Below are positions 1 to 64,000 of a DNA stretch of 64,000 nt, piece by piece; position 1 is the stretch's first letter, and the number at the start of each line of letters is the position of its first letter. The notes under the pieces were generated by a model. It was not told the origin of the DNA. It saw only the letters and a program-made list of their open reading frames with translations, and ran no database searches. Source of the stretch: Hydrocarboniphaga sp. (lineage in GTDB: Bacteria; Pseudomonadota; Gammaproteobacteria; Nevskiales; Nevskiaceae); contig NZ_JAQGNT010000002.1 of assembly GCF_028291725.1 (NCBI RefSeq), positions 124,001 to 188,000 on the forward strand, written 5' to 3'. The position numbers and the translations under genes were made by a program.

Positions 1-1031
1 CGCGCCAGCGCGCGATCCTTCTCGAAGATGCCGCGATATTCCTGGTAGGTGGTCGAGCCCATGCAGCGCAGCTCACCCGTGGACAGCAGCGGCTTGAGCA
101 GGTTGGACGCATCCATGACACCGCCGCTGGCCGCGCCGGCACCGATGATCATGTGGATCTCGTCGATGAACACGATCGCGCCCGGCTGCGTGGTCAGCTC
201 GGTCATCACCGCTTTGAAACGCTTCTCGAAGTCGCCGCGATACTTGGTGCCGGCGATCAGGCTGCCGAGATCCAGGCTGTAAACAACGCTGCCGCGCAGC
301 AGATCAGGCACGCGGTCTTCGATGATCAGCCAGGCCAGGCCTTCAGCGATCGCGGTCTTGCCGACGCCGGCCTCCCCAACCAGCAGCGGGTTGTTCTTGC
401 GCCTACGGCACAGCGTCTGCATGACGCGCTCGATTTCCTGCTCACGGCCGATCAGCGGATCGATCTGGCCGCGCGCAGCGCGCTCGTTCAGATTCACCGC
501 GAACTGTTCCAGCGCGGTCTTGCCGCTGGCCTTGCCGTCTTCCTTGTCCTCGTTGTCCTGCGACGCCTCGGGTGCCGGCTGCGGCGCCTGGCTGTTGTTC
601 TTGGCGATGCCGTGGCTGATGAAGTTGACCACGTCGAGCCGCGTTACGCCCTGCTCGTTGAGCAGATAGACCGCGTGGGTGTCTTTTTCGGCGAACAGCG
701 CGACCAGCACGTTGAGCGTGGTGACCTGCTTTTTACCCGCCGCCTGCACGTGGTAGATCGCGCGCTGCAGCACACGCTGGAACGACAGCGTCGGCTGCAC
801 TTCGACCTGATCGGCCGATTCGCGGTTGGAGTGGATGTTCTGACGGATGTAGTCGCGCAGTGCCTGCTCGAGTTTTTCGAGATCGGCGCCACCGCCACTC
901 AGCACTTCCGACACGTTGGTATCGGACAACAGGGCCAGCAGCAGATGTTCGACGGTCAGCAGTTCGTGGCCTTCACCACGAGCGGCCAAGAACGCGGCGT
1001 CCAATGCTTTCTGGAGTTCATCGCTGAGCAT
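1..1031 (-). CDS. clpA: ATP-dependent Clp protease ATPase subunit ClpA (N-terminal part, cut by window edge)
   Basis: ClpA is the AAA+ unfoldase that feeds substrates, including N-end-rule proteins handed over by ClpS, into the ClpP peptidase in the cytoplasm. About 343 N-terminal residues are visible: the Clp N domain (about 1-145), a Gln/Glu/Asp-rich linker, and the first AAA+ module with Walker A GEAGVGKT at residues 219-226 and a Walker B FIDEIH near residue 290. The rest of D1 and all of D2 lie beyond position 1. The ATG overlaps the clpS stop by one base (TAATG), so the two are translationally coupled. The identification is secure. Confidence 0.96.
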   Translation of the reverse strand, partial: MLSDELQKALDAAFLAARGEGHELLTVEHLLLALLSDTNVSEVLSGGGADLEKLEQALRDYIRQNIHSNRESADQVEVQPTLSFQRVLQRAIYHVQAAGKKQVTTLNVLVALFAEKDTHAVYLLNEQGVTRLDVVNFISHGIAKNNSQAPQPAPEASQDNEDKEDGKASGKTALEQFAVNLNERAARGQIDPLIGREQEIERVMQTLCRRRKNNPLLVGEAGVGKTAIAEGLAWLIIEDRVPDLLRGSVVYSLDLGSLIAGTKYRGDFEKRFKAVMTELTTQPGAIVFIDEIHMIIGAGAASGGVMDASNLLKPLLSTGELRCMGSTTYQEYRGIFEKDRALA

Positions 1032-1357
1032 TAAGCTTTCTCCATGACGGTGAGCAGCGGGTGCTGATGCTTACGGGCGTAGGCGTTTACCTGAGCAGTC
1101 TTGGTTTCCGCGATCTCCACCGGGAAAATCCCGGCGGTGCCGCGGCCCTTGGTGTGAACGTGGAGCATGATCTGCACCGCCGCCTCCCGGGTGTGATGAA
1201 AAAACTGCTGCAAGACCTGGACCACGAACTCCATCGGCGTGAAGTCGTCGTTGACGACGATCACTTTGTACATCGGCGGCTGCTGCAGGCGCGGCTTGGC
1301 TTCCTCTACGGCGAGGTCGCGAAGTTCGTCACGCTGGGTATTGCTGCTGCGGCTCAT
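1031..1357 (-). CDS. clpS: ClpS adaptor for the ClpAP protease
   Basis: ClpS binds N-end-rule degrons and delivers them to ClpA. The 108-residue product has the usual length. It shows the ClpS core [17 protein letters not shown], including the degron pocket Asn36-Asp37-Asp38 and His66, positions that match the family closely. The reading frame stays open for 56 codons further upstream, but that part is Arg/Cys-rich and unlike ClpS, so the ATG at 1357 ([11 protein letters not shown]) is chosen. It is directly upstream of and overlaps clpA. No cspD gene lies on its divergent side, although that is the common gammaproteobacterial arrangement. Confidence 0.95.
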
Positions 1358-1696
1358 GGTCCTAGTGTAGCGCTGTACATGTAAAAAACGAGGCCGCCGG
1401 ACATGACAGCTCGCGACTCTTGCGGGCCGGCTCGCGCGCCGCCGCCTGGCCACGCCCGACATCGCCTTGCACGTCTGATGGGACCAAAGCAATCTGGTTT
1501 CAGATACCAACAATTCAAGTGCCATTCCAGGCGCCGCCGGCTACGTTACCGATGGCGACGCATGGCAACACTTCGGCAACCACCGGCGCAATTCGTTCCT
1601 GCATCACGGTGTTGCGCAGGCTGCGCCGCGGGTTGGAGACCGAACCCGGGTTTATCCCGCTGTTATCCGTAACAAACAGCAGGTTATGATGGCCTT
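1358..1696. other. Divergent intergenic region between clpS and gspC
   Basis: This is a 339-base gap between leftward clpS and rightward gspC, and no convincing gene is seen in it. A TATGAT hexamer at 1685-1690 could be a gspC -10 box with a weak TTATCC at -35. If so, transcription would begin at or almost at the gspC ATG (1697), which has no clear Shine-Dalgarno, so a leaderless message is possible. This promoter reading is only suggestive. Confidence 0.3.
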
Positions 1697-2602
1697 ATGA
1701 CCTCTTTGGCCGATAACCTGCCGCGCACGCTTGCGCTCGCCTACGAGCGCCACGGGCGCTGGCTGCCGGCCGCGGCGAAGGTTCTGTTCGCGCTTTTGCT
1801 GGCGCGGCTGCTCGCGGAGTTCGTCTGGCTGTGGGTGCCCGCCCCTGAGGCCAGTGCCTGGAAACCGGCGCCGCCGGCCATCAGCGCCGCCAATACTCCG
1901 ACGGCGGCCAGCGGCCCCAATGCCGAGCTGATCGCCGGCGCCCATCTGTTCGGTGATTATCAGGCGCCGGCCGATCCGGCGCTCGACCAGATGGACAAGG
2001 CGCCGGACACGCGCCTGAGCCTGAACCTGCTCGGCATTCTCGCCGCCGATCGCGACCAGGAGTCGCGCGCGCTGATCGGCACTCAGGATGGCGAGGAGAA
2101 GCCCTACTCAGTGGGCGACGATGTCGTCCGCGGCGTTAACCTGCAAGCGATCTTCCCGGACCGCGTAATCCTGGCGCGCAACGGCCAGCTCGAAACCCTG
2201 CGCCTGGACAAGGACCGCGCCGGAGCGCCGCTGGCCGCTGGACCGGGCACCGCATCGGCAGTCCAGCAACAGGCCGGCAATCCGGACACCGCCCAGATGC
2301 TCGGCAACATCCGCGACCAGCTGCTGAACGACCCGAGCAAGGCTTCGGACTACCTGCGCATCCAGCCCGCCAACGTCAATGGGCAGCAGCGCGGTTATCG
2401 TATCTACCCGGGGCGGGACCGCTCGGTATTCAACGGCGCCGGTCTGCGGCCGGGCGACTTGGTGACCTCGGTCAATGGCGTGCAACTGGACGATCCGTCG
2501 CGAGCCCTGCAGATGCTGGGCGATCTGAGCTCGGCCAATACGCTGAATCTGACGGTCGAACGCGGCGGTTCGCAGCAGGCGATCACCATCAACATGAATT
2601 AA
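1697..2602 (+). CDS. gspC: Type II secretion system inner-membrane protein GspC
   Basis: GspC links the inner-membrane platform of the type II secretion system to the outer-membrane secretin GspD. The 301-residue protein shows a short cytoplasmic N terminus, one transmembrane segment (about 25-47, AAAKVLFALLLARLLAEFVW), a periplasmic HR domain (about 75-165, SLNLLGILAADRDQESRALIG) and a C-terminal PDZ-like domain (about 210-300, GAGLRPGDLVTSVNGVQLDD). It is the first gene of gspC-D-E-F, followed after 88 bases by gspD. The start codon has no strong ribosome-binding site. Family, order and topology agree. Confidence 0.93.
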   Translation: MTSLADNLPRTLALAYERHGRWLPAAAKVLFALLLARLLAEFVWLWVPAPEASAWKPAPPAISAANTPTAASGPNAELIAGAHLFGDYQAPADPALDQMDKAPDTRLSLNLLGILAADRDQESRALIGTQDGEEKPYSVGDDVVRGVNLQAIFPDRVILARNGQLETLRLDKDRAGAPLAAGPGTASAVQQQAGNPDTAQMLGNIRDQLLNDPSKASDYLRIQPANVNGQQRGYRIYPGRDRSVFNGAGLRPGDLVTSVNGVQLDDPSRALQMLGDLSSANTLNLTVERGGSQQAITINMN

Positions 2603-2690
2603 GCGGTCTGATTCAACATAGCGCGCAACGTTCTAACGTTGTTCATTTTCTGATGATTCGTTTTTGTTTCGGGGATCTGTCGAAGCTCTC

Positions 2691-4799
2691 ATGACGCCTT
2701 CCATCTATGCGCGGCGCGCACGCGCCGCTGTGCTGCTCCTGCTGGGTTCGATGTGCGCCGTGCTGCCGGCATGGGCGCAGGTGACGCTGAACCTGAAGGA
2801 CGCCGACATCAACACGCTGATCGCGACGGTCTCCGAGGTCACCGGCAAGAACTTCATCGTCGACCCGCGCGTCAAGGGCAAGGTCACGGTGATTTCGTCG
2901 AGCCCGATGGATGCGGCCGGCGTTTATGAAACCTTCCTGGCGGTGCTGCAGGTGCAGGGCTTCGCCGCGATTCCCGCCGGCGAGTCGATCAAGATCGTGC
3001 CCGAGACCAATGCGCGCCAGGACGGCGGCAGCTACAACTCCAGCGGCGAGGGCCTGGCGATCGACGAGGTCGTCACCCACGTCTACAACATCCAGAACGT
3101 GTCAGCCGCACAGCTGGTGCCGATCCTGCGTCCGCTGGTGCCGCAGTGGGGCCACCTCGCCGCCTACGCGCCGTCGAACATGCTGATCATCTCGGACCGC
3201 GCGGCGAACGTCGTTCGCCTCGAGAAGCTGATCCGGCAGATCGACCAGTCCAGCGACCGCGACATCGAGATGGTGCACCTGAAGAATGCCGGCGCCGCCG
3301 ACATGGTACGCACCTTGACCGCCCTGACCCAGGGCGACAAAAACCAGGACCCGAGCGTCAAGCCGGCGATCGTACTGGCCGACGAGCGCTCCAACAACGT
3401 GCTGGTCGGCGGCGACAAGGCCGACCGTCAGAAGATGATCGATATCATCCGGCAGCTCGACGTCGAGATCGGCGAAGGCGGCGCGACCCAGGTCTACTAC
3501 CTGAACTACGGCAGCGCCGAAAACCTGGCGCCGATCCTGGAGGGCTACGCCCAACAGGTGAATACCGAAGGCAAGACCGGCGCTGCTGCTGCGGCGCCGA
3601 CTTCGAGCGGGTCCAACGCCAATGGCGTCAAGGTGCTTGCCGACAAGGAAACCAATTCGCTGATCATCACCGCGCCGCCGAAAGCGATGCGCCTGATCCG
3701 CGACGTCATCGCGCAGCTCGACGTGCGCCGCTCGCAGGTGCTGGTCGATGGCATCATCGCGGAAGTCAGCGCCGACAAATCCAGCCAGCTCGGCGTCGAC
3801 TGGGCGGTTTTCAACGGCAACACGATCGCCGCTGCCGGCATCCTCAATCCGACCACGCTGACGGCCATCGCCAGCGCCAGCGCGGCGACCAGCACCACCG
3901 CGGCGGTTGCCGGCGCGCTCAGCCAGGGCATCAATATCGGCGGCGGCGCTCTCAGCAGTGGCGGCACCACGTTCGCGCTGTTGCTCAAGGCGCTCAAGGG
4001 CGACGGCAACACCAACGTGCTGTCGCAGCCCTCGCTGACCACGCTCGACAACCAGGAAGCCGAATTCTCGGTCGGCCAGGAAGTCCCGTTCCTGACCGGT
4101 TCCTACAGCAACACCGGCACCAGCAGCACCAGCGGCTCGGTCAACCCATTCCAGACCATCGAGCGCAAGGACGTCGGCCTGACCCTGGGCATCACGCCGC
4201 AGATCAACCAGGGCAATACGATCAAGCTCAAGCTCAAACTCGAGATCTCCAGCCTGGCCGCGAATTCGACCTCGGCCGTCGACCTGGTGACCAACAAGCG
4301 CACCTTGAGCAATACCGTCACCGTCGAAGACGGCCAGATCCTCGTGCTGGGCGGGCTGATCGACGACTCGCTCAACGACAGCCGTTCGGGCGTGCCCTTC
4401 ATCAGCGACATTCCGCTGCTCGGCTCGCTATTCAAGTACCGCTCGGTGCAGCGCACCAAGCGCAACCTGATGGTGTTCATCCGCCCAGCGATCGTACGCA
4501 CGCAGGCGCAGGGCGATTACTACACACGCCGCAAGTACGACTCGGCGCGCGAAGCGCAGTTGAACGGCACGGCCGGATCGATCCCGCTGATTGGCGGCAC
4601 GCGTCCGGTGATGCCGGGCTTCGATACCGCTGCGCGCGATCATATGCCGGCCAGCGTACCGCCACCGGGCGCGCTGCCCGGTGCCGCGCCGCCGGCCACA
4701 CCGGATTCCGAACCGATCAACGTACCGACGACGACCCGGCCCATCCCGCTGCTGCCGGAAGGCGAGAGCACCGTCGTTACGCCGACCGGCCGGCGGTAA
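2691..4799 (+). CDS. gspD: Type II secretion system secretin GspD
   Basis: This is the outer-membrane secretin that forms the exit channel. The 702-residue product starts with a cleavable signal peptide (ending PAWA-Q near residue 29), which is why the ATG at 2691 is chosen over an upstream TTG at 2664. It continues with the N0 domain (LKDADINTLIATVSEVTGKN) and repeated N1-N3 ring domains. The C-terminal secretin domain carries VGQEVPFLTGSY and the signature VPFISDIPLLGSLFKYRS. The last 100 residues are Pro/Ala-rich, as in many GspD tails. gspE follows after 7 bases. Confidence 0.95.
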   Translation: MTPSIYARRARAAVLLLLGSMCAVLPAWAQVTLNLKDADINTLIATVSEVTGKNFIVDPRVKGKVTVISSSPMDAAGVYETFLAVLQVQGFAAIPAGESIKIVPETNARQDGGSYNSSGEGLAIDEVVTHVYNIQNVSAAQLVPILRPLVPQWGHLAAYAPSNMLIISDRAANVVRLEKLIRQIDQSSDRDIEMVHLKNAGAADMVRTLTALTQGDKNQDPSVKPAIVLADERSNNVLVGGDKADRQKMIDIIRQLDVEIGEGGATQVYYLNYGSAENLAPILEGYAQQVNTEGKTGAAAAAPTSSGSNANGVKVLADKETNSLIITAPPKAMRLIRDVIAQLDVRRSQVLVDGIIAEVSADKSSQLGVDWAVFNGNTIAAAGILNPTTLTAIASASAATSTTAAVAGALSQGINIGGGALSSGGTTFALLLKALKGDGNTNVLSQPSLTTLDNQEAEFSVGQEVPFLTGSYSNTGTSSTSGSVNPFQTIERKDVGLTLGITPQINQGNTIKLKLKLEISSLAANSTSAVDLVTNKRTLSNTVTVEDGQILVLGGLIDDSLNDSRSGVPFISDIPLLGSLFKYRSVQRTKRNLMVFIRPAIVRTQAQGDYYTRRKYDSAREAQLNGTAGSIPLIGGTRPVMPGFDTAARDHMPASVPPPGALPGAAPPATPDSEPINVPTTTRPIPLLPEGESTVVTPTGRR

Positions 4800-4806
4800 A
4801 CCAATA

Positions 4807-6294
4807 ATGGAACCGATGCTGCGACGTCCGCCGTTCGCGTTTGCCAAACGGCATGGCCTGATCGTCTCCGAGGATCTCGGCGACCACGTGCTGGTCGCGG
4901 CGCGTCCCGGCGCGCAAATCGAAGCGCTGCAGGAGACGCGTCGCTTCATCGGCCGCCCGGTGCGCCTGAAGAACCTCACCGTCGCCGAGTTCGACGCACT
5001 GCTGTCGCGCACCTACGAAGGCCAGACCGCGGCAACCGCGAGCCTGATGGAAGGGCTCAACGACGAGGAAGACACCGACCTCAACGCAATCGCGCACCAG
5101 CTGCAGGAAAACCAGGATCTGCTGGAATCCAGCGACGACGCGCCGGTGATCAAGTTCATCAACGGCCTGCTGGTCGAAGCGATCAAGGAAAATGCCTCGG
5201 ATATTCACGTCGAGACTTTCGAGAATCGGCTGACGGTGCGCTTCCGCGTCGACGGCGTGCTGCGCGAAATCATGTCGCCGCCGCGCGCGCTGGCGCCGCG
5301 CCTGGTGTCGCGCATCAAGGTCATGGCCAAGCTCGACATCGCCGAGAAGCGTCTGCCGCAGGACGGCCGCATCAGTCGTGCGTTCGGCGGCCGCAAGGTC
5401 GACGTGCGCGTGTCGACGATCCCGACCGGCGTGAATGCCGAGCGCGTGGTGATGCGTATTCTCGACAAGCAAGCCGATCGCCTGGATCTCGAACACCTGG
5501 GTATCGATGCGCAGCAGATCGAAATGCTGCGCCGGATCATCTTCAAGCCCTACGGCATCATGCTGGTCACCGGCCCGACCGGCTCGGGCAAGACGACGAC
5601 GCTGTACTCGGCGCTGAGCGTGCTGAACGATCGCAGCCGCAACATCATGACGGTCGAAGATCCGATCGAGTACTACATCGACGGCGTCGGCCAGTCGCAG
5701 GTCAACACCAAGGTCGAGATGACCTTCGCGCGCGGCCTGCGCGCGATCCTGCGTCAGGATCCGGACGTGGTGATGATCGGTGAAATCCGTGATCTGGAAA
5801 CCGCCGAAATCGCCGTGCAGGCCTCGCAGACCGGTCACCTGGTGCTGTCGACCTTGCACACCAACACAGCGGTCGGCGCAGTCACGCGCCTGCGCGACAT
5901 GGGCGTCGAGCCCTATCAGCTGAGTTCGTCGCTGGTCGGCCTGATGGCGCAGCGCCTGGTGCGCACCTTGTGCAAGCACTGTAAACAGCCGTATCAGGCC
6001 AGCGTGACCGAAAAGGAACAGCTCGCCGTCGATGTGCATGCGCCGCTGACGCTGTACAAGCCGGTCGGCTGCCCGCTGTGCCGGCACATGGGCTTTCTCG
6101 GCCGCAGCGGCATCCACGAAATCATCGAGATGGATCGCAAGCTCGAGAGCATGATCCACGACGGCAGCAGCGAGCAGGCGCTGGAAGACTACGCACGCAG
6201 CCGCGGCCCCGGCATCCTGCAGTCCGGCCGCCACAAAGTGATCGCGGGTCACACCACCTTGCGCGAAGTGCTGCGCGTGACCGTCGAAGAGTAA
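4807..6294 (+). CDS. gspE: Type II secretion system ATPase GspE
   Basis: GspE is the cytoplasmic hexameric ATPase powering pseudopilus assembly. The 495-residue sequence has an N1E region, a linker, Walker A GPTGSGKTTT from residue 256, the Asp box and Walker B/His box (DPDVVMIGEIRDLETAEIA, then TLHTNTAVGAVTRL), and the tetracysteine zinc motif C389-x2-C392 ... C422-x2-C425. The frame is open upstream through the end of gspD, but the ATG at 4807 matches family length. Its TAA overlaps the gspF ATG by one base. Confidence 0.95.
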   Translation: MEPMLRRPPFAFAKRHGLIVSEDLGDHVLVAARPGAQIEALQETRRFIGRPVRLKNLTVAEFDALLSRTYEGQTAATASLMEGLNDEEDTDLNAIAHQLQENQDLLESSDDAPVIKFINGLLVEAIKENASDIHVETFENRLTVRFRVDGVLREIMSPPRALAPRLVSRIKVMAKLDIAEKRLPQDGRISRAFGGRKVDVRVSTIPTGVNAERVVMRILDKQADRLDLEHLGIDAQQIEMLRRIIFKPYGIMLVTGPTGSGKTTTLYSALSVLNDRSRNIMTVEDPIEYYIDGVGQSQVNTKVEMTFARGLRAILRQDPDVVMIGEIRDLETAEIAVQASQTGHLVLSTLHTNTAVGAVTRLRDMGVEPYQLSSSLVGLMAQRLVRTLCKHCKQPYQASVTEKEQLAVDVHAPLTLYKPVGCPLCRHMGFLGRSGIHEIIEMDRKLESMIHDGSSEQALEDYARSRGPGILQSGRHKVIAGHTTLREVLRVTVEE

Positions 6295-7511
6295 TGCCCG
6301 CTTACGAGTACAGCGCACTCAACGCCAAAGGTCGCCAGGAAAAAGGACTGATCGAAGGCGACAGCCCACGCCAGGCGCGGCAGGTATTGCGTGACCGCGG
6401 GCTGACCGTGCTCGCGGTCGAGCAGGTCTCGGACAAGGCCGCGGCTCAGCAGTCGTCGGTGTTCAACAATCGGGGCAGCATCAGCAGCACCGAGCTGTCG
6501 CTGTTCACGCGCCAGCTGGCGACGCTGGTGCGTTCCGGACTTCCGCTGGACGAGTCGCTGGCAGCGGTGTCGCAGCAGAGCGAATCCAAGCGCGTCAAAC
6601 GCATTGCGCTCGGCGTGCGCAGCGGCGTGCTCGAAGGCAGCACTTTGGCGCTGGCGCTTAACCAGTTTCCGAACGCATTTCCGCCGCTGTTCCGCGCCAC
6701 TGTCGAGGCCGGCGAGCAGTCCGGCAAACTCGACAACATCCTCGAGCGCCTCGCCGAATACGTCGAGAAACGCCAGGTGATGCGCAACAAGGTGATGCTC
6801 GCGGCGGTGTATCCGGCGATCCTGACCCTGGTCGCGATCGGCGTCGTCGTGCTGCTGCTGACCTATGTCGTGCCGCAGGTCGTCGGTGTTTACGCCGACA
6901 TCAAGGCCGACCTGCCACCGCTGACCACGGGCCTGATCGCGCTGAGCAATTTCCTGCGCGACTACGGCGTGTTTATGGTGATCGGCATCGTCATCGGCGG
7001 CTTCAGCTTCAACCGCATGATGCGCAACGACTCATTCAAGCGGAAAATGCATTTGCGCCAGCTCGGCCTGCCGCTGGTCGGCCGGCTGACGCGCGGCGCC
7101 AACACCGGCCGTTTCACGCGCACGCTCGGAATCCTGTTTGGCAGCGGCGTGCCGATCCTCGAGGCGATGCGCATCGGAACCCAGGTCGTCACCAACCTGC
7201 CGATGCGCGAAGCGATCGAGGTTGCCGCCCGCAAGGTCCGCGAAGGCGGCAGCCTGCATCGCTCACTGGCCGAGAGCAAGCTGTTCCCGCCAATCACCGT
7301 GCACCTGATCGCCAGCGGCGAATCATCGGGCCGTCTCGACGAAATGCTCGATCGCGCCGCAGAAAACCAGGAGCGCGAAGTCGAGACCCTGGTCGCCGCA
7401 ATGATGGGTATTTTCGAGCCCGTGCTGATTCTGGCTATGGGCGGCATCGTGCTGGTGATCGTGCTGGCGATCCTGCTGCCGATCTTCGATTTGAATCAGC
7501 TGGTGAAGTAG
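6294..7511 (+). CDS. gspF: Type II secretion system inner-membrane platform protein GspF
   Basis: GspF is the polytopic platform protein that couples GspE to pseudopilin assembly. The 405-residue product starts MPAYEYSALNAKGRQEKGLI, the typical GspF N terminus. It carries two T2SSF domains (about 72-195 and 275-397) with transmembrane segments near residues 168-195, 220-245 and 375-398. The start codon overlaps the gspE stop. Unusually, no pseudopilin genes (gspG-K) or gspL/M follow: the operon ends here at a palindromic repeat and convergent plsX. Confidence 0.95.
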   Translation: MPAYEYSALNAKGRQEKGLIEGDSPRQARQVLRDRGLTVLAVEQVSDKAAAQQSSVFNNRGSISSTELSLFTRQLATLVRSGLPLDESLAAVSQQSESKRVKRIALGVRSGVLEGSTLALALNQFPNAFPPLFRATVEAGEQSGKLDNILERLAEYVEKRQVMRNKVMLAAVYPAILTLVAIGVVVLLLTYVVPQVVGVYADIKADLPPLTTGLIALSNFLRDYGVFMVIGIVIGGFSFNRMMRNDSFKRKMHLRQLGLPLVGRLTRGANTGRFTRTLGILFGSGVPILEAMRIGTQVVTNLPMREAIEVAARKVREGGSLHRSLAESKLFPPITVHLIASGESSGRLDEMLDRAAENQEREVETLVAAMMGIFEPVLILAMGGIVLVIVLAILLPIFDLNQLVK

Positions 7512-7520
7512 TGCGCCGAT

Positions 7521-7587
7521 GTTGGGGTTCGCTGTGCTCACCCCAACAAAGGCATCGTAGGTTGGGGTGAGCGCAGCGAACCCCAAC
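7521..7587. repeat. Paired REP-like palindromes between gspF and plsX
   Basis: Two 27-base units with GTTGGGG/CCCCAAC ends lie at 7521-7547 and 7561-7587 in opposite orientation. Each is an imperfect palindrome around GCTGTGC or GCGCAGC, and together they can fold into one long hairpin. The same family occurs at 19457-19534. Both loci are between gene ends, so a terminator-like role for the convergent gspF and plsX is plausible. No transposase for the element is present in the window. Confidence 0.8.
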
Positions 7588-7595
7588 AGACACGA

Positions 7596-8627
7596 TCAGG
7601 CCTTGAATGCCCCCGGCAACCCGGAACTCGCCAGCAGCTTGCTGATCCGCATCGGCACGTCTTTCTCGACTTCCTTCAGCGCCACTTCGAGCGCACTGCC
7701 GAACGACAGCGCGTCGGCGCTGCCATGCGACTTGATCACGATGCCCTGCAGTCCGACGAAGCTGGCGCCGTTGTAGCGCCGCGGATCGATGCGCCGCGAC
7801 AGCGCTTTCAGTGCCGGCATCGCCGCCGCCGCTCCGGCACGCGTGAACACGTTGCGATCGAATTCCTCGCGCATGAACTGACGGATCAGCTTGGCGACGC
7901 CCTCGCCGGTTTTCAGCGCGACGTTGCCGGCGAAACCGTCGCAGACGACGACATCGAGATCCGAGAAGAACACGCCGTCGCCTTCGACGAAGCCGACGTA
8001 GTTGATCGTCGATTTCTGCAGCAGCGCGGCGGCGCTGCGGATCGTGTCATTGCCCTTGATTTCTTCGGCACCGATGTTCAGCAACGCCACGCGCGGGCGT
8101 TCCACGCCGTTCACCGCCGTGACCAGGGCGGAGCCCATCACCGCGAACTGCACCAGCTGTTCGGGCGTGCATTCGGCATTCGCACCGAGATCCAGCATAT
8201 GCACCGGGCGAAGCACCGCCGGCAGCGCCGAGACAATCGCCGGGCGATCGATACCGGGCAGCGTTTTCAGCACGAAACGCGCGGTCGCCATCAGCGCGCC
8301 GGTATTGCCGGCGGACACCGCGGCGCTGGCCTGCCCGGCCTTGACCAGGTTGATGGCGACGCGCATCGAGGAATCTTTCTTGTGCCGCAGCGCCTTGGCC
8401 GGAGACTCGTCCATGGCCACGACTTCGCTGGTGTGCTGCAGGCTCAGGCGCTTGCCCGGCTGCCAGCGCGTATCGAGCAGCGCCGCGCGGAGCCGTACTT
8501 GATCGCCTACCAGCACGATATGCAGCTTTTTATGCTGCTCCAGGCACGACAAAGCGGCGGGCACGGTCACTGATAGACCGTGATCGCCGCTCATGGCGTC
8601 TACTGCGAGAACGACGGGCGCGGCCAT
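7596..8627 (-). CDS. plsX: Phosphate acyltransferase PlsX
   Basis: PlsX converts acyl-ACP to acyl-phosphate, the donor for the first step of phospholipid synthesis. The 343-residue protein begins with the diagnostic VLAVDAMSGDHG motif and contains the conserved ALRHKKDSSMR, AAVSAGNTGALMA and GFAGNVALKTGEG segments. Length is normal. It is the last gene of the leftward yceD-rpmF-plsX operon, 26 bases after rpmF. In many proteobacteria fabH-fabD-fabG-acpP follow, but here the next gene is convergent gspF, so the fatty-acid synthesis genes must lie elsewhere. Confidence 0.96.
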   Translation of the reverse strand: MAAPVVLAVDAMSGDHGLSVTVPAALSCLEQHKKLHIVLVGDQVRLRAALLDTRWQPGKRLSLQHTSEVVAMDESPAKALRHKKDSSMRVAINLVKAGQASAAVSAGNTGALMATARFVLKTLPGIDRPAIVSALPAVLRPVHMLDLGANAECTPEQLVQFAVMGSALVTAVNGVERPRVALLNIGAEEIKGNDTIRSAAALLQKSTINYVGFVEGDGVFFSDLDVVVCDGFAGNVALKTGEGVAKLIRQFMREEFDRNVFTRAGAAAAMPALKALSRRIDPRRYNGASFVGLQGIVIKSHGSADALSFGSALEVALKEVEKDVPMRISKLLASSGLPGAFKA

Positions 8628-8653
8628 CTTCGGTTACGCGCCGCCTTAGAGGA

Positions 8654-8848
8654 TTAATCCTCGGTTGATTCCGGTGCAGACTTGTCGATCACCTTGCGGC
8701 CACGGTAATAACCGTCGGCCGTCACGTGGTGACGCAGATGCGTTTCGCCCGAGGTCGGATCGACCGACAGGGTCGGCGCCGACAGCGCGTCGTGGGAACG
8801 ACGGTGGCCGCGATAGGAACGGGACTTCTTGGATTTTGCGACTGCCAT
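8654..8848 (-). CDS. rpmF: 50S ribosomal protein L32
   Basis: L32 is a small protein of the large ribosomal subunit. The 64-residue product [20 protein letters not shown] has the expected basic N terminus. It lacks the C-x2-C zinc knuckle, as is usual for gammaproteobacterial L32. It lies between yceD (39-base gap) and plsX (26-base gap), the standard gene order. The recognition is secure. Confidence 0.96.
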
Positions 8849-8887
8849 GACGACTTCCTTCGGGCCTTATTTTTTCGCCCGTAATGT

Positions 8888-9385
8888 TTACTTCAGCTCT
8901 TTCTTCAATTGCGCAAACGGGTTCGGCTTTTTGGCCTTGACCGCTGGCGCCGGCTCCGGCGCATCCGCCGCCGCCTGCTCGCAGGCCTGGCAGCGCGGCA
9001 ACATCGGCAGCGCCAGCAGCACCTCGTCCTCGACGACCTCCACCAGAGGTAGACGATCATCATCGACCTGATAAGGGTCGGCGTCCTGTAACACTTGCTT
9101 TGCTTCGGCCTCGCTGCGTACCAGTCGAAGATCGACATCCACCTTGAGCGGCCAGGCGAACACCGCTTCGCATCGGCTGCACTGCAAATCCAGGCTGCCC
9201 CGCAACTCGCCTCTCAGCCAGTTGCCAATAGCGTCCCGCACCAGCCCCAGCGATACCTGCATGCCCTGCGACGGGCCGGCCAGTTCGAGCCTGAGCCGCA
9301 GCAATTGCTGCGGGTCGACCTCACCGGCGTATTGCTCGGACCTTGCGAGGCCTTGGCTAACCTTTATGTACTGTGGGAGTGCCAT
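8888..9385 (-). CDS. yceD: YceD/DUF177 family 23S rRNA accumulation protein
   Basis: YceD-family proteins are needed for normal 23S rRNA accumulation and are nearly always found upstream of rpmF. The 165-residue protein has the DUF177 layout, including DLQCSRCEAVFAWPL in the middle and a second Cys pair (PRCQACE), followed by a basic tail ending QLKKELK. The ATG at 9385 (MALPQYIKV) is preferred; an in-frame GTG at 9397 would add four residues and neither has a clear Shine-Dalgarno. It heads the yceD-rpmF-plsX operon and is divergent from maf, 65 bases away. Confidence 0.9.
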   Translation of the reverse strand: MALPQYIKVSQGLARSEQYAGEVDPQQLLRLRLELAGPSQGMQVSLGLVRDAIGNWLRGELRGSLDLQCSRCEAVFAWPLKVDVDLRLVRSEAEAKQVLQDADPYQVDDDRLPLVEVVEDEVLLALPMLPRCQACEQAAADAPEPAPAVKAKKPNPFAQLKKELK

Positions 9386-9450
9386 AAGCGGATTCACCAG
9401 GGGCGCGGATGATAGAGTTCGCCCCCCACAATGTCAAAGCTTTCCTCACC

Positions 9451-10074
9451 ATGGAATTGGCCCCGGCTCGGCCCGAAAACCCGGTCGTGATCAGCCCCGC
9501 AACACCGCTGGTCCTGGCTTCGACCTCGAAGTACCGGGCTGAACTGCTGGCCCGGCTGCAGCTGCCGTTCGTACAGGAGCCTCCGGGCATCGACGAGGCC
9601 GACCAGGCCGGCGAACTGCCCGAAAGCCGCGCCCGGCGCCTGGCCGCAGAGAAAGCGCGCGCCGTCGCCGACCGGTGCCCCGGGCAATGGGTGCTGGGCT
9701 CCGACCAGGTCGCGTTCTGCGAAGACGAGGTGCTGCACAAACCCGGCTCGCCCGAGGCCAATGTCGAGCAGCTGCTGAGTCTCAGCGGCCGCGAAGTGCA
9801 CTTTGCCACCGCGCTATGCCTGACCACGGCAGGCGGTATCGAACACCTGGAACTCGATCTGACCGTGGTGCGCTTCCGCCCGCTGGATCGCGCCGCAGTC
9901 ACCCGCTATGTCGCGGCCGAGCCTGCCCATGACTGCGCCGGAGGCTTCAAGGTTGAAGGCCTCGGAATCAGCCTGTTCGACGCCGTGGAATCGCGCGATC
10001 CGACCGCGCTGATCGGCCTGCCGCTGATCGCGCTGCGCCGGATGCTCGAGAAAGTCGGCTCAGCGGTGCCCTAG
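9451..10074 (+). CDS. Maf-family nucleotide pyrophosphatase, YceF type
   Basis: Maf proteins hydrolyse non-canonical nucleoside triphosphates; the YceF branch prefers m7GTP. The 207-residue product has the Maf start motif LASTSKYRAELLARLQLPF and the core GSDQVAFCEDEVLHKPG. SDQ in place of SDT marks the YceF type. ESRDPTALIGLPL lies near the C terminus. The ATG at 9451 puts the motif about 20 residues in; an upstream in-frame start at 9409 would give an unusually long leader. Divergence from yceD-rpmF is the typical context. Confidence 0.9.
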   Translation: MELAPARPENPVVISPATPLVLASTSKYRAELLARLQLPFVQEPPGIDEADQAGELPESRARRLAAEKARAVADRCPGQWVLGSDQVAFCEDEVLHKPGSPEANVEQLLSLSGREVHFATALCLTTAGGIEHLELDLTVVRFRPLDRAAVTRYVAAEPAHDCAGGFKVEGLGISLFDAVESRDPTALIGLPLIALRRMLEKVGSAVP

Positions 10075-10158
10075 CCCGCTGAATCACTGGAATCGGACGG
10101 TGCTGTCCACCCGAGGCGGGCGTCCCTCACCGCCCATCCCAATGATTCAGCGGACTAG
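10071..10158. repeat. Inverted repeat joining the convergent 3' ends of maf and the HAD gene
   Basis: Arms of 20 bases at 10071-10090 and 10139-10158 are complementary at 18 positions (CTAG-CCGCTGAATCA / TGATTCAGCGG-CTAG core). The left arm contains the maf stop codon; the right arm covers the last codons and stop of the leftward HAD gene. The 48-base interior is GC-rich. It probably acts as a two-way transcription end, though there is no T-tract; a small insertion-derived palindrome is also possible. Confidence 0.65.
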
Positions 10159-10806
10159 CCACAACGGCAAGTGGGCGGCGTACTCGAGCACCGCTTCCGC
10201 GCCAGCCTGGCGCAGACGGTTGTCGTCGTGTACACCGCAAATCACGCCAACCATCGGCATCCCGACCGCTGCCGCCATGTGCGCATCGTATTCAGTATCT
10301 CCGACCATCAGCGCCTTGTTGGCCGGCAGATCGAGTTCCTGCAGCAACTCCTTCAGCATCAGCGGATCAGGCTTCGATGCGGTTTCGTCCGCGGTGCGCG
10401 ACGACACCAGCAGATCGCGGACCTCGGTGTGATGCGCCAGCGAACGGTTCAGGCCAGGCCGTGATTTTCCGGTCGCCACGGCGAGCTGATAACCCTCCGA
10501 ATGCAATTTGCGCAGTCCCTCGAGCGCGCCGGCGAACAGCGGTGCTTCCGGCGGCAGCTTGCTCAGATAGGCCTCGCGATAGCCGGCGAGCAAGCGCGTC
10601 ACATCACCGGAATCCAGCTCCGGAAACAGCCGGTAGAGCACGTCGTGCATGCCAAGGCCGATCAGGTCACGGATCTCGTGATCGCTGCGCTCCGGCAGCT
10701 TCAAGGCCGCAATCGCGGACTGCATCGAGGTGACGATCTGGGCGGCGGAATCGGCGAGCGTGCCATCCCAATCGAAAATCAGCAGCTCGAATCTTTTGTT
10801 CGTCAC
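10147..10806 (-). CDS. HAD-superfamily phosphatase (phosphoglycolate phosphatase-like)
   Basis: This is a 219-residue hydrolase of HAD subfamily IA. Motif I is FDWDGTLADS (nucleophile Asp near residue 12), motif II VATGKSR, motif III the Lys in SKPDPLM, and motif IV GDTEYD; an alpha-helical cap lies between motifs I and II. It starts with GTG directly abutting the rluC stop codon, so it is co-transcribed and probably coupled with rluC, an arrangement also known in pseudomonads. Phosphoglycolate phosphatase activity is possible, but the substrate cannot be read from the sequence. Confidence 0.88.
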   Translation of the reverse strand: MTNKRFELLIFDWDGTLADSAAQIVTSMQSAIAALKLPERSDHEIRDLIGLGMHDVLYRLFPELDSGDVTRLLAGYREAYLSKLPPEAPLFAGALEGLRKLHSEGYQLAVATGKSRPGLNRSLAHHTEVRDLLVSSRTADETASKPDPLMLKELLQELDLPANKALMVGDTEYDAHMAAAVGMPMVGVICGVHDDNRLRQAGAEAVLEYAAHLPLWLVR

Positions 10807-11763
10807 CTAGCGCCGCTCGGCCGCCGGCAGGCTGCTCAGGAAGTCACGCAACTCGTCCGGCATCGCCGCCGACACGATCAGCTTCGGAAACTCCTCATCC
10901 GCCGCCAGTTTCAAGAAATGCGAGTGCAGGAACATGCGTTTCAATCCGCGATCACGCAGCGGCTTGTGAACCTCGCGCTCGCCGTATTTGCGATCGCCAG
11001 CGACCGGGTGGCCGAGCGCCAGTGAATGCACGCGGATCTGATGGGTGCGGCCGGAGAAAATCTCGACCTCGCACAAAGTCGCGTCCTTATAACGAGCCTG
11101 CGGCGTGAACAGGCTGCGCGAAGGCTTGCCGTCTTCTTCGTCCAGCTCGGTGTAGCCCTCGCCGTTTTCCATCCGGGTCTTCATCAGGGCCGCGTCGACT
11201 TCGCGCGCCTCACCCTTCCAGCGGCCGATCAGCAGCGCGAAATAGCGCTTCTCGGCATGGCCGTGCTGAAACGCGCGTTGAGCGCGCAGCAAGGCGGCGC
11301 GGGTCTTGGCCAGCAGCAGCACGCCGCTGGTGTCGCGATCGAGGCGGTGAGCCAGTTCGATGAATTCGTAGGCGTCCCAGGCGCGGACCGCTTCGATTAC
11401 GCCATAAGCCAGGCCACTGCCGCCATGCGAGGCGTAGCCAGCCGGCTTGTTGAGCACCAGATAATGAGCATCCTCGTGGACGATGCTGTCCTTGAGGCGC
11501 TGCAGCACCTCGTCCGGCGGCCTGACGACTTCACCCTTCTCGGCGATGCGGACCGGCGGAATCCGGACCTCGTCGCCCTCTTCCAGCTTGCGCGCGGGCT
11601 TGGCCCGGCCGCCGTTGATGCGCACCTGGCCGGAGCGAACCAGGCGGTAGACGTGCGACTTTGGCACGCCAGGTAGCTGTTTTATAAGGAAATTATCGAT
11701 TCTTTGACCGGCGTCCTGAGCCCCGGCGCGGACATAGCGGACTTGCGGCTTGACTTGTGGCAA
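10807..11763 (-). CDS. rluC: Ribosomal large subunit pseudouridine synthase RluC
   Basis: RluC makes pseudouridines in 23S rRNA (positions 955, 2504 and 2580 in E. coli). The 318-residue protein has an N-terminal S4 RNA-binding domain (about 18-80, RIDNFLIKQLPGVPKSHVYR) and a catalytic domain with HRLDRDTSG, the catalytic Asp being residue 142. GRTHQIRVH and the FLHSHFL segment follow. Translation appears to start at TTG (11763), with a GGAG 10 bases upstream. Its position next to rne, divergently oriented, is the usual gammaproteobacterial arrangement. Confidence 0.94.
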   Translation of the reverse strand: MPQVKPQVRYVRAGAQDAGQRIDNFLIKQLPGVPKSHVYRLVRSGQVRINGGRAKPARKLEEGDEVRIPPVRIAEKGEVVRPPDEVLQRLKDSIVHEDAHYLVLNKPAGYASHGGSGLAYGVIEAVRAWDAYEFIELAHRLDRDTSGVLLLAKTRAALLRAQRAFQHGHAEKRYFALLIGRWKGEAREVDAALMKTRMENGEGYTELDEEDGKPSRSLFTPQARYKDATLCEVEIFSGRTHQIRVHSLALGHPVAGDRKYGEREVHKPLRDRGLKRMFLHSHFLKLAADEEFPKLIVSAAMPDELRDFLSSLPAAERR

Positions 11764-12094
11764 AATGTTACAACTCCGTGCTTACAAGCCGGAGCCTCTC
11801 GCCCGGCGGCGGTTCTAAAATCACACGCCAGGGGGACCACAAGGATCGGGCCGCCGCGATGGCTCGCGCTAAGTCTAGCAGCGCCACGCCCGATCCCGCG
11901 GATTGTAAATTTTGAGAGTTATTCAGCCTGCTCGCATGGAAGGACGATCCTCCGGCGTAGCAGATCCCAATGTCATTAGCATCGCTCCCGCAACAGACGG
12001 GCAACTTAAAAAGCGCCGGAGACTCCGACCATGATCAACGTGCGCCAGAAAATCACCCGTGTCGCGGTCGAGCGCTCCACCAAAGACCGCCTTA
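11764..12094 (+). promoter_or_regulatory. rluC-rne divergent region with the rne leader
   Basis: These 331 bases between divergent rluC and rne presumably hold both promoters and the rne 5' untranslated leader. In E. coli that leader mediates feedback control of rne mRNA by RNase E; the same role here is inferred from position. An AT-rich patch at about 11906-11920 may be promoter DNA. A GGAG at 12018-12021 precedes an ATG at 12031 that opens a short overlapping reading frame. No RNA family was recognised. Confidence 0.5.
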
Positions 12095-12171
12095 ATGAAA
12101 AGAATCCTGATCAATGCCACCCAGCGCGAGGAATTGCGCGTGGCCATCGTCGACGGACAGAAGCTTTTTGA
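12031..12171 (+). CDS. Possible upstream ORF overlapping the rne start (46 codons)
   Basis: An ATG with a well-placed GGAG (9-base spacing) opens a 46-codon frame starting [20 protein letters not shown]. It runs through the rne start codon in another frame and stops 76 bases inside rne. The genuine rne ATG at 12095 has no comparable ribosome-binding site, so translation of this frame could load ribosomes for rne or control its expression. Nothing else supports it as a protein; it may be chance. Confidence 0.3.
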
Positions 12172-15100
12172 CCTCGACATCGAACTCGCCAGCCGGGAAC
12201 AGAAAAAATCCAATATCTACAAGGGCAAAATTACCCGAGTAGAACCAAGCTTAGAAGCCTGCTTCGTCGAATACGGCTCGGAACGCCACGGCTTCCTGCC
12301 GCTCAAGGAAATCGCTAAAAACTACTTCAAGCAGCCCAGCGGCAACATCCGCGAGCTGGTCAGCGAAGGCCAGGAGCTGATCGTCCAGGTCGAGAAGGAA
12401 GAGCGCGGCAACAAGGGTGCGGCCCTGACCACGTTCATCAGCCTGGCCGGCCGTTACCTGGTGCTGATGCCGAACAACCCGAAGGCCGGTGGCGTCTCGC
12501 GCCGCGCCGAGGGCGAGGACCGGGAAGAAGCCAAAGCCGCGCTCGAGCAGCTGCAGATGCCCGACACGATGGGCGTGATCGTGCGCTCGAACGGCGTCGG
12601 CCGCACCGCCGAAGAGCTGCAGTGGGACGCCAACTACCTGATCGAAATCTGGACCGCGATCGAGAAGGCCTCGGCCGACCGCAGCGGCGCATTCCTGATC
12701 TACCAGGAAAACAACATCATCCTGCGCGCATTGCGCGACTACCTGCGCCCGGACATTGGCGAAGTGGTGATCGACAACGCCGAGATCTACGAGCAGGCGC
12801 GTCAGCACATGGAACATGTGATGCCGCAGAACCTGCCGCGCCTGAAGCTCTACGCCGAAGAAGTGCCGCTGTTCTCGCGCTACCAGATCGAATCGCAGAT
12901 CGAACTCGCGCACGAGCGCACCGTGCGCCTGCCCTCGGGCGGCTCGATCGTCATCGATCACGGTGAAGCGCTGACCGCTATCGACATCAACTCCGCCAAA
13001 TCCACCGGCGGTGGCAGCATCGAAGACACCGCGCTCAACACCAATCTTGAAGCGGCAGACGAAATCGCGCGCCAGCTGCGCCTGCGCGATCTCGGCGGCC
13101 TGGTCGTGATCGATTTCATCGACATGAACAGCTCCAAGAACCAGAAGGACGTCGAGCGCCGCCTGGAGAAAGCCTGCGAAATTGATCGCGCGCGCATCCA
13201 GCTTGGCCGCCTGTCGCGCTTCGGCCTGATGGAGATGTCACGTCAGCGTCTGCGCCCGTCCTTGGGTGAACATACCCAGATCACCTGCCCGCGCTGTGAA
13301 GGCCGCGGCCAGATCCGCAGCGTCGAGTCGCTGTCGCTGTCGATCCTGCGGCTGATCGAGGAAGAGGCGATGAAGGACCGCACCGGCCGCGTGATCGCGC
13401 AGGTTCCGGTCGATGTCGGCACCTTCCTGCTCAACGAGAAGCGCGCGCTGGTGCGCGAGATCGAGGCGCGCTGCCACGTGACGATCGCCTTGATCCCGAA
13501 CGCGACGATGCACTCGCCGCATTTCGAAATCCGCCGCGTCCGCGCCGATCATCTGCAGCAGGACGACAACGCCGCGCCTAGCCATCTGCTGGCGCGCAAT
13601 CTGGACGCAAAGGCGCTGGAAGAATCGAACGCACCGCGCCCGGTCGTTCGCCCGGTGGAAGCGGCGGTGAAACAGATCATCCCGTCGGCGCCCGCGCCGA
13701 CGCCGCCGGCCGCCACTCCGGCTCCGATCCCGCAGATGCAGCCGATAGTCGTGATCCAGGGCGAAGGCCTGTGGACCCGGATCCTGCGCTTCCTCGGCGT
13801 CGGGCCGAAGACCGCCGAACCGGTGATCGTCGCACCCGCCAGCCGCAACCCTCAGAGCAGCCGCTCGAGCAGCAGCAACAGCAGTGGGCGTCGCGACGGC
13901 AACCGCAGCGCTCGTCCGAACGACTCGCGCCGTGATGGCGGCAATCGCGATTCCGGCCGTGATCAGAGCCGCAGCGAAAGCGGCCGCGATCAGCAGCCAC
14001 GCCGCGACAGCAACCCGCAGCCGCCGCGCAATCCGGGCGGCAACAATCCGCCGCGTCAGCCACAACCGCAGCCCCAGCAGCCGCGTCGTGACGGTGGTCG
14101 TCCGCAACAGCAGCCGCAGCAGCAGCGCGCGACCATCGTCGAAGGCGAGACCGCCGAGCCGAGCGCAGCCGCACCGCGGCCGCAGAATCCGCAGGGCGCG
14201 CCGCGCACCGGTGCCGGTGATGAGGAACGCAGCGGCCGCAGCCGTCGCGGTCGTCGCGGCCGCAACCGTGGCGAACGCCGTCCCAGCGAGGAAGGCGCGG
14301 AGGGCACCGATGTCAGCCGGGATGCACTGCCGGCCGATCTGGCGGCGGCGCTGACGCCGGCGGCAGCGGCCGCGGTAACGGTAACGCTGCTCAACGCCAC
14401 CGATTCCGCCGGTGTGCCGATTCCGATGCCGATGGAACCGCCCGCCGGCACCGTGCCGAGCTTCATCCCGGTCGCGATCACGACGGAATCATCAGACAGC
14501 GAACGGCGGCCGGTGAATGCCGCCGTGGCACAGGCTTTCGCGCCGGACACGGTGCGCTACTCGCGCGTCGAATCGCGCTTCCCGGTGAACAATCCGGCCG
14601 CAGATGTGGACGCACCGACCGCAAGCGACACCGAAACGCTGACAGAAGCCGTCGCGCATGCGCCAGTAGCGGCTTTAGCCCCGGAGTTGAAGGTTCAGCA
14701 GGAACTGCTGATCGAGCCGGCCCCGGCCGTCGAGCAGGCTGCGGTGCCAATGGAAGTCGCCGCCGCCGACCCGCAAATGGTCGAAACCGCGGTCGAACAG
14801 GCTGCCGTCGTGGAAACGCCGGAAAGCCTAGCGCCGTTCGAGGCGCCGCTTGCCTCAGAGCCGGTGGCCGAGCCGGCCCCGGCCGCTGAAATTGCCGAGG
14901 CGGACGTGTTTGCCCAACCGCTACAGGTGTCCGCGCTGGAGATGTCGTCGGAGTCCTTCCCGACTCCGCCGCCGGTCGAAGCCGAGCCGGCAGCCGTTGA
15001 GCCGGCCACCGAGCCGCTCGTGGAAGTGGTGGCAGAAGCCGTTGTGGAACCGGCCGCCGAGCCCGTTATCGAAGCCGCTGCCGAGCCGGCGCCGGCAGAA

Positions 15101-15199
15101 GCGCCGAAGCCGGCCGCGCCGCGTTTCATCCAGGTCGAGACCGCGCATATCGACTCGCCGGCCAACGACTCGGAAGAAGGCAAGCGGCACAACTCGTAG
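12095..15199 (+). CDS. rne: Ribonuclease E
   Basis: RNase E is the essential endoribonuclease and degradosome scaffold. The 1034-residue protein starts [20 protein letters not shown] and has the S1 domain (about 35-120) and the 5'-sensor/DNase I-like catalytic half with metal-binding Asp297 ([11 protein letters not shown]) and Asp340 (VVIDFIDMN). The zinc link CPRC is at 398-401. After about residue 510 the protein is disordered: an Arg/Asn/Gln/Pro-rich RNA-binding stretch (about 590-760) and then a long Ala/Pro/Glu/Val-rich tail. A GTG at 12059 is in frame, but the family start is the ATG at 12095. A strong terminator follows. Confidence 0.96.
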
Positions 15200-15216
15200 T
15201 CGTATTGCGGCAATGA

Positions 15217-15253
15217 AAAGCCCGCCGGACATCGAGTCCGGCGGGCTTTTTTT
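15217..15253 (+). terminator. Rho-independent terminator after rne (bidirectional)
   Basis: A perfect stem of about 14 bp (AAAGCCCGCCGGAC / GTCCGGCGGGCTTT) with a 5-base loop ATCGA is followed by a T-run. It stands between the rne stop (15199) and the convergent kdsB stop (15257), and the A-run on the other side lets it serve both genes. Confidence 0.92.
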
Positions 15254-15256
15254 GAC

Positions 15257-16039
15257 TCAGCGGCGCGACAAGGCGGCGCTGACGAACGCCAGATCTTCTT
15301 CGGTGTCGACACCGCGCGGCGGCGGGTTGTCGGTGAATCCGAGCTTGATGCGCAAACCGTTCGCGAGCGCGCGCAGCTGTTCCAGCGCTTCGCAGTCTTC
15401 CAGCGGCGCCGGCGGCAGCGCGCTGAATTCCGCAAGACGCCCGCTGCGGTACGCATACAGGCCGATATGCCGATACGCGAGCCCTTCCGGCAGCAAGGGC
15501 TTGTCGCGCGTTGCGCCATCGCGTTTCCACGGGATCGGCGCACGCGAGAAATACAGCGCGTAATGGCGGCGATCGGCAACCACCTTGACCACGTTCGGAT
15601 TCAGAAACTCTTCGACCGAATGCAACGGATGCGCGAGCGTCGCCAGATCGGCGATCGGATCGTCCGCCAGCAGCGCCGCGGCCTGGCGCAGCAGCGCCGG
15701 CGGCATCAGCGGCTCGTCGCCCTGAAGATTGACCACGATCACCTCGTCGGCCCAGCCCTCGATGCGCGCGACTTCGTTGACGCGGTCGGTGCCGGAGTTG
15801 TGGCTCGACGAGGTCATGCGCACTTCGGCACCGAAGCCGCGTGCGGCAACCGCGACTTTCTCGTCGTCGGTCGCGATCAGCACCTGCTCGGCGCCGCTGG
15901 CACGGGCGGCATCCCAGACGTGCGCAATCACCGGGCGGCCGTGCAGCTCACGCAACACCTTGCCGGGCAAGCGCGTTGAGCCGAGACGAGCCGGGATGAC
16001 CACCTTGAATTTCAAAGACGGCATCATGGCGTCGTTCAT
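15257..16039 (-). CDS. kdsB: 3-deoxy-manno-octulosonate cytidylyltransferase
   Basis: KdsB activates Kdo with CTP to give CMP-Kdo for lipopolysaccharide core synthesis. The 260-residue product has the nucleotidyltransferase N terminus [17 protein letters not shown], then [39 protein letters not shown] and HIGLYAYR, all diagnostic. The ATG at 16039 overlaps the stop of the upstream ycaR-like gene as ATGA, implying coupling. It is the last gene of msbA-lpxK-ycaR-kdsB and converges on rne. Confidence 0.96.
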
Positions 16040-16218
16040 GATCCGAGTTCCTCGTCGGCCAGCGCGCGCGCCTCTTCCTCCAGCATCACCGGAATGCCGT
16101 CGCGCACCGGGTAGGCCAGGCGCGAGGCGCGGCACCAGAGCTCCTGCTGGTCGGCATGCCATTCCAGCGGCGCCTTGGTGACCGGGCAGACCAGGATGTC
16201 GAGCAGACGCTTATCCAT
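16036..16218 (-). CDS. ycaR: Trm112-like YcaR family protein
   Basis: This 60-residue Trm112-family protein starts [20 protein letters not shown] and continues with [18 protein letters not shown], the invariant pattern for proteins encoded between lpxK and kdsB. A Shine-Dalgarno GAGGTGA sits 8 bases before the ATG at 16218. Only one of the usual zinc cysteines is evident (VCP), with a second Cys in ELWCRASRL. Its role in bacteria is not firmly established; the link with lipopolysaccharide genes is positional. Confidence 0.9.
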
Positions 16219-16230
16219 TCTCAAATCACC

Positions 16231-17235
16231 TCAAATCACATTTATCTGGTCGTTTGCAGCGTTCAAAACCGAGCAGGATTCTCGCACACGCTTCTCATCT
16301 GCCGGTGACAGCTCCGCCGACACCGGCAGCGCCCACCAATGGCCTTGTGCGAACGCATGACATTTGACCGCGTCCTTCTCGGTCATCAGCACCGGCAGTC
16401 CATCGCCGAAAGCGAGATCCTGGGGACGGTAGCGATGGTGATCGTCAAACGCATGCCGATGTACGCGCAGACCCGCCGATTCCAGGCTGGCGAAAAAACG
16501 CAGAGGATTGCCGATGCCGGCGATCGCATGCACCGCACTGCCGGCAAAATCCGCCAGCGTGCGCGGTTCGCCGCTGACCAGGCTACGCAGTCGACCGGTA
16601 CGCAGATCGAAGCGCACCGACTCGGGGCCGCCATCAAAGCCTGCACCGTTGACGACGACCAGATCGACATTACTCAGCCGCGACGGCGGTTCGCGCAGCG
16701 GGCCCGCCGGCAGCAGCGCGCCGTTGCCGACACCGCGGGCGCCGTCGACGACGCAGAACTCGAGTTGTCGAGGCAGGCGATAGTGCTGCAAGCCATCATC
16801 GGCGATCAGCACGTCGACTTCGCCGCTGGCGATCAGCAGCCGAGCGGCCGCGACGCGATCGGGATCGACGACCACCGGCACGCCGGTACGCAGCGCGATC
16901 AACAAGGGCTCGTCGCCGACCAGGGCGGGATCGCTGCCGGCCTCGACGCGAAACGGGTACTGAGGCGCGCGGCCGCCATAGCCGCGGGAGATCACGCCCG
17001 GGCGCCAGCCCCAGTCGCGCAGATGCTCGACCAGCCAGATCACGAACGGCGTTTTACCGGTACCGCCAAGGCTGATGTTGCCGACGACGATGACCGGCAA
17101 CGCGAGCGGAACACGCGCCGATTCGAGCCGGTGGCGGCGCGCATCGGTGATGGCGCCGTAAAGCCGGGATAGCGGGGTCAACAACAGTGGCGCCGACTGT
17201 TGCGAATACCAGCGCCGCTGCAGCCAGGCTTTCAT
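16231..17235 (-). CDS. lpxK: Tetraacyldisaccharide 4'-kinase
   Basis: LpxK phosphorylates the 4' position of the lipid A precursor at the inner membrane. The 334-residue product shows the membrane-binding N-terminal helix (WLQRRWYSQQSAPLLLTPLS), Walker A-like GNISLGGTGKTP, SRGYGG, GDEPLLIA, the DDGLQHYRL motif and MTEKDAVKC near the C terminus. The ATG at 17235 is preferred over an upstream extension lacking family features. It begins 22 bases after msbA, and both act in lipid A maturation and export. Confidence 0.95.
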   Translation of the reverse strand: MKAWLQRRWYSQQSAPLLLTPLSRLYGAITDARRHRLESARVPLALPVIVVGNISLGGTGKTPFVIWLVEHLRDWGWRPGVISRGYGGRAPQYPFRVEAGSDPALVGDEPLLIALRTGVPVVVDPDRVAAARLLIASGEVDVLIADDGLQHYRLPRQLEFCVVDGARGVGNGALLPAGPLREPPSRLSNVDLVVVNGAGFDGGPESVRFDLRTGRLRSLVSGEPRTLADFAGSAVHAIAGIGNPLRFFASLESAGLRVHRHAFDDHHRYRPQDLAFGDGLPVLMTEKDAVKCHAFAQGHWWALPVSAELSPADEKRVRESCSVLNAANDQINVI

Positions 17236-17257
17236 CGCTTGCACACGCGCCTGGGGC

Positions 17258-19054
17258 CTACACGGCAACGGCCGTGGGCTCCTCGAACTGCATCCGATAT
17301 AGCGATGCGTAAATGCCGCCGCGTTCCAGCAATTCCTCATGCCGGCCCTGCTCGACTGCGCGACCGTCCTGCATCACGACGATGCGATCGGCGCGCTGCA
17401 CGGTGGACAGGCGATGCGCGATCACCAGCGTCGTACGGCCGGCCACCAGATGATCCAGCGCCGTCTGAATCAGGCGCTCCGACTCGGTATCGAGCGCGGA
17501 TGTCGCTTCGTCCAGAATCAGGATCGGCGCGTTCTTCAGCAGCGCGCGCGCGATCGCAAGACGCTGGCGCTGGCCGCCGGACAAGCTCGTGCCGTTCTGG
17601 CCGATCATCGTGTTCAGACCTTGCGGCAGTTTCTGGATGAACTCCCAGGCATTCGCCGCTTCGGCCGCAGCGATCAGCTCGGATTCCGGCGGCAGCTGGT
17701 CGAAGCCGTAGGCGATGTTCTCGGCGACGCTGGCGTTGAACAGGCGCACTTGCTGATCGACCAGCGCGATCTGCGAGCGCAGCCGCGGTACCGGGTAGTC
17801 GCGCAGATCGTGGCCATCGATCAGCACGGCGCCGCCGTCGACATCGTAAAAACGCGGAATCAGCGACAGCAGCGTCGATTTGCCGGAGCCGGAGCGGCCG
17901 ACGAAGGCGACGGTCTGGCCCGGTGCGATAATCACCGATACCCCTTTCAGCGCATCCGGCAGATCCTGCCGGTAGCGGAACCGCACGTCGAGGAATTCGA
18001 TCGCACCGCGGGCGCGTTCCAGCGGCCGGGTACCGCCGACGGGCTCCTGCTCTTCACCCATCAGCTTGAAAATATCGGCCGCCGCGGCGATGCCGCGCTG
18101 CACGCGCTCGTTGACATTGCCGAGATTCCTCATCGGGTTCATCAGCGCCAGCATGCTGCCGACGAAGGACACGAAGGTGCCCGGCGTAATCTCGCTCAAG
18201 CGATCCGGTTGCGTTGCAAAAAAAACGATGCCGGCAACGGCCCATGCCGCGATGAACTGGATCACGGCCTCGCTGCCGCCACGGGTCGCAACGATCTTCA
18301 TGGCCAGCGAACGTGCGCGATCGTTAACCCGGTTGAACGCACGCGCTTCGTATTCCTGTGCGCTGTGGATCTTGACGATACGCTGGCCCGATACGCTCTC
18401 TTCGGCGGCCTGTGCGACCTGGCCCATGTTGTCCTGGATGCGCTTCGAGACCCTGCGGAAGCGCTTGCTGACGTAGCGCACGATGGTGGCGATGATTGGC
18501 GCGACGATCATGCAGAACAGCGCCAGCTTCCAGTTCAGATAGAACATCCAGCAGATCAGGCCGACGACCGTCAGGCCATCCTTGATCACCGTGGTCAGCG
18601 CATTGCTGGCCGCTTCGGCAACCTGCTCGACGTGGTAAGTGAGACGAGCGACCAGTTGCGCCGAGCTGATGCGATCGTAGAAGCGCACGGGCATGCGCAA
18701 CATGTGTTCGAACAGCTCGCCGCGCAGCTGCTTGACCACGCTGCGCGCGATCCACGACATGCCGTAGCCGGAAGTGAAGCCGGCGACACCGCGCACGATG
18801 AACAGCGCCACGATGGCCCACGGCAGCCAGCGGATCGTATACGGATCGGGCGCGACGAAGGTCCTGTCGAGCAGCGGCCGCATCAGGCTCATGAAGCCGA
18901 CTTCGGTGCTGGCGGTCAGCGCCATGCCGACGGCGGCGATCGCGAAGATTTTCCAGTGCCCGGCGGTATAGCGCAGCAGGCGTTTGTACACGGCCCAGGG
19001 GCTCATGTCCGCGTCTGCGGCAGGGGTGGTGGTAGCGGCCTTAGTTTCTGACAT
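17258..19054 (-). CDS. msbA: Lipid A export ABC transporter MsbA
   Basis: MsbA flips core-lipid A across the inner membrane. The 598-residue half-transporter has six transmembrane helices in the first 330 residues and then an ATPase domain. The ATPase carries Walker A GRSGSGKST, the Q-loop, signature LSGGQRQR, Walker B ILILDEATSALD and H-loop VIAHRLST. The fusion and length match MsbA, and the following lpxK makes the assignment firm. It is divergent from the ArsC-like gene, 40 bases away. Confidence 0.95.
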   Translation of the reverse strand: MSETKAATTTPAADADMSPWAVYKRLLRYTAGHWKIFAIAAVGMALTASTEVGFMSLMRPLLDRTFVAPDPYTIRWLPWAIVALFIVRGVAGFTSGYGMSWIARSVVKQLRGELFEHMLRMPVRFYDRISSAQLVARLTYHVEQVAEAASNALTTVIKDGLTVVGLICWMFYLNWKLALFCMIVAPIIATIVRYVSKRFRRVSKRIQDNMGQVAQAAEESVSGQRIVKIHSAQEYEARAFNRVNDRARSLAMKIVATRGGSEAVIQFIAAWAVAGIVFFATQPDRLSEITPGTFVSFVGSMLALMNPMRNLGNVNERVQRGIAAAADIFKLMGEEQEPVGGTRPLERARGAIEFLDVRFRYRQDLPDALKGVSVIIAPGQTVAFVGRSGSGKSTLLSLIPRFYDVDGGAVLIDGHDLRDYPVPRLRSQIALVDQQVRLFNASVAENIAYGFDQLPPESELIAAAEAANAWEFIQKLPQGLNTMIGQNGTSLSGGQRQRLAIARALLKNAPILILDEATSALDTESERLIQTALDHLVAGRTTLVIAHRLSTVQRADRIVVMQDGRAVEQGRHEELLERGGIYASLYRMQFEEPTAVAV

Positions 19055-19094
19055 CGGACGAATGTTAGCGTGATTGGGCGTGTAAGCTCACACC

Positions 19095-19451
19095 ATGGCG
19101 ATCAAAGACCAGATCCTGCACAACCCGCGCTGCAGCAAATCGCGCGAGGCGCTGCAACTGCTGCAAGACCGCGGCGTCGAGCTGCCGGTCGTCGAATACC
19201 TCAAGAAACCCCTGAAGCAGGCCGAGCTGCGCGAGCTGTGCTGGCTGCTCGACGTGCAGCCGCTGGCGATCGTGCGGACCGGCGAGGCGTTGTTCAGGCA
19301 ACTGGGGCTCAAGCCCAGAAACGGCTTCAGCGACGAGCAGTGGCTGGACGTGCTCGCCGAGCATCCGCTGCTGATGGAGCGGCCGATCGTGGTGTATCGC
19401 GGCAGGGCGGCAATCGGCCGGCCGCCGGAAGTGGTGCTGAAGTTGCTGTAG
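19095..19451 (+). CDS. ArsC/Spx-family reductase, YfgD-like
   Basis: This is a 118-residue thioredoxin-fold protein of the ArsC family. It has the N-terminal NPRCSKSREAL active-site loop with a single Cys, then EYLKKPLKQAELREL, a segment ending EHPLLMERPIVV, and RPPEVVLKLL. These proteins are often called arsenate reductases (glutaredoxin type). No arsenite pump or arsR is nearby, so arsenic resistance is not supported by context. It is monocistronic and ends at a palindromic repeat. Confidence 0.85.
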   Translation: MAIKDQILHNPRCSKSREALQLLQDRGVELPVVEYLKKPLKQAELRELCWLLDVQPLAIVRTGEALFRQLGLKPRNGFSDEQWLDVLAEHPLLMERPIVVYRGRAAIGRPPEVVLKLL

Positions 19452-19456
19452 TCGGG

Positions 19457-19534
19457 GTAGGTTGGGGTGAGCATAGCGAACCCCAACATCAGCGCGGACG
19501 AATGTTGGGGTTCGCTACGCTCACCCCAACCTAC
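19457..19534. repeat. Second locus of the paired GTTGGGG/CCCCAAC palindromes
   Basis: Two 31-base units, GTAGGTTGGGGTGAGC... (19457-19487) and its inverse ending ...CCAACCTAC (19504-19534), flank a 16-base spacer. They are near-identical to the units at 7521-7587 but in the opposite relative order. They lie between the convergent ArsC-like and DUF1499 genes, consistent with REP/BIME-type elements acting as transcription ends. Confidence 0.8.
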
Positions 19535-19559
19535 AAAGGAAAACACCGGGTCACTTCCG

Positions 19560-20012
19560 TTACGGCATCGCCTCGAAAGCCTGGCGTAGCTGCTCGACCC
19601 GCGCGCGATTGACGCCGCGGTCGTCGTAGGAGAAGCGCGCGATCGAGCGCACGTCGACGCGGCCGTCAGGCAGCATCAGCAGCTCGAGATCGTCGCGCAA
19701 TTTCAGTTCCGGCGACAGGAACACCGCATGGATGTAACCCTCCTGCTCGTCCTCGATCTTGCCGCCCATGCGCTCGACCACTTCATGCAGCATCACGTAA
19801 TTGGCAGCGGAATCGCCGCTGTAACCGAGCGCGGCTACGCGGTGTATGTCGTCGGTTGCGAGTGAAGACACGCAACTCGGCCGCTTCGGGCATCCGCCAA
19901 AATGACCGGCATAGATGTATAGATGGCCGGGCGGCGTGAGTGTGCGATAGGCACCAAAGGCGATTCCAGCCAAGGCCAGCAACAGCAGGCCGACTATCAG
20001 TCGTTTGAACAT
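19560..20012 (-). CDS. DUF1499 family membrane-anchored protein
   Basis: This 150-residue protein has an N-terminal hydrophobic segment (about 4-24) and a DUF1499 domain: CPKRPSCVSS, then VERMGGKIEDEQEGYIHAVF, FRSPELKLRDD-like and MLPDGRVDVRSIARFSYDD. The Cys pair and the VDVRS pattern are typical. The function of the family is unknown; the protein is predicted to face the periplasm. It begins 15 bases after the M23 peptidase gene on the same strand, so the two are probably co-transcribed. Confidence 0.8.
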   Translation of the reverse strand: MFKRLIVGLLLLALAGIAFGAYRTLTPPGHLYIYAGHFGGCPKRPSCVSSLATDDIHRVAALGYSGDSAANYVMLHEVVERMGGKIEDEQEGYIHAVFLSPELKLRDDLELLMLPDGRVDVRSIARFSYDDRGVNRARVEQLRQAFEAMP

Positions 20013-20027
20013 GCGTATTCCTGTCCT

Positions 20028-20894
20028 CTAACGGGGATTTTTATTCGATTTGTCCGACGGGTCCGCGACCATCGGCGGGACCAGCCGCTGCGGATCGACA
20101 CGCGCATCGAGCCAGCTGATACGCCAGTCCAGATGCGGTCCGGTGGCTCGACCGGAGGCTCCGGAAAGCGCGATCACGTCGCCCTGCTTCACCGCGTCGC
20201 CAACCTTTGCCTGCAATTGCGACAAATGCAGAAACGCCGACGTCAATCCATGCCCGTGATCGATCATGAGGGTGCCGCCGGTGTAGTACAAGTCGGGTTC
20301 CGCCAGCGTAACGATACCGCCCGCCGGGGCCCGTACCGGCGTGCCGGTCGGCACCGCGACATCGACGCCGTAGTGCGGCTGCTTCTTCTCGCCGTTGAGG
20401 ATGCGCTGTGACCCGTAGACACCGGAAATGCGCCCCGTTGCCGGCCAGGCGAACGCGGTCTCGTAGTCGTCGCGCGGCGAGTCGATCATTCGCGCTTTGC
20501 GCGCCAGCTGGGTCTCGCGCTCGATGCGCGCCGTGACTTCCGGCGGCGGGTTGACCTTGTCCGGCGGCAGCGTCAGTTTCTGGATGCTGTAGGTCCGCGG
20601 CGCGATCCTGTGCGACTCGGCATGCGTCCTGCCGTCGGCCGTGCGCACTTCGAGCCTGGGTTCGCCCTCCTCATCGCGATCCAGGCCGATGACGAAGTGG
20701 CCGTCGTCGCCCACGCGGATGGGCTTGCCTTTGAACGCGACCTGCGAGCCCGCCGCGACCTGGCCGATAATCAGCTCGCCCTGGCGCCAGATCCCTTTGA
20801 TTTCGACCGCTGCCTCGCCCTTTGCTGCGGCAGCATCGGCGGCAATCCCGAACAACATCGGGATTGCCGCCACCATCCAAGCGAGCTGCCGCAT
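20028..20894 (-). CDS. Secreted M23-family (LytM-like) peptidase with altered HxH motif
   Basis: This 288-residue protein has a signal peptide (ending near AADAAAA) and a periplasmic beta-rich N-terminal part. A C-terminal M23 domain (about 150-270) includes GVYGSQRILNG, the zinc motif HYGVD (H-x3-D) and HGHGLTSAFLHLSQL. Where M23 enzymes usually have HxH, this one reads GPHLDWR: the second His, normally a zinc ligand, is Asp. It may therefore be an altered or inactive peptidoglycan hydrolase. The ATG overlaps the thrS stop by one base (TGATG). Confidence 0.85.
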   Translation of the reverse strand: MRQLAWMVAAIPMLFGIAADAAAAKGEAAVEIKGIWRQGELIIGQVAAGSQVAFKGKPIRVGDDGHFVIGLDRDEEGEPRLEVRTADGRTHAESHRIAPRTYSIQKLTLPPDKVNPPPEVTARIERETQLARKARMIDSPRDDYETAFAWPATGRISGVYGSQRILNGEKKQPHYGVDVAVPTGTPVRAPAGGIVTLAEPDLYYTGGTLMIDHGHGLTSAFLHLSQLQAKVGDAVKQGDVIALSGASGRATGPHLDWRISWLDARVDPQRLVPPMVADPSDKSNKNPR

Positions 20895-22813
20895 CAGCCT
20901 GGCGCGCGGGCTTCGGAGGCCAACTGCGCCACCGCGTCGGCCAGCGACAGCGTCTCCTGACGCTCGCTGCCCAGGCGACGCAAAGTCACCGTTTTCTCTT
21001 CCGCTTCGCGACGACCGACCACGACGATCACCGGCACTTTCTGCATCGAGTGCTCGCGGATCTTGTAGTTGATCTTCTCGTTGCGCAGATCGGTTTCGAC
21101 ACGCAGGTTTGCCGCGATCAGCGCCTCCTTGACCTCGACTGCGTAGCTGTCGGCGTCGGAGACGATAGGCGCGACCACCGCCTGCACCGGCGCCAGCCAT
21201 ACCGGCATAGCACCCGCATGATGCTCGATCAGGATGCCGATGAAGCGCTCCATCGAACCGACGATCGCGCGATGCAGCATCACCGGATGACGGCGCGCGC
21301 TCGCCTCGTCGATGTAGGTCGCGCCGAGACGCTCGGGCATCATGAAATCCACCTGCATGGTGCCGACCTGCCAGGAGCGGCCGATGGAGTCGCGCAGGTG
21401 ATATTCGATCTTCGGGCCGTAGAACGCGCCTTCGCCCGGCAGCTCACCCCATTCGACGCCGGCGCTTCGCAAGGCAGCGCGCAGCGCTTCTTCGGCACGG
21501 TCCCAGACTTCCTCGGCCCCGATCCGCTTGTCGGGGCGCAGCGCGATCTTGATCGACAGATCGGTGAAGCCGAAGTCGGCATAGACCTTCATCGCCTGCA
21601 CATGGAATGCGGTGACTTCGTGTTCGATCTGGGCTTCGGTGCAGAAAATATGACCGTCGTCCTGAGTGAATGCGCGCACACGCATGATGCCGTGCAGGCC
21701 GCCGGACGGCTCGTTGCGATGGCAACCGCCGAACTCGCCGTAACGGATCGGCAGATCGCGATAGCTGTGCAGGTTGGCGTTGTAGATCTGCACGTGGCCG
21801 GGACAGTTCATCGGCTTCAGCGCATAGGTGCGCTTTTCCGATTCGGTGAAGAACATGTTCTCCTGGTAGTTGTCCCAGTGTCCGGATTTCTTCCACAGGC
21901 TGACATCCATGATCTGCGGCCCGCGCACTTCGGCATAACCGCTGCGGCGGTAAACGCCGCGCACGTACTGCTCGACCGCCTGCCAGATCGCCCAGCCGCG
22001 CGGATGCCAGAACACCATGCCCGGCGCTTCCTCCTGCTGATGGAACAGGTCGAGCGCGCGCGCGATCTTGCGGTGATCGCGCTTCTCGGCTTCCTCCATC
22101 ATCTTCAGATAAGCCTTCAGCTCATCGTCGCTCGCGAACGCGACGCCATAGATGCGCTGCAACTGAGCATTATTGGCATCGCCGCGCCAATAGGCACCCG
22201 AGACCTTGGTCAACTTGAATGCGCTGCCGAGCTTGCCGGTGGACGGCAGATGCGGGCCACGGCACATGTCCAGCCAGGTGTCACCCTGGCGATAGATCGT
22301 GATTTCTTCGTTCGGCTTGATGCCCTCGGTGACCCATTCGGCCTTGAAGGTTTCGCCGCTCTTCTCGAAAAACTGGATCACCTCCTCGCGCGGCCAGACT
22401 TCCCGCCGGATCGGCAGATCGCGCTTGACGATGTCGCGCATGCGGGTTTCGATCGCGCCCAGATCGTCTTCACTGAAAGGCTCGGCGCGAGCGAAGTCGT
22501 AGTAGAAGCCGACATCGGTCGACGGACCAAAGGTGATCTGGGTGCCCGGGAACAGCTCCTGCACGGCCTGAGCGAGCACATGCGCGGCGTCGTGACGGAT
22601 GGTCTCCAGCGCTTCGGGCTTGTCGCGGGTGACGATGCTGATAGCCGCGTCGGTCTCGATCGGCCGGGTCAGGTCCCAGAGTTCACCGTTGACGCTGACC
22701 AGCGCGGCTTTCTTCGCCAGGCCGGGCGAAATGCCCTGCGCGATCGCCAAGCCAGTCGGAGGCGCATCGAAGCTTTTGACGGCGCCATCGGGGAAAGTGA
22801 TGTTGATGGACAT
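20894..22813 (-). CDS. thrS: Threonyl-tRNA synthetase
   Basis: This enzyme charges tRNA-Thr. The 639-residue protein has the TGS domain (1-60), the editing domain with the HDAAHVLAQAV and zinc-type motifs (about 65-225), the class II catalytic core (MNCPGHVQIYN, YRDLPIRYGEFGGCHRNEPSG, RVRAFTQDDGHIFC) and the anticodon-binding domain. Of two close ATGs, 22813 is preferred because AAGGA is correctly spaced for it; 22822 would abut the AAGG. Unlike in many bacteria, thrS is not followed by infC-rpmI-rplT. Confidence 0.96.
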   Translation of the reverse strand: MSINITFPDGAVKSFDAPPTGLAIAQGISPGLAKKAALVSVNGELWDLTRPIETDAAISIVTRDKPEALETIRHDAAHVLAQAVQELFPGTQITFGPSTDVGFYYDFARAEPFSEDDLGAIETRMRDIVKRDLPIRREVWPREEVIQFFEKSGETFKAEWVTEGIKPNEEITIYRQGDTWLDMCRGPHLPSTGKLGSAFKLTKVSGAYWRGDANNAQLQRIYGVAFASDDELKAYLKMMEEAEKRDHRKIARALDLFHQQEEAPGMVFWHPRGWAIWQAVEQYVRGVYRRSGYAEVRGPQIMDVSLWKKSGHWDNYQENMFFTESEKRTYALKPMNCPGHVQIYNANLHSYRDLPIRYGEFGGCHRNEPSGGLHGIMRVRAFTQDDGHIFCTEAQIEHEVTAFHVQAMKVYADFGFTDLSIKIALRPDKRIGAEEVWDRAEEALRAALRSAGVEWGELPGEGAFYGPKIEYHLRDSIGRSWQVGTMQVDFMMPERLGATYIDEASARRHPVMLHRAIVGSMERFIGILIEHHAGAMPVWLAPVQAVVAPIVSDADSYAVEVKEALIAANLRVETDLRNEKINYKIREHSMQKVPVIVVVGRREAEEKTVTLRRLGSERQETLSLADAVAQLASEARAPG

Positions 22814-22883
22814 GCTGCGCATCCTTCGCCGCGATCGTTCGCGGCGCCTATATATTTACTGCATTTATTGCGTCGTTGGCGGC

Positions 22884-23075
22884 TCAAGGCTCGTAGTGCG
22901 GCGGAATCCACTCGTTCAGAAATTCCTCCGCACTCATCGCCAGCAGCCGGCGTTCTTCAAGCTCGTAAGGGTCGGCGTCGTAGTTGATCGCACGGATCGC
23001 GATGCGTCCGTCGCCGGCGGCGATGATTTCGCAACCTCGCTCGGCCGCCAGCCGAATCGCTTCGACCATGCCCAT
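22884..23075 (-). CDS. Small conserved-looking hypothetical protein
   Basis: This 63-residue acidic protein (MGMVEAIRLAAERGCEIIAA...) has an AAGGGGAAG ribosome-binding site just upstream. It sits on the same strand between gltX (16-base gap) and thrS (70-base gap), so it is probably co-transcribed. The pattern of an N-terminal helix, a GDGRIAIRAINYD beta hairpin and an acidic C-terminal half ending FLNEWIPPHYEP looks like a genuine folded protein. I do not recognise the family. Confidence 0.6.
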   Translation of the reverse strand: MGMVEAIRLAAERGCEIIAAGDGRIAIRAINYDADPYELEERRLLAMSAEEFLNEWIPPHYEP

Positions 23076-23091
23076 GCGCTTCCCCTTCCCT

Positions 23092-24516
23092 TCAGCCCGC
23101 GGCGCGCGAACGCGCCCAGGCCACGGCGGCGTCGAGCCGCGCCAAGGTTCGATCGCGGCCCAGCAGCGCCAGCGTCTGGTCGATCGGCGGCGACACCGCC
23201 ATGCCGACGACGGCCACGCGGATCGGCTGCGCGACTTTGCCCAGGCTAAGGCCTTCAGCTTCGGCAAACTGGTTCACCGCCTCATGCAGCGCAGGCGCAT
23301 TCCAGTTGCTCAGTGCTTTCAGCGTTTTGTACAAGCCGGCAAGAACATGCAGGCCTTCGGCGTTGAAATGCTTGGCTGCATCCTTGTCGTTATAGCCGCT
23401 CAGCTCCGCATACAGAAAGTGCGATTTCTCGGCCATTTCCAGCAAGCTGCGGCAGCGCTCGCGCTGCGACAAAATCACATCGACCAGCGCCGGACCATTG
23501 GCCGGATCAACGCCCATGCGGCGCAGATGCCAGTCGAATTCCACTGCGATCATTTTCGGATCGGCGATTTTCAGATACTGGTGATTGACCCAGTAGGCCT
23601 TCTCCATATCGAAGCGCGCCGGTGACGACGAGACTTTGGACAGGTCGAACATCGTCTGCATTTCTTCGCGCGTGAACAGCTCCTGGTCCCCAAAGCTCCA
23701 GCCCAGCCGCACCAGATAATTCAGCAGCGCCTCGGGCATGAAGCCCATCGCGCGATATTCCATCACGCCGAGCGCGCCATGGCGCTTGGACAGCTTGGCG
23801 CCGTCGGCACCGAGGATCATCGATACGTGCGCGTACTTCGGCAGCGTCGCGCCGAGCGCGAGCAGGATGTTGATCTGGCGCGGGGTGTTGTTCACATGAT
23901 CATCGCCACGGATCACATGAGTAATGCCCATGTCCCAGTCGTCGACGACAACACAGAAATTGTAGGTCGGCACGCCGTCGGCGCGCGCGATGATCAGGTC
24001 ATCGAGCTCGACATTGGCGAACCTGATCGGGCCCTTGATCAGGTCGTCGAGCACGACCTCGCCCTCGACCGGATTGCGGAAACGCACCACCGGCGGCGCA
24101 CCGGCAGGCGGCCGCGGCAGGGTCTTGCCGGCCTCCGGGCGCCAGCGGCCGTCGTAGCGCGGCTTTTCCTTGCGCGCGGTCTGTTCGGCACGCATCGCGT
24201 CGAGTTCTTCGCGGCTCGCGTAGCAGTGGTAGGCAGTGCCATCGGCCAGCATCTGCTCGATCACCTGCCGGTATCGATCGAAACGCTGGGTCTGATACAC
24301 CGGCGCGAAGTCCGACTTCAGGCCCAGCCACTCCATGCCCTCGAAGATCGCATCGACCGCTTCCTGGGTCGAGCGCTCGCGGTCGGTGTCCTCGATGCGC
24401 AGCAGGAACTTGCCGTTCAGGCGCTTGGCGACCAGATACGAGAACAGGGCCGTGCGCGCCCCGCCGATATGCAGGAATCCGGTGGGGCTGGGTGCAAAGC
24501 GGCTGACGGCGGACAT
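23092..24516 (-). CDS. gltX: Glutamyl-tRNA synthetase
   Basis: This enzyme charges tRNA-Glu. The 474-residue class I synthetase has the HIGH-type motif in FAPSPTGFLHIGGARTALF, LRIEDTDRERS, the GIPTYNF-like GVPTYNFCVVVDDWDM, VIRGDDHVNNTPRQI and the KMSKS-type KLSKRHG. A C-terminal anticodon-binding domain follows. The frame stays open far upstream by chance, running antisense through the PTPS-like gene, but the ATG at 24516 (MSAVSRFAPSPTG) is the family start. It is divergent from the PTPS-like gene. Confidence 0.96.
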   Translation of the reverse strand: MSAVSRFAPSPTGFLHIGGARTALFSYLVAKRLNGKFLLRIEDTDRERSTQEAVDAIFEGMEWLGLKSDFAPVYQTQRFDRYRQVIEQMLADGTAYHCYASREELDAMRAEQTARKEKPRYDGRWRPEAGKTLPRPPAGAPPVVRFRNPVEGEVVLDDLIKGPIRFANVELDDLIIARADGVPTYNFCVVVDDWDMGITHVIRGDDHVNNTPRQINILLALGATLPKYAHVSMILGADGAKLSKRHGALGVMEYRAMGFMPEALLNYLVRLGWSFGDQELFTREEMQTMFDLSKVSSSPARFDMEKAYWVNHQYLKIADPKMIAVEFDWHLRRMGVDPANGPALVDVILSQRERCRSLLEMAEKSHFLYAELSGYNDKDAAKHFNAEGLHVLAGLYKTLKALSNWNAPALHEAVNQFAEAEGLSLGKVAQPIRVAVVGMAVSPPIDQTLALLGRDRTLARLDAAVAWARSRAAG

Positions 24517-24597
24517 GGCGATGGAGATCGGTTCGAAAAGATTCTGAATAGCCGGTGATTCTATCAGGACACCCCCTGCGGGCCGTAAAATGCGGCG

Positions 24598-25449
24598 ATG
24601 ACCAGCCTCTTCGTCGAACAGCTCACGGTAATCGACTGCGCCTACCTGGACGCCGCCCGCGGCTTGGTCGGCGAAAGCTGGATCGTCGACATCGAGTTGA
24701 TCGGCGATCTGGACGAGCAGTCCATGGTGCTGGACTTCGGCGAAGTAAAACGCCGGCTCAAGCAGGCGATCGACGGTTCTGTGGACCACACCCTGGTCGT
24801 GCCGCGGCTGGCGCCGGAGTTGAGCCTGAGCCAGAGCGGCGCCAAGACCGAACTGGTATTCCGATCCGAGCTGGGCGCTTTCGAGTACCAGTCGCCGCCG
24901 GTCGCCGTCAGCCTGGTCGAGGCGGACGCGATCGATGCCGCGGCCGTTGCGGCCTATCTGAAACCGCGGCTCGCGGAAGTTCTGCCGCCGAACGTCAGCG
25001 AACTGCGCCTTCACCTGCGCAACGAGCGCATCGAGGGCGCCTATTACCACTACACACATGGCCTGAAGAAGCACAAGGGCCATTGCCAGCGCATCGCGCA
25101 TGGCCACCGTTCGCGCATCGAAATCCGCGTCGACGGCCAGCGCGCACCGACGCTCGAGGCCGAAGTCGCGGCGCGTTGGCTCGACATCTATCTCGGCACC
25201 AATGAAGACCTGGTCGCGCGCGGCAACGGACGCCTGCGCTTTGCGTATCAAGCGCCCGAAGGCCGCTTCGAAATTGCGCTGCCGGAAGCCCGTGTCGAGC
25301 GGATGGACGGCGACACCACGGTCGAACGAATTGCCGAATGGCTTGCCCAACTGGCATCCCCAGGATCGGCGTGCGGGCAGCTTGAAATACGCGCTTACGA
25401 AGGCGTAATGAAGGGCGCCGTTGCAAGACGCACGAGGGCCGCTCGCTGA
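24598..25449 (+). CDS. Two-domain 6-pyruvoyltetrahydropterin synthase / QueD family protein
   Basis: The family makes tetrahydropterins or 6-carboxytetrahydropterin for queuosine. The 283-residue protein looks like two PTPS units. The N-terminal one keeps MVLDFGEVKRRLK (residues 43-54) and VDH (62-64) but has no HxH. The C-terminal one keeps the zinc and catalytic region H154, C163 and HGH (168-170) but lacks the FGxLK element. A complete site would thus combine both halves. No queuosine genes are adjacent, so the exact reaction is open. Confidence 0.75.
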   Translation: MTSLFVEQLTVIDCAYLDAARGLVGESWIVDIELIGDLDEQSMVLDFGEVKRRLKQAIDGSVDHTLVVPRLAPELSLSQSGAKTELVFRSELGAFEYQSPPVAVSLVEADAIDAAAVAAYLKPRLAEVLPPNVSELRLHLRNERIEGAYYHYTHGLKKHKGHCQRIAHGHRSRIEIRVDGQRAPTLEAEVAARWLDIYLGTNEDLVARGNGRLRFAYQAPEGRFEIALPEARVERMDGDTTVERIAEWLAQLASPGSACGQLEIRAYEGVMKGAVARRTRAAR

Positions 25450-25497
25450 CCACGCAAAATTCACGCTTTATTCAGCGCAAGCGCTGATAATCCCACT

Positions 25498-26121
25498 ATG
25501 AACAAGTCCTTCCCGACTGTACCGATGTCCCGCCCCCTGCGCTGGTTGAGCCTTGCCAGCGTCGTGGCCTTGACTGGCTGCGTCGGGTACTACCCTGATC
25601 CTTACCCGTCTTCGCCGCAGCCTTACTACAGTGGCGGGGGCGGCGGCGGTTATTACGAGCAGCCGTACTACAGTGCTCCGTACTACGGTCCCGCCTACGG
25701 CAGCACCACGATCTATTACGAGCGCTATTCGCCGGGCTATTCGTATCGGCCCGGCTATGGCTACTACTACCCGCGTCCGGGCCGGCCCAACGATCATCAC
25801 GATGATCACCACGACGATCACGACAACCACGGCGGCGGCTGGGGAGACAAGGGTCGTGAAGTCACCGGCAGCAACCCAGGCCGGTATCCGCACGATCGCG
25901 ACGATAACCGCCCCTCGAACAACAACAACCAGCCTCAGGCGAATCGCGGCAATGGCTGGAGTGGCCGCGCACCCGGCGGCAACTCCGCTCCACCCCAATC
26001 CCAGCAGCGTCCGCAACCGCAGCCGCAAGCGCAGCCCCAGCGTGACAACAACAGCCCTCCGCCGCAGCGCGACAATGATCGCCGCGGCTGGGGCAACAAG
26101 GCGCGTGACAACCAGAACTAA
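25498..26121 (+). CDS. Tyr/Gly-rich lipoprotein with Asp-His cluster
   Basis: This 207-residue protein has a lipoprotein signal ending in the lipobox LTGC (Cys near residue 27). It is extremely biased: a Tyr/Pro/Gly/Ser stretch (about 30-95), an Asp/His run (DHHDDHHDDHDNH, near 100-113) and then an Asn/Gln/Pro/Arg tail. It is probably an outer-membrane or surface lipoprotein, and the Asp-His run could bind divalent metal. The codon pattern is coding-like and a GATAAT box at 25482 may be its -10. No family is recognised. Confidence 0.65.
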   Translation: MNKSFPTVPMSRPLRWLSLASVVALTGCVGYYPDPYPSSPQPYYSGGGGGGYYEQPYYSAPYYGPAYGSTTIYYERYSPGYSYRPGYGYYYPRPGRPNDHHDDHHDDHDNHGGGWGDKGREVTGSNPGRYPHDRDDNRPSNNNNQPQANRGNGWSGRAPGGNSAPPQSQQRPQPQPQAQPQRDNNSPPPQRDNDRRGWGNKARDNQN

Positions 26122-26176
26122 GGAACCTCTGATCAAGTCCCGCGCGTCCGCGCCGCGGGACTTGATCAGAGGTTCC
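26122..26176. repeat. Perfect 23-bp inverted repeat (MITE-like or terminator)
   Basis: Arms 26122-26144 and 26154-26176 are perfectly complementary over 23 bases (core CTCTGATCAAGTCC) with a 9-base loop. The arms begin right after the lipoprotein stop codon. There is no T-run. GGAACCTCTGA-type ends are reminiscent of insertion-sequence-derived small palindromes. It could end transcription of the lipoprotein gene. Confidence 0.75.
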
Positions 26177-26237
26177 CTAAAGCGTGCCGGCCGCCTTGTG
26201 GGATAATGGCGGCCTGTTTTTTGAACCCAGCCCGCCG

Positions 26238-26720
26238 ATGAGCACCGCAGCCGACGTCCGCTTCTTCCCCCGCGTCACCATCGAACAGGTCGAGGAAGGC
26301 CACGAACTCGCGCCGAAGTTCGACGAGCACGGCCTGATGCCCTGCGTGACCACTGCAGCCGCCACCGGCGAAGTGCTGATGCTGGGCTACATGAATGCCG
26401 AGGCGCTGAAAGCTTCGATCCTGAGCGGTGAGGCGCACTACTACAGCCGCTCGCGCAAGACGCTGTGGCACAAGGGTGCGACCAGCGGCCTGGTGCAGAA
26501 AATCGTGGATCTGCGCATCGACGACGACCAGGACGCGATCTGGCTGCGCGTGGAAGTCGCCGGCGACGCCAGCTGCCATGTCGGCTACCGCTCGTGTTTT
26601 TACCGCTCGATCCCGACCGGGGATGTCGGCGCCGCCGGCGAACTGCGCTTCGAAGAGAACGAGAAGACCTTCGACCCGAAGCTGGTTTACGGCGATGCGC
26701 CGAACCCGACGATTCTGTAG
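26238..26720 (+). CDS. hisI: Phosphoribosyl-AMP cyclohydrolase
   Basis: HisI opens the purine ring of phosphoribosyl-AMP, the third step of histidine synthesis. The 160-residue protein has VLMLGYMNAEAL, YYSRSRKTLWHKGATSG and the zinc-site motif CHVGYRSCFYR. The metal-binding Asp cluster reads DDDQD where DCDxD is common; the Asp positions are retained. The ATG at 26238 fits the family; the frame is open upstream into the palindrome. It stands alone, without hisE or other his genes. A fused HisE domain is absent. Confidence 0.9.
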   Translation: MSTAADVRFFPRVTIEQVEEGHELAPKFDEHGLMPCVTTAAATGEVLMLGYMNAEALKASILSGEAHYYSRSRKTLWHKGATSGLVQKIVDLRIDDDQDAIWLRVEVAGDASCHVGYRSCFYRSIPTGDVGAAGELRFEENEKTFDPKLVYGDAPNPTIL

Positions 26721-26734
26721 CCCAGGTCTGGTGC

Positions 26735-29020
26735 TCAGGGTTCGACCGCCGCATTCCACCAATGCGCGTCACGGCGCCGGCTCTCGGTCACCTGCCAGTC
26801 TTCGCCGGAGCGCTGCAGCAGTAGCGCGCCGCTGACGCCGGTGACGTACTGACGCGCATCGATTGCGGCATAACGCGCCGTGACCTCTGCCCGCGGATGG
26901 CCGAAGTGGCTGCGCCAGGCGGCGCCGTAAATCACCAGGCGCGGATGCACCGCGGCGACGAAGTCCGCGCCCGACGAGCTGCGGCTGCCGTGGTGCGGCG
27001 CGACCAGCACCTCGCTGCGCAGCTCGGGCGCGTGCTTGTCGATCAGCCGCCGCTCGGCCGCCGCCTCGATGTCGCCGGTCAGCAGCAGGCGATGCGGCGC
27101 CGCGCCGATCGCCAGCACGCAGGAACCGTCGTTGTCGGTCCAGTCCGCGCCGCCGTCGGGATGCAGGAATTCAAAGTGCACGCCGTCCCAGTCCCAGCCC
27201 AGCCCGTCGCGGCAAGCGGGCCGGTCCGGCGCACCGGTTTCGCTGTCGATGCCGAGCAGCCGGCGTACCGCCTTCAGGCCGCCGATGTGGTCCTGATCGG
27301 CATGCGAGATCACCACGCGGTCGAGCCGCCGCAAGCCCTGCCCGAGCAGATACGGCACGACGATCGATTCGCCGGCATCGAAACCTTCGTCGAATGCCGG
27401 CCCGGCGTCATACAGCAGCACGTGATGCGCAGTGCGCACGACCACCGACAAGCCCTGGCCGACATCCAGCACCGCGATGTCGAAGCCCTGGGCCGGCGCC
27501 GGCTGCGGCGGCATCAACAACGGCAGCAGACACAACAGGCCCGGCACGCGCAGCGGCAGGCCGCGCGGTGCCAGCAATAGCAACAACCCGAAGCTGGCCA
27601 ATACCAGTGCCGCGGGCGGCGGACTCGCCGCAAACCAGGCCGGCGCCGCATGCTCGGCGACGACATTCAAGCCGCGTTGCAGCTCCGAAAGCGCGGACGC
27701 GGTCACGCCGAGCAGCGGCACGCCGGCCGCGGGCCACAGCGAGGCGATGCACAGCGCGAGCAGCGCGATCGGCGTCAGCACCGCGACCACCGGAACCGCG
27801 ATCAGGTTGATCGGAGCGGTCGCCCACGAAAGGCCCTGAAAGAAGAACAGGCTCAGCGGAATCAGGGACAGCGTCAGCGCGATCTGCACGCGCAGCGCCT
27901 CGACCGCAAAGTGGCCGGTTTTCAGGCGCCCGGACGTGATGTAGAAAATCGTCGCGACCGCAGCGAACGACAGCCACAGGCCCGGCGCCATCACCGCCAG
28001 CGGATCGAGCAGCAGCACCGCGATCCAGGCCAAAGCCAGCACCCGCGACGGATGACGCAGGCGATCGAACCAGGCGGCGCCGAGCAGGAACAGCAGCATC
28101 AGCGCGGCGCGCTGCACCGGCGGCTCCCAGCCCGCCGCGAAGGCATACGCCAGGCCGACGAGCGCCGACATCAGCATGCCGGCTTTCTGCGCCGGCAGGC
28201 GCAGGCACAGGGCCGGCCCCAGGCTCCACAGCCATCGCCCCAGGTAGAAGCCGAAGCCCGCGATGATCGCGACGTTGAAGCCGGACACGGCAATGAGGTG
28301 GCTGGTGCCGGTGAGCCGATAGGAATCCCATTCGGCGGACGAGAGTCCCGAGTCGTCTCCAAGGGTCAGCGCCGCCAGCAGCGGCAGACCCGGATGATCC
28401 GGCAGCCAGGCCCGCATGCGGTCGAGCACGCCCTGGCGCCAGCGTAGTGACAGCGGGCCGGCGCTGCCCTCGCAGCGCTCGGCATCACGCACGGTCGCGG
28501 TGGCCGCGATGCCCTGCCGGAACAGCCAGCCCTCGTAGTCAAAGGCATTCGGATTCATCGACCCGTGCGGCATGCGCAGCCGCAAGCTGAGCTGCCAGCA
28601 CTCGCCGGCGCGCAGCATCTCGGTGGATCGATACCAGGACGTGCGCATCAGCGGCAGCGCCGCGTCCGCCGGCTGGAACTGGAAGCGCCACAGGCGCTCA
28701 TCGCCGGCCTTGCCCGGAGTCTGCTGCGGCAGCGAGGCGACATGGCCGATCACTACGCGCTCTTCGCCATGCCGCGAGGCCGGCCAGCGCGTCTGCAACG
28801 CCGTATCCGCACGCCAGAAACAGTAGATGGCGCCGAGGTAGAGCACCGCGTAAGCCGCGCGTCCGCGCCAGGGTAGCAGCGCCGGAATCGCGGCAAGCAA
28901 CAGCCAGCGCAAAGCAGGCAGTACCGGCAAGGCGTGCACGATCAGCACGCCCGCGGTGAACAGCGCCGCTAGGAGGTAAGGGCTTCCGGCAGCGCCAGAC
29001 GGCCTGCGTCCAGCGTCCAT
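26735..29020 (-). CDS. comEC: DNA internalization competence protein ComEC/Rec2
   Basis: ComEC forms the inner-membrane channel for single-stranded DNA uptake. The 761-residue protein has an N-terminal hydrophobic region and DUF4131-like periplasmic segment, and a competence domain with many transmembrane helices (about 215-490, including [19 protein letters not shown]). A C-terminal metallo-beta-lactamase domain shows [23 protein letters not shown] and [10 protein letters not shown]. The first ATG overlaps the 3' end of lolD by 52 bases; no later Met is available before the first membrane segment. Other uptake genes are not in the window. Confidence 0.93.
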
Positions 29021-29682
29021 ATGCGGTCCATGCGCGCGGCCAGTTTCATGTCGTGCGTGACCACGACCAGGCTGGTGCCGAGTTCGCGGTTGAGCTCGAG
29101 CATCAGGTCGAAAACCTTGTCGGCGGTGCGCGCGTCGAGGTTGCCGGTGGGCTCGTCGGCGAGCACGCAGGCCGGGCGGGTCACCAGCGCGCGGGCGACG
29201 GCGGCGCGCTGGCGCTCGCCGCCCGACAGCTCGCCGGGCTTGTGCTCCAGGCGCTGGCCGAGGCCGACCCGGTCCAGCAGGTCCGCTGCCTGACGGCGCG
29301 CGCTGGCCGGCGACTCACGGCGGATCATCAGCGGCATCATCACGTTCTCGAGCGCGCTGAATTCCGGCAGCAGGTGGTGGAACTGGTAGACGAAACCGAG
29401 CCGCCGGTTACGCAGCACGCCGCGCGCGGCATCGGACAGCTGCGACATGCGCTCGCCGGCAACCCAGACATCGCCGCGCGTGGGCGCGTCGAGGCCGCCG
29501 AGCAGGTGCAGCAAGGTCGACTTGCCGCTACCGGACGCGCCGACGATCGCGACTCTTTCGCCGTGACCGATCTCCAGATCGATGCCGTCGAGCACGTCGA
29601 GCTTCAGGCGGCCGTCGTCGAAGGTCTTGCCCAGACCGACCGCTTTCAGGATGGGTTGAATGGTGTCGATCGAACTACTCAT
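28969..29682 (-). CDS. lolD: Lipoprotein-releasing ABC transporter ATPase LolD
   Basis: LolD energises release of outer-membrane lipoproteins from the inner membrane. The 237-residue ATPase has Walker [10 protein letters not shown], a Q-loop [13 protein letters not shown], the signature LSGGERQR and Walker [11 protein letters not shown]. The ATG at 29682 (MSSSIDTIQ) overlaps the end of lolC by 8 bases. Together with lolC it forms an operon running into comEC. The QFHHLLPEF segment is typical of LolD rather than MacB. Confidence 0.95.
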
Positions 29683-30922
29683 AGCGCAAAGCTTCAGCCG
29701 GCTGCACACGCGATGCGCGCCAGGCGGGATACAGGGTCGAGAGTAACCCGAGCGCCAGCGACAGCATGCTGATGCGGATCACATCCGAGGACTTGAGTTC
29801 GGAAGGAAGATCGCTGATGTAGTAAACGTCCGGCGACAGGAACTGGTGCCCGGTCAGCGCCTGCAGCAGCGGCACCAGGGTCTCGACGTTCAGCGCCAGC
29901 GCGACGCCACCGACCACGCCGAACAAGGTGCCGACGATGCCGATGATCGAGCCCTGCACCATGAAGATCGCCATGATCGAGCGCGGCGTCGCGCCCAAGG
30001 TGCGCAGGATTGCGATGTCGGACTGCTTGTCCTGCACCACCATCACCAGGGTCGACACGATATTGAACGCGGCGACGCCGACGATCAGCGACAGGATGAT
30101 GAACATCACCATCTTCTCGGTCGCCACCGCCTGGAAGAAATTGGCATGGCTGCGCGTCCAGTCCTGCACGTAGAACGTGCCCTGCAACTGCGCGGCCAGA
30201 TCGCGCGCGACCGCCGGCGCGCGGAACAGGTCATGCAGCTTCAGGCGCACACCGGTGACGCCGTCGCCCATGCGGTACAGCGACTGCGCATCGGCCATGT
30301 GGATCAGCACCAGGCCGCGATCGAACTCGTACATGCCGATGCGGAAGATGCCGGCGACGGTGAAGCGGCGGAAGCGCGGCAAAACACCGGCCGGCGTGAT
30401 GCTCGCGACCGGGATCATCAGGTCGACCTTGTCGCCGACGATCACGCCCAGAGTCTCGGCCAGCTCCGAGCCGAGCACGATCTTGAATTCGCCGGCTTTC
30501 AAATCGGTCAGCTGGCCGATCTTCATGTGCGAGCCGATCTCCGACACCTTGTTTTCCTCGTCCGGCAGCACGCCGCGCAGCAAGGTGCCAGACAGGCCCG
30601 AATCCAGCCGCAGCATGCCCTCGCCCTCCACGTAGGGTGCGACCGCCTCCACCTCCTTGTCCGCGAGCGCCGCCTTGGCGATGCCCGGCCAGTCGGGCAG
30701 CGAGCCCTGGTAGGCTGAGATCGTCGCGTGCGAGGCCATACCCAGGATGCGCGTGCGCAGTTCCCGCTCGAAGCCGTTCATGACCGACAGCACGGTGATC
30801 AAAGCGGTCACGCCGATGCCGATTCCGAGCATCGAAGCGAGCGAAATGAAGGAGATGAAGTGATTGCGTCGCTTGGCCCGCGTATAACGCAGGCCAGCGA
30901 ACAGTTCGTAGGGTTGGCGCAT
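29675..30922 (-). CDS. lolC: Lipoprotein-releasing ABC transporter permease (LolC/LolE family)
   Basis: This is the permease partner of LolD. The 415-residue protein starts [35 protein letters not shown] (split by family into an N-terminal anchor and the first membrane helix). It has a large periplasmic domain (about 50-270) and three C-terminal transmembrane helices, and ends [18 protein letters not shown], the classic LolC/E end. Only one permease gene is present, so the transporter may use a single LolF-like homodimer, or a second gene lies elsewhere. The lolC versus lolE label is therefore provisional. Confidence 0.92.
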
Positions 30923-31029
30923 GGCGCGCGGATTACATCACAAAGCCGGCGCTCAACGGGCGCGGATCTGGCAGGATTTCTGCGTAACAGGCCCGTTACG
31001 GTGTAGTTACGGGGTTCGGGGGAGTCGGG

Positions 31030-32136
31030 ATGCAACGGCCGGTAGAACATCAGTCTTCGCAAACGGCAGGCCGCCGCCTGGGCGCTCTGCTGCGCAGCCC
31101 CTGGCTGGCGCCGCTGAACGATCTGGATTCGCTGGACGAGCTGATCGCGCCCTTCGCGGGCCGTTTCGCGTTTAGCCGGCTGCTCGCCCGGGTCGTCGCG
31201 ATCACGGTCGAGACCGCCGATACGCGGACCTTCTGGCTGGCGCCGAACCGGCACTGGCGCGGCTTCCAGGCCGGGCAGCATGTTCCGGTCAGCTTCGAAA
31301 TCAACGGCCGGCGGTATACCCGGAGCTACAGCCTGAGCTCGGACCCGGCCGACCGCCGCCGCATCGGCATCACCGTCAAGCGCCATGCCGGCGGCCGCGT
31401 TTCTCAGGCCCTGCACGAGCAGCTGCGGGTCGGCAACGTGATCTCGCTATCGCAGGCCAGCGGCGATTTCACGCTGCCGGCCGCACTGCCGGCGCAGCTG
31501 TTGATGATCGGCGCCGGCAGCGGGGTTACGCCGATGCGCTCACTCCTTTATGCGCTGCGTCGTTCCGGCTATTCGGGCGACATCGTGTTCGTCCACGTCA
31601 GCCGCCGCCACGAGGACGCGATTTTCGGTGCCGAACTGCAGCAGCTGGCCGGCGCTTGGCCGGCACTACGGATGGTCTGGCTCCACACCGCGCAAAGTGG
31701 CCGGCCGCAGCTAGCCGACCTGCTGGCGCAGGTTCCCGACTATCGCGCAAGGCAGACGCTGCTATGCGGACCGCTGCGCTTCATGCAACCGCTGCAGCAG
31801 CACTGGAAAGAATCGGGCCTGTCGGAGCGGCTCAGTTGGGAACAATACGGCCTGTTCGCCGAACCGCAGCCCGGCGAGCAGCCCCGGCAGGTGCTGTGCC
31901 TGGCGTCCGGCACACAGTTCCAGGCCGCGGCCGGCGAGCCGCTGCTGGTCGCTGCGGAACGCGCCGGCCTGCATCCCGTCTACGGCTGCCGCAAGGGCCT
32001 TTGCCGCAGCTGCCGCTCCATCAAAAGCGGCATCACCCGCAACCTGCTGACCGGCGAGGTCTGCAGCGAATCCGGCGTACTGGTCCAGCTCTGCCTGCAT
32101 GCAGCCGAAAGCGACGTGCAGCTGCTGGAACTCTAG
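31030..32136 (+). CDS. Ferredoxin reductase with FAD, NAD(P) and C-terminal [2Fe-2S] domains
   Basis: This 368-residue electron-transfer flavoprotein has an FAD domain with RSYSLSS (98-104), an NAD(P)-binding domain with MIGAGSGVTPMRSLLYAL, and a plant-type ferredoxin domain. The cluster ligands are C320-x4-C325-x2-C328 and C355. The layout matches reductases serving membrane fatty-acid desaturases or hydroxylases. No oxygenase is adjacent, so the partner is unknown. It is divergent from lolC and followed by a small secreted protein gene. Confidence 0.88.
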   Translation: MQRPVEHQSSQTAGRRLGALLRSPWLAPLNDLDSLDELIAPFAGRFAFSRLLARVVAITVETADTRTFWLAPNRHWRGFQAGQHVPVSFEINGRRYTRSYSLSSDPADRRRIGITVKRHAGGRVSQALHEQLRVGNVISLSQASGDFTLPAALPAQLLMIGAGSGVTPMRSLLYALRRSGYSGDIVFVHVSRRHEDAIFGAELQQLAGAWPALRMVWLHTAQSGRPQLADLLAQVPDYRARQTLLCGPLRFMQPLQQHWKESGLSERLSWEQYGLFAEPQPGEQPRQVLCLASGTQFQAAAGEPLLVAAERAGLHPVYGCRKGLCRSCRSIKSGITRNLLTGEVCSESGVLVQLCLHAAESDVQLLEL

Positions 32137-32263
32137 CCATCCTCCAGCCGGACGCGGCCCAATCGCCGCTGGTCGCGCGCCGGGATACGGACGGCGAGCC
32201 GGCTCCGCGCGCCGGCGGGCCGTTGCTATAGTCGCCGCGAGTACACACCTGCCGGCCGTCACG

Positions 32264-32584
32264 ATGAAAACCCTGCTTGCCGCCGCCCTGTTAGCCGTAT
32301 GCCTGCCCGCCGCCCAGGCCGAGGTGCTGGATCTGCCGGCGCGAGTCGCGGCCGACGCGCAACTACCGGCCAGAGGCAGCAGCATGGCCGTGGTCAATCA
32401 GCAATACGGCGAGCCGAAAGTGCGCCATCCAGCCGTCGGCGGCGACTCGCCGAAGCATCCGCCGATCACGCGCTGGGACTACGAGACGTTTTCGGTGTTC
32501 TTCGAAAACCAGCATGTCGTGGACGCGGTAAGGCCCGATGCGCCGACGCCGATCGCGCATCGTGAAGACCTGACCACCCGGTAG
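32264..32584 (+). CDS. Small secreted hypothetical protein
   Basis: This 106-residue protein has a clear signal peptide (MKTLLAAALLAVCLPAAQA). The mature part reads SMAVVNQQYGEP, PPITRWDYETFSVFFENQHVVDAV, a pattern seen in short gammaproteobacterial periplasmic proteins and reminiscent of the small beta-alpha fold of BamE-like proteins; that likeness is only an impression. The frame is open further upstream into the reductase gene, but the signal peptide fixes the start. It precedes aguA by 79 bases. Function is unknown. Confidence 0.7.
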   Translation: MKTLLAAALLAVCLPAAQAEVLDLPARVAADAQLPARGSSMAVVNQQYGEPKVRHPAVGGDSPKHPPITRWDYETFSVFFENQHVVDAVRPDAPTPIAHREDLTTR

Positions 32585-32663
32585 CCGCGCGTCGCGACGC
32601 GCAAGCTTCATCCACTCCGTGTAAGGTCTGCGCCCCGGCCCTGGCTGCAGACCAAAGACCGCG

Positions 32664-33698
32664 ATGACCCGCAGTTACCTTCCGCCCGAATGGGCGCCGC
32701 AATCCGCCGTGATGCTGACCTGGCCGCGTGCCGAGGGCGATTTCGCCCGCCATTTCGACGCGGTGGAACAGAACTTCATCGATATCGCGGTCGCGATCAC
32801 GCGGCACGAGGAAGTCCACATCAACTACGGTCTGGACCCGGCGGCGCTGCGCAGCCGGCTGATCCAGGCCGGAGCCCATCCGGCGCGGCTGCGCGTGTAT
32901 CGCGTCGAAAGCGACGACGTCTGGGCGCGCGACCATGGCCCGATCACCGTGATCCGCGACGGCCGCCTGCTGCATCTGGACTTCGTATTCAATGGCTGGG
33001 GCGGCAAATTCTCGGCCGAGCGCGACACGCTGCTGACCGCGCGCCTGGCCGAACTCGGCGCCTGGAGCGCGCCGGTCGAAAGCCTGGATTTTGTGCTCGA
33101 AGGCGGCGCGATCGAGGTCGACGGCTGCGGCACGCTGCTGACCACCGAGCGCTGCCTGCTCGCACCCACGCGTAATCCGCATCTGAATCGCGAGCAGATC
33201 GAAGCCGTGCTGAAGCGCGAATTCGGCATCGAGCGCGTGCTCTGGCTGCGCCACGGCGACCTGCTCGGCGATGATACCGACGGCCATGTCGACACGGTCG
33301 CGCGCTTCTGCGACGCGCACACCATCGCCTACCAGGCCTGCGACGACGCCAGCGATCCGCACTACGCCGAGCTGCAGGCCGTGGCCGCCGAGCTGGCCGA
33401 GTTCCGCACCCGCGACGGCAGCCCCTACGACCTGATTCCGCTGCCGCTGCCGGGCGCGATCTACGATGAAGACAGCCGCAGGCTGCCCGCCGGCTATGCC
33501 AACTTCCTGATCATGAATGCGACAGTGCTGGTGCCGGTCTACCACGATCCGCTCGATGAAATCGCGCTGGAGCGGCTACGCGAGGTATTCGAGGATCGGG
33601 AGGTGATCGGCATCGACTGCCGCGCGCTGATCCAGCAATACGGCAGCCTGCATTGCGTGACGATGCAGATCCCCGCCGCGCCGAGCGTGCGCGCTTAG
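32664..33698 (+). CDS. aguA: Agmatine deiminase
   Basis: AguA converts agmatine to N-carbamoylputrescine. The 344-residue protein of the peptidyl-arginine deiminase family shows AVMLTWPRAEGDF, DDVWARDHGPI, NGWGGKF, LEGGAIEVDG, DTDGHVDTVARF and the catalytic Cys in GSLHCVTMQIP. Length and motifs match the family. aguB starts 10 bases later, so the pair makes putrescine from agmatine. An arginine decarboxylase is not in the window. Confidence 0.95.
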   Translation: MTRSYLPPEWAPQSAVMLTWPRAEGDFARHFDAVEQNFIDIAVAITRHEEVHINYGLDPAALRSRLIQAGAHPARLRVYRVESDDVWARDHGPITVIRDGRLLHLDFVFNGWGGKFSAERDTLLTARLAELGAWSAPVESLDFVLEGGAIEVDGCGTLLTTERCLLAPTRNPHLNREQIEAVLKREFGIERVLWLRHGDLLGDDTDGHVDTVARFCDAHTIAYQACDDASDPHYAELQAVAAELAEFRTRDGSPYDLIPLPLPGAIYDEDSRRLPAGYANFLIMNATVLVPVYHDPLDEIALERLREVFEDREVIGIDCRALIQQYGSLHCVTMQIPAAPSVRA

Positions 33699-33708
33699 GA
33701 GACCCGCG

Positions 33709-34602
33709 ATGAGCCGCAGCAAGAACTTGCGCGTCGGTATCGTGCAGCAAAGCTGCACCGACGACCGCGACCACAATCTGGCGGTGTCCGCCGCCGGCAT
33801 CCGCGATGCCGCGAGCCGCGGCGCGCAACTGGTGCTGCTGCAGGAGCTGCACACCGGCCTGTATTTCTGCCAGCACGAATCCACTGATCTGTTCGATCTG
33901 GCCGAAACGATTCCCGGCCCTTCCACCGCAGCGCTGGGCGCGCTCGCCAAAGAACTCGACATCGTCATCGTCGGTTCGCTGTTCGAGCGCCGCGCGCCGG
34001 GGCTCTACCACAACACCGCGGTGGTGCTCGAGCGCGACGGTACGCTGACCGGCAAGTACCGCAAGATGCATATCCCGGACGACCCGGGCTACTACGAGAA
34101 GTTCTACTTCACTCCTGGCGACCTCGGCTTCACGCCGATCCAGACCAGCCTCGGCAAGCTCGGCGTACTGGTGTGCTGGGACCAGTGGTATCCGGAAGCC
34201 GCGCGGCTGATGGCGCTGGCCGGCGCCGACCTGCTGTTCTACCCGACCGCGATCGGCTGGAACCCGGACGACAGCGATGAGGAACGCACACGTCAGCGCG
34301 ACGCCTGGATCACGATCCAGCGCTCGCACGCAGTCGCCAACGGCCTGCCGGTGATCGTCGCCAACCGCACTGGCTTCGAACCCGATCCGAGCGGGACGCT
34401 GCAGGGCTCGCAGTTCTGGGGTTCGAGTTTCGCGGTCGGCCCGCAGGGCGAGTTCCTGGCACAGGCCGGCACCGAGGCCGGCGAGGTGCTGGTCGTCGAC
34501 ATCGATCTGGCGCGCTCGGAGAACGTGCGCCGCTGGTGGCCGTTCCTGCGCGACCGGCGCATCGATGCGTATGCCGATCTGACCCGGCGTTTCAGGGACT
34601 GA
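33709..34602 (+). CDS. aguB: N-carbamoylputrescine amidase
   Basis: AguB hydrolyses N-carbamoylputrescine to putrescine, CO2 and ammonia. The 297-residue nitrilase-superfamily protein has the Glu-Lys-Cys triad: Glu46 in LLQELHTGLYF, Lys119 in KYRKMHIPDD and Cys156 in VCWDQWYPEAAR. YYEKFYFTPGD and WNPDDSDEERTRQRDAW are typical of AguB rather than other amidases. It is in an operon with aguA (AGGAGAC upstream of the start). Confidence 0.95.
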   Translation: MSRSKNLRVGIVQQSCTDDRDHNLAVSAAGIRDAASRGAQLVLLQELHTGLYFCQHESTDLFDLAETIPGPSTAALGALAKELDIVIVGSLFERRAPGLYHNTAVVLERDGTLTGKYRKMHIPDDPGYYEKFYFTPGDLGFTPIQTSLGKLGVLVCWDQWYPEAARLMALAGADLLFYPTAIGWNPDDSDEERTRQRDAWITIQRSHAVANGLPVIVANRTGFEPDPSGTLQGSQFWGSSFAVGPQGEFLAQAGTEAGEVLVVDIDLARSENVRRWWPFLRDRRIDAYADLTRRFRD

Positions 34603-34721
34603 AACCCGGGAACGCGCAAGCCCAGCGCTCAGCCCGATTGACTCTGCCGGAACCGTGGTTCACCTTGCGACCGGGAACTGGGCGCGAGATCGGCGCCCCA
34701 AATCGTCACCGGGGGATCAAC

Positions 34722-36380
34722 ATGATCATCAAAATGTCGGTGAGCGGGCTCGCCTGCATGACGCTGTTCGCCAGCCTGTTTGCCACGACCGCGGTGGTCG
34801 CGGCACCCACCGTGGTGCCGCCTTTCGACAGCAGCTACCAGATCAGCACGATCGCGGAATCGGGCGGCGTGGACCCGGTCCCGGGTGTGCCCTCGCCCTA
34901 CGGCGGCCTGGCTTTCCGCGACGGTGATCCCGACACGCTGCTGATGGTCGGGCATGCCTACACCACCGACGCTGGCGGCAGCGCGGCGATCTACGCGATC
35001 GGCGTCAGCCGCGATGCCGACGGCCATATCAATGGTTTCGTCGACAACGCCACGCTGCGGGCGCTGGGCCCGGGCTACACCGACCCGGCGCGCGGTGCCG
35101 GAACCGGCTTGGCCTACAGCCCCGATGCGCTGCTGTTCTATGCAAGCAATGGCGACAGCAGCCTGGGCCAGATCAAGCCCGGCAGCACTGCGCCTGACAA
35201 ACAGATCAACCTTGCCGCGCTGGTGCCGGCTTCGGTGGTCGAGGGCGGGCCGCTGATCTTTGTACCTCAGGGCTTCGCCGGTGCCGGCAAGCTCAAGATG
35301 GCCGGCTACAACGGCGATTTCTATCGTCTGAGCCTGGCCGCGGACGGTGTCGGAACCTACGAGGTCAGCAAGGTCGACGATGTCGGCATGCTGGCCGGCA
35401 GCGGAACCAACGCCAGCGGCTCCTACAACCGGCCGACCGGCTTTGGCTATGTCGCCGCCGGCAATCCGCAGTTCACCGAGACCGGCTTGCTGGCCACGCA
35501 ATGCGACTTCAATACCGGCGACAGCCAGTTGTTCGCCTACGACATCACCAGCAAGGGCGACCCGCAGCTGGCGTCGGCGCGCAGCATGGTTAGCAACCTA
35601 TGCGCGACTGGCGCGGTGATCGACCCGGTGACCGGCGACATGCTGTTCACCAACTACTACGGTTTCCCGGCTCTGACCGTGCTCAGCGGCTTCACCGTGC
35701 CGCCGCCGACAGTCGCGTTCGTCTCCGCGACCTCATCGATCAGCGAAACCAAGGGCACGGCCACCATCAGCGTCAAGCGGCTCGGCAGCACCGCCTCGGC
35801 GGTGACAGTGAAATACAGCAGCAGCGCGGGCACGGCGGTCAACGGCACGAACTACAGCGATGTCTCCGGCACGCTGAGTTGGGCCGCGGGCGAGGCCGGC
35901 AACAAGAGTTTCAGCGTTCCGGTCGTCAGTGACGGCGTCTACAACGACAAGCTGACCGTCAAGCTGAAGCTGAGCAAACCGGTGGGCGCCGCGCTCGGCG
36001 CTCCGGCGAGCGCCAAGCTGTCGATCGTCAACAAGGACCCGCTACCGACCGTGGCCTTCTCGGCCGCAAGCAGCGTCGTCACGGAAGGCAGCCTCGGCGC
36101 CGGCGTCGCGGTCCCCGCGGTACTGGTGTCGCTGTCGAGTGCGAGCGGTAAAAGCATCAGCGTGCCGGTCACGCTCAGCAGCGGCAGCGATTCCCGGGTC
36201 AGCCTCACTTCTCCGGTCACGATCCCGGCCGGCCAGACCCAGGTCTACGCGGTGAGCGTGGCCGACGATGCAAGCGCGCAGAGCACGGTGAAACTCACGT
36301 TCAAGCTCGGCACGCCGAGCGATGCGGCGCTGGGCACCCAAGCGACGACCACGCTGAAGATCAAGAACAACGACCCGTAG
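34722..36380 (+). CDS. Secreted Calx-beta domain protein
   Basis: This 552-residue protein has a signal peptide (ending VVAA near residue 27) and an N-terminal region of about 300 residues rich in short beta segments (GGLAFRDGDPDTLLMVGHAY, GDFYRLSLAADGVGTYEV), perhaps a propeller. Two Calx-beta-type domains follow (about 335-440 and 445-552; PTVAFVSATSSISETKGTATISV, WAAGEAGNKSFSVPV). It is probably secreted and may bind Ca2+. GGGGG six bases before the ATG supports the start. Its stop codon lies inside the following palindrome. Function is unknown. Confidence 0.75.
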   Translation: MIIKMSVSGLACMTLFASLFATTAVVAAPTVVPPFDSSYQISTIAESGGVDPVPGVPSPYGGLAFRDGDPDTLLMVGHAYTTDAGGSAAIYAIGVSRDADGHINGFVDNATLRALGPGYTDPARGAGTGLAYSPDALLFYASNGDSSLGQIKPGSTAPDKQINLAALVPASVVEGGPLIFVPQGFAGAGKLKMAGYNGDFYRLSLAADGVGTYEVSKVDDVGMLAGSGTNASGSYNRPTGFGYVAAGNPQFTETGLLATQCDFNTGDSQLFAYDITSKGDPQLASARSMVSNLCATGAVIDPVTGDMLFTNYYGFPALTVLSGFTVPPPTVAFVSATSSISETKGTATISVKRLGSTASAVTVKYSSSAGTAVNGTNYSDVSGTLSWAAGEAGNKSFSVPVVSDGVYNDKLTVKLKLSKPVGAALGAPASAKLSIVNKDPLPTVAFSAASSVVTEGSLGAGVAVPAVLVSLSSASGKSISVPVTLSSGSDSRVSLTSPVTIPAGQTQVYAVSVADDASAQSTVKLTFKLGTPSDAALGTQATTTLKIKNNDP

Positions 36381-36455
36381 GTCGGCAATCCTTTGCCGAC
36401 GTGCGCGCGCGATGCGCAACCGAGGCCTCACGTCGGCAAAGGATTGCCGACCTAC
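36377..36455. repeat. 27-bp inverted repeat between the Calx-beta gene and ald
   Basis: Arms GTAGGTCGGCAATCCTTTGC... (36377-36403) and its exact complement (36429-36455) flank 25 bases. Each arm itself contains a short palindrome (GTCGGCAA..TTGCCGAC). The left arm includes the TAG stop of the Calx-beta gene, and the right arm ends 6 bases from the ald stop. It is a different sequence family from the GTTGGGG repeats but has the same placement between converging genes. Confidence 0.8.
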
Positions 36456-36461
36456 AACAAC

Positions 36462-37577
36462 CTAAGCGAGCGCTTCCATTGCGGGCTGATACGCAAGGCC
36501 CAGCGCATCGGCCACCGCCTTGTACGTGATCTTGCCGCCGTGCACGTTCAGGCCTTCGCGCAGATGCACGTCGTCGAGCAGCGCCTTCCTGTAACCCTTG
36601 TTGGCGAGCGCAACCGCGAACGGCATCGTCGCGTTGGTCAGCGCGAACGTCGAGGTGCGTGCGACGCCGCCCGGCATGTTGGCGACGCAGTAATGCACCA
36701 CGCCTTCTTCGACATAGGTCGGGTTCTGATGCGTGGTCGCACGCGAGGTTTCAAAGCAGCCGCCCTGGTCGATCGCGACGTCGACGACCACAGCGCCCGG
36801 CTTCATCGCCCGCAGATGCGCGCGCGTCACCAGCTTGGGCGCCGCAGCACCCGGCACCAGCACCGCACCGATCACCAGATCCGACTGCGCGGTGTAGTAC
36901 TCGAGCGCATCGACCGTCGAATAGATTGTGTTCAGTCGTCCATCGAACAGCGAGTCGAGATAGTTCAGCCGCGCCAGCGAGCGATCGAGAATCGTCACAT
37001 GCGCGCCCATGCCGACCGCGATGCGCGCGGCGTTGTAGCCGACGACGCCGCCGCCGATCACCAGCACTTCGGCCGGCGCCACGCCGGGCACGCCACCGAG
37101 CAGCACGCCGTTGCCACCCTGCGCTTTTTCCATCGCATGCGCGCCGGCCTGGATCGACATGCGCCCGGCCACTTCACTCATCGGCGCCAGCAGCGGCAGA
37201 CCGCCGCGCGCATCGGTGACGGTCTCGTAGGCGATCGCGATGCAGCCCGATGCGATCAGGCCCTGGGTCTGATCGGGATCGGGTGCCAGATGCAGATAAG
37301 TGAACAGCACCTGCCCCGGCCGCAGCATCGCGCACTCGACCACCTGCGGCTCCTTGACCTTGATGACCATCTCGGCACGCGCAAAAATCTCCTGCGCAGT
37401 GCCGACGATCTCCGCTCCGGCGGCGACATAGGCCTCGTCATACAGTCCAATCCCGGCGCCAGCGCCGGCCTGGATCAGCACGTCGTGGCCATGCGCCTTG
37501 AGTTCCTTGACCCCGACGGGCGTAAGCCCGACGCGGTACTCGTGAACTTTGATTTCCTTGGGCGTGCCGATGAGCAT
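36462..37577 (-). CDS. ald: Alanine dehydrogenase
   Basis: Ald interconverts L-alanine and pyruvate with NAD. The 371-residue protein has the typical [20 protein letters not shown] start, the substrate-site Lys in VIKVKEP and His in YLHLAPD, the NAD fold [22 protein letters not shown], and [14 protein letters not shown]. Length is normal. It is monocistronic, with an AGGAGG-like GGAGGTCGCG before the ATG, and converges on the Calx-beta gene across a palindrome. Confidence 0.96.
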
Positions 37578-37675
37578 CGCGACCTCCTATGTCAGAGGCC
37601 GCGATTATTTCATGGACTCGCGAGCGCAGCCTGAGCAACTCTCCTGGCCGGAAACGCTCGCGTTTCGACTGCCGC

Positions 37676-40525
37676 TCAGGTTCCGGTGACGGGAATGGAC
37701 AGCCGCGTGATGATCCCGGACGGCGAGGTCACAGTGATCAGGATCGCGCCGCTGCCGGCCGTTCCGGAACCGGTTACGGTAAATCCGTAGACGGTACCGG
37801 CCGCATTCGAGTTGCTGTCCACCTGCTCATAACTTGCCGGCTCTGCGATGCTGCCATAGGTGGTCGTCGCAACGATCGTAGTGCCGGCTGCCATGTTCTG
37901 TCCCGCCGTGTCCTGAACACGAACCGAGAAACTCTTGGAGCCGATGGCGCTCACGGTCACCGACCCTGGTCCGGTTAAAGCTGCAGTGGAAGTCGACATT
38001 ACGATGACGATGCTGTCATTGACGAACAACGTCTTCTGCGTATCACAGCCGGTGTTGCACAGCGGGCCGGTGAAGTTGCCACTGGCAGCGTCGAAATTAC
38101 CGTTGCTGTTGAAGTCGACGAATTCTTCGCTGGTCGGGTCCCGTGCGCCGGATTCATCTCGATCGAGAAAAGGCTCACTGATATCGGTAAAGGGCTCACC
38201 GGAGTCGTAGACACCGTTGCCGTTCAGGTCGGTAAAGCTCTCTTCTCCGATGGCGGTGGCCAGCACCGTGTACCGGTGGTCGGATACGCGCGGACTCTGG
38301 CTCGTAAAGATGACGTTGCAGGCGCCGGCTGCCGTCACGCATTGAGGTTCTATGGACCCGCCTTCGGTGCGGAAGCTGATCGCGGTGCCATCGGGTACCG
38401 GGTTGTTGAAACGGTCAGCCATTCGTGCCGTGATCGTGCTAGTCACGCCGTCGAGATTCGCACCCTCAATATCGAGCGGGCTCGCCGACAGTGAAACACT
38501 GTCCTGATCCGGAATGCCGGTCGAGATGGTCAGCGTATCGGACTTCGCGGACACCGTCGTCGCACCGCTGGTCGCCGCGGCAGTCACCCGGACCGTTGTA
38601 TGGACAGTGCCTGCTGAAACCGCGACAGTGACGGAGCCATCAGAGGCGCTAGTCGTCGACGCATGGTCGAGCGTGATGCCACCGACCGTGGTGTCCAGCG
38701 AGAATGTGACCGTCTGGTTCGGCATCGCTGTGCCCTGATCGTCGAGCACCTTGAACGTCACGATGGAGGTCTCGGGCTGGCCAACGCCGGTTCCCTTGAT
38801 GCTCATCGTCGTCGGTGAAGCCGAGACGAAATTGAGCGACTGCAGCTTGCCGCCCGCTGGTGGCGTGGTTGTGGTCGTGCTGTAGAGCACCGAAGCCGAC
38901 GCGGTGGTGACGTTGCCCTTGGGCGTCGTGACCTTGATCGTAAACACGCCGTTTGCCGAAGTCGTCTGATCATCAGGCGGTTTGACCACGAAGCTGTACA
39001 CGAACGGGCCGTTGAACGTGCTACAAGGCTGCGTCACCGACGCATCGCCGACGATGCTGCCGAACGACGTCGATGCCGCAATCGTCGTGCTGCCCGGCAT
39101 CGGCTGGTTGGCACTGTCGCCGACCACCACTTGCACGACCTGGGCGCCTTTGCTCAAGTCGATGGTGCTCGGCAGGATGGTCAGCTTGGCGTTGGACCCC
39201 GACATGATGATCGGCACGGACGCGCGCACCGACAGCGACGTCGCCGCATCGCAGCCGCTATCGCAGAGCACGCCGGTGAAGTTGCCGCTCTTGTCGTCGA
39301 AAGTCGCATTGTTGTTGAAGTCGACAAATTCCTCGTCGCTGTCACGTGCGCCGCTTTCATTCTTGTCGAGAAACGCTTCGGCCAGATCGCCGAACGACTC
39401 GCCGGAGTTGTAACGGCCGTTGCCATTGGTATCGACAAAGCTCTCTTCACCGATCGCGGTCGCCAGAATGGTGACGCGGTGATCGCTGCTCCGGGGATTG
39501 GCCGACGTGAAGTTCACCGAACACCCGCCCGCGGTCGTCAGACACTGCGGCTGGATCTGGCCGCCTTCAGCACGGAAGCTGATCGCCGTGCCGTCCGGCA
39601 CTGGGTTGTTGAAGCGGTCGGCGGCAAGGATGTTGACGCTAGTCGTCGTACCGTCGTAGTCGCCACCTTCAATGTTGAAGCAACCGACGCTGATCGAGAA
39701 GCTGTCCTGGTCCGCAAGGCCGGTGGAGATCACCAGCGAGTCGGACTGTGCCGGCGGGATACCGGAGACGACGTTGCCGGAAGAGTCCACGACGATCGCG
39801 GTAACCCGGACGCTGGTCGCAACGGTGCCGGCGTTCACGGTGGTTTGCACCACACCTGCGGAATCCGTGATACCGGTCGATGGCGTCAGCGTGATGCCGC
39901 CAGCAGTGGTGTCCAACGTGAATTTCACGTTCTGGCCCGGCACCGGCCCACCGGCGCTGTTGGTGACGGTGAACTTGACGATCGCGGTCTGCGGGTCGCC
40001 CGTTCCCTTGATGCGAATGCTGTTGGGTGTCGCCGAGGTAAATTGAACGGCACTGGCCGGCGCCGACTTGACCGTAATCGTGCCAGTAGCGGTTAGGGAG
40101 CTGCCGCCGACCGTAGCCGTAGCAGTTACGACATCGTTTCCGCTGCAACCCAGTGCAGAATAAGTAGCCGAGGCTGACCCGGTGGAGGTGACAACTGGGT
40201 TGGGCTCGATTTTGGAGCTGCTCAGACTGGCGCACTGTGACGAAAAACTAACCGACACGGAATCGGTGACCAGCGCATTGCCATTGGCGGTGTCGACGAT
40301 GTCCACGCGCAGTCCGGCGCTGCCGCCTGCGTCGAGAGCAGACTGCGACAGGTAGATCGATCCCGCGGAAAAACTGGTGCCCTGCAAGGTGCCGAGACGG
40401 TACACGGATGCGGTGGGCGTACCCGAACCATCACCCCCATTATCAACAAAACTCGGCCCGCCACCGCCGCAGCCCGCCAGAAGCGCGACCAGCATCACCA
40501 GCCCGAAGCAACTGAATCTACGCAT
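37676..40525 (-). CDS. Large lipoprotein with duplicated Ig-like/Ca-binding-like modules
   Basis: This 949-residue protein has a lipobox LLAGC (Cys19) followed by a Gly-rich linker. After an N-terminal domain (about 35-155) come two related modules, about 158-559 and 560-949. Each contains a BIG1-type Ig-like segment (KGTG...SIVTFKV...TVTFSLDTT.GGITL), the shared ADRFNNPVPDGTAISFR and TAIGEESF, then three acidic loops resembling EF-hand/dockerin calcium sites (DTNGNGRYNSGE, DKNESGARD, DFNNNATFDD). A C-x3-C pair follows. A GGGGG site precedes the ATG at 40525. It is probably outer-membrane anchored and adhesive; function is unknown. Confidence 0.75.
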   Translation of the reverse strand: MRRFSCFGLVMLVALLAGCGGGGPSFVDNGGDGSGTPTASVYRLGTLQGTSFSAGSIYLSQSALDAGGSAGLRVDIVDTANGNALVTDSVSVSFSSQCASLSSSKIEPNPVVTSTGSASATYSALGCSGNDVVTATATVGGSSLTATGTITVKSAPASAVQFTSATPNSIRIKGTGDPQTAIVKFTVTNSAGGPVPGQNVKFTLDTTAGGITLTPSTGITDSAGVVQTTVNAGTVATSVRVTAIVVDSSGNVVSGIPPAQSDSLVISTGLADQDSFSISVGCFNIEGGDYDGTTTSVNILAADRFNNPVPDGTAISFRAEGGQIQPQCLTTAGGCSVNFTSANPRSSDHRVTILATAIGEESFVDTNGNGRYNSGESFGDLAEAFLDKNESGARDSDEEFVDFNNNATFDDKSGNFTGVLCDSGCDAATSLSVRASVPIIMSGSNAKLTILPSTIDLSKGAQVVQVVVGDSANQPMPGSTTIAASTSFGSIVGDASVTQPCSTFNGPFVYSFVVKPPDDQTTSANGVFTIKVTTPKGNVTTASASVLYSTTTTTPPAGGKLQSLNFVSASPTTMSIKGTGVGQPETSIVTFKVLDDQGTAMPNQTVTFSLDTTVGGITLDHASTTSASDGSVTVAVSAGTVHTTVRVTAAATSGATTVSAKSDTLTISTGIPDQDSVSLSASPLDIEGANLDGVTSTITARMADRFNNPVPDGTAISFRTEGGSIEPQCVTAAGACNVIFTSQSPRVSDHRYTVLATAIGEESFTDLNGNGVYDSGEPFTDISEPFLDRDESGARDPTSEEFVDFNSNGNFDAASGNFTGPLCNTGCDTQKTLFVNDSIVIVMSTSTAALTGPGSVTVSAIGSKSFSVRVQDTAGQNMAAGTTIVATTTYGSIAEPASYEQVDSNSNAAGTVYGFTVTGSGTAGSGAILITVTSPSGIITRLSIPVTGT

Positions 40526-40643
40526 CTGAACCCCCAACGTGGCAACAGTGCAAGCGTAGGACGTCGGCCGCAGGCGATGCTAGCGACCACTGCCCACACT
40601 CACAACAAAAACGGCCCGAACGGCCGGATCGGCGAAAACGGGC

Positions 40644-40672
40644 TTGGGTGCATCGGCGCCGTCGCTTAAACT
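40644..40672 (+). promoter_or_regulatory. Promoter of the truncated tRNA-Arg gene
   Basis: TTGGGT (40644-40649) and TAAACT (40667-40672) are 17 bases apart and end 9 bases before the tRNA 5' end, a good sigma-70 tRNA promoter layout. It appears intact, suggesting the tRNA was functional before its 3' half was lost. Confidence 0.6.
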
Positions 40673-40681
40673 GGCGCATCC

Positions 40682-40729
40682 GCCCCTGTAGCCCAGTGGA
40701 TAGAGCATCCGCCTCCTAAGCGGTTGGTC
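40682..40729 (+). pseudogene. Truncated tRNA-Arg(CCU)
   Basis: The 5' acceptor strand GCCCCTG, D arm and anticodon arm CCGC-CTCCTAA-GCGG with anticodon CCT (40715-40717) are present. After GGTC the sequence departs from a tRNA: the T arm and the 3' acceptor strand that should pair with GCCCCTG are missing. The D stem has a C.A mismatch (GCCC against GAGC) and position 43 is T. tRNA-Arg(CCU) genes are frequent island insertion sites, so this looks like an integration scar. It is not expected to be functional. Confidence 0.75.
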
Positions 40730-41293
40730 AAGTGCCCATCCCCGGACGAATATCCTCTAACTTCAGTAGCATAAATTTGCGGACGCTTGCTACGCATTGC
40801 GTCAATATGCACCGATCTGCACTAGCCGTGCAGATGGAGTGCAGATAATAATTTACGACCTCGCGCTCTATGCCCAAGCGTCTGCGCCTCGTCCTTGCAC
40901 ATCGGCTGACGACTGAGTTCCGAGACTATAGGTTCTAAGTCGAGGCTTGCCGTCCATAGATACCAGCGTCGGCACCGGGCCGACTGGCGGACATGGCTAG
41001 TGATTCCAGGCGGCCCTGTTCATCCGAAGTTGGCACAGCAACGGGACTGCCTGCGATTTGGGAGAGCAATCAGCGTTAGTGACATCGCCGGGCGAGGACC
41101 CGAGCACGGACTCCGCCCTGGGCTGCCCTCGGCTTCGCTCTTGCTGGCAGCGGTAAAGGATAATGACCAGCCAGCTCTGGACAGTTGCAGTGTCCTGCGC
41201 TAGCGGGCGCGCTGAGTAGCGCGGGGGGGGGGGGTGCAGATGTTTAGCCGCGACCCATCCCTTGGTCCGGCCCGGAGGAGCCGCCTGCCCGAT
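40730..41293. other. Gene-free DNA next to the tRNA scar
   Basis: No credible gene is seen. The stretch is less GC-rich than its surroundings. It has short repeated TGCAGAT words near 40830-40847 and a 12-G tract at its right end. It may be the outer edge of a degraded island (attachment-site side) whose integrase has been lost. Confidence 0.5.
41223..41234. repeat. 12-G homopolymer tract
   Basis: An uninterrupted run of 12 G lies 59 bases past the end of the leftward coupling-protein gene. Runs of this length are rare and prone to slippage or sequencing error. No reading frame depends on it visibly. Confidence 0.85.
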
Positions 41294-42994
41294 CTACAAC
41301 TTCATGTCGTTGAGAACGACATCGATTTCATGGTTTGTGAGACTAGAAGTGGACATCGGCATGATCGGCGGTTCGACAACCTTATTACGCAGCTTCGGCC
41401 GAGCCGACGCGGGCCGCAAAAACTTGGTGAAGGTACGGTCCCGGTAGTAGCAGATCTTGTCGGCCTTGATCGGCGCCGCCGCCTCGACGATCAAAAGTTC
41501 CTTGCCTCGATCAAGTTCCCGGATTTCATGGGGCAGCATCAGCTCTCGCCGCGTGCTCCCCTCCGAGACGTTCCCATTCCAGGGATCGTTGACACGACGC
41601 GAGCGGCTACGAGTCGTGATGGTGCGAAAGCCCATTTCTTCGGACAAATATTTTGCGGTCTTGAGGCTATTCTGGGCATAAGCGATCCTTATGTTCGCCG
41701 TCGATAGAAACGTTTCGGTCACCGCACGCCCGTAGACCTCTTCGAGTTGGGACAGGTCCTGAATGACGGGCGCAAGCATGATGTTGTATCCGGCGAAGTA
41801 CGCGATGCCTTTTTCCACATTCTCCAGCCTCCCCAACGCCGTGAACTCGTCGAGTAGAGCCAACACCTGCAGAGGTTCATCCCTGCTGGGGAGCAATCCC
41901 AACAGACCGTCGAAGGTCTGCTGCACGAAGATGTTCAACAGCGGCGACAGACGCGCGATGTCCCGAGGCATGACGCCCAGATAGATCGTCATTGGCTGGC
42001 GCCGCAAGTCACGCTGGTCGAAGTCCGTGCTCGACGTGGCACGATCCACCAACGGATTTGCAAACAATGAGAGCGCCGCTTTCAGCGACGACAACACGCC
42101 GGATTGTTCCTTGAACGCCTTGCCTAGAAATCCGTTGAACTGCATCACCGCCATTGGATCGAGCTTCGTCTCGTGCTCCTTCATGACCCAGGTCAAATAG
42201 TCGGCGAAGTTTTGTGTCGACAGAATCGCCCGGTAGACGGCGCCGAGCGATGCTCGCTCATTCACATCAAGCAAGAAGAGAATCAGCCCGTCGAGTAGTA
42301 CCCTCGCCTCGTTGGTCCACATGGGGTCGGCACGCGGGGGTGTTACGACAAGCTTCGCGGTAATCGCCTGCACGTCATTGACGCGCAGGTTTCGATCCGA
42401 CGAGACGAAGTCCAATGGGTTGTAGGCATGGGTTCGCCCTTCCGTATCCAGTGGGGCGAACAGCACGATTTGTTGTCCCATCGCTTCACGCGCGCCGGAG
42501 GTCTTCTCGAAGTTCTCCAGCTTCAGGTCATTGACGATCACCGAACCGCGCCAGGTCAGCAGGTTGGGAATAACGAAACCGACGCCTTTCCCCGATCGCG
42601 GCGGTGCAAATAGCAGCACGCCCAGTTGTCCATTCGCCCTCAGCAGCCGGCCGCGGAGTCGACCCAGGATCAGGCCATCAGGTGCGCGCAGTCGGGCCGA
42701 ACGCACTTCGCTTTCGTCGGCAAAGTGAGCGTCTCCGAACAACGCAGGCCGGCGGGTGAGCGCCGGCAATAAAGCGAATAGGGCGCTCATAGCGATGGGC
42801 ACCGAGAATGCCGTAAAAAGAAGCACTCGATAGTGCGGCGACGGCGAGTAAGTTCGCCACATCTGCAGAACCTCGGCGTAGCCGGGCATGTAGGTACTGG
42901 AGCCTACGAATGCCGCGAACAACATTCCTGCAAGCCACGGTGCTGCTACCAGCAGCAATAGCGACGGAATCAAATCCTTTGAAGAGTAACGCAC
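41294..42994 (-). CDS. Type IV secretion/conjugation coupling protein (VirD4/TraG family)
   Basis: Coupling proteins bring relaxase-bound DNA to a type IV secretion channel. The 566-residue protein has two N-terminal transmembrane segments (about 10-30 and 56-78), FGDAHFADESEVR, Walker A APPRSGKG (130-137), VIPNLLTWRGSVIVNDLK and Walker B VLALLDEFTALGR. Long helices rich in Arg follow. It looks full length. Only a small upstream gene accompanies it; no trb/virB, relaxase or integrase genes are visible, so it is probably an orphan left from a conjugative element. Confidence 0.9.
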   Translation of the reverse strand: MRYSSKDLIPSLLLLVAAPWLAGMLFAAFVGSSTYMPGYAEVLQMWRTYSPSPHYRVLLFTAFSVPIAMSALFALLPALTRRPALFGDAHFADESEVRSARLRAPDGLILGRLRGRLLRANGQLGVLLFAPPRSGKGVGFVIPNLLTWRGSVIVNDLKLENFEKTSGAREAMGQQIVLFAPLDTEGRTHAYNPLDFVSSDRNLRVNDVQAITAKLVVTPPRADPMWTNEARVLLDGLILFLLDVNERASLGAVYRAILSTQNFADYLTWVMKEHETKLDPMAVMQFNGFLGKAFKEQSGVLSSLKAALSLFANPLVDRATSSTDFDQRDLRRQPMTIYLGVMPRDIARLSPLLNIFVQQTFDGLLGLLPSRDEPLQVLALLDEFTALGRLENVEKGIAYFAGYNIMLAPVIQDLSQLEEVYGRAVTETFLSTANIRIAYAQNSLKTAKYLSEEMGFRTITTRSRSRRVNDPWNGNVSEGSTRRELMLPHEIRELDRGKELLIVEAAAPIKADKICYYRDRTFTKFLRPASARPKLRNKVVEPPIMPMSTSSLTNHEIDVVLNDMKL

Positions 42995-43006
42995 GGCGAC
43001 AGGGCT

Positions 43007-43282
43007 TTAGCCCCGCACTCGCAGGCCGGCGGTAAGCCGCGCGATCCTGTCGATCTCGTGCTTCTCCTCATCTTTCATCCACTGCACAACCGTCTGTCTG
43101 CGCCAACGCAGGGGACGCTGTCGGAACGGCGGCGGCAGTCTGTCCGGCGATCGACTGCGCAACGTCAACACTGTCGCCTTCGGAATCAGCGTCAATACGG
43201 CGAATGCGTCGACATCCAGCGTTTCGGATTCATTCGACTTCGGAGCGCTGAATGCGCGCAGAGAACCTTTTTCTTCCGTCAC
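43007..43282 (-). CDS. Small basic protein with AlpA/HTH-like segment, upstream of the coupling protein
   Basis: This 91-residue protein begins MTEEKGSLRAFSAPKSNESE. A central part, RLPPPFRQRPLRWRRQTVVQWMKDEEK, recalls the second half of AlpA-like winged helix-turn-helix proteins (P-x-P ... RWRxxxVxxW). It ends 12 bases before the coupling protein start, so the two form one unit. It may be a regulator or a relaxosome accessory protein; neither is proven. Family membership is a motif-level impression. Confidence 0.55.
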   Translation of the reverse strand: MTEEKGSLRAFSAPKSNESETLDVDAFAVLTLIPKATVLTLRSRSPDRLPPPFRQRPLRWRRQTVVQWMKDEEKHEIDRIARLTAGLRVRG

Positions 43283-44160
43283 GTTCTTGACAGTATCCAG
43301 TCCCTGGACACTGCTCCTTTGACAATGGATGCACAGTTAGGCATGACGACACGCATGCCAATAAAGACCTATTTGTCCTTTAGCAAGTCGTCGTTACAGA
43401 GCACCGACAGCGTCGTTGGCACTTGCCATTGCGGAAGACAAAAGCCGAATCGCAGAAGGCACTTTCATGCAATCACGGCGTCGCCTTCCGCATTGTTCCA
43501 GGCCGGGCTCTACTCGCTCCGCTCACCAAGCCCTGCGGTCTTGGCCTTCGGTAACGCTCCCTGACGCATCACGGGGGCGGAGGCTGTGCCACCGTTCCCG
43601 CAAAGCTCGAACGTCATGTCGACGCGTCCTTGCGGACTTAACTTCCCGCCAACACCACGTTCCCCTGCGGGCGCCATAGCCGGCGATGGCCGTCAGCCAC
43701 TTCGCGATCAGACAGCGCTTTGAATTGCTCTGTGTGCATTTGCTGTAGCTCTGGCTTGCCCGTTCGTTCCTCGTTGCAGTCCGCCAATCGCGAACAAGTT
43801 GCCCGAAGCGCGCGCGCTCAAGTGGCTTTCGCGGCAAAAAAGCGCGCCCTGCTGCGCGGGTCTCTTTGCGCCCGAAGCGGACGGTGGAGAGCTAAAATGG
43901 TCATAACTCCCAACGCCTTTCAATTGCTTCCAACCGCTGCTGACCATGAATTTCGGACAAGGCACTAAGCCGCTGCCTCGCCGCATCTGACTGGCGCGGA
44001 GTTGGTGTCGAAGTTTTTTCAACTGCAAAGCGCTCCTCCAATACCCCTAAGAAAACACCAGTCTCACGTATCCGCGGCCTGTAGAAGTTGACGACTATAG
44101 ATGGCCCAGGACTGAGCCGATTCAACACCCTGCACTGCGTTTTTTTGAGTGAGCGTCGGA
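43283..44160. other. Long non-coding stretch upstream of the mobile-element genes
   Basis: There are 878 bases with at most one short remnant frame (43901-44128). The rest has stop codons in all frames of any length that look genuine. It contains a hairpin around CCAAG...CTTGG (43531-43550 region) and several GC-rich inverted repeats. Lying just upstream of a coupling-protein operon, it could include an origin of transfer, a regulatory RNA or a decayed gene. No known motif was recognised. Confidence 0.45.
43901..44128 (-). CDS. Possible remnant ORF (75 residues)
   Basis: A GTG-started frame gives a 75-residue product with a hydrophobic/basic start (SIVVNFYRPRIRETGVFLGV) and a charged helical end (ARQRLSALSEIHGQQRLEAI). 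The amino-acid mix looks protein-like, and it could be the C-terminal stump of a larger mobile-element gene whose 5' part was replaced by the catabolic cluster. No Shine-Dalgarno is evident and no family is recognised. Confidence 0.25.
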   Translation of the reverse strand: MLNRLSPGPSIVVNFYRPRIRETGVFLGVLEERFAVEKTSTPTPRQSDAARQRLSALSEIHGQQRLEAIERRWEL

Positions 44161-45912
44161 TTACGCGAACAGCACGTCGTCTCCAGGCGACGAGACAGGA
44201 TCGCCATTACGCACCACCGCGAGATGGTAGAAGGCCTCGGGAAAGAGCTGGGCGAAGTAGAATTGTGCAGTCGCGAGATAGGCTCGGGCATCCTCAGCCG
44301 AAGAGATGGTGCGGGTCGCGCCGATGAACCGCCAGCCCATGACCGCATGGCCCAGCGCGCGGAGGAAGTGGGTTGCCACTGAGCCCGCCGCAGTGCCGGG
44401 GATGCCGTCGCGAACCAGGTGGAGAATGTCCTCCGCCAGCTTGAACCAAAGCGACAGCATCGCAGCGACGACGGCTGTCGAGCCGGTTGCGCTCAGCGAT
44501 GACTTCATCTCCTCGAACAACAATTCCAAGGCGCGTCCATGGTCGGCCAGCACCTTACGACTCAATAGGTCAAACGCCTGGACTCCGTTGGTTCCTTCGT
44601 ATATCGCGAACACTCGCACGTCGCGGACGATCTGCTCGACGCCGTGTTCTGTCATGTAGCCGTGACCGCCGTAGATCTGGACGGCGAGGTTGGCAACTTC
44701 GAATGCGTTGTCCGACAAGAACGCTTTGGCAACCGGCGTGAGCAGCGATAGTCGCCGGGAGGCGGCTTCGCGCGCACGCGCGTCGGGATGTGCGTGCGCG
44801 ATATCGAGTTGCAGTGAAAGCCAGTACGAAATCAGGCGTGCACCTTCGGTCCAAGCTTTCTGAGTGAGTAGCATGCGACGCACATCAGCCTGCAGGATTA
44901 GCGGATGTGCGGCCTTGCCCCGCTCGCCAACCGCGCTGCGGCCTTGCAGCCGGTCGCGCGCATATTGCAACGAGCACTGGTATGCCAACTCTGAAGCTCC
45001 GAGCGCTTGCACCCCCACGCCGAGACGCGCTGCGTTCATCATCACAAACATGCAGGTGAGTCCAGCGTTGGGTTCCCCGATCAACCAGCCGTGTGCGTCG
45101 TCAAATGCCAGTGCACAGGTTGGACTACCGCGGATGCCCATCTTGTGTTCCAACCCGACAACAGCGATACCGTTTACCGCCTTTTTCAGCCCTTGACTGC
45201 CGTCGGGTAGATGCTTTGGCACCAGGAACAAGGAAAGACCCTTGGACCCAACGGGCGACCCAGGCAATCGAGCAAGCACCAAATGGACAATATTTTCGGC
45301 CAGATCGTGATCGCCGCCTGAGATGAAGATCTTCGAGCCGCTGATGCGGTAGGCACCCGTACCGTCCGGCTCAGCGCGGGTTCGTACAAGACCCAGGTCA
45401 CTCCCCGCCTGCGCTTCGGTCAGGCACATGCTGGTGGTCCACTCGCCAGAGGCTATCTTCGGGAGATAGCGTTCTTTGAGCGCGCTGGCAGCATGGGCAC
45501 GCAGACAGTCGTAAGCGCCGTGGGCAATCCCAGGAAACATGCTCCAGGCGGGATTGGCGGAATTGAGGAGTTCGAGCATGACGCTGTGCAGAACCATCGG
45601 AAGACCTTGGCCGCCATGTTCTTCGTCGCAGGCCATCGCGGGCCAACCTGCTTCCACAAATAGGCGGTACGCCTCGGCATAGCCGGGAGGCGTTATGACC
45701 CGCCCATCGATGAGCCTGCAGCCGGCGTCTCCGGAAATCCGTGTAGGGGAGAGAATCTTGGAGGCGAAGTTGCCCGCCTCGGCGATCACGCGGTCAATGA
45801 GGTCGCGATCAACGGTCGCGAACCTGGGGAATGCCGCCAGTTCGTGGTTAATGCCCAGCACGTCATAGAGGACGAAGGCGATGCGGGACAGCGGCGGAAC
45901 GTAAACAGTCAC
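44161..45912 (-). CDS. Acyl-CoA dehydrogenase, DmdC-like with C-terminal AcdB domain
   Basis: This 583-residue FAD enzyme is of the longer acyl-CoA dehydrogenase type named for 3-methylmercaptopropionyl-CoA dehydrogenase. It has a helical N-terminal extension, LTEAQAGSDLG, the central beta domain (KIFISGGDHDL), the C-terminal helices and the catalytic Glu in FAIYEGTNGVQAFDL. About 120 extra C-terminal residues follow. It introduces a 2,3 double bond into an acyl-CoA; the substrate is unknown. It ends the leftward catabolic block, 157 bases after fadB, and borders the mobile-element scar. Confidence 0.9.
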   Translation of the reverse strand: MTVYVPPLSRIAFVLYDVLGINHELAAFPRFATVDRDLIDRVIAEAGNFASKILSPTRISGDAGCRLIDGRVITPPGYAEAYRLFVEAGWPAMACDEEHGGQGLPMVLHSVMLELLNSANPAWSMFPGIAHGAYDCLRAHAASALKERYLPKIASGEWTTSMCLTEAQAGSDLGLVRTRAEPDGTGAYRISGSKIFISGGDHDLAENIVHLVLARLPGSPVGSKGLSLFLVPKHLPDGSQGLKKAVNGIAVVGLEHKMGIRGSPTCALAFDDAHGWLIGEPNAGLTCMFVMMNAARLGVGVQALGASELAYQCSLQYARDRLQGRSAVGERGKAAHPLILQADVRRMLLTQKAWTEGARLISYWLSLQLDIAHAHPDARAREAASRRLSLLTPVAKAFLSDNAFEVANLAVQIYGGHGYMTEHGVEQIVRDVRVFAIYEGTNGVQAFDLLSRKVLADHGRALELLFEEMKSSLSATGSTAVVAAMLSLWFKLAEDILHLVRDGIPGTAAGSVATHFLRALGHAVMGWRFIGATRTISSAEDARAYLATAQFYFAQLFPEAFYHLAVVRNGDPVSSPGDDVLFA

Positions 45913-46069
45913 AGCAGACCACCCGAACCGCTCTTCGGTGCTAGCGTAAAGCGCGGCGCGAGCCTTGGCGCGCGCACAGCGCGCGTAAGAATCAACCCCT
46001 CTACGTTGCCCGGAATGGAGAGCGATCGTCGCTCGCCAGCGAGCGAGTCGAGTGGATGCCGGGATTCAC

Positions 46070-48229
<2,160 letters not shown>

Positions 48230-48294
48230 CGGTTGACTCCTCACTAAATCGGTCTGGCGATGGGCGGGGTGGCTTCCGCCCGACGAGGTCAGTC

Positions 48295-49479
48295 TCAGAC
48301 GCGGCCGTAGGCGGTGACCACGCAGGCACCGCCGATGCCGATGTTGTGTTGCAGCGCTAGCCGTGCGCCTTCCACCTGGCGTGGTCCGCAGAGCCCGCGC
48401 AGCTGCTCGACGAGTTCCGTGCATTGCGCGAGCCCGGTCGCGCCGAGTGGATGGCCTTTCGACAGCAGGCCGCCGGACGGGTTGGTGACGACCTTGCCAC
48501 CATAGGTGTTGTCGCCATCCCAGATGAACGTCTCGGCCGTGCCCTCAGGCGTGAAGCCCAGCGCCTCGTAGGTCAACAGCTCGTTGGCGGTGAAACAGTC
48601 GTGCAGTTCGCAGACGTCGATGTCCTCGGGGCCGATGCCGGCCTGCGCGTAGACCGCGTCGGCAGCCTTCTTCGACATCTCCGAGCCCACAGCCTTGATC
48701 ATCGACCCGGCCTCGAAAGTCGAGGCATAGTCCGTCGTCATTGCCTGACCTAGAATCACGATGTCGGTCCTGAGCCCATGCTGTTTGGCGAAGCGCTCCG
48801 ACACCAGTACCGCCGCCGCGGCGCCGCAGGTCGGCGGGCAGCATTGCAGGCGCGTCAGCACGCCGTAGATCGTCGGCGTCGCCAGCACCTGCTCCACGGT
48901 GACCAGATCACGAAAGATCGCTTTGTCGTTGTGGAAAGCATGCTTGCGCGCCTTCTCCGAAATCTTCGCAAAGGTTTCGTTCTTCGTTCCGTACTTCTGC
49001 TGGTACTCGACGCCTGCGCCGCCGAACAGATGCGGCGCCGGCGGCGTGCCCGTGGGCGCGGGCTGCAGCGCCTGCGACTGGTCCACCCACTTTCCCATCG
49101 GCGGCGGGCGATCGGCGAAGCCCGCCGCGAGGGCACCGGGCGCCATCTGCTCGAAGCCGAACGCGAGGATGCAGTCGAACGCGCCGGACTCGATGGCTTG
49201 GCGCGCAAGATACAGCGCGGTCGAGCCGGTGGCGCAGTTGTTGTTGACGTTGATCACCGGCACGCCGGTCATGCCCACTTCGTAGATCACGCGTTGGCCG
49301 CAGGTGGAATCGCCGTAGACGTAGCCGGCGTAGACCTGCTGGATGTGGCTGTAGTCCACGCCTGCATCCGCGAGCGCGAGGCGGATGGCTTTAGGTCCCA
49401 TCACGGTATAAGGCTCGGCCGCGCTGGGCTTCAGGAAGGGAATCATTCCGACGCCGGCGACGTATGCTTTCTGGCTCAT
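48295..49479 (-). CDS. SCP2-type thiolase (lipid-transfer protein family)
   Basis: This 394-residue thiolase-fold protein of the SCP-x type has the nucleophile region VNNNCATGSTALYLA, the HDCFTANELL segment and the C-terminal GLLSKGHPLGATGLAQ plus HNIGIGGACVV. Such enzymes cleave 3-ketoacyl-CoAs of branched or ring-derived chains (SCP-x acts on pristanoyl and bile-acid CoA in animals) or act as retro-aldol partners. No separate DUF35/OB-fold partner gene is adjacent. It precedes fadB by 65 bases on the same strand. Confidence 0.88.
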   Translation of the reverse strand: MSQKAYVAGVGMIPFLKPSAAEPYTVMGPKAIRLALADAGVDYSHIQQVYAGYVYGDSTCGQRVIYEVGMTGVPVINVNNNCATGSTALYLARQAIESGAFDCILAFGFEQMAPGALAAGFADRPPPMGKWVDQSQALQPAPTGTPPAPHLFGGAGVEYQQKYGTKNETFAKISEKARKHAFHNDKAIFRDLVTVEQVLATPTIYGVLTRLQCCPPTCGAAAAVLVSERFAKQHGLRTDIVILGQAMTTDYASTFEAGSMIKAVGSEMSKKAADAVYAQAGIGPEDIDVCELHDCFTANELLTYEALGFTPEGTAETFIWDGDNTYGGKVVTNPSGGLLSKGHPLGATGLAQCTELVEQLRGLCGPRQVEGARLALQHNIGIGGACVVTAYGRV

Positions 49480-49596
49480 GTGCTGATCCTGGGTAGGAAA
49501 TGCGTTTTAGGTGTCCAAATCACTTTGCGGGAGCGGCAACGGCAGCATCGCGCCTCGCGCCGCACCTGCGAATTCTTTAAGGGCAAAGCCGTGCAT

Positions 49597-51761
<2,165 letters not shown>

Positions 51762-51773
51762 CTCGCGCTCTCC

Positions 51774-53948
51774 TCAGGCGGCCTTAGGCTGTGCTGAGAG
51801 CTTGGGATAGAAACCCTGCTCTTTTTGTGCGCGCGCCTTAAGCCAGGCCGATGGCTGAAATCGGGGACCGTAGGCCGCGGCGAAGCGCTCACAATCGGCG
51901 ACGAATCGCTGAATGCCGACGGTGTCGACGTAGCTCAGCGTACCTCCGGTCCATTGCGGATAGCCGATTCCGAACACCGCGCCGATGTCGGCGTCGGCCG
52001 GATCGGTGATCACGCCCTCTTCGAGGCAGCGCGCGGCTTCAAGCGCCTGAATCGTGAGGAAGCGTATGCGCAGTTCCTCAGCAGCGGGCTGTTCCGCCTT
52101 CGGTGGGAAGTGCTCCTTTAGACCGGGCCACAGGAATTTCTTGCCGCCGTCTTTCGGATACTCGTAGAAGCCACCCGCGTAGCGTCGGCCCTTGCGATCG
52201 AGCCGGATCAGCTTCTCGATCGCCGGCGCCGCCGCGTTGCGCAGGTACTGCTCGGCCAAGCCGTCGGTGCGCGCCTGCTGGATGATCTTCCAGGACAGCT
52301 CCTGGCTCACTTCATCGAACTGCGCAAGCGGACCGACCGGCATGCCGGCCATCTTCGCGGCGTTCTCGATCAACGCGGGCTCCACCCCTTCGAGCAGCAT
52401 GCAGGCGCCCTCGTCGATGAAGGTTGCGAACACCCGCGAGGTGTAGAACCCGGGACCGTCGTTGACCACGATCGGCGTCTTCTTCATCTGCGCGGCGAAA
52501 TCCAGCGCCTTGGCCAAGGTCTCCTGGCCGGTGTGCTCGCCCATGATCACTTCGAGCAGCGGCATGCGATCCACCGGCGAGAAGAAATGCAAGCCGATGA
52601 ACTGCGCCGGTCGCTTCGAGGCCTTCGACAGGCCCGTGATCGGCAGCGTCGAGGTGTTGCTGGCGAAGATCGCGGTGAATGGGATCACCGCCTCGGCCTT
52701 CTGCGTGACATCCTTCTTGACCTCGCGGCTTTCGAAGACGGCCTCGACCACGAGATCGCAGCCTTCGAGCTTTGCGTAATCCGTCGTCGGCGTGATGCGC
52801 GCGAGCAGGGCTGCGGATCTCTCGGGCGTCGTCGCGTTCTTCTGCAGCGCCTTGGCCAGCATTTTCTCGGAATAGGCCTTGCCGTTGTCGGCCGCGGCCT
52901 GGGTCGCGTCGATCAGCACCACCTCAATGCCGGCCTGCGCCGCCACGTAGGCAATGCCGGCGCCCATCATGCCGGCGCCGAGCACGCCCAGCTTCTTCAC
53001 CTGCGATTTCGGAACTTCCCTGGGCCGGCGCCCGAGCTTGTCGGCGATGCCCTTGTTCACGAACATGGTGCGCATGAGGTTGCGCGCCACCGGGCCCGAC
53101 AGCAGCTTGCCGAAATACTTGGATTCGACACGCAGGCCGGTGTCGAATCCGGTGATGGTGCCCTCAAAGACCGCGGACATGATAGCCAGTGGCGCCGGCA
53201 CGTTCTCACCGTACTGCCGGCGAATCTGCGCGACACCACCCATGAAGACCTGGTTGGCGAACGGCGCCGTGGGGCCAGCGCCGCCCGGCACGACGAATCC
53301 CTTGCGGTCCCAAGGCTGCTGCGCGGCGGGATTCGCCAGCACCCAGGCGCGCGCCTTGGCCGCGATCTCGTCCACCGGTGCGAGCGCATGCACGATGCCG
53401 AGCTTGAGCGCGTCGGTCGGCTTGGCCGGCGCACCCGTGAGCATCATCTGCAGAGCCGGCGCGACGCCGATCAGTCGCGGCAGACGCTGAGTACCGCCGC
53501 CACCCGGCAACAGGCCGACGGTGACTTCAGGCAGGCCGACCACGGCCTTGGGATCATCCGCAAGTACGCGGTAATGGCAGGCCAGCGCCAGTTCCAGGCC
53601 GCCGCCGAGCGCCAGCCCCGGCAGCGCCGCGGCGAAGGGCTTGCCGCCGGTTTCCATCGCGCGCGTGGTCTTGTGGAAGGCCTGCATGTCGGCGGCGGCC
53701 TGCGCCGCGGTCATGCCGTTGTCGTAGGCGTTGACGAAGTCCTTGAGATCGGCGCCCGCGACGAACTGGCCGGGCTTGGCGGAGGTGAGCACCGCGCCCT
53801 TGATCGTGGCATCGCTCAGCACGGCTCTCACCGCGGTGTCGAACTCGTTCAGCAACTCTGGCGTGAGCACGTTCATGGGCCGGCCAGCGAGATCGATGCT
53901 GATCAGCGCGATGCCGTCGTCGCCGACTGCGAGAGTCAGGTTGTTCAT
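51774..53948 (-). CDS. FadJ-like multifunctional enoyl-CoA hydratase / 3-hydroxyacyl-CoA dehydrogenase
   Basis: This 724-residue beta-oxidation protein has an N-terminal crotonase domain (GGGLELALACHYR, LPEVTVGLLPGGGGTQRLPR), a NAD-binding VLGAGMMGAGIAYVAAQAG near residue 320 and dehydrogenase domains with FFSPVDRMPLLEVI and GPGFYTSR. Compared with the FadB-like protein 4 kb downstream, it is the FadJ/anaerobic-type arrangement. A GGAG site supports the ATG at 53948. It is paired with a thiolase 14 bases upstream, the usual fadJ-fadI or fadB-fadA pairing. Confidence 0.92.
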   Translation of the reverse strand: MNNLTLAVGDDGIALISIDLAGRPMNVLTPELLNEFDTAVRAVLSDATIKGAVLTSAKPGQFVAGADLKDFVNAYDNGMTAAQAAADMQAFHKTTRAMETGGKPFAAALPGLALGGGLELALACHYRVLADDPKAVVGLPEVTVGLLPGGGGTQRLPRLIGVAPALQMMLTGAPAKPTDALKLGIVHALAPVDEIAAKARAWVLANPAAQQPWDRKGFVVPGGAGPTAPFANQVFMGGVAQIRRQYGENVPAPLAIMSAVFEGTITGFDTGLRVESKYFGKLLSGPVARNLMRTMFVNKGIADKLGRRPREVPKSQVKKLGVLGAGMMGAGIAYVAAQAGIEVVLIDATQAAADNGKAYSEKMLAKALQKNATTPERSAALLARITPTTDYAKLEGCDLVVEAVFESREVKKDVTQKAEAVIPFTAIFASNTSTLPITGLSKASKRPAQFIGLHFFSPVDRMPLLEVIMGEHTGQETLAKALDFAAQMKKTPIVVNDGPGFYTSRVFATFIDEGACMLLEGVEPALIENAAKMAGMPVGPLAQFDEVSQELSWKIIQQARTDGLAEQYLRNAAAPAIEKLIRLDRKGRRYAGGFYEYPKDGGKKFLWPGLKEHFPPKAEQPAAEELRIRFLTIQALEAARCLEEGVITDPADADIGAVFGIGYPQWTGGTLSYVDTVGIQRFVADCERFAAAYGPRFQPSAWLKARAQKEQGFYPKLSAQPKAA

Positions 53949-53962
53949 GGTGAATCTCCGGA

Positions 53963-55165
<1,203 letters not shown>

Positions 55166-55209
55166 CATCGTCTCCTGCGGCCGGTTCACCGGCTCACTGT
55201 AGTGTGGAT

Positions 55210-55839
55210 TCAGCGCTCGCCGCTCTGTCTTAACGCGCGCGGGACTTCTTTCTTGAACAGTTCGTGCAGCTCGCGAATAGCAATCTTGGGATTGGTCAGC
55301 CAGCGATAGATCAGACCATCCACCGCCGCGCAGAACAGTTCCGCGAACAGCGAGGCGTCGATCTTGGGGCTCACGCTGCCGGCTTTCTTGCCGTCCTCGA
55401 TCCAGCGCTGCACGTCGCGCCGCTGCGCCTTGTGCGCCTTGGCAACATTCGCCTGGAACTCCGAACCGGGATCGATGCTGGCATAACGCAGCAGGTACAT
55501 CGCCCGCATCTCGTCGGGTTCTTCCGCAATGAATCCATACAGCGCGTCGATCACGCACACCAGCGCGTCGGCGCCGTTGCGATCACCCACCGCCTGTTGC
55601 ACGCGACGAATCCAGTCGGCCATGGCGACGTCGTGCACCTGAGCGAGCAGGCGCGCCTTGCTGCCGTAGCGATGCGTGACCAGCCCGCGCGAATAACCCG
55701 CCCGCTCGCCGATCGCGGCGAGCGTGGTGCCGGCGATCCCGCACTCCACGATCAAGGCGATCGCAGCCTGCATCATCCGCTGGTCGGACAGGGCCGTGCG
55801 TTCTTCCTGCTTACGTCGGACAGGTAGCGATTCGACCAT
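55210..55839 (-). CDS. TetR-family transcriptional regulator
   Basis: This 209-residue regulator has an N-terminal helix-turn-helix (about 22-65: MMQAAIALIVECGIAGTTLAAI ... YSRGLVTHRYGSK, broken here for length) and an all-helical ligand-binding C-terminal domain with a hydrophobic segment FAELFCAAVDGLIYRWL. The ATG at 55839 gives the usual length; upstream in-frame codons are poor. It lies at the head of the leftward catabolic block and is divergent from the crotonase-kinase operon. It probably controls both in response to an acyl-CoA. Confidence 0.9.
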   Translation of the reverse strand: MVESLPVRRKQEERTALSDQRMMQAAIALIVECGIAGTTLAAIGERAGYSRGLVTHRYGSKARLLAQVHDVAMADWIRRVQQAVGDRNGADALVCVIDALYGFIAEEPDEMRAMYLLRYASIDPGSEFQANVAKAHKAQRRDVQRWIEDGKKAGSVSPKIDASLFAELFCAAVDGLIYRWLTNPKIAIRELHELFKKEVPRALRQSGER

Positions 55840-55845
55840 GGAATA

Positions 55846-55875
55846 TTTACTTGTTGGCAGCACGCAACTTATACT
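55846..55875 (+). promoter_or_regulatory. Putative promoter of the crotonase-kinase-dehydrogenase operon
   Basis: TTTACT (55846-55851) and TATACT (55870-55875) are separated by 18 bases and face the rightward operon. Within the spacer GTTG ... CAAC half-sites (55854-55868) could be a TetR operator. The region is only 111 bases long and must serve both directions. Confidence 0.45.
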
Positions 55876-55950
55876 CCGGCCCACTCGTCGTCAACTCACT
55901 GCCAAACCAAAGCTCCGTCAGCGGGCACACGACGAGGCTTGAGGAGAACC

Positions 55951-56718
55951 ATGTCCGAGCCCGTCGTCGTCGAACGTCGCGATCATCTGGCGATTGTCAC
56001 CATGAACCTGCCCAGGCGCCGCAACGCACTGGTGCCCGAGCTGTACCTGGCCCTTGCACGCACCCTGGCCGAACTGCAGGACGAACCCAAGCTGCTTGTA
56101 CTGGTGTTGTCCGGCGGCAAGCACTTCTGTGCCGGCGGCGACCTGGGCGGCCTGGACGACCCGGCACTAAGCATGCGCCGTGCGATGCAAATGGGCAGCC
56201 GCATCGTGCGTACGCTGATCAGCGGCCGGTTACCCGTCGTGGCCGCGGTCGAGGGCAATGCCTACGGCGCGGGCTTTTCGATCGCGATGGCCTGCGACTT
56301 CGTCGTGGTCGATGAGGCATCCACGTTCTGCGCATCGTTCGGACGAGTCGGCCTGCAGCCCGATTACGGGCTCATGTGGACGCTGCCGCAGCGCGTGGGG
56401 ATCGGCATGGCGCGCGAGATCCTGATGTTCTGCGAACCGATCCGTGGCGAGCAGGCGAAGGAGCTGAAGCTGGCCGATCGGCTGGCGCCTGTCGGCACCG
56501 TACTCGACACCGCCGTCGCACTCGCCCGGCGGCTCGCGCAGCTGGCGCCCAGTACCCTTGCCACCACCAAAGCCATACTTTCGAGGTCGCCGATGTCGCT
56601 CGACACTATGCTCGCCTGGGAGGCGGACACGCAGTCGCTGCTGCTGCACAGCGAGGATTTCGCCGAAGGAGTGAAAGCGTTCGGCGAACGCCGCGATCCG
56701 CATTTCACGGGGCGCTGA
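55951..56718 (+). CDS. Enoyl-CoA hydratase/isomerase (crotonase) family protein lacking the usual Glu pair
   Basis: This 255-residue crotonase-fold protein has the oxyanion-hole loop KHFCAGGDLGGL and VAAVEGNAYGAGFSIAMACDFVV. The two Glu residues used for hydration are not at the normal sites: GGGxE is replaced by GAGFS, and PEVxxGxxPxxGG by LQPDYGLMWTLP, which offers an Asp. An isomerase or other crotonase reaction is more likely than simple hydration. GAGGAG seven bases before the ATG supports the start. It is the first gene of a four-gene operon with kinase, dehydrogenase and SDR. Confidence 0.85.
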   Translation: MSEPVVVERRDHLAIVTMNLPRRRNALVPELYLALARTLAELQDEPKLLVLVLSGGKHFCAGGDLGGLDDPALSMRRAMQMGSRIVRTLISGRLPVVAAVEGNAYGAGFSIAMACDFVVVDEASTFCASFGRVGLQPDYGLMWTLPQRVGIGMAREILMFCEPIRGEQAKELKLADRLAPVGTVLDTAVALARRLAQLAPSTLATTKAILSRSPMSLDTMLAWEADTQSLLLHSEDFAEGVKAFGERRDPHFTGR

Positions 56719-56719
56719 C

Positions 56720-57811
56720 ATGAACACCGCAATCGAGGTGGAAAGCCCGCAGCTGCGCAGCGCGCAGGACAGCGTCGCGCAGGACTGGACCAGGCTCGCG
56801 AGCTACCTCGCCACGCAGGGTTTGAGCTTTGACCCCGAACCCGCGCCGCGCCAATTCGCGGGCGGCTTCGCCAACCTCAACTACCTGGTTCGGATCGACG
56901 GCATCAAGGCTGTGCTGCGTCGTCCGCCGATGGGTCCGCTGCCGCCCGGCGCTTACGACATGGGCCGCGAATCTAAAATTCTTTCAAGGCTGCATGAGCA
57001 ATTTCCACTGGCCCCGCGCGCACTGCACCTGTGCCCGGCTGCCAACATACTTGGCGCGCCGTTCCAGATCACCGAGTACCGCCGCGGCATCTCGATCCGC
57101 GACACGTTGCCGCCGCCGTTTGCCGGCGATGCCGCTGTTGGCCGTCAGCTTGGCGCGACCATGATCGACGTGCTGAGCCAGTTGCATCGGGTGAATCCCG
57201 TCGATGCCGGCCTTGAAGATCTGGGCAAGCCGCAGCGCTTTCTGGAACGCGCGGTGGAAGGCTGGATCAAGCGTTCGAACCTTGCAGTGCAGGGGTGGGC
57301 AACGCCGCGCACACTGGCGCTGATCGACGAACTTTCCGCGTGGATGCGCACCAACAGCGTGCCCGACGGCGCGGCCGTGCTGCTGCACAACGACTTCAAG
57401 CTCGACAACATCCTGCTCGACCCGGCGACGCTCGCGCCGGTTGCCGTGCTCGACTGGGACCAGGGCACACGCGGCGACGGTCTGTTCGATCTCGCTACGC
57501 TGTTGAGTTACTGGACCGAGCCCAGCGACCCGGACTTCATGCACCAATTGCAGCAGATGCCGACCGCGCAGCCGGGCTTCCCCACCCGGCTCGAAGCGGC
57601 GCAGGCTTACGCGGCATCGACAGGCCGCGATCTGTCTGGCTTCCGCTTTCATCGCGTGGTCGCGCAGTTCAAGACCGCGATCATTTTTGCACAGCTCTAT
57701 GCACGCTGGCATGCAGGCGCAACGAAGGAAGACCGTTTCGCCTTGCTGGGCGGTCTCGCCGAAGGCCTGCTTGAATTCGCGCTCGATATCTCTGCGGGTC
57801 GGCGCTTCTGA
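56720..57811 (+). CDS. APH-type kinase, LvaA/ACAD10-kinase-like
   Basis: This 363-residue protein of the aminoglycoside phosphotransferase family has a P-loop-like region GGFANLNYLVRIDG, VLRRPPMGPLPPGAYDMGRE (N lobe), the catalytic loop LLHNDFKLDNILLD and the metal motif VLDWDQGTRGDGLFDLA. Members next to acyl-CoA dehydrogenases, such as Pseudomonas putida LvaA and the kinase half of human ACAD10/11, phosphorylate the 4-hydroxyl of 4-hydroxyacyl-CoA. The start follows the crotonase stop by one base and an acyl-CoA dehydrogenase gene starts 10 bases after it, supporting that role over antibiotic resistance. Confidence 0.85.
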   Translation: MNTAIEVESPQLRSAQDSVAQDWTRLASYLATQGLSFDPEPAPRQFAGGFANLNYLVRIDGIKAVLRRPPMGPLPPGAYDMGRESKILSRLHEQFPLAPRALHLCPAANILGAPFQITEYRRGISIRDTLPPPFAGDAAVGRQLGATMIDVLSQLHRVNPVDAGLEDLGKPQRFLERAVEGWIKRSNLAVQGWATPRTLALIDELSAWMRTNSVPDGAAVLLHNDFKLDNILLDPATLAPVAVLDWDQGTRGDGLFDLATLLSYWTEPSDPDFMHQLQQMPTAQPGFPTRLEAAQAYAASTGRDLSGFRFHRVVAQFKTAIIFAQLYARWHAGATKEDRFALLGGLAEGLLEFALDISAGRRF

Positions 57812-57821
57812 AAGGACAATC

Positions 57822-59003
57822 ATGGACTTCTCGCTTTCCCCCAAACTGCTCGACCTACAGCAGCGCACACGCCAATTCATCGCTGACGAGGTGATCCCGC
57901 TCGAAAACGATGCGCGTCAGACGGGCCACGGCCCCAAGGAATCGCTGCGCGCCGAACTCGTTGCGCGCGCGCGCAAGGCCGGCCTGCTGACTCCGCATGC
58001 GTCGACCGAGCTTGGCGGCATGGGCCTCACGCATATCGAGAAGGCGATCGTCTTCGAAGAGGCTGGCTACTCGCCGCTCGGGCCCGTAGCGATGAACATC
58101 CACGCGCCCGACGAAGGCAACATCCATCTCATGGAAGTGGTCGCGACGCCGTCGCAGAAGGAGCGCTGGCTGCGGCCCCTGATCGAGGGCCACATCCGCT
58201 CCTGCTTCGCGATGACCGAACCTGCGCCCGGTGCTGGCGCCGATCCTTCGATGCTAATGACCACGGCGGTCAAGGACAGAGACGACTACATTATTAACGG
58301 CAGAAAATGGTTCATCACGGGCGCCGAGGGCGCGAGCTTCACGATCATCATGGCGAAGATGGAAGATGGTTCGGCGACGATGTTTCTAGCCGACATGGAT
58401 CAGCCCGGCATCCAGCTGGAACGGCTGATGGATTCGCTCGACTCCTGCTTCGCTGGTGGCCATGGCGTACTGCACTTCGAGAACCTCCGCGTACCGGCTA
58501 GCGATGTGCTCGGCGAACTCGGCAAGGGCTTCCGCTATGCGCAGATCCGCCTCGCGCCTGCGCGCCTGACGCACTGCATGCGCTGGCTAGGCCAGGCGCG
58601 CCGCGCGCACGACGTTGCGCTCGACTACGCACGCAAGCGCCGCGCCTTCGGCAAGACTCTAGGCGAGCACGAAGGTGTCGGCTTTCAGCTCGCCAACAAC
58701 GAAATGGACCTGCACAGCGCCCGTCTCAACATCCTGCACACAGCCTGGGTACTCGACCAGGGCGGCCAGGGCAACATCGAGTCAAGCATGTCGAAAGTGA
58801 TCGTGTCCGAAGCGGTGTGGCGCATCGTCGATCGCTGCGTACAGACGCTCGGCGGCCAGGGCGTGATGGGCGAAACCATCGTGATGCGTATTTTTAAAGA
58901 CATCCGCGCTTTCCGGATCTACGACGGCCCCAGCGAAGTGCATCGCTGGAGCATCGCCAGAAAAATTCTTGGCAAGCCGGAGCGTGAGGGAGCGCATTCA
59001 TGA
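57822..59003 (+). CDS. Acyl-CoA dehydrogenase of the LvaC/ACAD10-11 type
   Basis: This 393-residue flavoenzyme-fold protein has FAMTEPAPGAGADPSML, IINGRKWFITGAEGA, FENLRVPASDVLGELGKGF and TLGGQGVMGET. At the catalytic position the usual YEGT is IYDGPSEVH, with Asp368. The DGPxEVH signature is that of ACAD10/ACAD11 and LvaC, which convert a 4-phosphoacyl-CoA rather than simply oxidising. It directly follows the kinase gene and overlaps the SDR start by 4 bases (ATGA). The substrate chain is unknown. Confidence 0.88.
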   Translation: MDFSLSPKLLDLQQRTRQFIADEVIPLENDARQTGHGPKESLRAELVARARKAGLLTPHASTELGGMGLTHIEKAIVFEEAGYSPLGPVAMNIHAPDEGNIHLMEVVATPSQKERWLRPLIEGHIRSCFAMTEPAPGAGADPSMLMTTAVKDRDDYIINGRKWFITGAEGASFTIIMAKMEDGSATMFLADMDQPGIQLERLMDSLDSCFAGGHGVLHFENLRVPASDVLGELGKGFRYAQIRLAPARLTHCMRWLGQARRAHDVALDYARKRRAFGKTLGEHEGVGFQLANNEMDLHSARLNILHTAWVLDQGGQGNIESSMSKVIVSEAVWRIVDRCVQTLGGQGVMGETIVMRIFKDIRAFRIYDGPSEVHRWSIARKILGKPEREGAHS

Positions 59004-59773
59004 GCGACGCACAGCTATTTGACCTGGCCGGCAAGGTCGCGCTGGTGACCGGCGCGTCTAGCGGCCTGGGCCGGCATTTCGCGTTGACGCTATCGCGAGC
59101 GGGAGCGAGTGTCGCGGTCGCCGCGCGGCGCGCCGACAAACTTGCGGAACTGGTCGCCGAAATCGAATCCTCCGGCAACAGGGCGGTCGCCGTCGCCATG
59201 GACGTTGCGGACCGCGCCAGCGTGAGCGCGGCACTCGACTCGATAACAGCGCGACTCGGCGTTGTTGATGTACTCGTCAACAACGCCGGCGTCAGCGATA
59301 CCAAGCGTCCGCTGGACTACACCGACGCGGACTGGGTTAGCATCGTCGGTACCAATCTCACCGGTGCCTGGATCGTCGCGCAGGAAACCGCACGTCGCAT
59401 GGTCGCCGCGAGCAAGGCCGGCAGCATCGTTAACATCACGTCGATTCTCGCCAACCGCGTCGCCGGCGGCGTGGGTCCGTACTGCGCCTCCAAGGCCGGG
59501 CTCAAGCACCTGACGCAGGCACTCGCCCTGGAAATGGCCCACAATGGGATCCGCGTCAACAGTCTGGCGCCGGGGTACGTGGCGACCGAACTCAATCGTG
59601 AATTTCTTGAAAGCGATGCGGGCGAAAGGCTGAGGGCGCGCATACCCGCTCGCCGCTTTGGTGACTATGCAAATCTCGATGGCCCCTTGCTCCTGCTCGT
59701 CTCAAAGGCCGGCGCTTACATGACCGGTAGCGAGATCGTCGTCGACGGCGGGCACCTTTGCAGTTCACTGTAG
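59000..59773 (+). CDS. Short-chain dehydrogenase/reductase
   Basis: This 257-residue classical SDR has the cofactor motif TGASSGLG (18-25), VNNAG, Ser148, Tyr161 and Lys165 (YCASK), and a C-terminal GSEIVVDGGH. The Arg-rich turn AARRADK suggests NADP or NAD use without deciding. In the Lva pathway the corresponding gene (lvaD) oxidises the 3-hydroxyacyl-CoA formed after phosphate removal, so that is the likely role. It is coupled to the dehydrogenase by an ATGA overlap and is the last gene of the operon. Confidence 0.9.
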   Translation: MSDAQLFDLAGKVALVTGASSGLGRHFALTLSRAGASVAVAARRADKLAELVAEIESSGNRAVAVAMDVADRASVSAALDSITARLGVVDVLVNNAGVSDTKRPLDYTDADWVSIVGTNLTGAWIVAQETARRMVAASKAGSIVNITSILANRVAGGVGPYCASKAGLKHLTQALALEMAHNGIRVNSLAPGYVATELNREFLESDAGERLRARIPARRFGDYANLDGPLLLLVSKAGAYMTGSEIVVDGGHLCSSL

Positions 59774-59820
59774 CGCCGATCTAGTGCGCCGTTTATCTCT
59801 CTATTGAGTTCAGAGATTCC

Positions 59821-59986
59821 CTAGCAGCCTGTCGGGCTTGGCAAGATCTACTGCGGCATCGGCCCGCTGCGCCCAAACTGCGGGCGCCCTCGTCAAATAT
59901 GACTCACTAGTCTCCTCAGTCGCCCGCAGCTTGGACACAGCGGGCCAAACCCTCGCTACGATCTCCCAAGCCCGACAGGCTGCTAG
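59821..59986. mobile_element. MITE-like palindromic element with 21-bp terminal inverted repeats
   Basis: The 166-base element begins CTAGCAGCCTGTCGGGCTTG and ends with its exact complement; the terminal repeats (59821-59841, 59966-59986) match over 21 bases. A second inner inverted repeat (59861-59886 with 59921-59946) matches at 23 of 26 positions, so the whole unit folds into a long hairpin. It encodes nothing. It looks like a non-autonomous, transposase-mobilised element; no clear target duplication is seen. The rest of the 59774-60205 gap holds no gene. Confidence 0.8.
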
Positions 59987-60150
59987 AAAAAATCATAAAG
60001 AATAAAGCCCGATACACATTCGTGACCAGCGAACTACCCCGGTTTCCCAGAGACTCGCGGGTGTGAGTCACGCCGCTTTGGCGTACTCGGGGATTTGCGA
60101 ATAGTAGGCGGCTATCGACACTTACTGCACCCTGGTCCAATGGACGTCCC

Positions 60151-60176
60151 TTTATAATCGACCACTGTTTGGTTAT
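60151..60176 (+). promoter_or_regulatory. TATAAT plus near-palindromic operator, copy 1
   Basis: TTTATAATC is followed by GACCACTGTTTGGTTAT. The palindromic core 60157-60173 has half-sites ACCA and TGGT around CTGTT. Copy 2 at 62191-62213 has the same TTTATAATC and matches 14 of 17 bases of the core. The layout (operator overlapping or just after a -10 box) fits a repressor such as a TetR protein. It lies 30 bases before the small membrane protein gene. Confidence 0.6.
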
Positions 60177-60205
60177 AGTTTGGCCCTAGCCCACTAGGCA
60201 TCGCC

Positions 60206-60586
60206 ATGACCACTGATAGATCAATCCTATGGGTACGAGTCGCAGCTCTTGCCTTGTTCGCTGCCCCGGCGGCGAGCGCTATCTGGGCACAAGCCCAAGT
60301 ACCGCTCTTCTTCGAGGGCTTCCAGCAGTTTGCAGCGGCGGTAAAGCAACCGTGGATTGCGATGACGGTGTGCGACCTGTTTACGGGATTCGCCTGTATG
60401 TCACTCTGGATTCTTTACCGTGAACGGCGTCTGTGGGTCTCGTTAGCGCTTATAGGGAGCCTTTGGTTTTTCGGAAACATGGTCGTAGCGGCCTACGTTC
60501 TAGCGTTGACCTTTATTCCCGGGGTAACTCTACAGCGCATTCTGCTGGGTCGCGCCGCCCCCGTGGCGATGGGGAACAATTTCTAA
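60206..60586 (+). CDS. Small integral membrane protein, unknown family
   Basis: This 126-residue protein has about four predicted transmembrane helices (near 8-28, 45-68, 76-100 and 100-112 region) and a basic cytoplasmic loop YRERR. Codon use is ordinary for the region. It shares a putative operon with the SnoaL-like gene 16 bases downstream and is preceded by the TATAAT/operator element. I do not recognise a functional family. Confidence 0.65.
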   Translation: MTTDRSILWVRVAALALFAAPAASAIWAQAQVPLFFEGFQQFAAAVKQPWIAMTVCDLFTGFACMSLWILYRERRLWVSLALIGSLWFFGNMVVAAYVLALTFIPGVTLQRILLGRAAPVAMGNNF

Positions 60587-60602
60587 CGTCAGGAGAGATA
60601 AC

Positions 60603-61070
60603 ATGAAAATATCGGATATCGACGTAAAAACGCGTTTGGACCTGCTCGATCTACCGCAAAAGGCTGCTGATGCAGTGATCTGGAGAAATGCTGACCAATA
60701 CGCAGATTGCTTTACCGTCGATGCAGTTTGGGATCCAAGGCCGCTGGGTCCGTCCGCCATCGATGGCGGTCGCGACAAAATTCGAGAGGCCTTCACTCAG
60801 TTTTGGTCCGGGCTGGACTATGCGCTGCAAGGCATCTTGTCTGTTCGCATTATCGCGTTCGACGGCAAAGAGGCGAAGCTCAGGACCTATCTCATGGAAT
60901 ACGGTAGGGCCAAAGGAAGTGATCAGGCTCCCATGGGTTTCGGAATGTACGAGGACCTCTGCGTGATCGAGGACGGCCAGTGGCGCATGCGGCTGCACAA
61001 ATTGACGCCACTGTATTTTGGCTCGTCCGACTGGCTCAATCCGATGTTCCTGAATTGTCCGCCAGCCTAG
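60603..61070 (+). CDS. SnoaL/NTF2-like domain protein
   Basis: This 155-residue cone-fold protein begins with a helix (KAADAVIWRNADQYADCFTVDAVWD), the standard NTF2/SnoaL opening, followed by GGRDKIREAFTQFWSG, a curved beta sheet and YEDLCVIEDGQWRMRLHKLTPLYF. Such proteins include isomerases, dehydratases and hydrolases of hydrophobic or ring substrates, for example ketosteroid isomerase relatives. The active-site residues cannot be assigned with confidence. AGGAGAGATAAC precedes the ATG. Confidence 0.8.
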   Translation: MKISDIDVKTRLDLLDLPQKAADAVIWRNADQYADCFTVDAVWDPRPLGPSAIDGGRDKIREAFTQFWSGLDYALQGILSVRIIAFDGKEAKLRTYLMEYGRAKGSDQAPMGFGMYEDLCVIEDGQWRMRLHKLTPLYFGSSDWLNPMFLNCPPA

Positions 61071-61164
61071 ATATTTTGTCGTAGCGATCCACTTGGGCGT
61101 TTGCCAAGAAATCCAGCACGGATTCTGCGGTCCGAAGGGGTCGCAGAAGACGGCGCAAGGCTGA

Positions 61165-62154
61165 TCAGCGACAGATTGTTCCCTGTGCGGATCCCACTCC
61201 GACTTCGCCGTCCCATGTCGACAGAATCTGCATCTCCCAGTAGGCCAGTTTGACGGCGTCGAAGCCGCCGACAGCGCCGATCACTTCTTCCGCCGGTGAC
61301 GTTAACGAGAACGGGATTCCCCGACCGGTGTATCGCACACAGATCCGGATCTTACCGAGTTCGCTGTTGAGCACGTAGTCCATCGATTCCTTGCCTTTGA
61401 GCAGGTCCAGGTGAAACGGCGGATCTTCGACTTTCAGCGGGTAGATCTTGCCGTCAACGGCGAGCGCCCCTTCGCAATGGGCATACACGCCCTCGGGTGT
61501 GCGTCCGGTGATGAACCAGAATGCACGACGACTGGGAAACACACCCAAGACAATCTGCGACTCGCCCATCCGCTTGTAGTTGCGCGGGCCGTAGGAGTGG
61601 TCCCGGTAGCCCGCACCCGTGAATGTGAGTTCGCGACCGCCAAAGCGCAACACCCCCTTGCTGCGGTAGGCCTGCTCATCGTGACTGCTCATCATCGCTT
61701 CCTGCTTCTGCAGGTTCTGGCTGTCCAGCGACCAGACCGGAGCGATGGCATCCAATTCGAACTCGACAAACAAGGGCTCGACGATTCCGTCGCGCAATTC
61801 CGACTTCCACAGATCCGCTTGCAGTACGCGCTGCGCCGCCGCGTCGAACCGTAACGCCCAGCGGCGCCCCGGCTCCAGGCATCTGACGTTCAATCCAGCG
61901 GGTCCCGGACCCGCGTCATCCGCCTGGCGCCCGAAGCTTTTCGTCACCAGCGCTTCGCCGTTGTCCAACAACAGGACCAGCATAGCCTTCCAGATACCTG
62001 GGTCGGCTACCTGCCGCTGGTAGTGGATATAGAGGTCGAAGCGATGGTCGTCGGGGTAGACCCAGAACGCGTAGCTCTCGCTCCAGAACGGAATGCCGGC
62101 CGGGATGCTCTTTCTTGGCAGATCGTCTGCGTATTCCAATTCGTTCATTGCCAT
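61165..62154 (-). CDS. DUF7064-like protein of catabolic clusters
   Basis: This 329-residue protein has FWSESYAFWVYPDDHRFDLYIHYQRQ at the N terminus, a central beta-rich part and the striking GAGYRDHSYGPRNYKRMGESQIVLGVFPSRRAFWFITGR. This pattern matches the DUF7064 type found near phosphotransferases and acyl-CoA genes, and recalls the lipocalin-like carotenoid 1,2-hydratase/AttH fold. The role is unknown. AGGA ten bases before the ATG at 62154 favours that start over the ATG at 62148. It is divergent from the second kinase gene, with the operator between them. Confidence 0.7.
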   Translation of the reverse strand: MAMNELEYADDLPRKSIPAGIPFWSESYAFWVYPDDHRFDLYIHYQRQVADPGIWKAMLVLLLDNGEALVTKSFGRQADDAGPGPAGLNVRCLEPGRRWALRFDAAAQRVLQADLWKSELRDGIVEPLFVEFELDAIAPVWSLDSQNLQKQEAMMSSHDEQAYRSKGVLRFGGRELTFTGAGYRDHSYGPRNYKRMGESQIVLGVFPSRRAFWFITGRTPEGVYAHCEGALAVDGKIYPLKVEDPPFHLDLLKGKESMDYVLNSELGKIRICVRYTGRGIPFSLTSPAEEVIGAVGGFDAVKLAYWEMQILSTWDGEVGVGSAQGTICR

Positions 62155-62190
62155 GCTTTGGTCATCCTGCGCCGCGGTTCACGATTCTGT

Positions 62191-62213
62191 TTTATAATCA
62201 ATCATTGTTTGAT
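62191..62213 (+). promoter_or_regulatory. TATAAT plus near-palindromic operator, copy 2
   Basis: TTTATAATC (62191-62199) runs into the near-palindrome ATCAATCATTGTTTGAT (62197-62213; ATCAA/TTGAT arms). It matches copy 1 at 60151-60176 in sequence and layout. It sits between the divergent DUF7064-like and kinase genes and could control both. Confidence 0.6.
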
Positions 62214-62272
62214 ACTTCGCAATGGCCATCGGAAGCGACCATCACCGTGACCCTTTTCCTTCGAGATATTTT

Positions 62273-63367
62273 ATGACCGAGCCCATCACCAACCTTCCGC
62301 ATAAGCTGCCCGCCGGCATCCACGCCGGCCCTCCTCCTCGCCAGGATGACTCGGATGGATTTCGCAAACGATTGCTCTGGTGGTTTCGGCAGCGACTTCC
62401 GCAAACGGATATCCAGATCGCGCACCTGGAGGTTCCGAAGAGCAACGGTTACTCCAATGAAACCACTTTCGTCGACCTCGCGATCGCCGGGACCACGGAG
62501 CGCTACGTTCTTCGGCGGGCGCCCCTGCGTGATCCAATCTTCCTCGGCTTCGACCTCTCGATCGAGCGCCGAACGATGCAGGCCTTGGCCAAGGCGTCGA
62601 CAGCGCCGGTTGCAGAGGTCCGTTGGTTCGAGGAAGACGTCTCGATTCTCGGCGCGTCCTTCTTCGTAATGCGTCACGTCGACGGGCGAGTCCCCTCCGA
62701 CAATCCCCCCTACTCCGCGGCAGGGTCCGGCTGGATCGCGGACGCCACGGCCAGGCAGCGAGAACAACTCTGGTGGAACGGCTTGCAGACCCTGTCTGCT
62801 GTGCATCGCGTCGACTGGAAGGCAACCGGCCTGCAGACGCCCAATGCGAGCGGTGCCGGTCCTCTCTCGCGTGATCTTGAAGCATTCGACGCGCTGTACC
62901 GACGGGGTTGCGCCGGTCACTACCGCGCGATCCTCGATGAGGCTCATGAGTTCCTCAGCGACCGATTGCCAGTAGAGCCGGAGGTGCGCCTGTGCTGGGG
63001 CGACGCGCGCCTCGGCAACCTGATGTTCCGCGACTGGACCTGCGTCGCCGTTCTCGATTGGGAAATGTCGTCGATCGGCATGCCGGAAAAGGATCTGGCC
63101 TGGTGGCTGCTGATGGATCGCTATTTTCACGAGGGCATCGGAATCCCGCGCATGGCCGGATGGCCAACCCACGAGGAGACGCTGCGCCAGTACGCCGCGT
63201 GGGTGGGCCGGCCGCTGAAAGATCTTCCGTACTACACGGTCTTCGCCGCTTACCGCTCACTGGTCATTTATGCCCGCTTCGTGGCACTCGGACTCATGCC
63301 CACGGTGCCTTCCGACTTGCAGCCCAGCGCGAGGCTGCTGCGTAGAGCGCTGGACGACGCGCGCTAA
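62273..63367 (+). CDS. Second APH-type kinase
   Basis: This 364-residue protein of the same superfamily as the 56.7-kb kinase is of a different branch: N-lobe NGYSNETTFVDLAI, VLRRAPLRDPIFLGFDLSIE, the catalytic loop LCWGDARLGNLMFRD (Trp replaces the common His, as in many of these proteins) and VAVLDWEMSSIGMPEKDLAWWL. It presumably phosphorylates a small hydroxylated molecule or acyl-CoA. The ATG at 62273 (MTEPITNLP) is chosen because 62222 lies within a few bases of the likely transcription start; the longer form cannot be excluded. Confidence 0.82.
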   Translation: MTEPITNLPHKLPAGIHAGPPPRQDDSDGFRKRLLWWFRQRLPQTDIQIAHLEVPKSNGYSNETTFVDLAIAGTTERYVLRRAPLRDPIFLGFDLSIERRTMQALAKASTAPVAEVRWFEEDVSILGASFFVMRHVDGRVPSDNPPYSAAGSGWIADATARQREQLWWNGLQTLSAVHRVDWKATGLQTPNASGAGPLSRDLEAFDALYRRGCAGHYRAILDEAHEFLSDRLPVEPEVRLCWGDARLGNLMFRDWTCVAVLDWEMSSIGMPEKDLAWWLLMDRYFHEGIGIPRMAGWPTHEETLRQYAAWVGRPLKDLPYYTVFAAYRSLVIYARFVALGLMPTVPSDLQPSARLLRRALDDAR

Positions 63368-63512
63368 GCCGCCGAGACAGACTGGCGCAGCCGCGTCGAT
63401 GAATCAGAATGTGGTGAGTTTCGCATCGAGTCCGATGAGCAAGCCTCGGAGCACCGGCATTCCTGAAGCAGGTCAATCGTTAGTTGAGCCGCTGTCGGGA
63501 TTTTCGGGGCGC

Positions 63513-64000
63513 TCAATGCTTGACTGTCGAGTTGGCAGCATTTCTTCCAGCAACCCGCCCGAACACCAATGCATTGGCGATGGCGTTGCCGCCGCCAATG
63601 TAAAGCTCACCCATGCTCGCCGCCGTTTCGCCAGCCGCGTACAGGCCGGGGATCGGCCGATCAGATGAATCCAGCGCCTGCGCTTCGCGGTCAATCCGGA
63701 CACCGGTAAAAGTGCCCGCCAGGATTGCCGGCCGGATTTCGGCGGCGTAAAACGGGGGGGTGCGCAATGGACGAAGTTCGCCGGGGCTCTTTCCGTACCG
63801 CGTATCGGTGCCTGCGTCGCAGTCACTGTTGTAGGACTCGACGGTGCTCGCCAATACCGCGCCATCAATGCCAGCGCGGCCCGCGAGTTCCTCAAGGCTC
63901 TGCGCCCGAATGATGCGTCCTTCGTCTGCCAAGATCGCGATGTTGTCGGCGGTCCAGCTCTGGTCCATCAGGCCGGCGTACATTTTGTTGGCGGCGGCCG
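63513..64000 (-). CDS. FAD-dependent dehydrogenase, C-terminal part (cut by window edge)
   Basis: About 162 C-terminal residues of an FAD_binding_2 flavoprotein (fumarate reductase / 3-ketosteroid 1-dehydrogenase superfamily) are visible. The evidence is TVESYNSDCDAG, a FYAAEIRPAILAGTFTGVRID segment, and the FAD-site end GLYAAGETAASMGELYIGGGNAIANALVFGRVAG. The start lies beyond 64000. It is convergent with the second kinase gene. Enzymes of this kind often desaturate rings or acyl chains; the substrate is not decidable from this fragment. Confidence 0.85.
   Translation of the reverse strand, partial: AAANKMYAGLMDQSWTADNIAILADEGRIIRAQSLEELAGRAGIDGAVLASTVESYNSDCDAGTDTRYGKSPGELRPLRTPPFYAAEIRPAILAGTFTGVRIDREAQALDSSDRPIPGLYAAGETAASMGELYIGGGNAIANALVFGRVAGRNAANSTVKH

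Follow-up and report, generated by a model that had tools for sequence, protein, structure and literature searches.

How bacteria remove a hydroxyl group from carbon 4 of a fatty acid has been described via levulinate, and the corresponding mammalian pathway was assigned only in 2024-2025 (PMC11342911, PMC12440821). A four-gene operon in a Hydrocarboniphaga species, a hydrocarbon degrader, raises the question of whether the same chemistry serves other substrates, and with which kinase. We suspect, with a probability of about 0.7, that this operon would be a bacterial module for 4-hydroxyacyl-CoA removal, in which an LvaC/LvaD core is combined with a kinase other than LvaA.

The operon and its surroundings

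The window (the whole stretch of 64,000 nucleotides analysed here) carries four tightly coupled plus-strand genes at 55951-59773, seen both as open reading frames and as gene calls:

55951..56718, plus strand: crotonase-fold protein of PaaG type, probable enoyl-CoA isomerase (ECH_1 161.7 bits; 3hrx, 6sl9/6slb)
56720..57811, plus strand: APH-fold kinase ("class III"), probable 4-hydroxyacyl-CoA kinase (APH 122.4 bits; catalytic motif; Arg83/Arg177)
57822..59003, plus strand: LvaC-type acyl-CoA dehydrogenase (ACAD), probable 4-phosphoacyl-CoA phosphate-eliminating enzyme (Acyl-CoA_dh_1 141.4 bits; pocket residues; trees)
59000..59773, plus strand: LvaD-type SDR, probable 4-oxoacyl-CoA/4-hydroxyacyl-CoA oxidoreductase (adh_short 189.7 bits; 66.5% identity)

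All four products score far over the Pfam cut-offs. By the gene-call coordinates, one base separates the crotonase stop from the kinase start, ten bases separate kinase and ACAD, and the ACAD and SDR genes overlap by four bases, which bears out the coupling of four genes described in an earlier note on this DNA. The crotonase gene starts with ATG and has GAGGAGAA upstream. The large beta-oxidation cluster reported in the same note was also found; it adjoins the operon on the minus strand at about 44-55 kb, with several genes named by eye only:

55210..55839, minus strand: divergent TetR-type regulator gene (gene call; family by eye)
53963..55189, minus strand: thiolase of the beta-oxidation cluster (gene call; by eye)
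51774..53948, minus strand: FadJ-like hydratase/3-hydroxyacyl-CoA dehydrogenase (3HCDH_N and ECH_1 over cut-off)
50607..51761, minus strand: conventional acyl-CoA dehydrogenase (AGTSEI, row L030, against DGPSEV in the LvaC type)
49597..50598, minus strand: nitronate-monooxygenase-like gene (61% to an annotated nitronate monooxygenase of Sphingobium)
48295..49479, minus strand: thiolase/lipid-transfer-like protein (gene call; by eye)
46070..48229, minus strand: FadB-like multifunctional enzyme (gene call; by eye)

The FadJ-like protein scores 581.7 bits against PRK11154 FadJ, under that model's cut-off of 869, and both hydratase Glu residues are seen by eye. Contig C103 of the same genome holds counterparts of the FadB-like enzyme (58%), of the thiolase/lipid-transfer-like protein (90%) and, beside a kinase, of the TetR-type regulator (80% identical); the regulator has a further counterpart in Solimonas soli (74%). 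The Sphingobium nitronate monooxygenase lies near an LvaC-type ACAD, and homologues of the window gene (at least 50% identical, within 8 kb) occur at 9 of 96 LvaC-like ACAD loci, the window included (non-redundant loci with flanks of at least 2.5 kb).

The dehydrogenase, the SDR and the crotonase

The ACAD contains the motif IYDGPSEVH that had been noted earlier, with Asp at residue 368 replacing the usual catalytic Glu. Together with Pro88, Arg243, Arg248, His251 and Arg254, this Asp makes up the phosphate-pocket signature of ACAD10/11 and LvaC, including an HCMR motif (His251-Cys-Met-Arg254). In 30 aligned relatives (40-85% identity; 25 of LvaC type and five of a third group), Arg243, Arg248, His251, Cys252, Arg254 and Asp368 never vary, and at least 90% have Pro88. 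The conserved set matches residues of ACAD11 reported to be catalytic, essential or substrate-binding, and in the mouse enzyme the HCMR motif and upstream Arg correspond to R626, R631, H634 and R637 (PMC12440821); a Pro and an Arg are also reported in PMC11342911.

In a quick tree, in which lva-operon ACADs stand in for KT2440 LvaC itself, the window ACAD falls in an LvaC-type group of 84 rows (99*), with 100* against five conventional ACADs. The clade holds ACAD10/11-type and lva-operon ACADs and leaves out the conventional ones, so that a position outside the ACAD10/11 clade, which the earlier note had allowed for, is not what we find. By signature and tree, the enzyme is a member of the LvaC group, and it is probably a 4-phosphoacyl-CoA phosphate-eliminating enzyme. 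ACAD11-type chains top its fold matches. It is 72-75% identical to ACADs of lva-type operons, among them two (L184, L123; 72.4-72.7%) with the order regulator-kinase-LvaB-(HisP)-ACAD-SDR-ligase, and is nearer to the lva-operon enzymes (72-73%) than to a human ACAD11 fragment (36%). We measured 37-38% identity between LvaC-type enzymes and ACAD10/11, which does not fit the published 62% and 56% (PMC11342911). Equivalence to KT2440 LvaA and LvaC is drawn from operon order and from PMC6692424, which, in the part available, reports a P. citronellolis LA18T operon of the same gene order without lvaB and an ACAD 78% identical to KT2440 LvaC.

The SDR is 66.5% identical to the one at the LvaD position of a Stutzerimonas lva-type operon, and probably interconverts 4-oxoacyl-CoA and 4-hydroxyacyl-CoA. 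LvaC- and LvaD-type enzymes beside a kinase gene are also what the lva operons of Pseudomonas putida KT2440 and P. citronellolis LA18T contain, and it could be argued that the operon serves levulinate itself, its ligase, transporter and regulator genes having moved elsewhere in the genome; the KT2440 ligase LvaE is reported in the available part of PMC6692424 to be non-essential for growth on levulinate. We consider this unlikely. No match to Stutzerimonas LvaB, LvaE, LvaF, LvaG or the PrpR-type regulator was found within the window at E 1e-8, the kinase is of another lineage, and a divergent TetR-type regulator, a beta-oxidation set and a PaaG-type crotonase are present instead. The earlier statement that levulinate-specific genes are missing thus holds for LvaB, ligase, transporter and LvaR in the window, but not for the SDR, which is of LvaD type. 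As the window has neither ligase nor transporter nor LvaR, it is plausible that the substrate is not levulinate.

The closest solved chains to the crotonase are 3hrx (E 4.2e-38) and 6sl9/6slb, and its LQPDYGL aligns to GLVPDSGL of 3hrx, with the PaaG Asp kept. Ser and Arg occupy the two positions that we take to be those of the hydratase Glu residues, and the role of the PaaG Asp is likewise our assumption. The 3hrx chain is PaaG (1,2-epoxyphenylacetyl-CoA isomerase/enoyl-CoA isomerase) of Thermus thermophilus, described with one catalytic glutamate (PMC4498308). The protein had been called atypical, which is apt in comparison with hydratases but not otherwise, since PaaG-type isomerase residues are present; it is probably an enoyl-CoA isomerase, although, unlike PaaG, it sits in a kinase-ACAD-SDR operon. 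Similar crotonases occur at only 3 of the 96 loci, and the gene therefore lies outside the core.

A kinase outside the LvaA lineage

Among solved structures, the kinase is nearest to 9o56, deposited as an "aminoglycoside phosphotransferase" (E 4e-73), followed by ACAD11 (2.3e-27) and 3dxp (2.8e-22). True drug phosphotransferases come only after these, the first at E 0.0024, and we reject an aminoglycoside or macrolide phosphotransferase identity; a grouping with such enzymes, considered in the earlier note, is not favoured by this ranking (the kinase tree contains no drug phosphotransferases). The catalytic residues H223-x-D225-x4-N230 and D245 are kept, and H-x-D-x4-N is present in 84 of 84 aligned kinases. 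Arg83 and Arg177 align with the positions proposed to contact CoA in ACAD11. The first of these, printed as R86 in the paper and counted as R84 in the 8v3v chain, was matched as the neighbour of the alpha-C Glu; the second lies before the catalytic subdomain. We regard the protein as a probable 4-hydroxyacyl-CoA kinase.

The window clade (11 rows) and eight named LvaB-linked kinases fall on opposite sides of a branch supported at 100/100*, and identity to three LvaB-linked kinases is 22.5-24.5%. An LvaA identity was rejected on these grounds and for want of an adjoining LvaB: the tree places the kinase outside the LvaA lineage, in a separate clade within a starred group (100/98*) of 9o56, the L126 kinase and class III. 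As to a common clade with the ACAD11 kinase, the tree, which contains long branches, links class III to class II (96/91*) and leaves it a class of its own near 9o56. The earlier proposal of an LvaA/LvaC or ACAD10/11 module therefore stands for the ACAD clade and for the kinase's sequence similarity to ACAD11, and fails for LvaA. Compared with ACAD10/ACAD11, the operon shares the Asp, HCMR motif, upstream Arg and Pro of the ACAD domain, the kinase catalytic motif and the two aligned Arg positions, but its kinase and ACAD are separate, unfused reading frames.

The Arg pair also bears on LvaB. We compared 80 kinases that adjoin or lie close to LvaC-like ACADs: the pair is absent from all 27 with a neighbouring LvaB and present in 49 of the 53 without one, largely a single evolutionary contrast. 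The window kinase has no LvaB neighbour; the genome's single DUF6285 (LvaB) match sits next to a different kinase, on contig C88. We propose that CoA is recognized by the kinase's own Arg83 and Arg177, so that it seems to need no LvaB. More tentatively, the LvaC core, often with LvaD, may have been combined with four or more deeply divided lineages of APH kinase. Those with the Arg pair would work alone, whereas LvaA-type kinases, having lost the pair or never possessed it, would depend on LvaB as a CoA-recognition subunit; the window type might then have multiplied to clear several mid-chain oxygenated intermediates.

A still less probable alternative than a levulinate operon is that the kinase phosphorylates a hydroxyl of another molecule (a steroid or isoprenoid side chain, for example) and that the ACAD acts on a phosphorylated acyl-CoA other than a simple 4-hydroxy fatty acid. 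The AF2 model of the kinase (pLDDT 91.3) matches 3dxp best (Z 31.2) and next the 25-hydroxy steroid kinase of Sterolibacterium denitrificans (Z 27.4 and 26.6), an APH-fold enzyme that, according to the part of PMC8449060 available, phosphorylates a tertiary alcohol before dehydration. A paralogous copy (C46) lies near genes read by eye as DUF1302/DUF1329/MMPL. However, the steroid kinase (2.2e-6) is a much poorer sequence match than 9o56, ACAD11 or 3dxp, its substrates are free steroid alcohols rather than CoA thioesters, the window kinase keeps the Arg pair, and its partners are of LvaC and LvaD type.

Distribution of the kinase-dehydrogenase pair

Two more copies of the pair lie elsewhere in the genome (identities of 85% and 80% for the ACAD, 75% and 71% for the kinase), and the four-gene order is the same in Solimonas soli and S. 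terrae, which argues against a chance pairing. Overall, the genome holds three window-type copies and a contig-end fragment, beside four ACAD10/11-type ones. In the C103 copy, the ACAD gene runs into the end of the contig and is incomplete.

At 60 of the 96 loci (56 of 87 when the third group is set aside), the ACAD has a kinase no more than 2.2 kb away. Of the other 36, 27 have neither kinase nor SDR and nine keep the SDR; H. effusa (L104), of the same genus, has no kinase within this distance. Because of these loci, it may be that the ACAD relies on a kinase encoded elsewhere or needs none. In 45 genomes chosen for a strong ACAD match, kinases at least 66% identical to that of the window occur at six places, all six adjoining a strong-match ACAD; none was found in 42 genomes chosen for lack of such a match, where the best is 37%. 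Kinase matches at E 1e-25 or better occur in 39 of the 45 and 29 of the 42, so presence at the genome level says little. Five changes of kinase class are needed on a 36-row tree of LvaC-type ACADs. That ACAD and SDR work independently of phosphorylation, the adjacent kinase being incidental or regulatory, would suit these class changes, the 29 of 42 genomes and the 36 loci, but is very improbable given the 60 loci with adjacent kinases and phosphate-pocket residues that persist also at loci with no kinase next to the ACAD.

Proposed pathway and implications

For 4-hydroxyacyl-CoA removal, we infer five reactions. The SDR would interconvert 4-oxo- and 4-hydroxyacyl-CoA, as reported for LvaD, and the kinase would move a phosphate from ATP onto the 4-hydroxyl of the CoA thioester, with CoA held by Arg83 and Arg177. 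The ACAD would grip the phosphate via Arg243, His251 and Arg254 while Asp368 removes the alpha proton, and would eliminate the phosphate in a cycle in which FAD is reduced and returned, yielding an enoyl-CoA with no net oxidation. The PaaG-type crotonase may shift any 3-enoyl product to 2-enoyl-CoA, and the neighbouring FadJ/FadB, thiolase and ACAD could complete beta-oxidation. Since neither a ligase nor a transporter turned up in the window, the substrate is probably formed inside the cell, when a chain carrying a mid-chain oxygen undergoes beta-oxidation. One simple source is removed, as a search of the genome gave no intact oleate hydratase, only one fragment at the cut-off.

That an LvaC/LvaD core is combined here with another kinase, without LvaB, suggests that bacteria use this pathway for more than levulinate. 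Such a kinase offers a direct test of the role of LvaB, a small essential protein, and for mechanistic studies the operon would supply naturally occurring counterparts of ACAD10/11 as two separate proteins. Genes that currently carry the annotation aminoglycoside phosphotransferase may also gain a more fitting name from it.

Operon and flanking genes

The operon is real and of a kind already known, and its composition is new: a dehydrogenase and a reductase related to LvaC and LvaD of the levulinate (lva) pathway of Pseudomonas putida KT2440 stand with a kinase that is not LvaA, without LvaB and with an added, probable isomerase. In the literature searched, mostly outside subscription journals, we found no paper that describes kinase exchange or the pairing of LvaC with LvaB-free kinases. 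The four genes are coupled on the forward strand, as the earlier note held, with gaps of 1 base and 10 bases followed by a 4-base overlap. In Pfam their products score far beyond the cut-offs of the ECH_1, APH, acyl-CoA dehydrogenase and short-chain dehydrogenase families, respectively. Upstream are a divergent gene of TetR type and, on the minus strand, genes for a thiolase, a FadJ-like protein, an acyl-CoA dehydrogenase (ACAD), nitronate-monooxygenase-like, lipid-transfer-thiolase-like and FadB-like proteins, and further ACADs. Family-library searches gave the names of the FadJ-like gene and of the ACAD at 50607; the remaining genes were named by eye. The source assembly measures 6.47 Mb.

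Features of the window:
55951-59773, forward strand, operon of crotonase, APH-type kinase, ACAD and SDR
49597-50598, reverse strand, nitronate-monooxygenase-like gene
41294-42994, reverse strand, just past the beta-oxidation cluster, TraG/VirD4-like conjugation coupling protein (by eye)
61165-62154, reverse strand, and 62222-63367, forward strand, divergent pair of a second APH-type kinase gene (APH 89.6 bits) and a gene with a sub-threshold DUF7065 match

The pairing in the last line recurs on contig C88 of the same genome, where a similar-looking gene (by eye) precedes a related kinase (locus L043, 2797-3792 and 3794-4882).

Acyl-CoA dehydrogenase

The Asp of the IYDGPSEVH motif is indeed residue 368. 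In mouse ACAD11, the 4-phosphoacyl-CoA site is reported to include a catalytic Asp (D753), an HCMR motif (H634/R637) and an upstream Arg (R626), with R631 common to ACADs (PMC12440821), and one Pro and one Arg are described as peculiar to ACAD10/11 (PMC11342911). The aligned equivalents in the window ACAD are Asp368, His251, Arg254, Arg243, Arg248 and Pro88. Across 30 relatives (40-85% identity), Cys252 and every one of these residues except Pro88 are invariant; at least 90% of the relatives retain Pro88 and Met253.

In a quick tree of 104 ACADs, from which twenty further near-copies were left out, the window ACAD falls inside an 84-row LvaC-type group (support 99), and the ACAD10/11-type enzymes form a group of their own (99). 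A third group of nine rows (L121, L122, L135-L141), about 40-45% identical to the window ACAD, weakly joins the ACAD10/11 type (86), and all three groups stand apart from five conventional ACADs (100). The third group, which the term LvaC-like takes in for the locus counts below, has the full pocket signature with a DGASEVH-type loop and lies between the LvaC-type and ACAD10/11-type enzymes; its ACAD is paired with a kinase in 4 of the 9 loci.

The window ACAD shares 72.4-72.7% identity with the ACADs of two lva-type operons, L184 and L123, but 36% with a human ACAD11 fragment. Two lva-operon ACADs share 37-38% identity with that fragment (54-56% with similar residues), far below the published identities of LvaC to ACAD10/11, 62% and 56% (PMC11342911). 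Against the predicted structure of the window ACAD (pLDDT 92.1), 4hr3, 2wbi (two chains) and 8v3u rank ahead of other ACADs by modest margins.

Reference operons, reductase and crotonase

We count the operons at L184 and L123 as lva-type because their gene order mirrors that of a cluster in Pseudomonas citronellolis LA18T. Reported identities of the LA18T proteins to those of KT2440 are 59% for the kinase (LvaA), 78% for the ACAD (LvaC) and 67% for the SDR (LvaD), and LA18T is reported to have no lvaB (PMC6692424). L184 (Stutzerimonas stutzeri) has a divergent PrpR-type regulator, then phosphotransferase, DUF6285, histidine phosphatase, ACAD, SDR, acyl-CoA synthetase, DUF485 and acetate symporter genes, and L123 follows the same order up to the synthetase, without the histidine phosphatase. 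A DUF6285-type gene sits at the lvaB place in L184 and L266, and from size and position we infer that DUF6285 is LvaB. A histidine-phosphatase-family gene often adjoins LvaB in lva-type operons (L184 8243-9004, L181 12381-13058).

The window SDR shares 66.5% identity with its counterpart at the LvaD position in L184. For LvaD itself, the reported reaction is reduction of levulinyl-CoA, which yields 4-hydroxyvaleryl-CoA (PMC6692424). The closest solved relatives of the window crotonase are 3hrx, listed as PaaG of Thermus thermophilus (PMC4498308), and 6sl9/6slb. The aligned PaaG Asp is kept in the window protein, and Asn is found there in 6sla, a near-identical deposited chain. At two aligned positions, which we take to be the hydratase Glu sites, the window crotonase has Ser and Arg. 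Given that FadJ and FadB of the cluster retain both Glu (by eye), hydration is covered elsewhere, and isomerisation would be the likelier role of the crotonase.

For ACAD11 it was proposed that FAD is redox-active yet net-neutral (PMC12440821), and by extension the FAD of the window ACAD may likewise be redox-active without net change. Inside the window we found no match to a ligase or a transporter, which argues for a substrate formed internally, that is, a 4-oxo- or 4-hydroxyacyl-CoA made inside the cell. Oleate hydratase as a source of 4-hydroxyacyl-CoA is unsupported; an intact gene was not found in the genome, where a single 32-position fragment with a stop lies barely over the family cut-off.

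Kinase lineage

The nearest solved relatives of the window kinase are 9o56 (4e-73), ACAD11 (2.3e-27) and 3dxp (2.8e-22), and the first bona fide drug phosphotransferase is matched at 0.0024. On this sequence ranking we rejected the reading as a drug phosphotransferase; the kinase tree contained no drug enzyme. For the fold model (pLDDT 91.3), the top structural match is 3dxp (Z 31.2), followed by 25-hydroxy steroid kinase (27.4), Rv3168 (26.1), homoserine kinase (23.9) and, from 21.9, drug phosphotransferases, which share the general APH fold at Z of about 20-22; ACAD11 aligns at Z 20.4 over 229 residues, and 9o56 is absent among the fold matches listed. In the literature searched we found no mention of 9O56, 9FSG or 9FT5, and the identity of 9fsg is taken from its PDB title.

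In the 94-row kinase tree, in which the duplicates L188, L189 and L194 remained, class III (11 rows including three duplicates; 100/100) unites the window kinase with its paralogues, with orthologues from Solimonas and Hydrocarboniphaga, and with a single kinase from a Cupriavidus plasmid. Addition of L126 and 9o56 to this class makes a 13-row group (100/98). Class III meets class II, the class of the ACAD11 kinase and 3dxp, at a node with 96/91 support, where long branches are flagged. Class I, the LvaB-linked kinases, is separate from both. The window kinase is only 22.5-24.5% identical to three LvaB-linked kinases, which together with its separate place in the tree rules out LvaA.

Arginine pair and LvaB

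Modelling of ACAD11 suggested that CoA is contacted by an Arg beside the alpha-C Glu and an Arg before the catalytic subdomain (PMC12440821); these align with Arg83 and Arg177 of the window kinase. We counted the pair in 80 non-redundant kinases, 79 of them within 2.2 kb of an LvaC-like ACAD and one (L126) at 3.2 kb. The complete pair occurs in 49/80 and is incomplete or missing in 31/80. LvaB lies within 1 kb of 27/80 kinases, all 27 among the 31 without the complete pair; four kinases (L114, L116, L118, L119) have neither the pair nor LvaB. Of the 53 kinases that lack LvaB, 7 are less than 1 kb from a contig end. Since LvaB-linked kinases make up essentially a single clade, the comparison comes near to one evolutionary contrast. 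LvaB may supply CoA recognition; the DUF6285-linked kinase on C88, with one of the two Arg, counts against this idea. That DUF6285 (LvaB-like) gene, the only one in the genome (C88:7087-7359; L043 about 5991-8751), has as neighbours another ACAD and a kinase from a different lineage.

The LvaB alignment has 27 rows, and its conserved Arg and Lys columns are kept in 24-26 of them. We set them aside as evidence because the rows for L230 and L236 contain a non-LvaB-like stretch, though LvaB genes were seen at both loci.

Constancy of the neighbourhood

The neighbourhood was scored at 96 LvaC-like loci, all non-redundant and flanked by at least 2.5 kb on each side. Of these, 60 have a kinase within 2.2 kb of the ACAD and 51 have an SDR with 45% identity or more; 42 have the two together and 27 have neither. 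With the third group excluded, a kinase adjoins the ACAD in 56/87 loci. The loci without such neighbours speak against a strictly fixed unit. A window-like crotonase occurs in 3/96 loci (the window, S. soli and S. terrae), and the nitronate-monooxygenase-like gene recurs within 8 kb of the ACAD in 9/96. In Hydrocarboniphaga effusa (L104/L191), the ACAD (84%) and SDR (78%) are present with the motif intact, and a kinase was not found beside the ACAD. Near the ACAD of all 8 annotated plasmid loci opened (of 30 listed among 217 records, H14 and H18 being chosen for an already-listed phosphotransferase) there are genes for a phosphotransferase and for an SDR-type protein, and SDR identity is 32-40% at L185-L187.

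Across all 131 loci, a kinase is within 2.2 kb in 82, further off in 1 and lacking in 39, with 9 short loci without a kinase; lacking here means no match at HMM E 1e-5 in the DNA available at the locus. Foreign neighbourhoods were defined by six-frame homology, automatic calling having picked antisense ORFs. Loci were collected by ACAD similarity with caps and E cut-offs (one search giving the best 80 of at least 487), and the 42 genomes scored as lacking were hand-picked from those without an ACAD match; the counts are not population frequencies. Duplicates L188, L189, L191, L193, L194, L195, L210 and L216 were dropped from the ACAD trees, the Arg-pair count and the 96-locus set.

Kinase exchange and paralogues

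Kinase classes were set on the kinase tree first and then mapped onto the ACAD trees. With 36 chosen LvaC-type ACADs in a careful tree, the four classes require 5 changes, the minimum possible being 3. Holding together the ACADs of class I (p-AU 0.0003) or class II (0.001) is rejected, and class III is just rejected (0.042), a result resting on one long-branched plasmid row, L187. ACADs from the window and from Solimonas make up a clade of 7 rows (100/98). Adding three third-group rows (39 chosen rows) gives 6 changes; these rows made one class appear too strongly rejected (p-AU 1.1e-5), and the 36-row figures are used instead. The 104-row quick tree agrees in kind. Therefore, different kinase lineages serve related ACADs.

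The host genome has ACAD matches at 36 places (E <= 1e-20), of which 30 loci were examined, representing 29 distinct ACADs (L033 repeated a neighbour). The pocket signature is found in three window-type ACADs (on C42, the window contig, C46 and C103, the last truncated after 385 residues where the contig ends), in a contig-end fragment on C88 that keeps DGPSEVH, and in four ACAD10/11-type ACADs (C111, C33, C46:76606 and C102, which has HAMR), and is missing from 21 of the 29. The kinase-ACAD pair is duplicated on C103 (L039) and C46 (L040). The C103 copy, in which the crotonase is absent between regulator and kinase, repeats much of the surrounding cluster (TetR 80%, ACAD 83%, nitronate-monooxygenase-like 71%, thiolase-like 90%, FadB-like 58%), and the C46 copy has kinase, ACAD and SDR together with a gene read as a nitroreductase. 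The operon type is multiplied within one hydrocarbon degrader.
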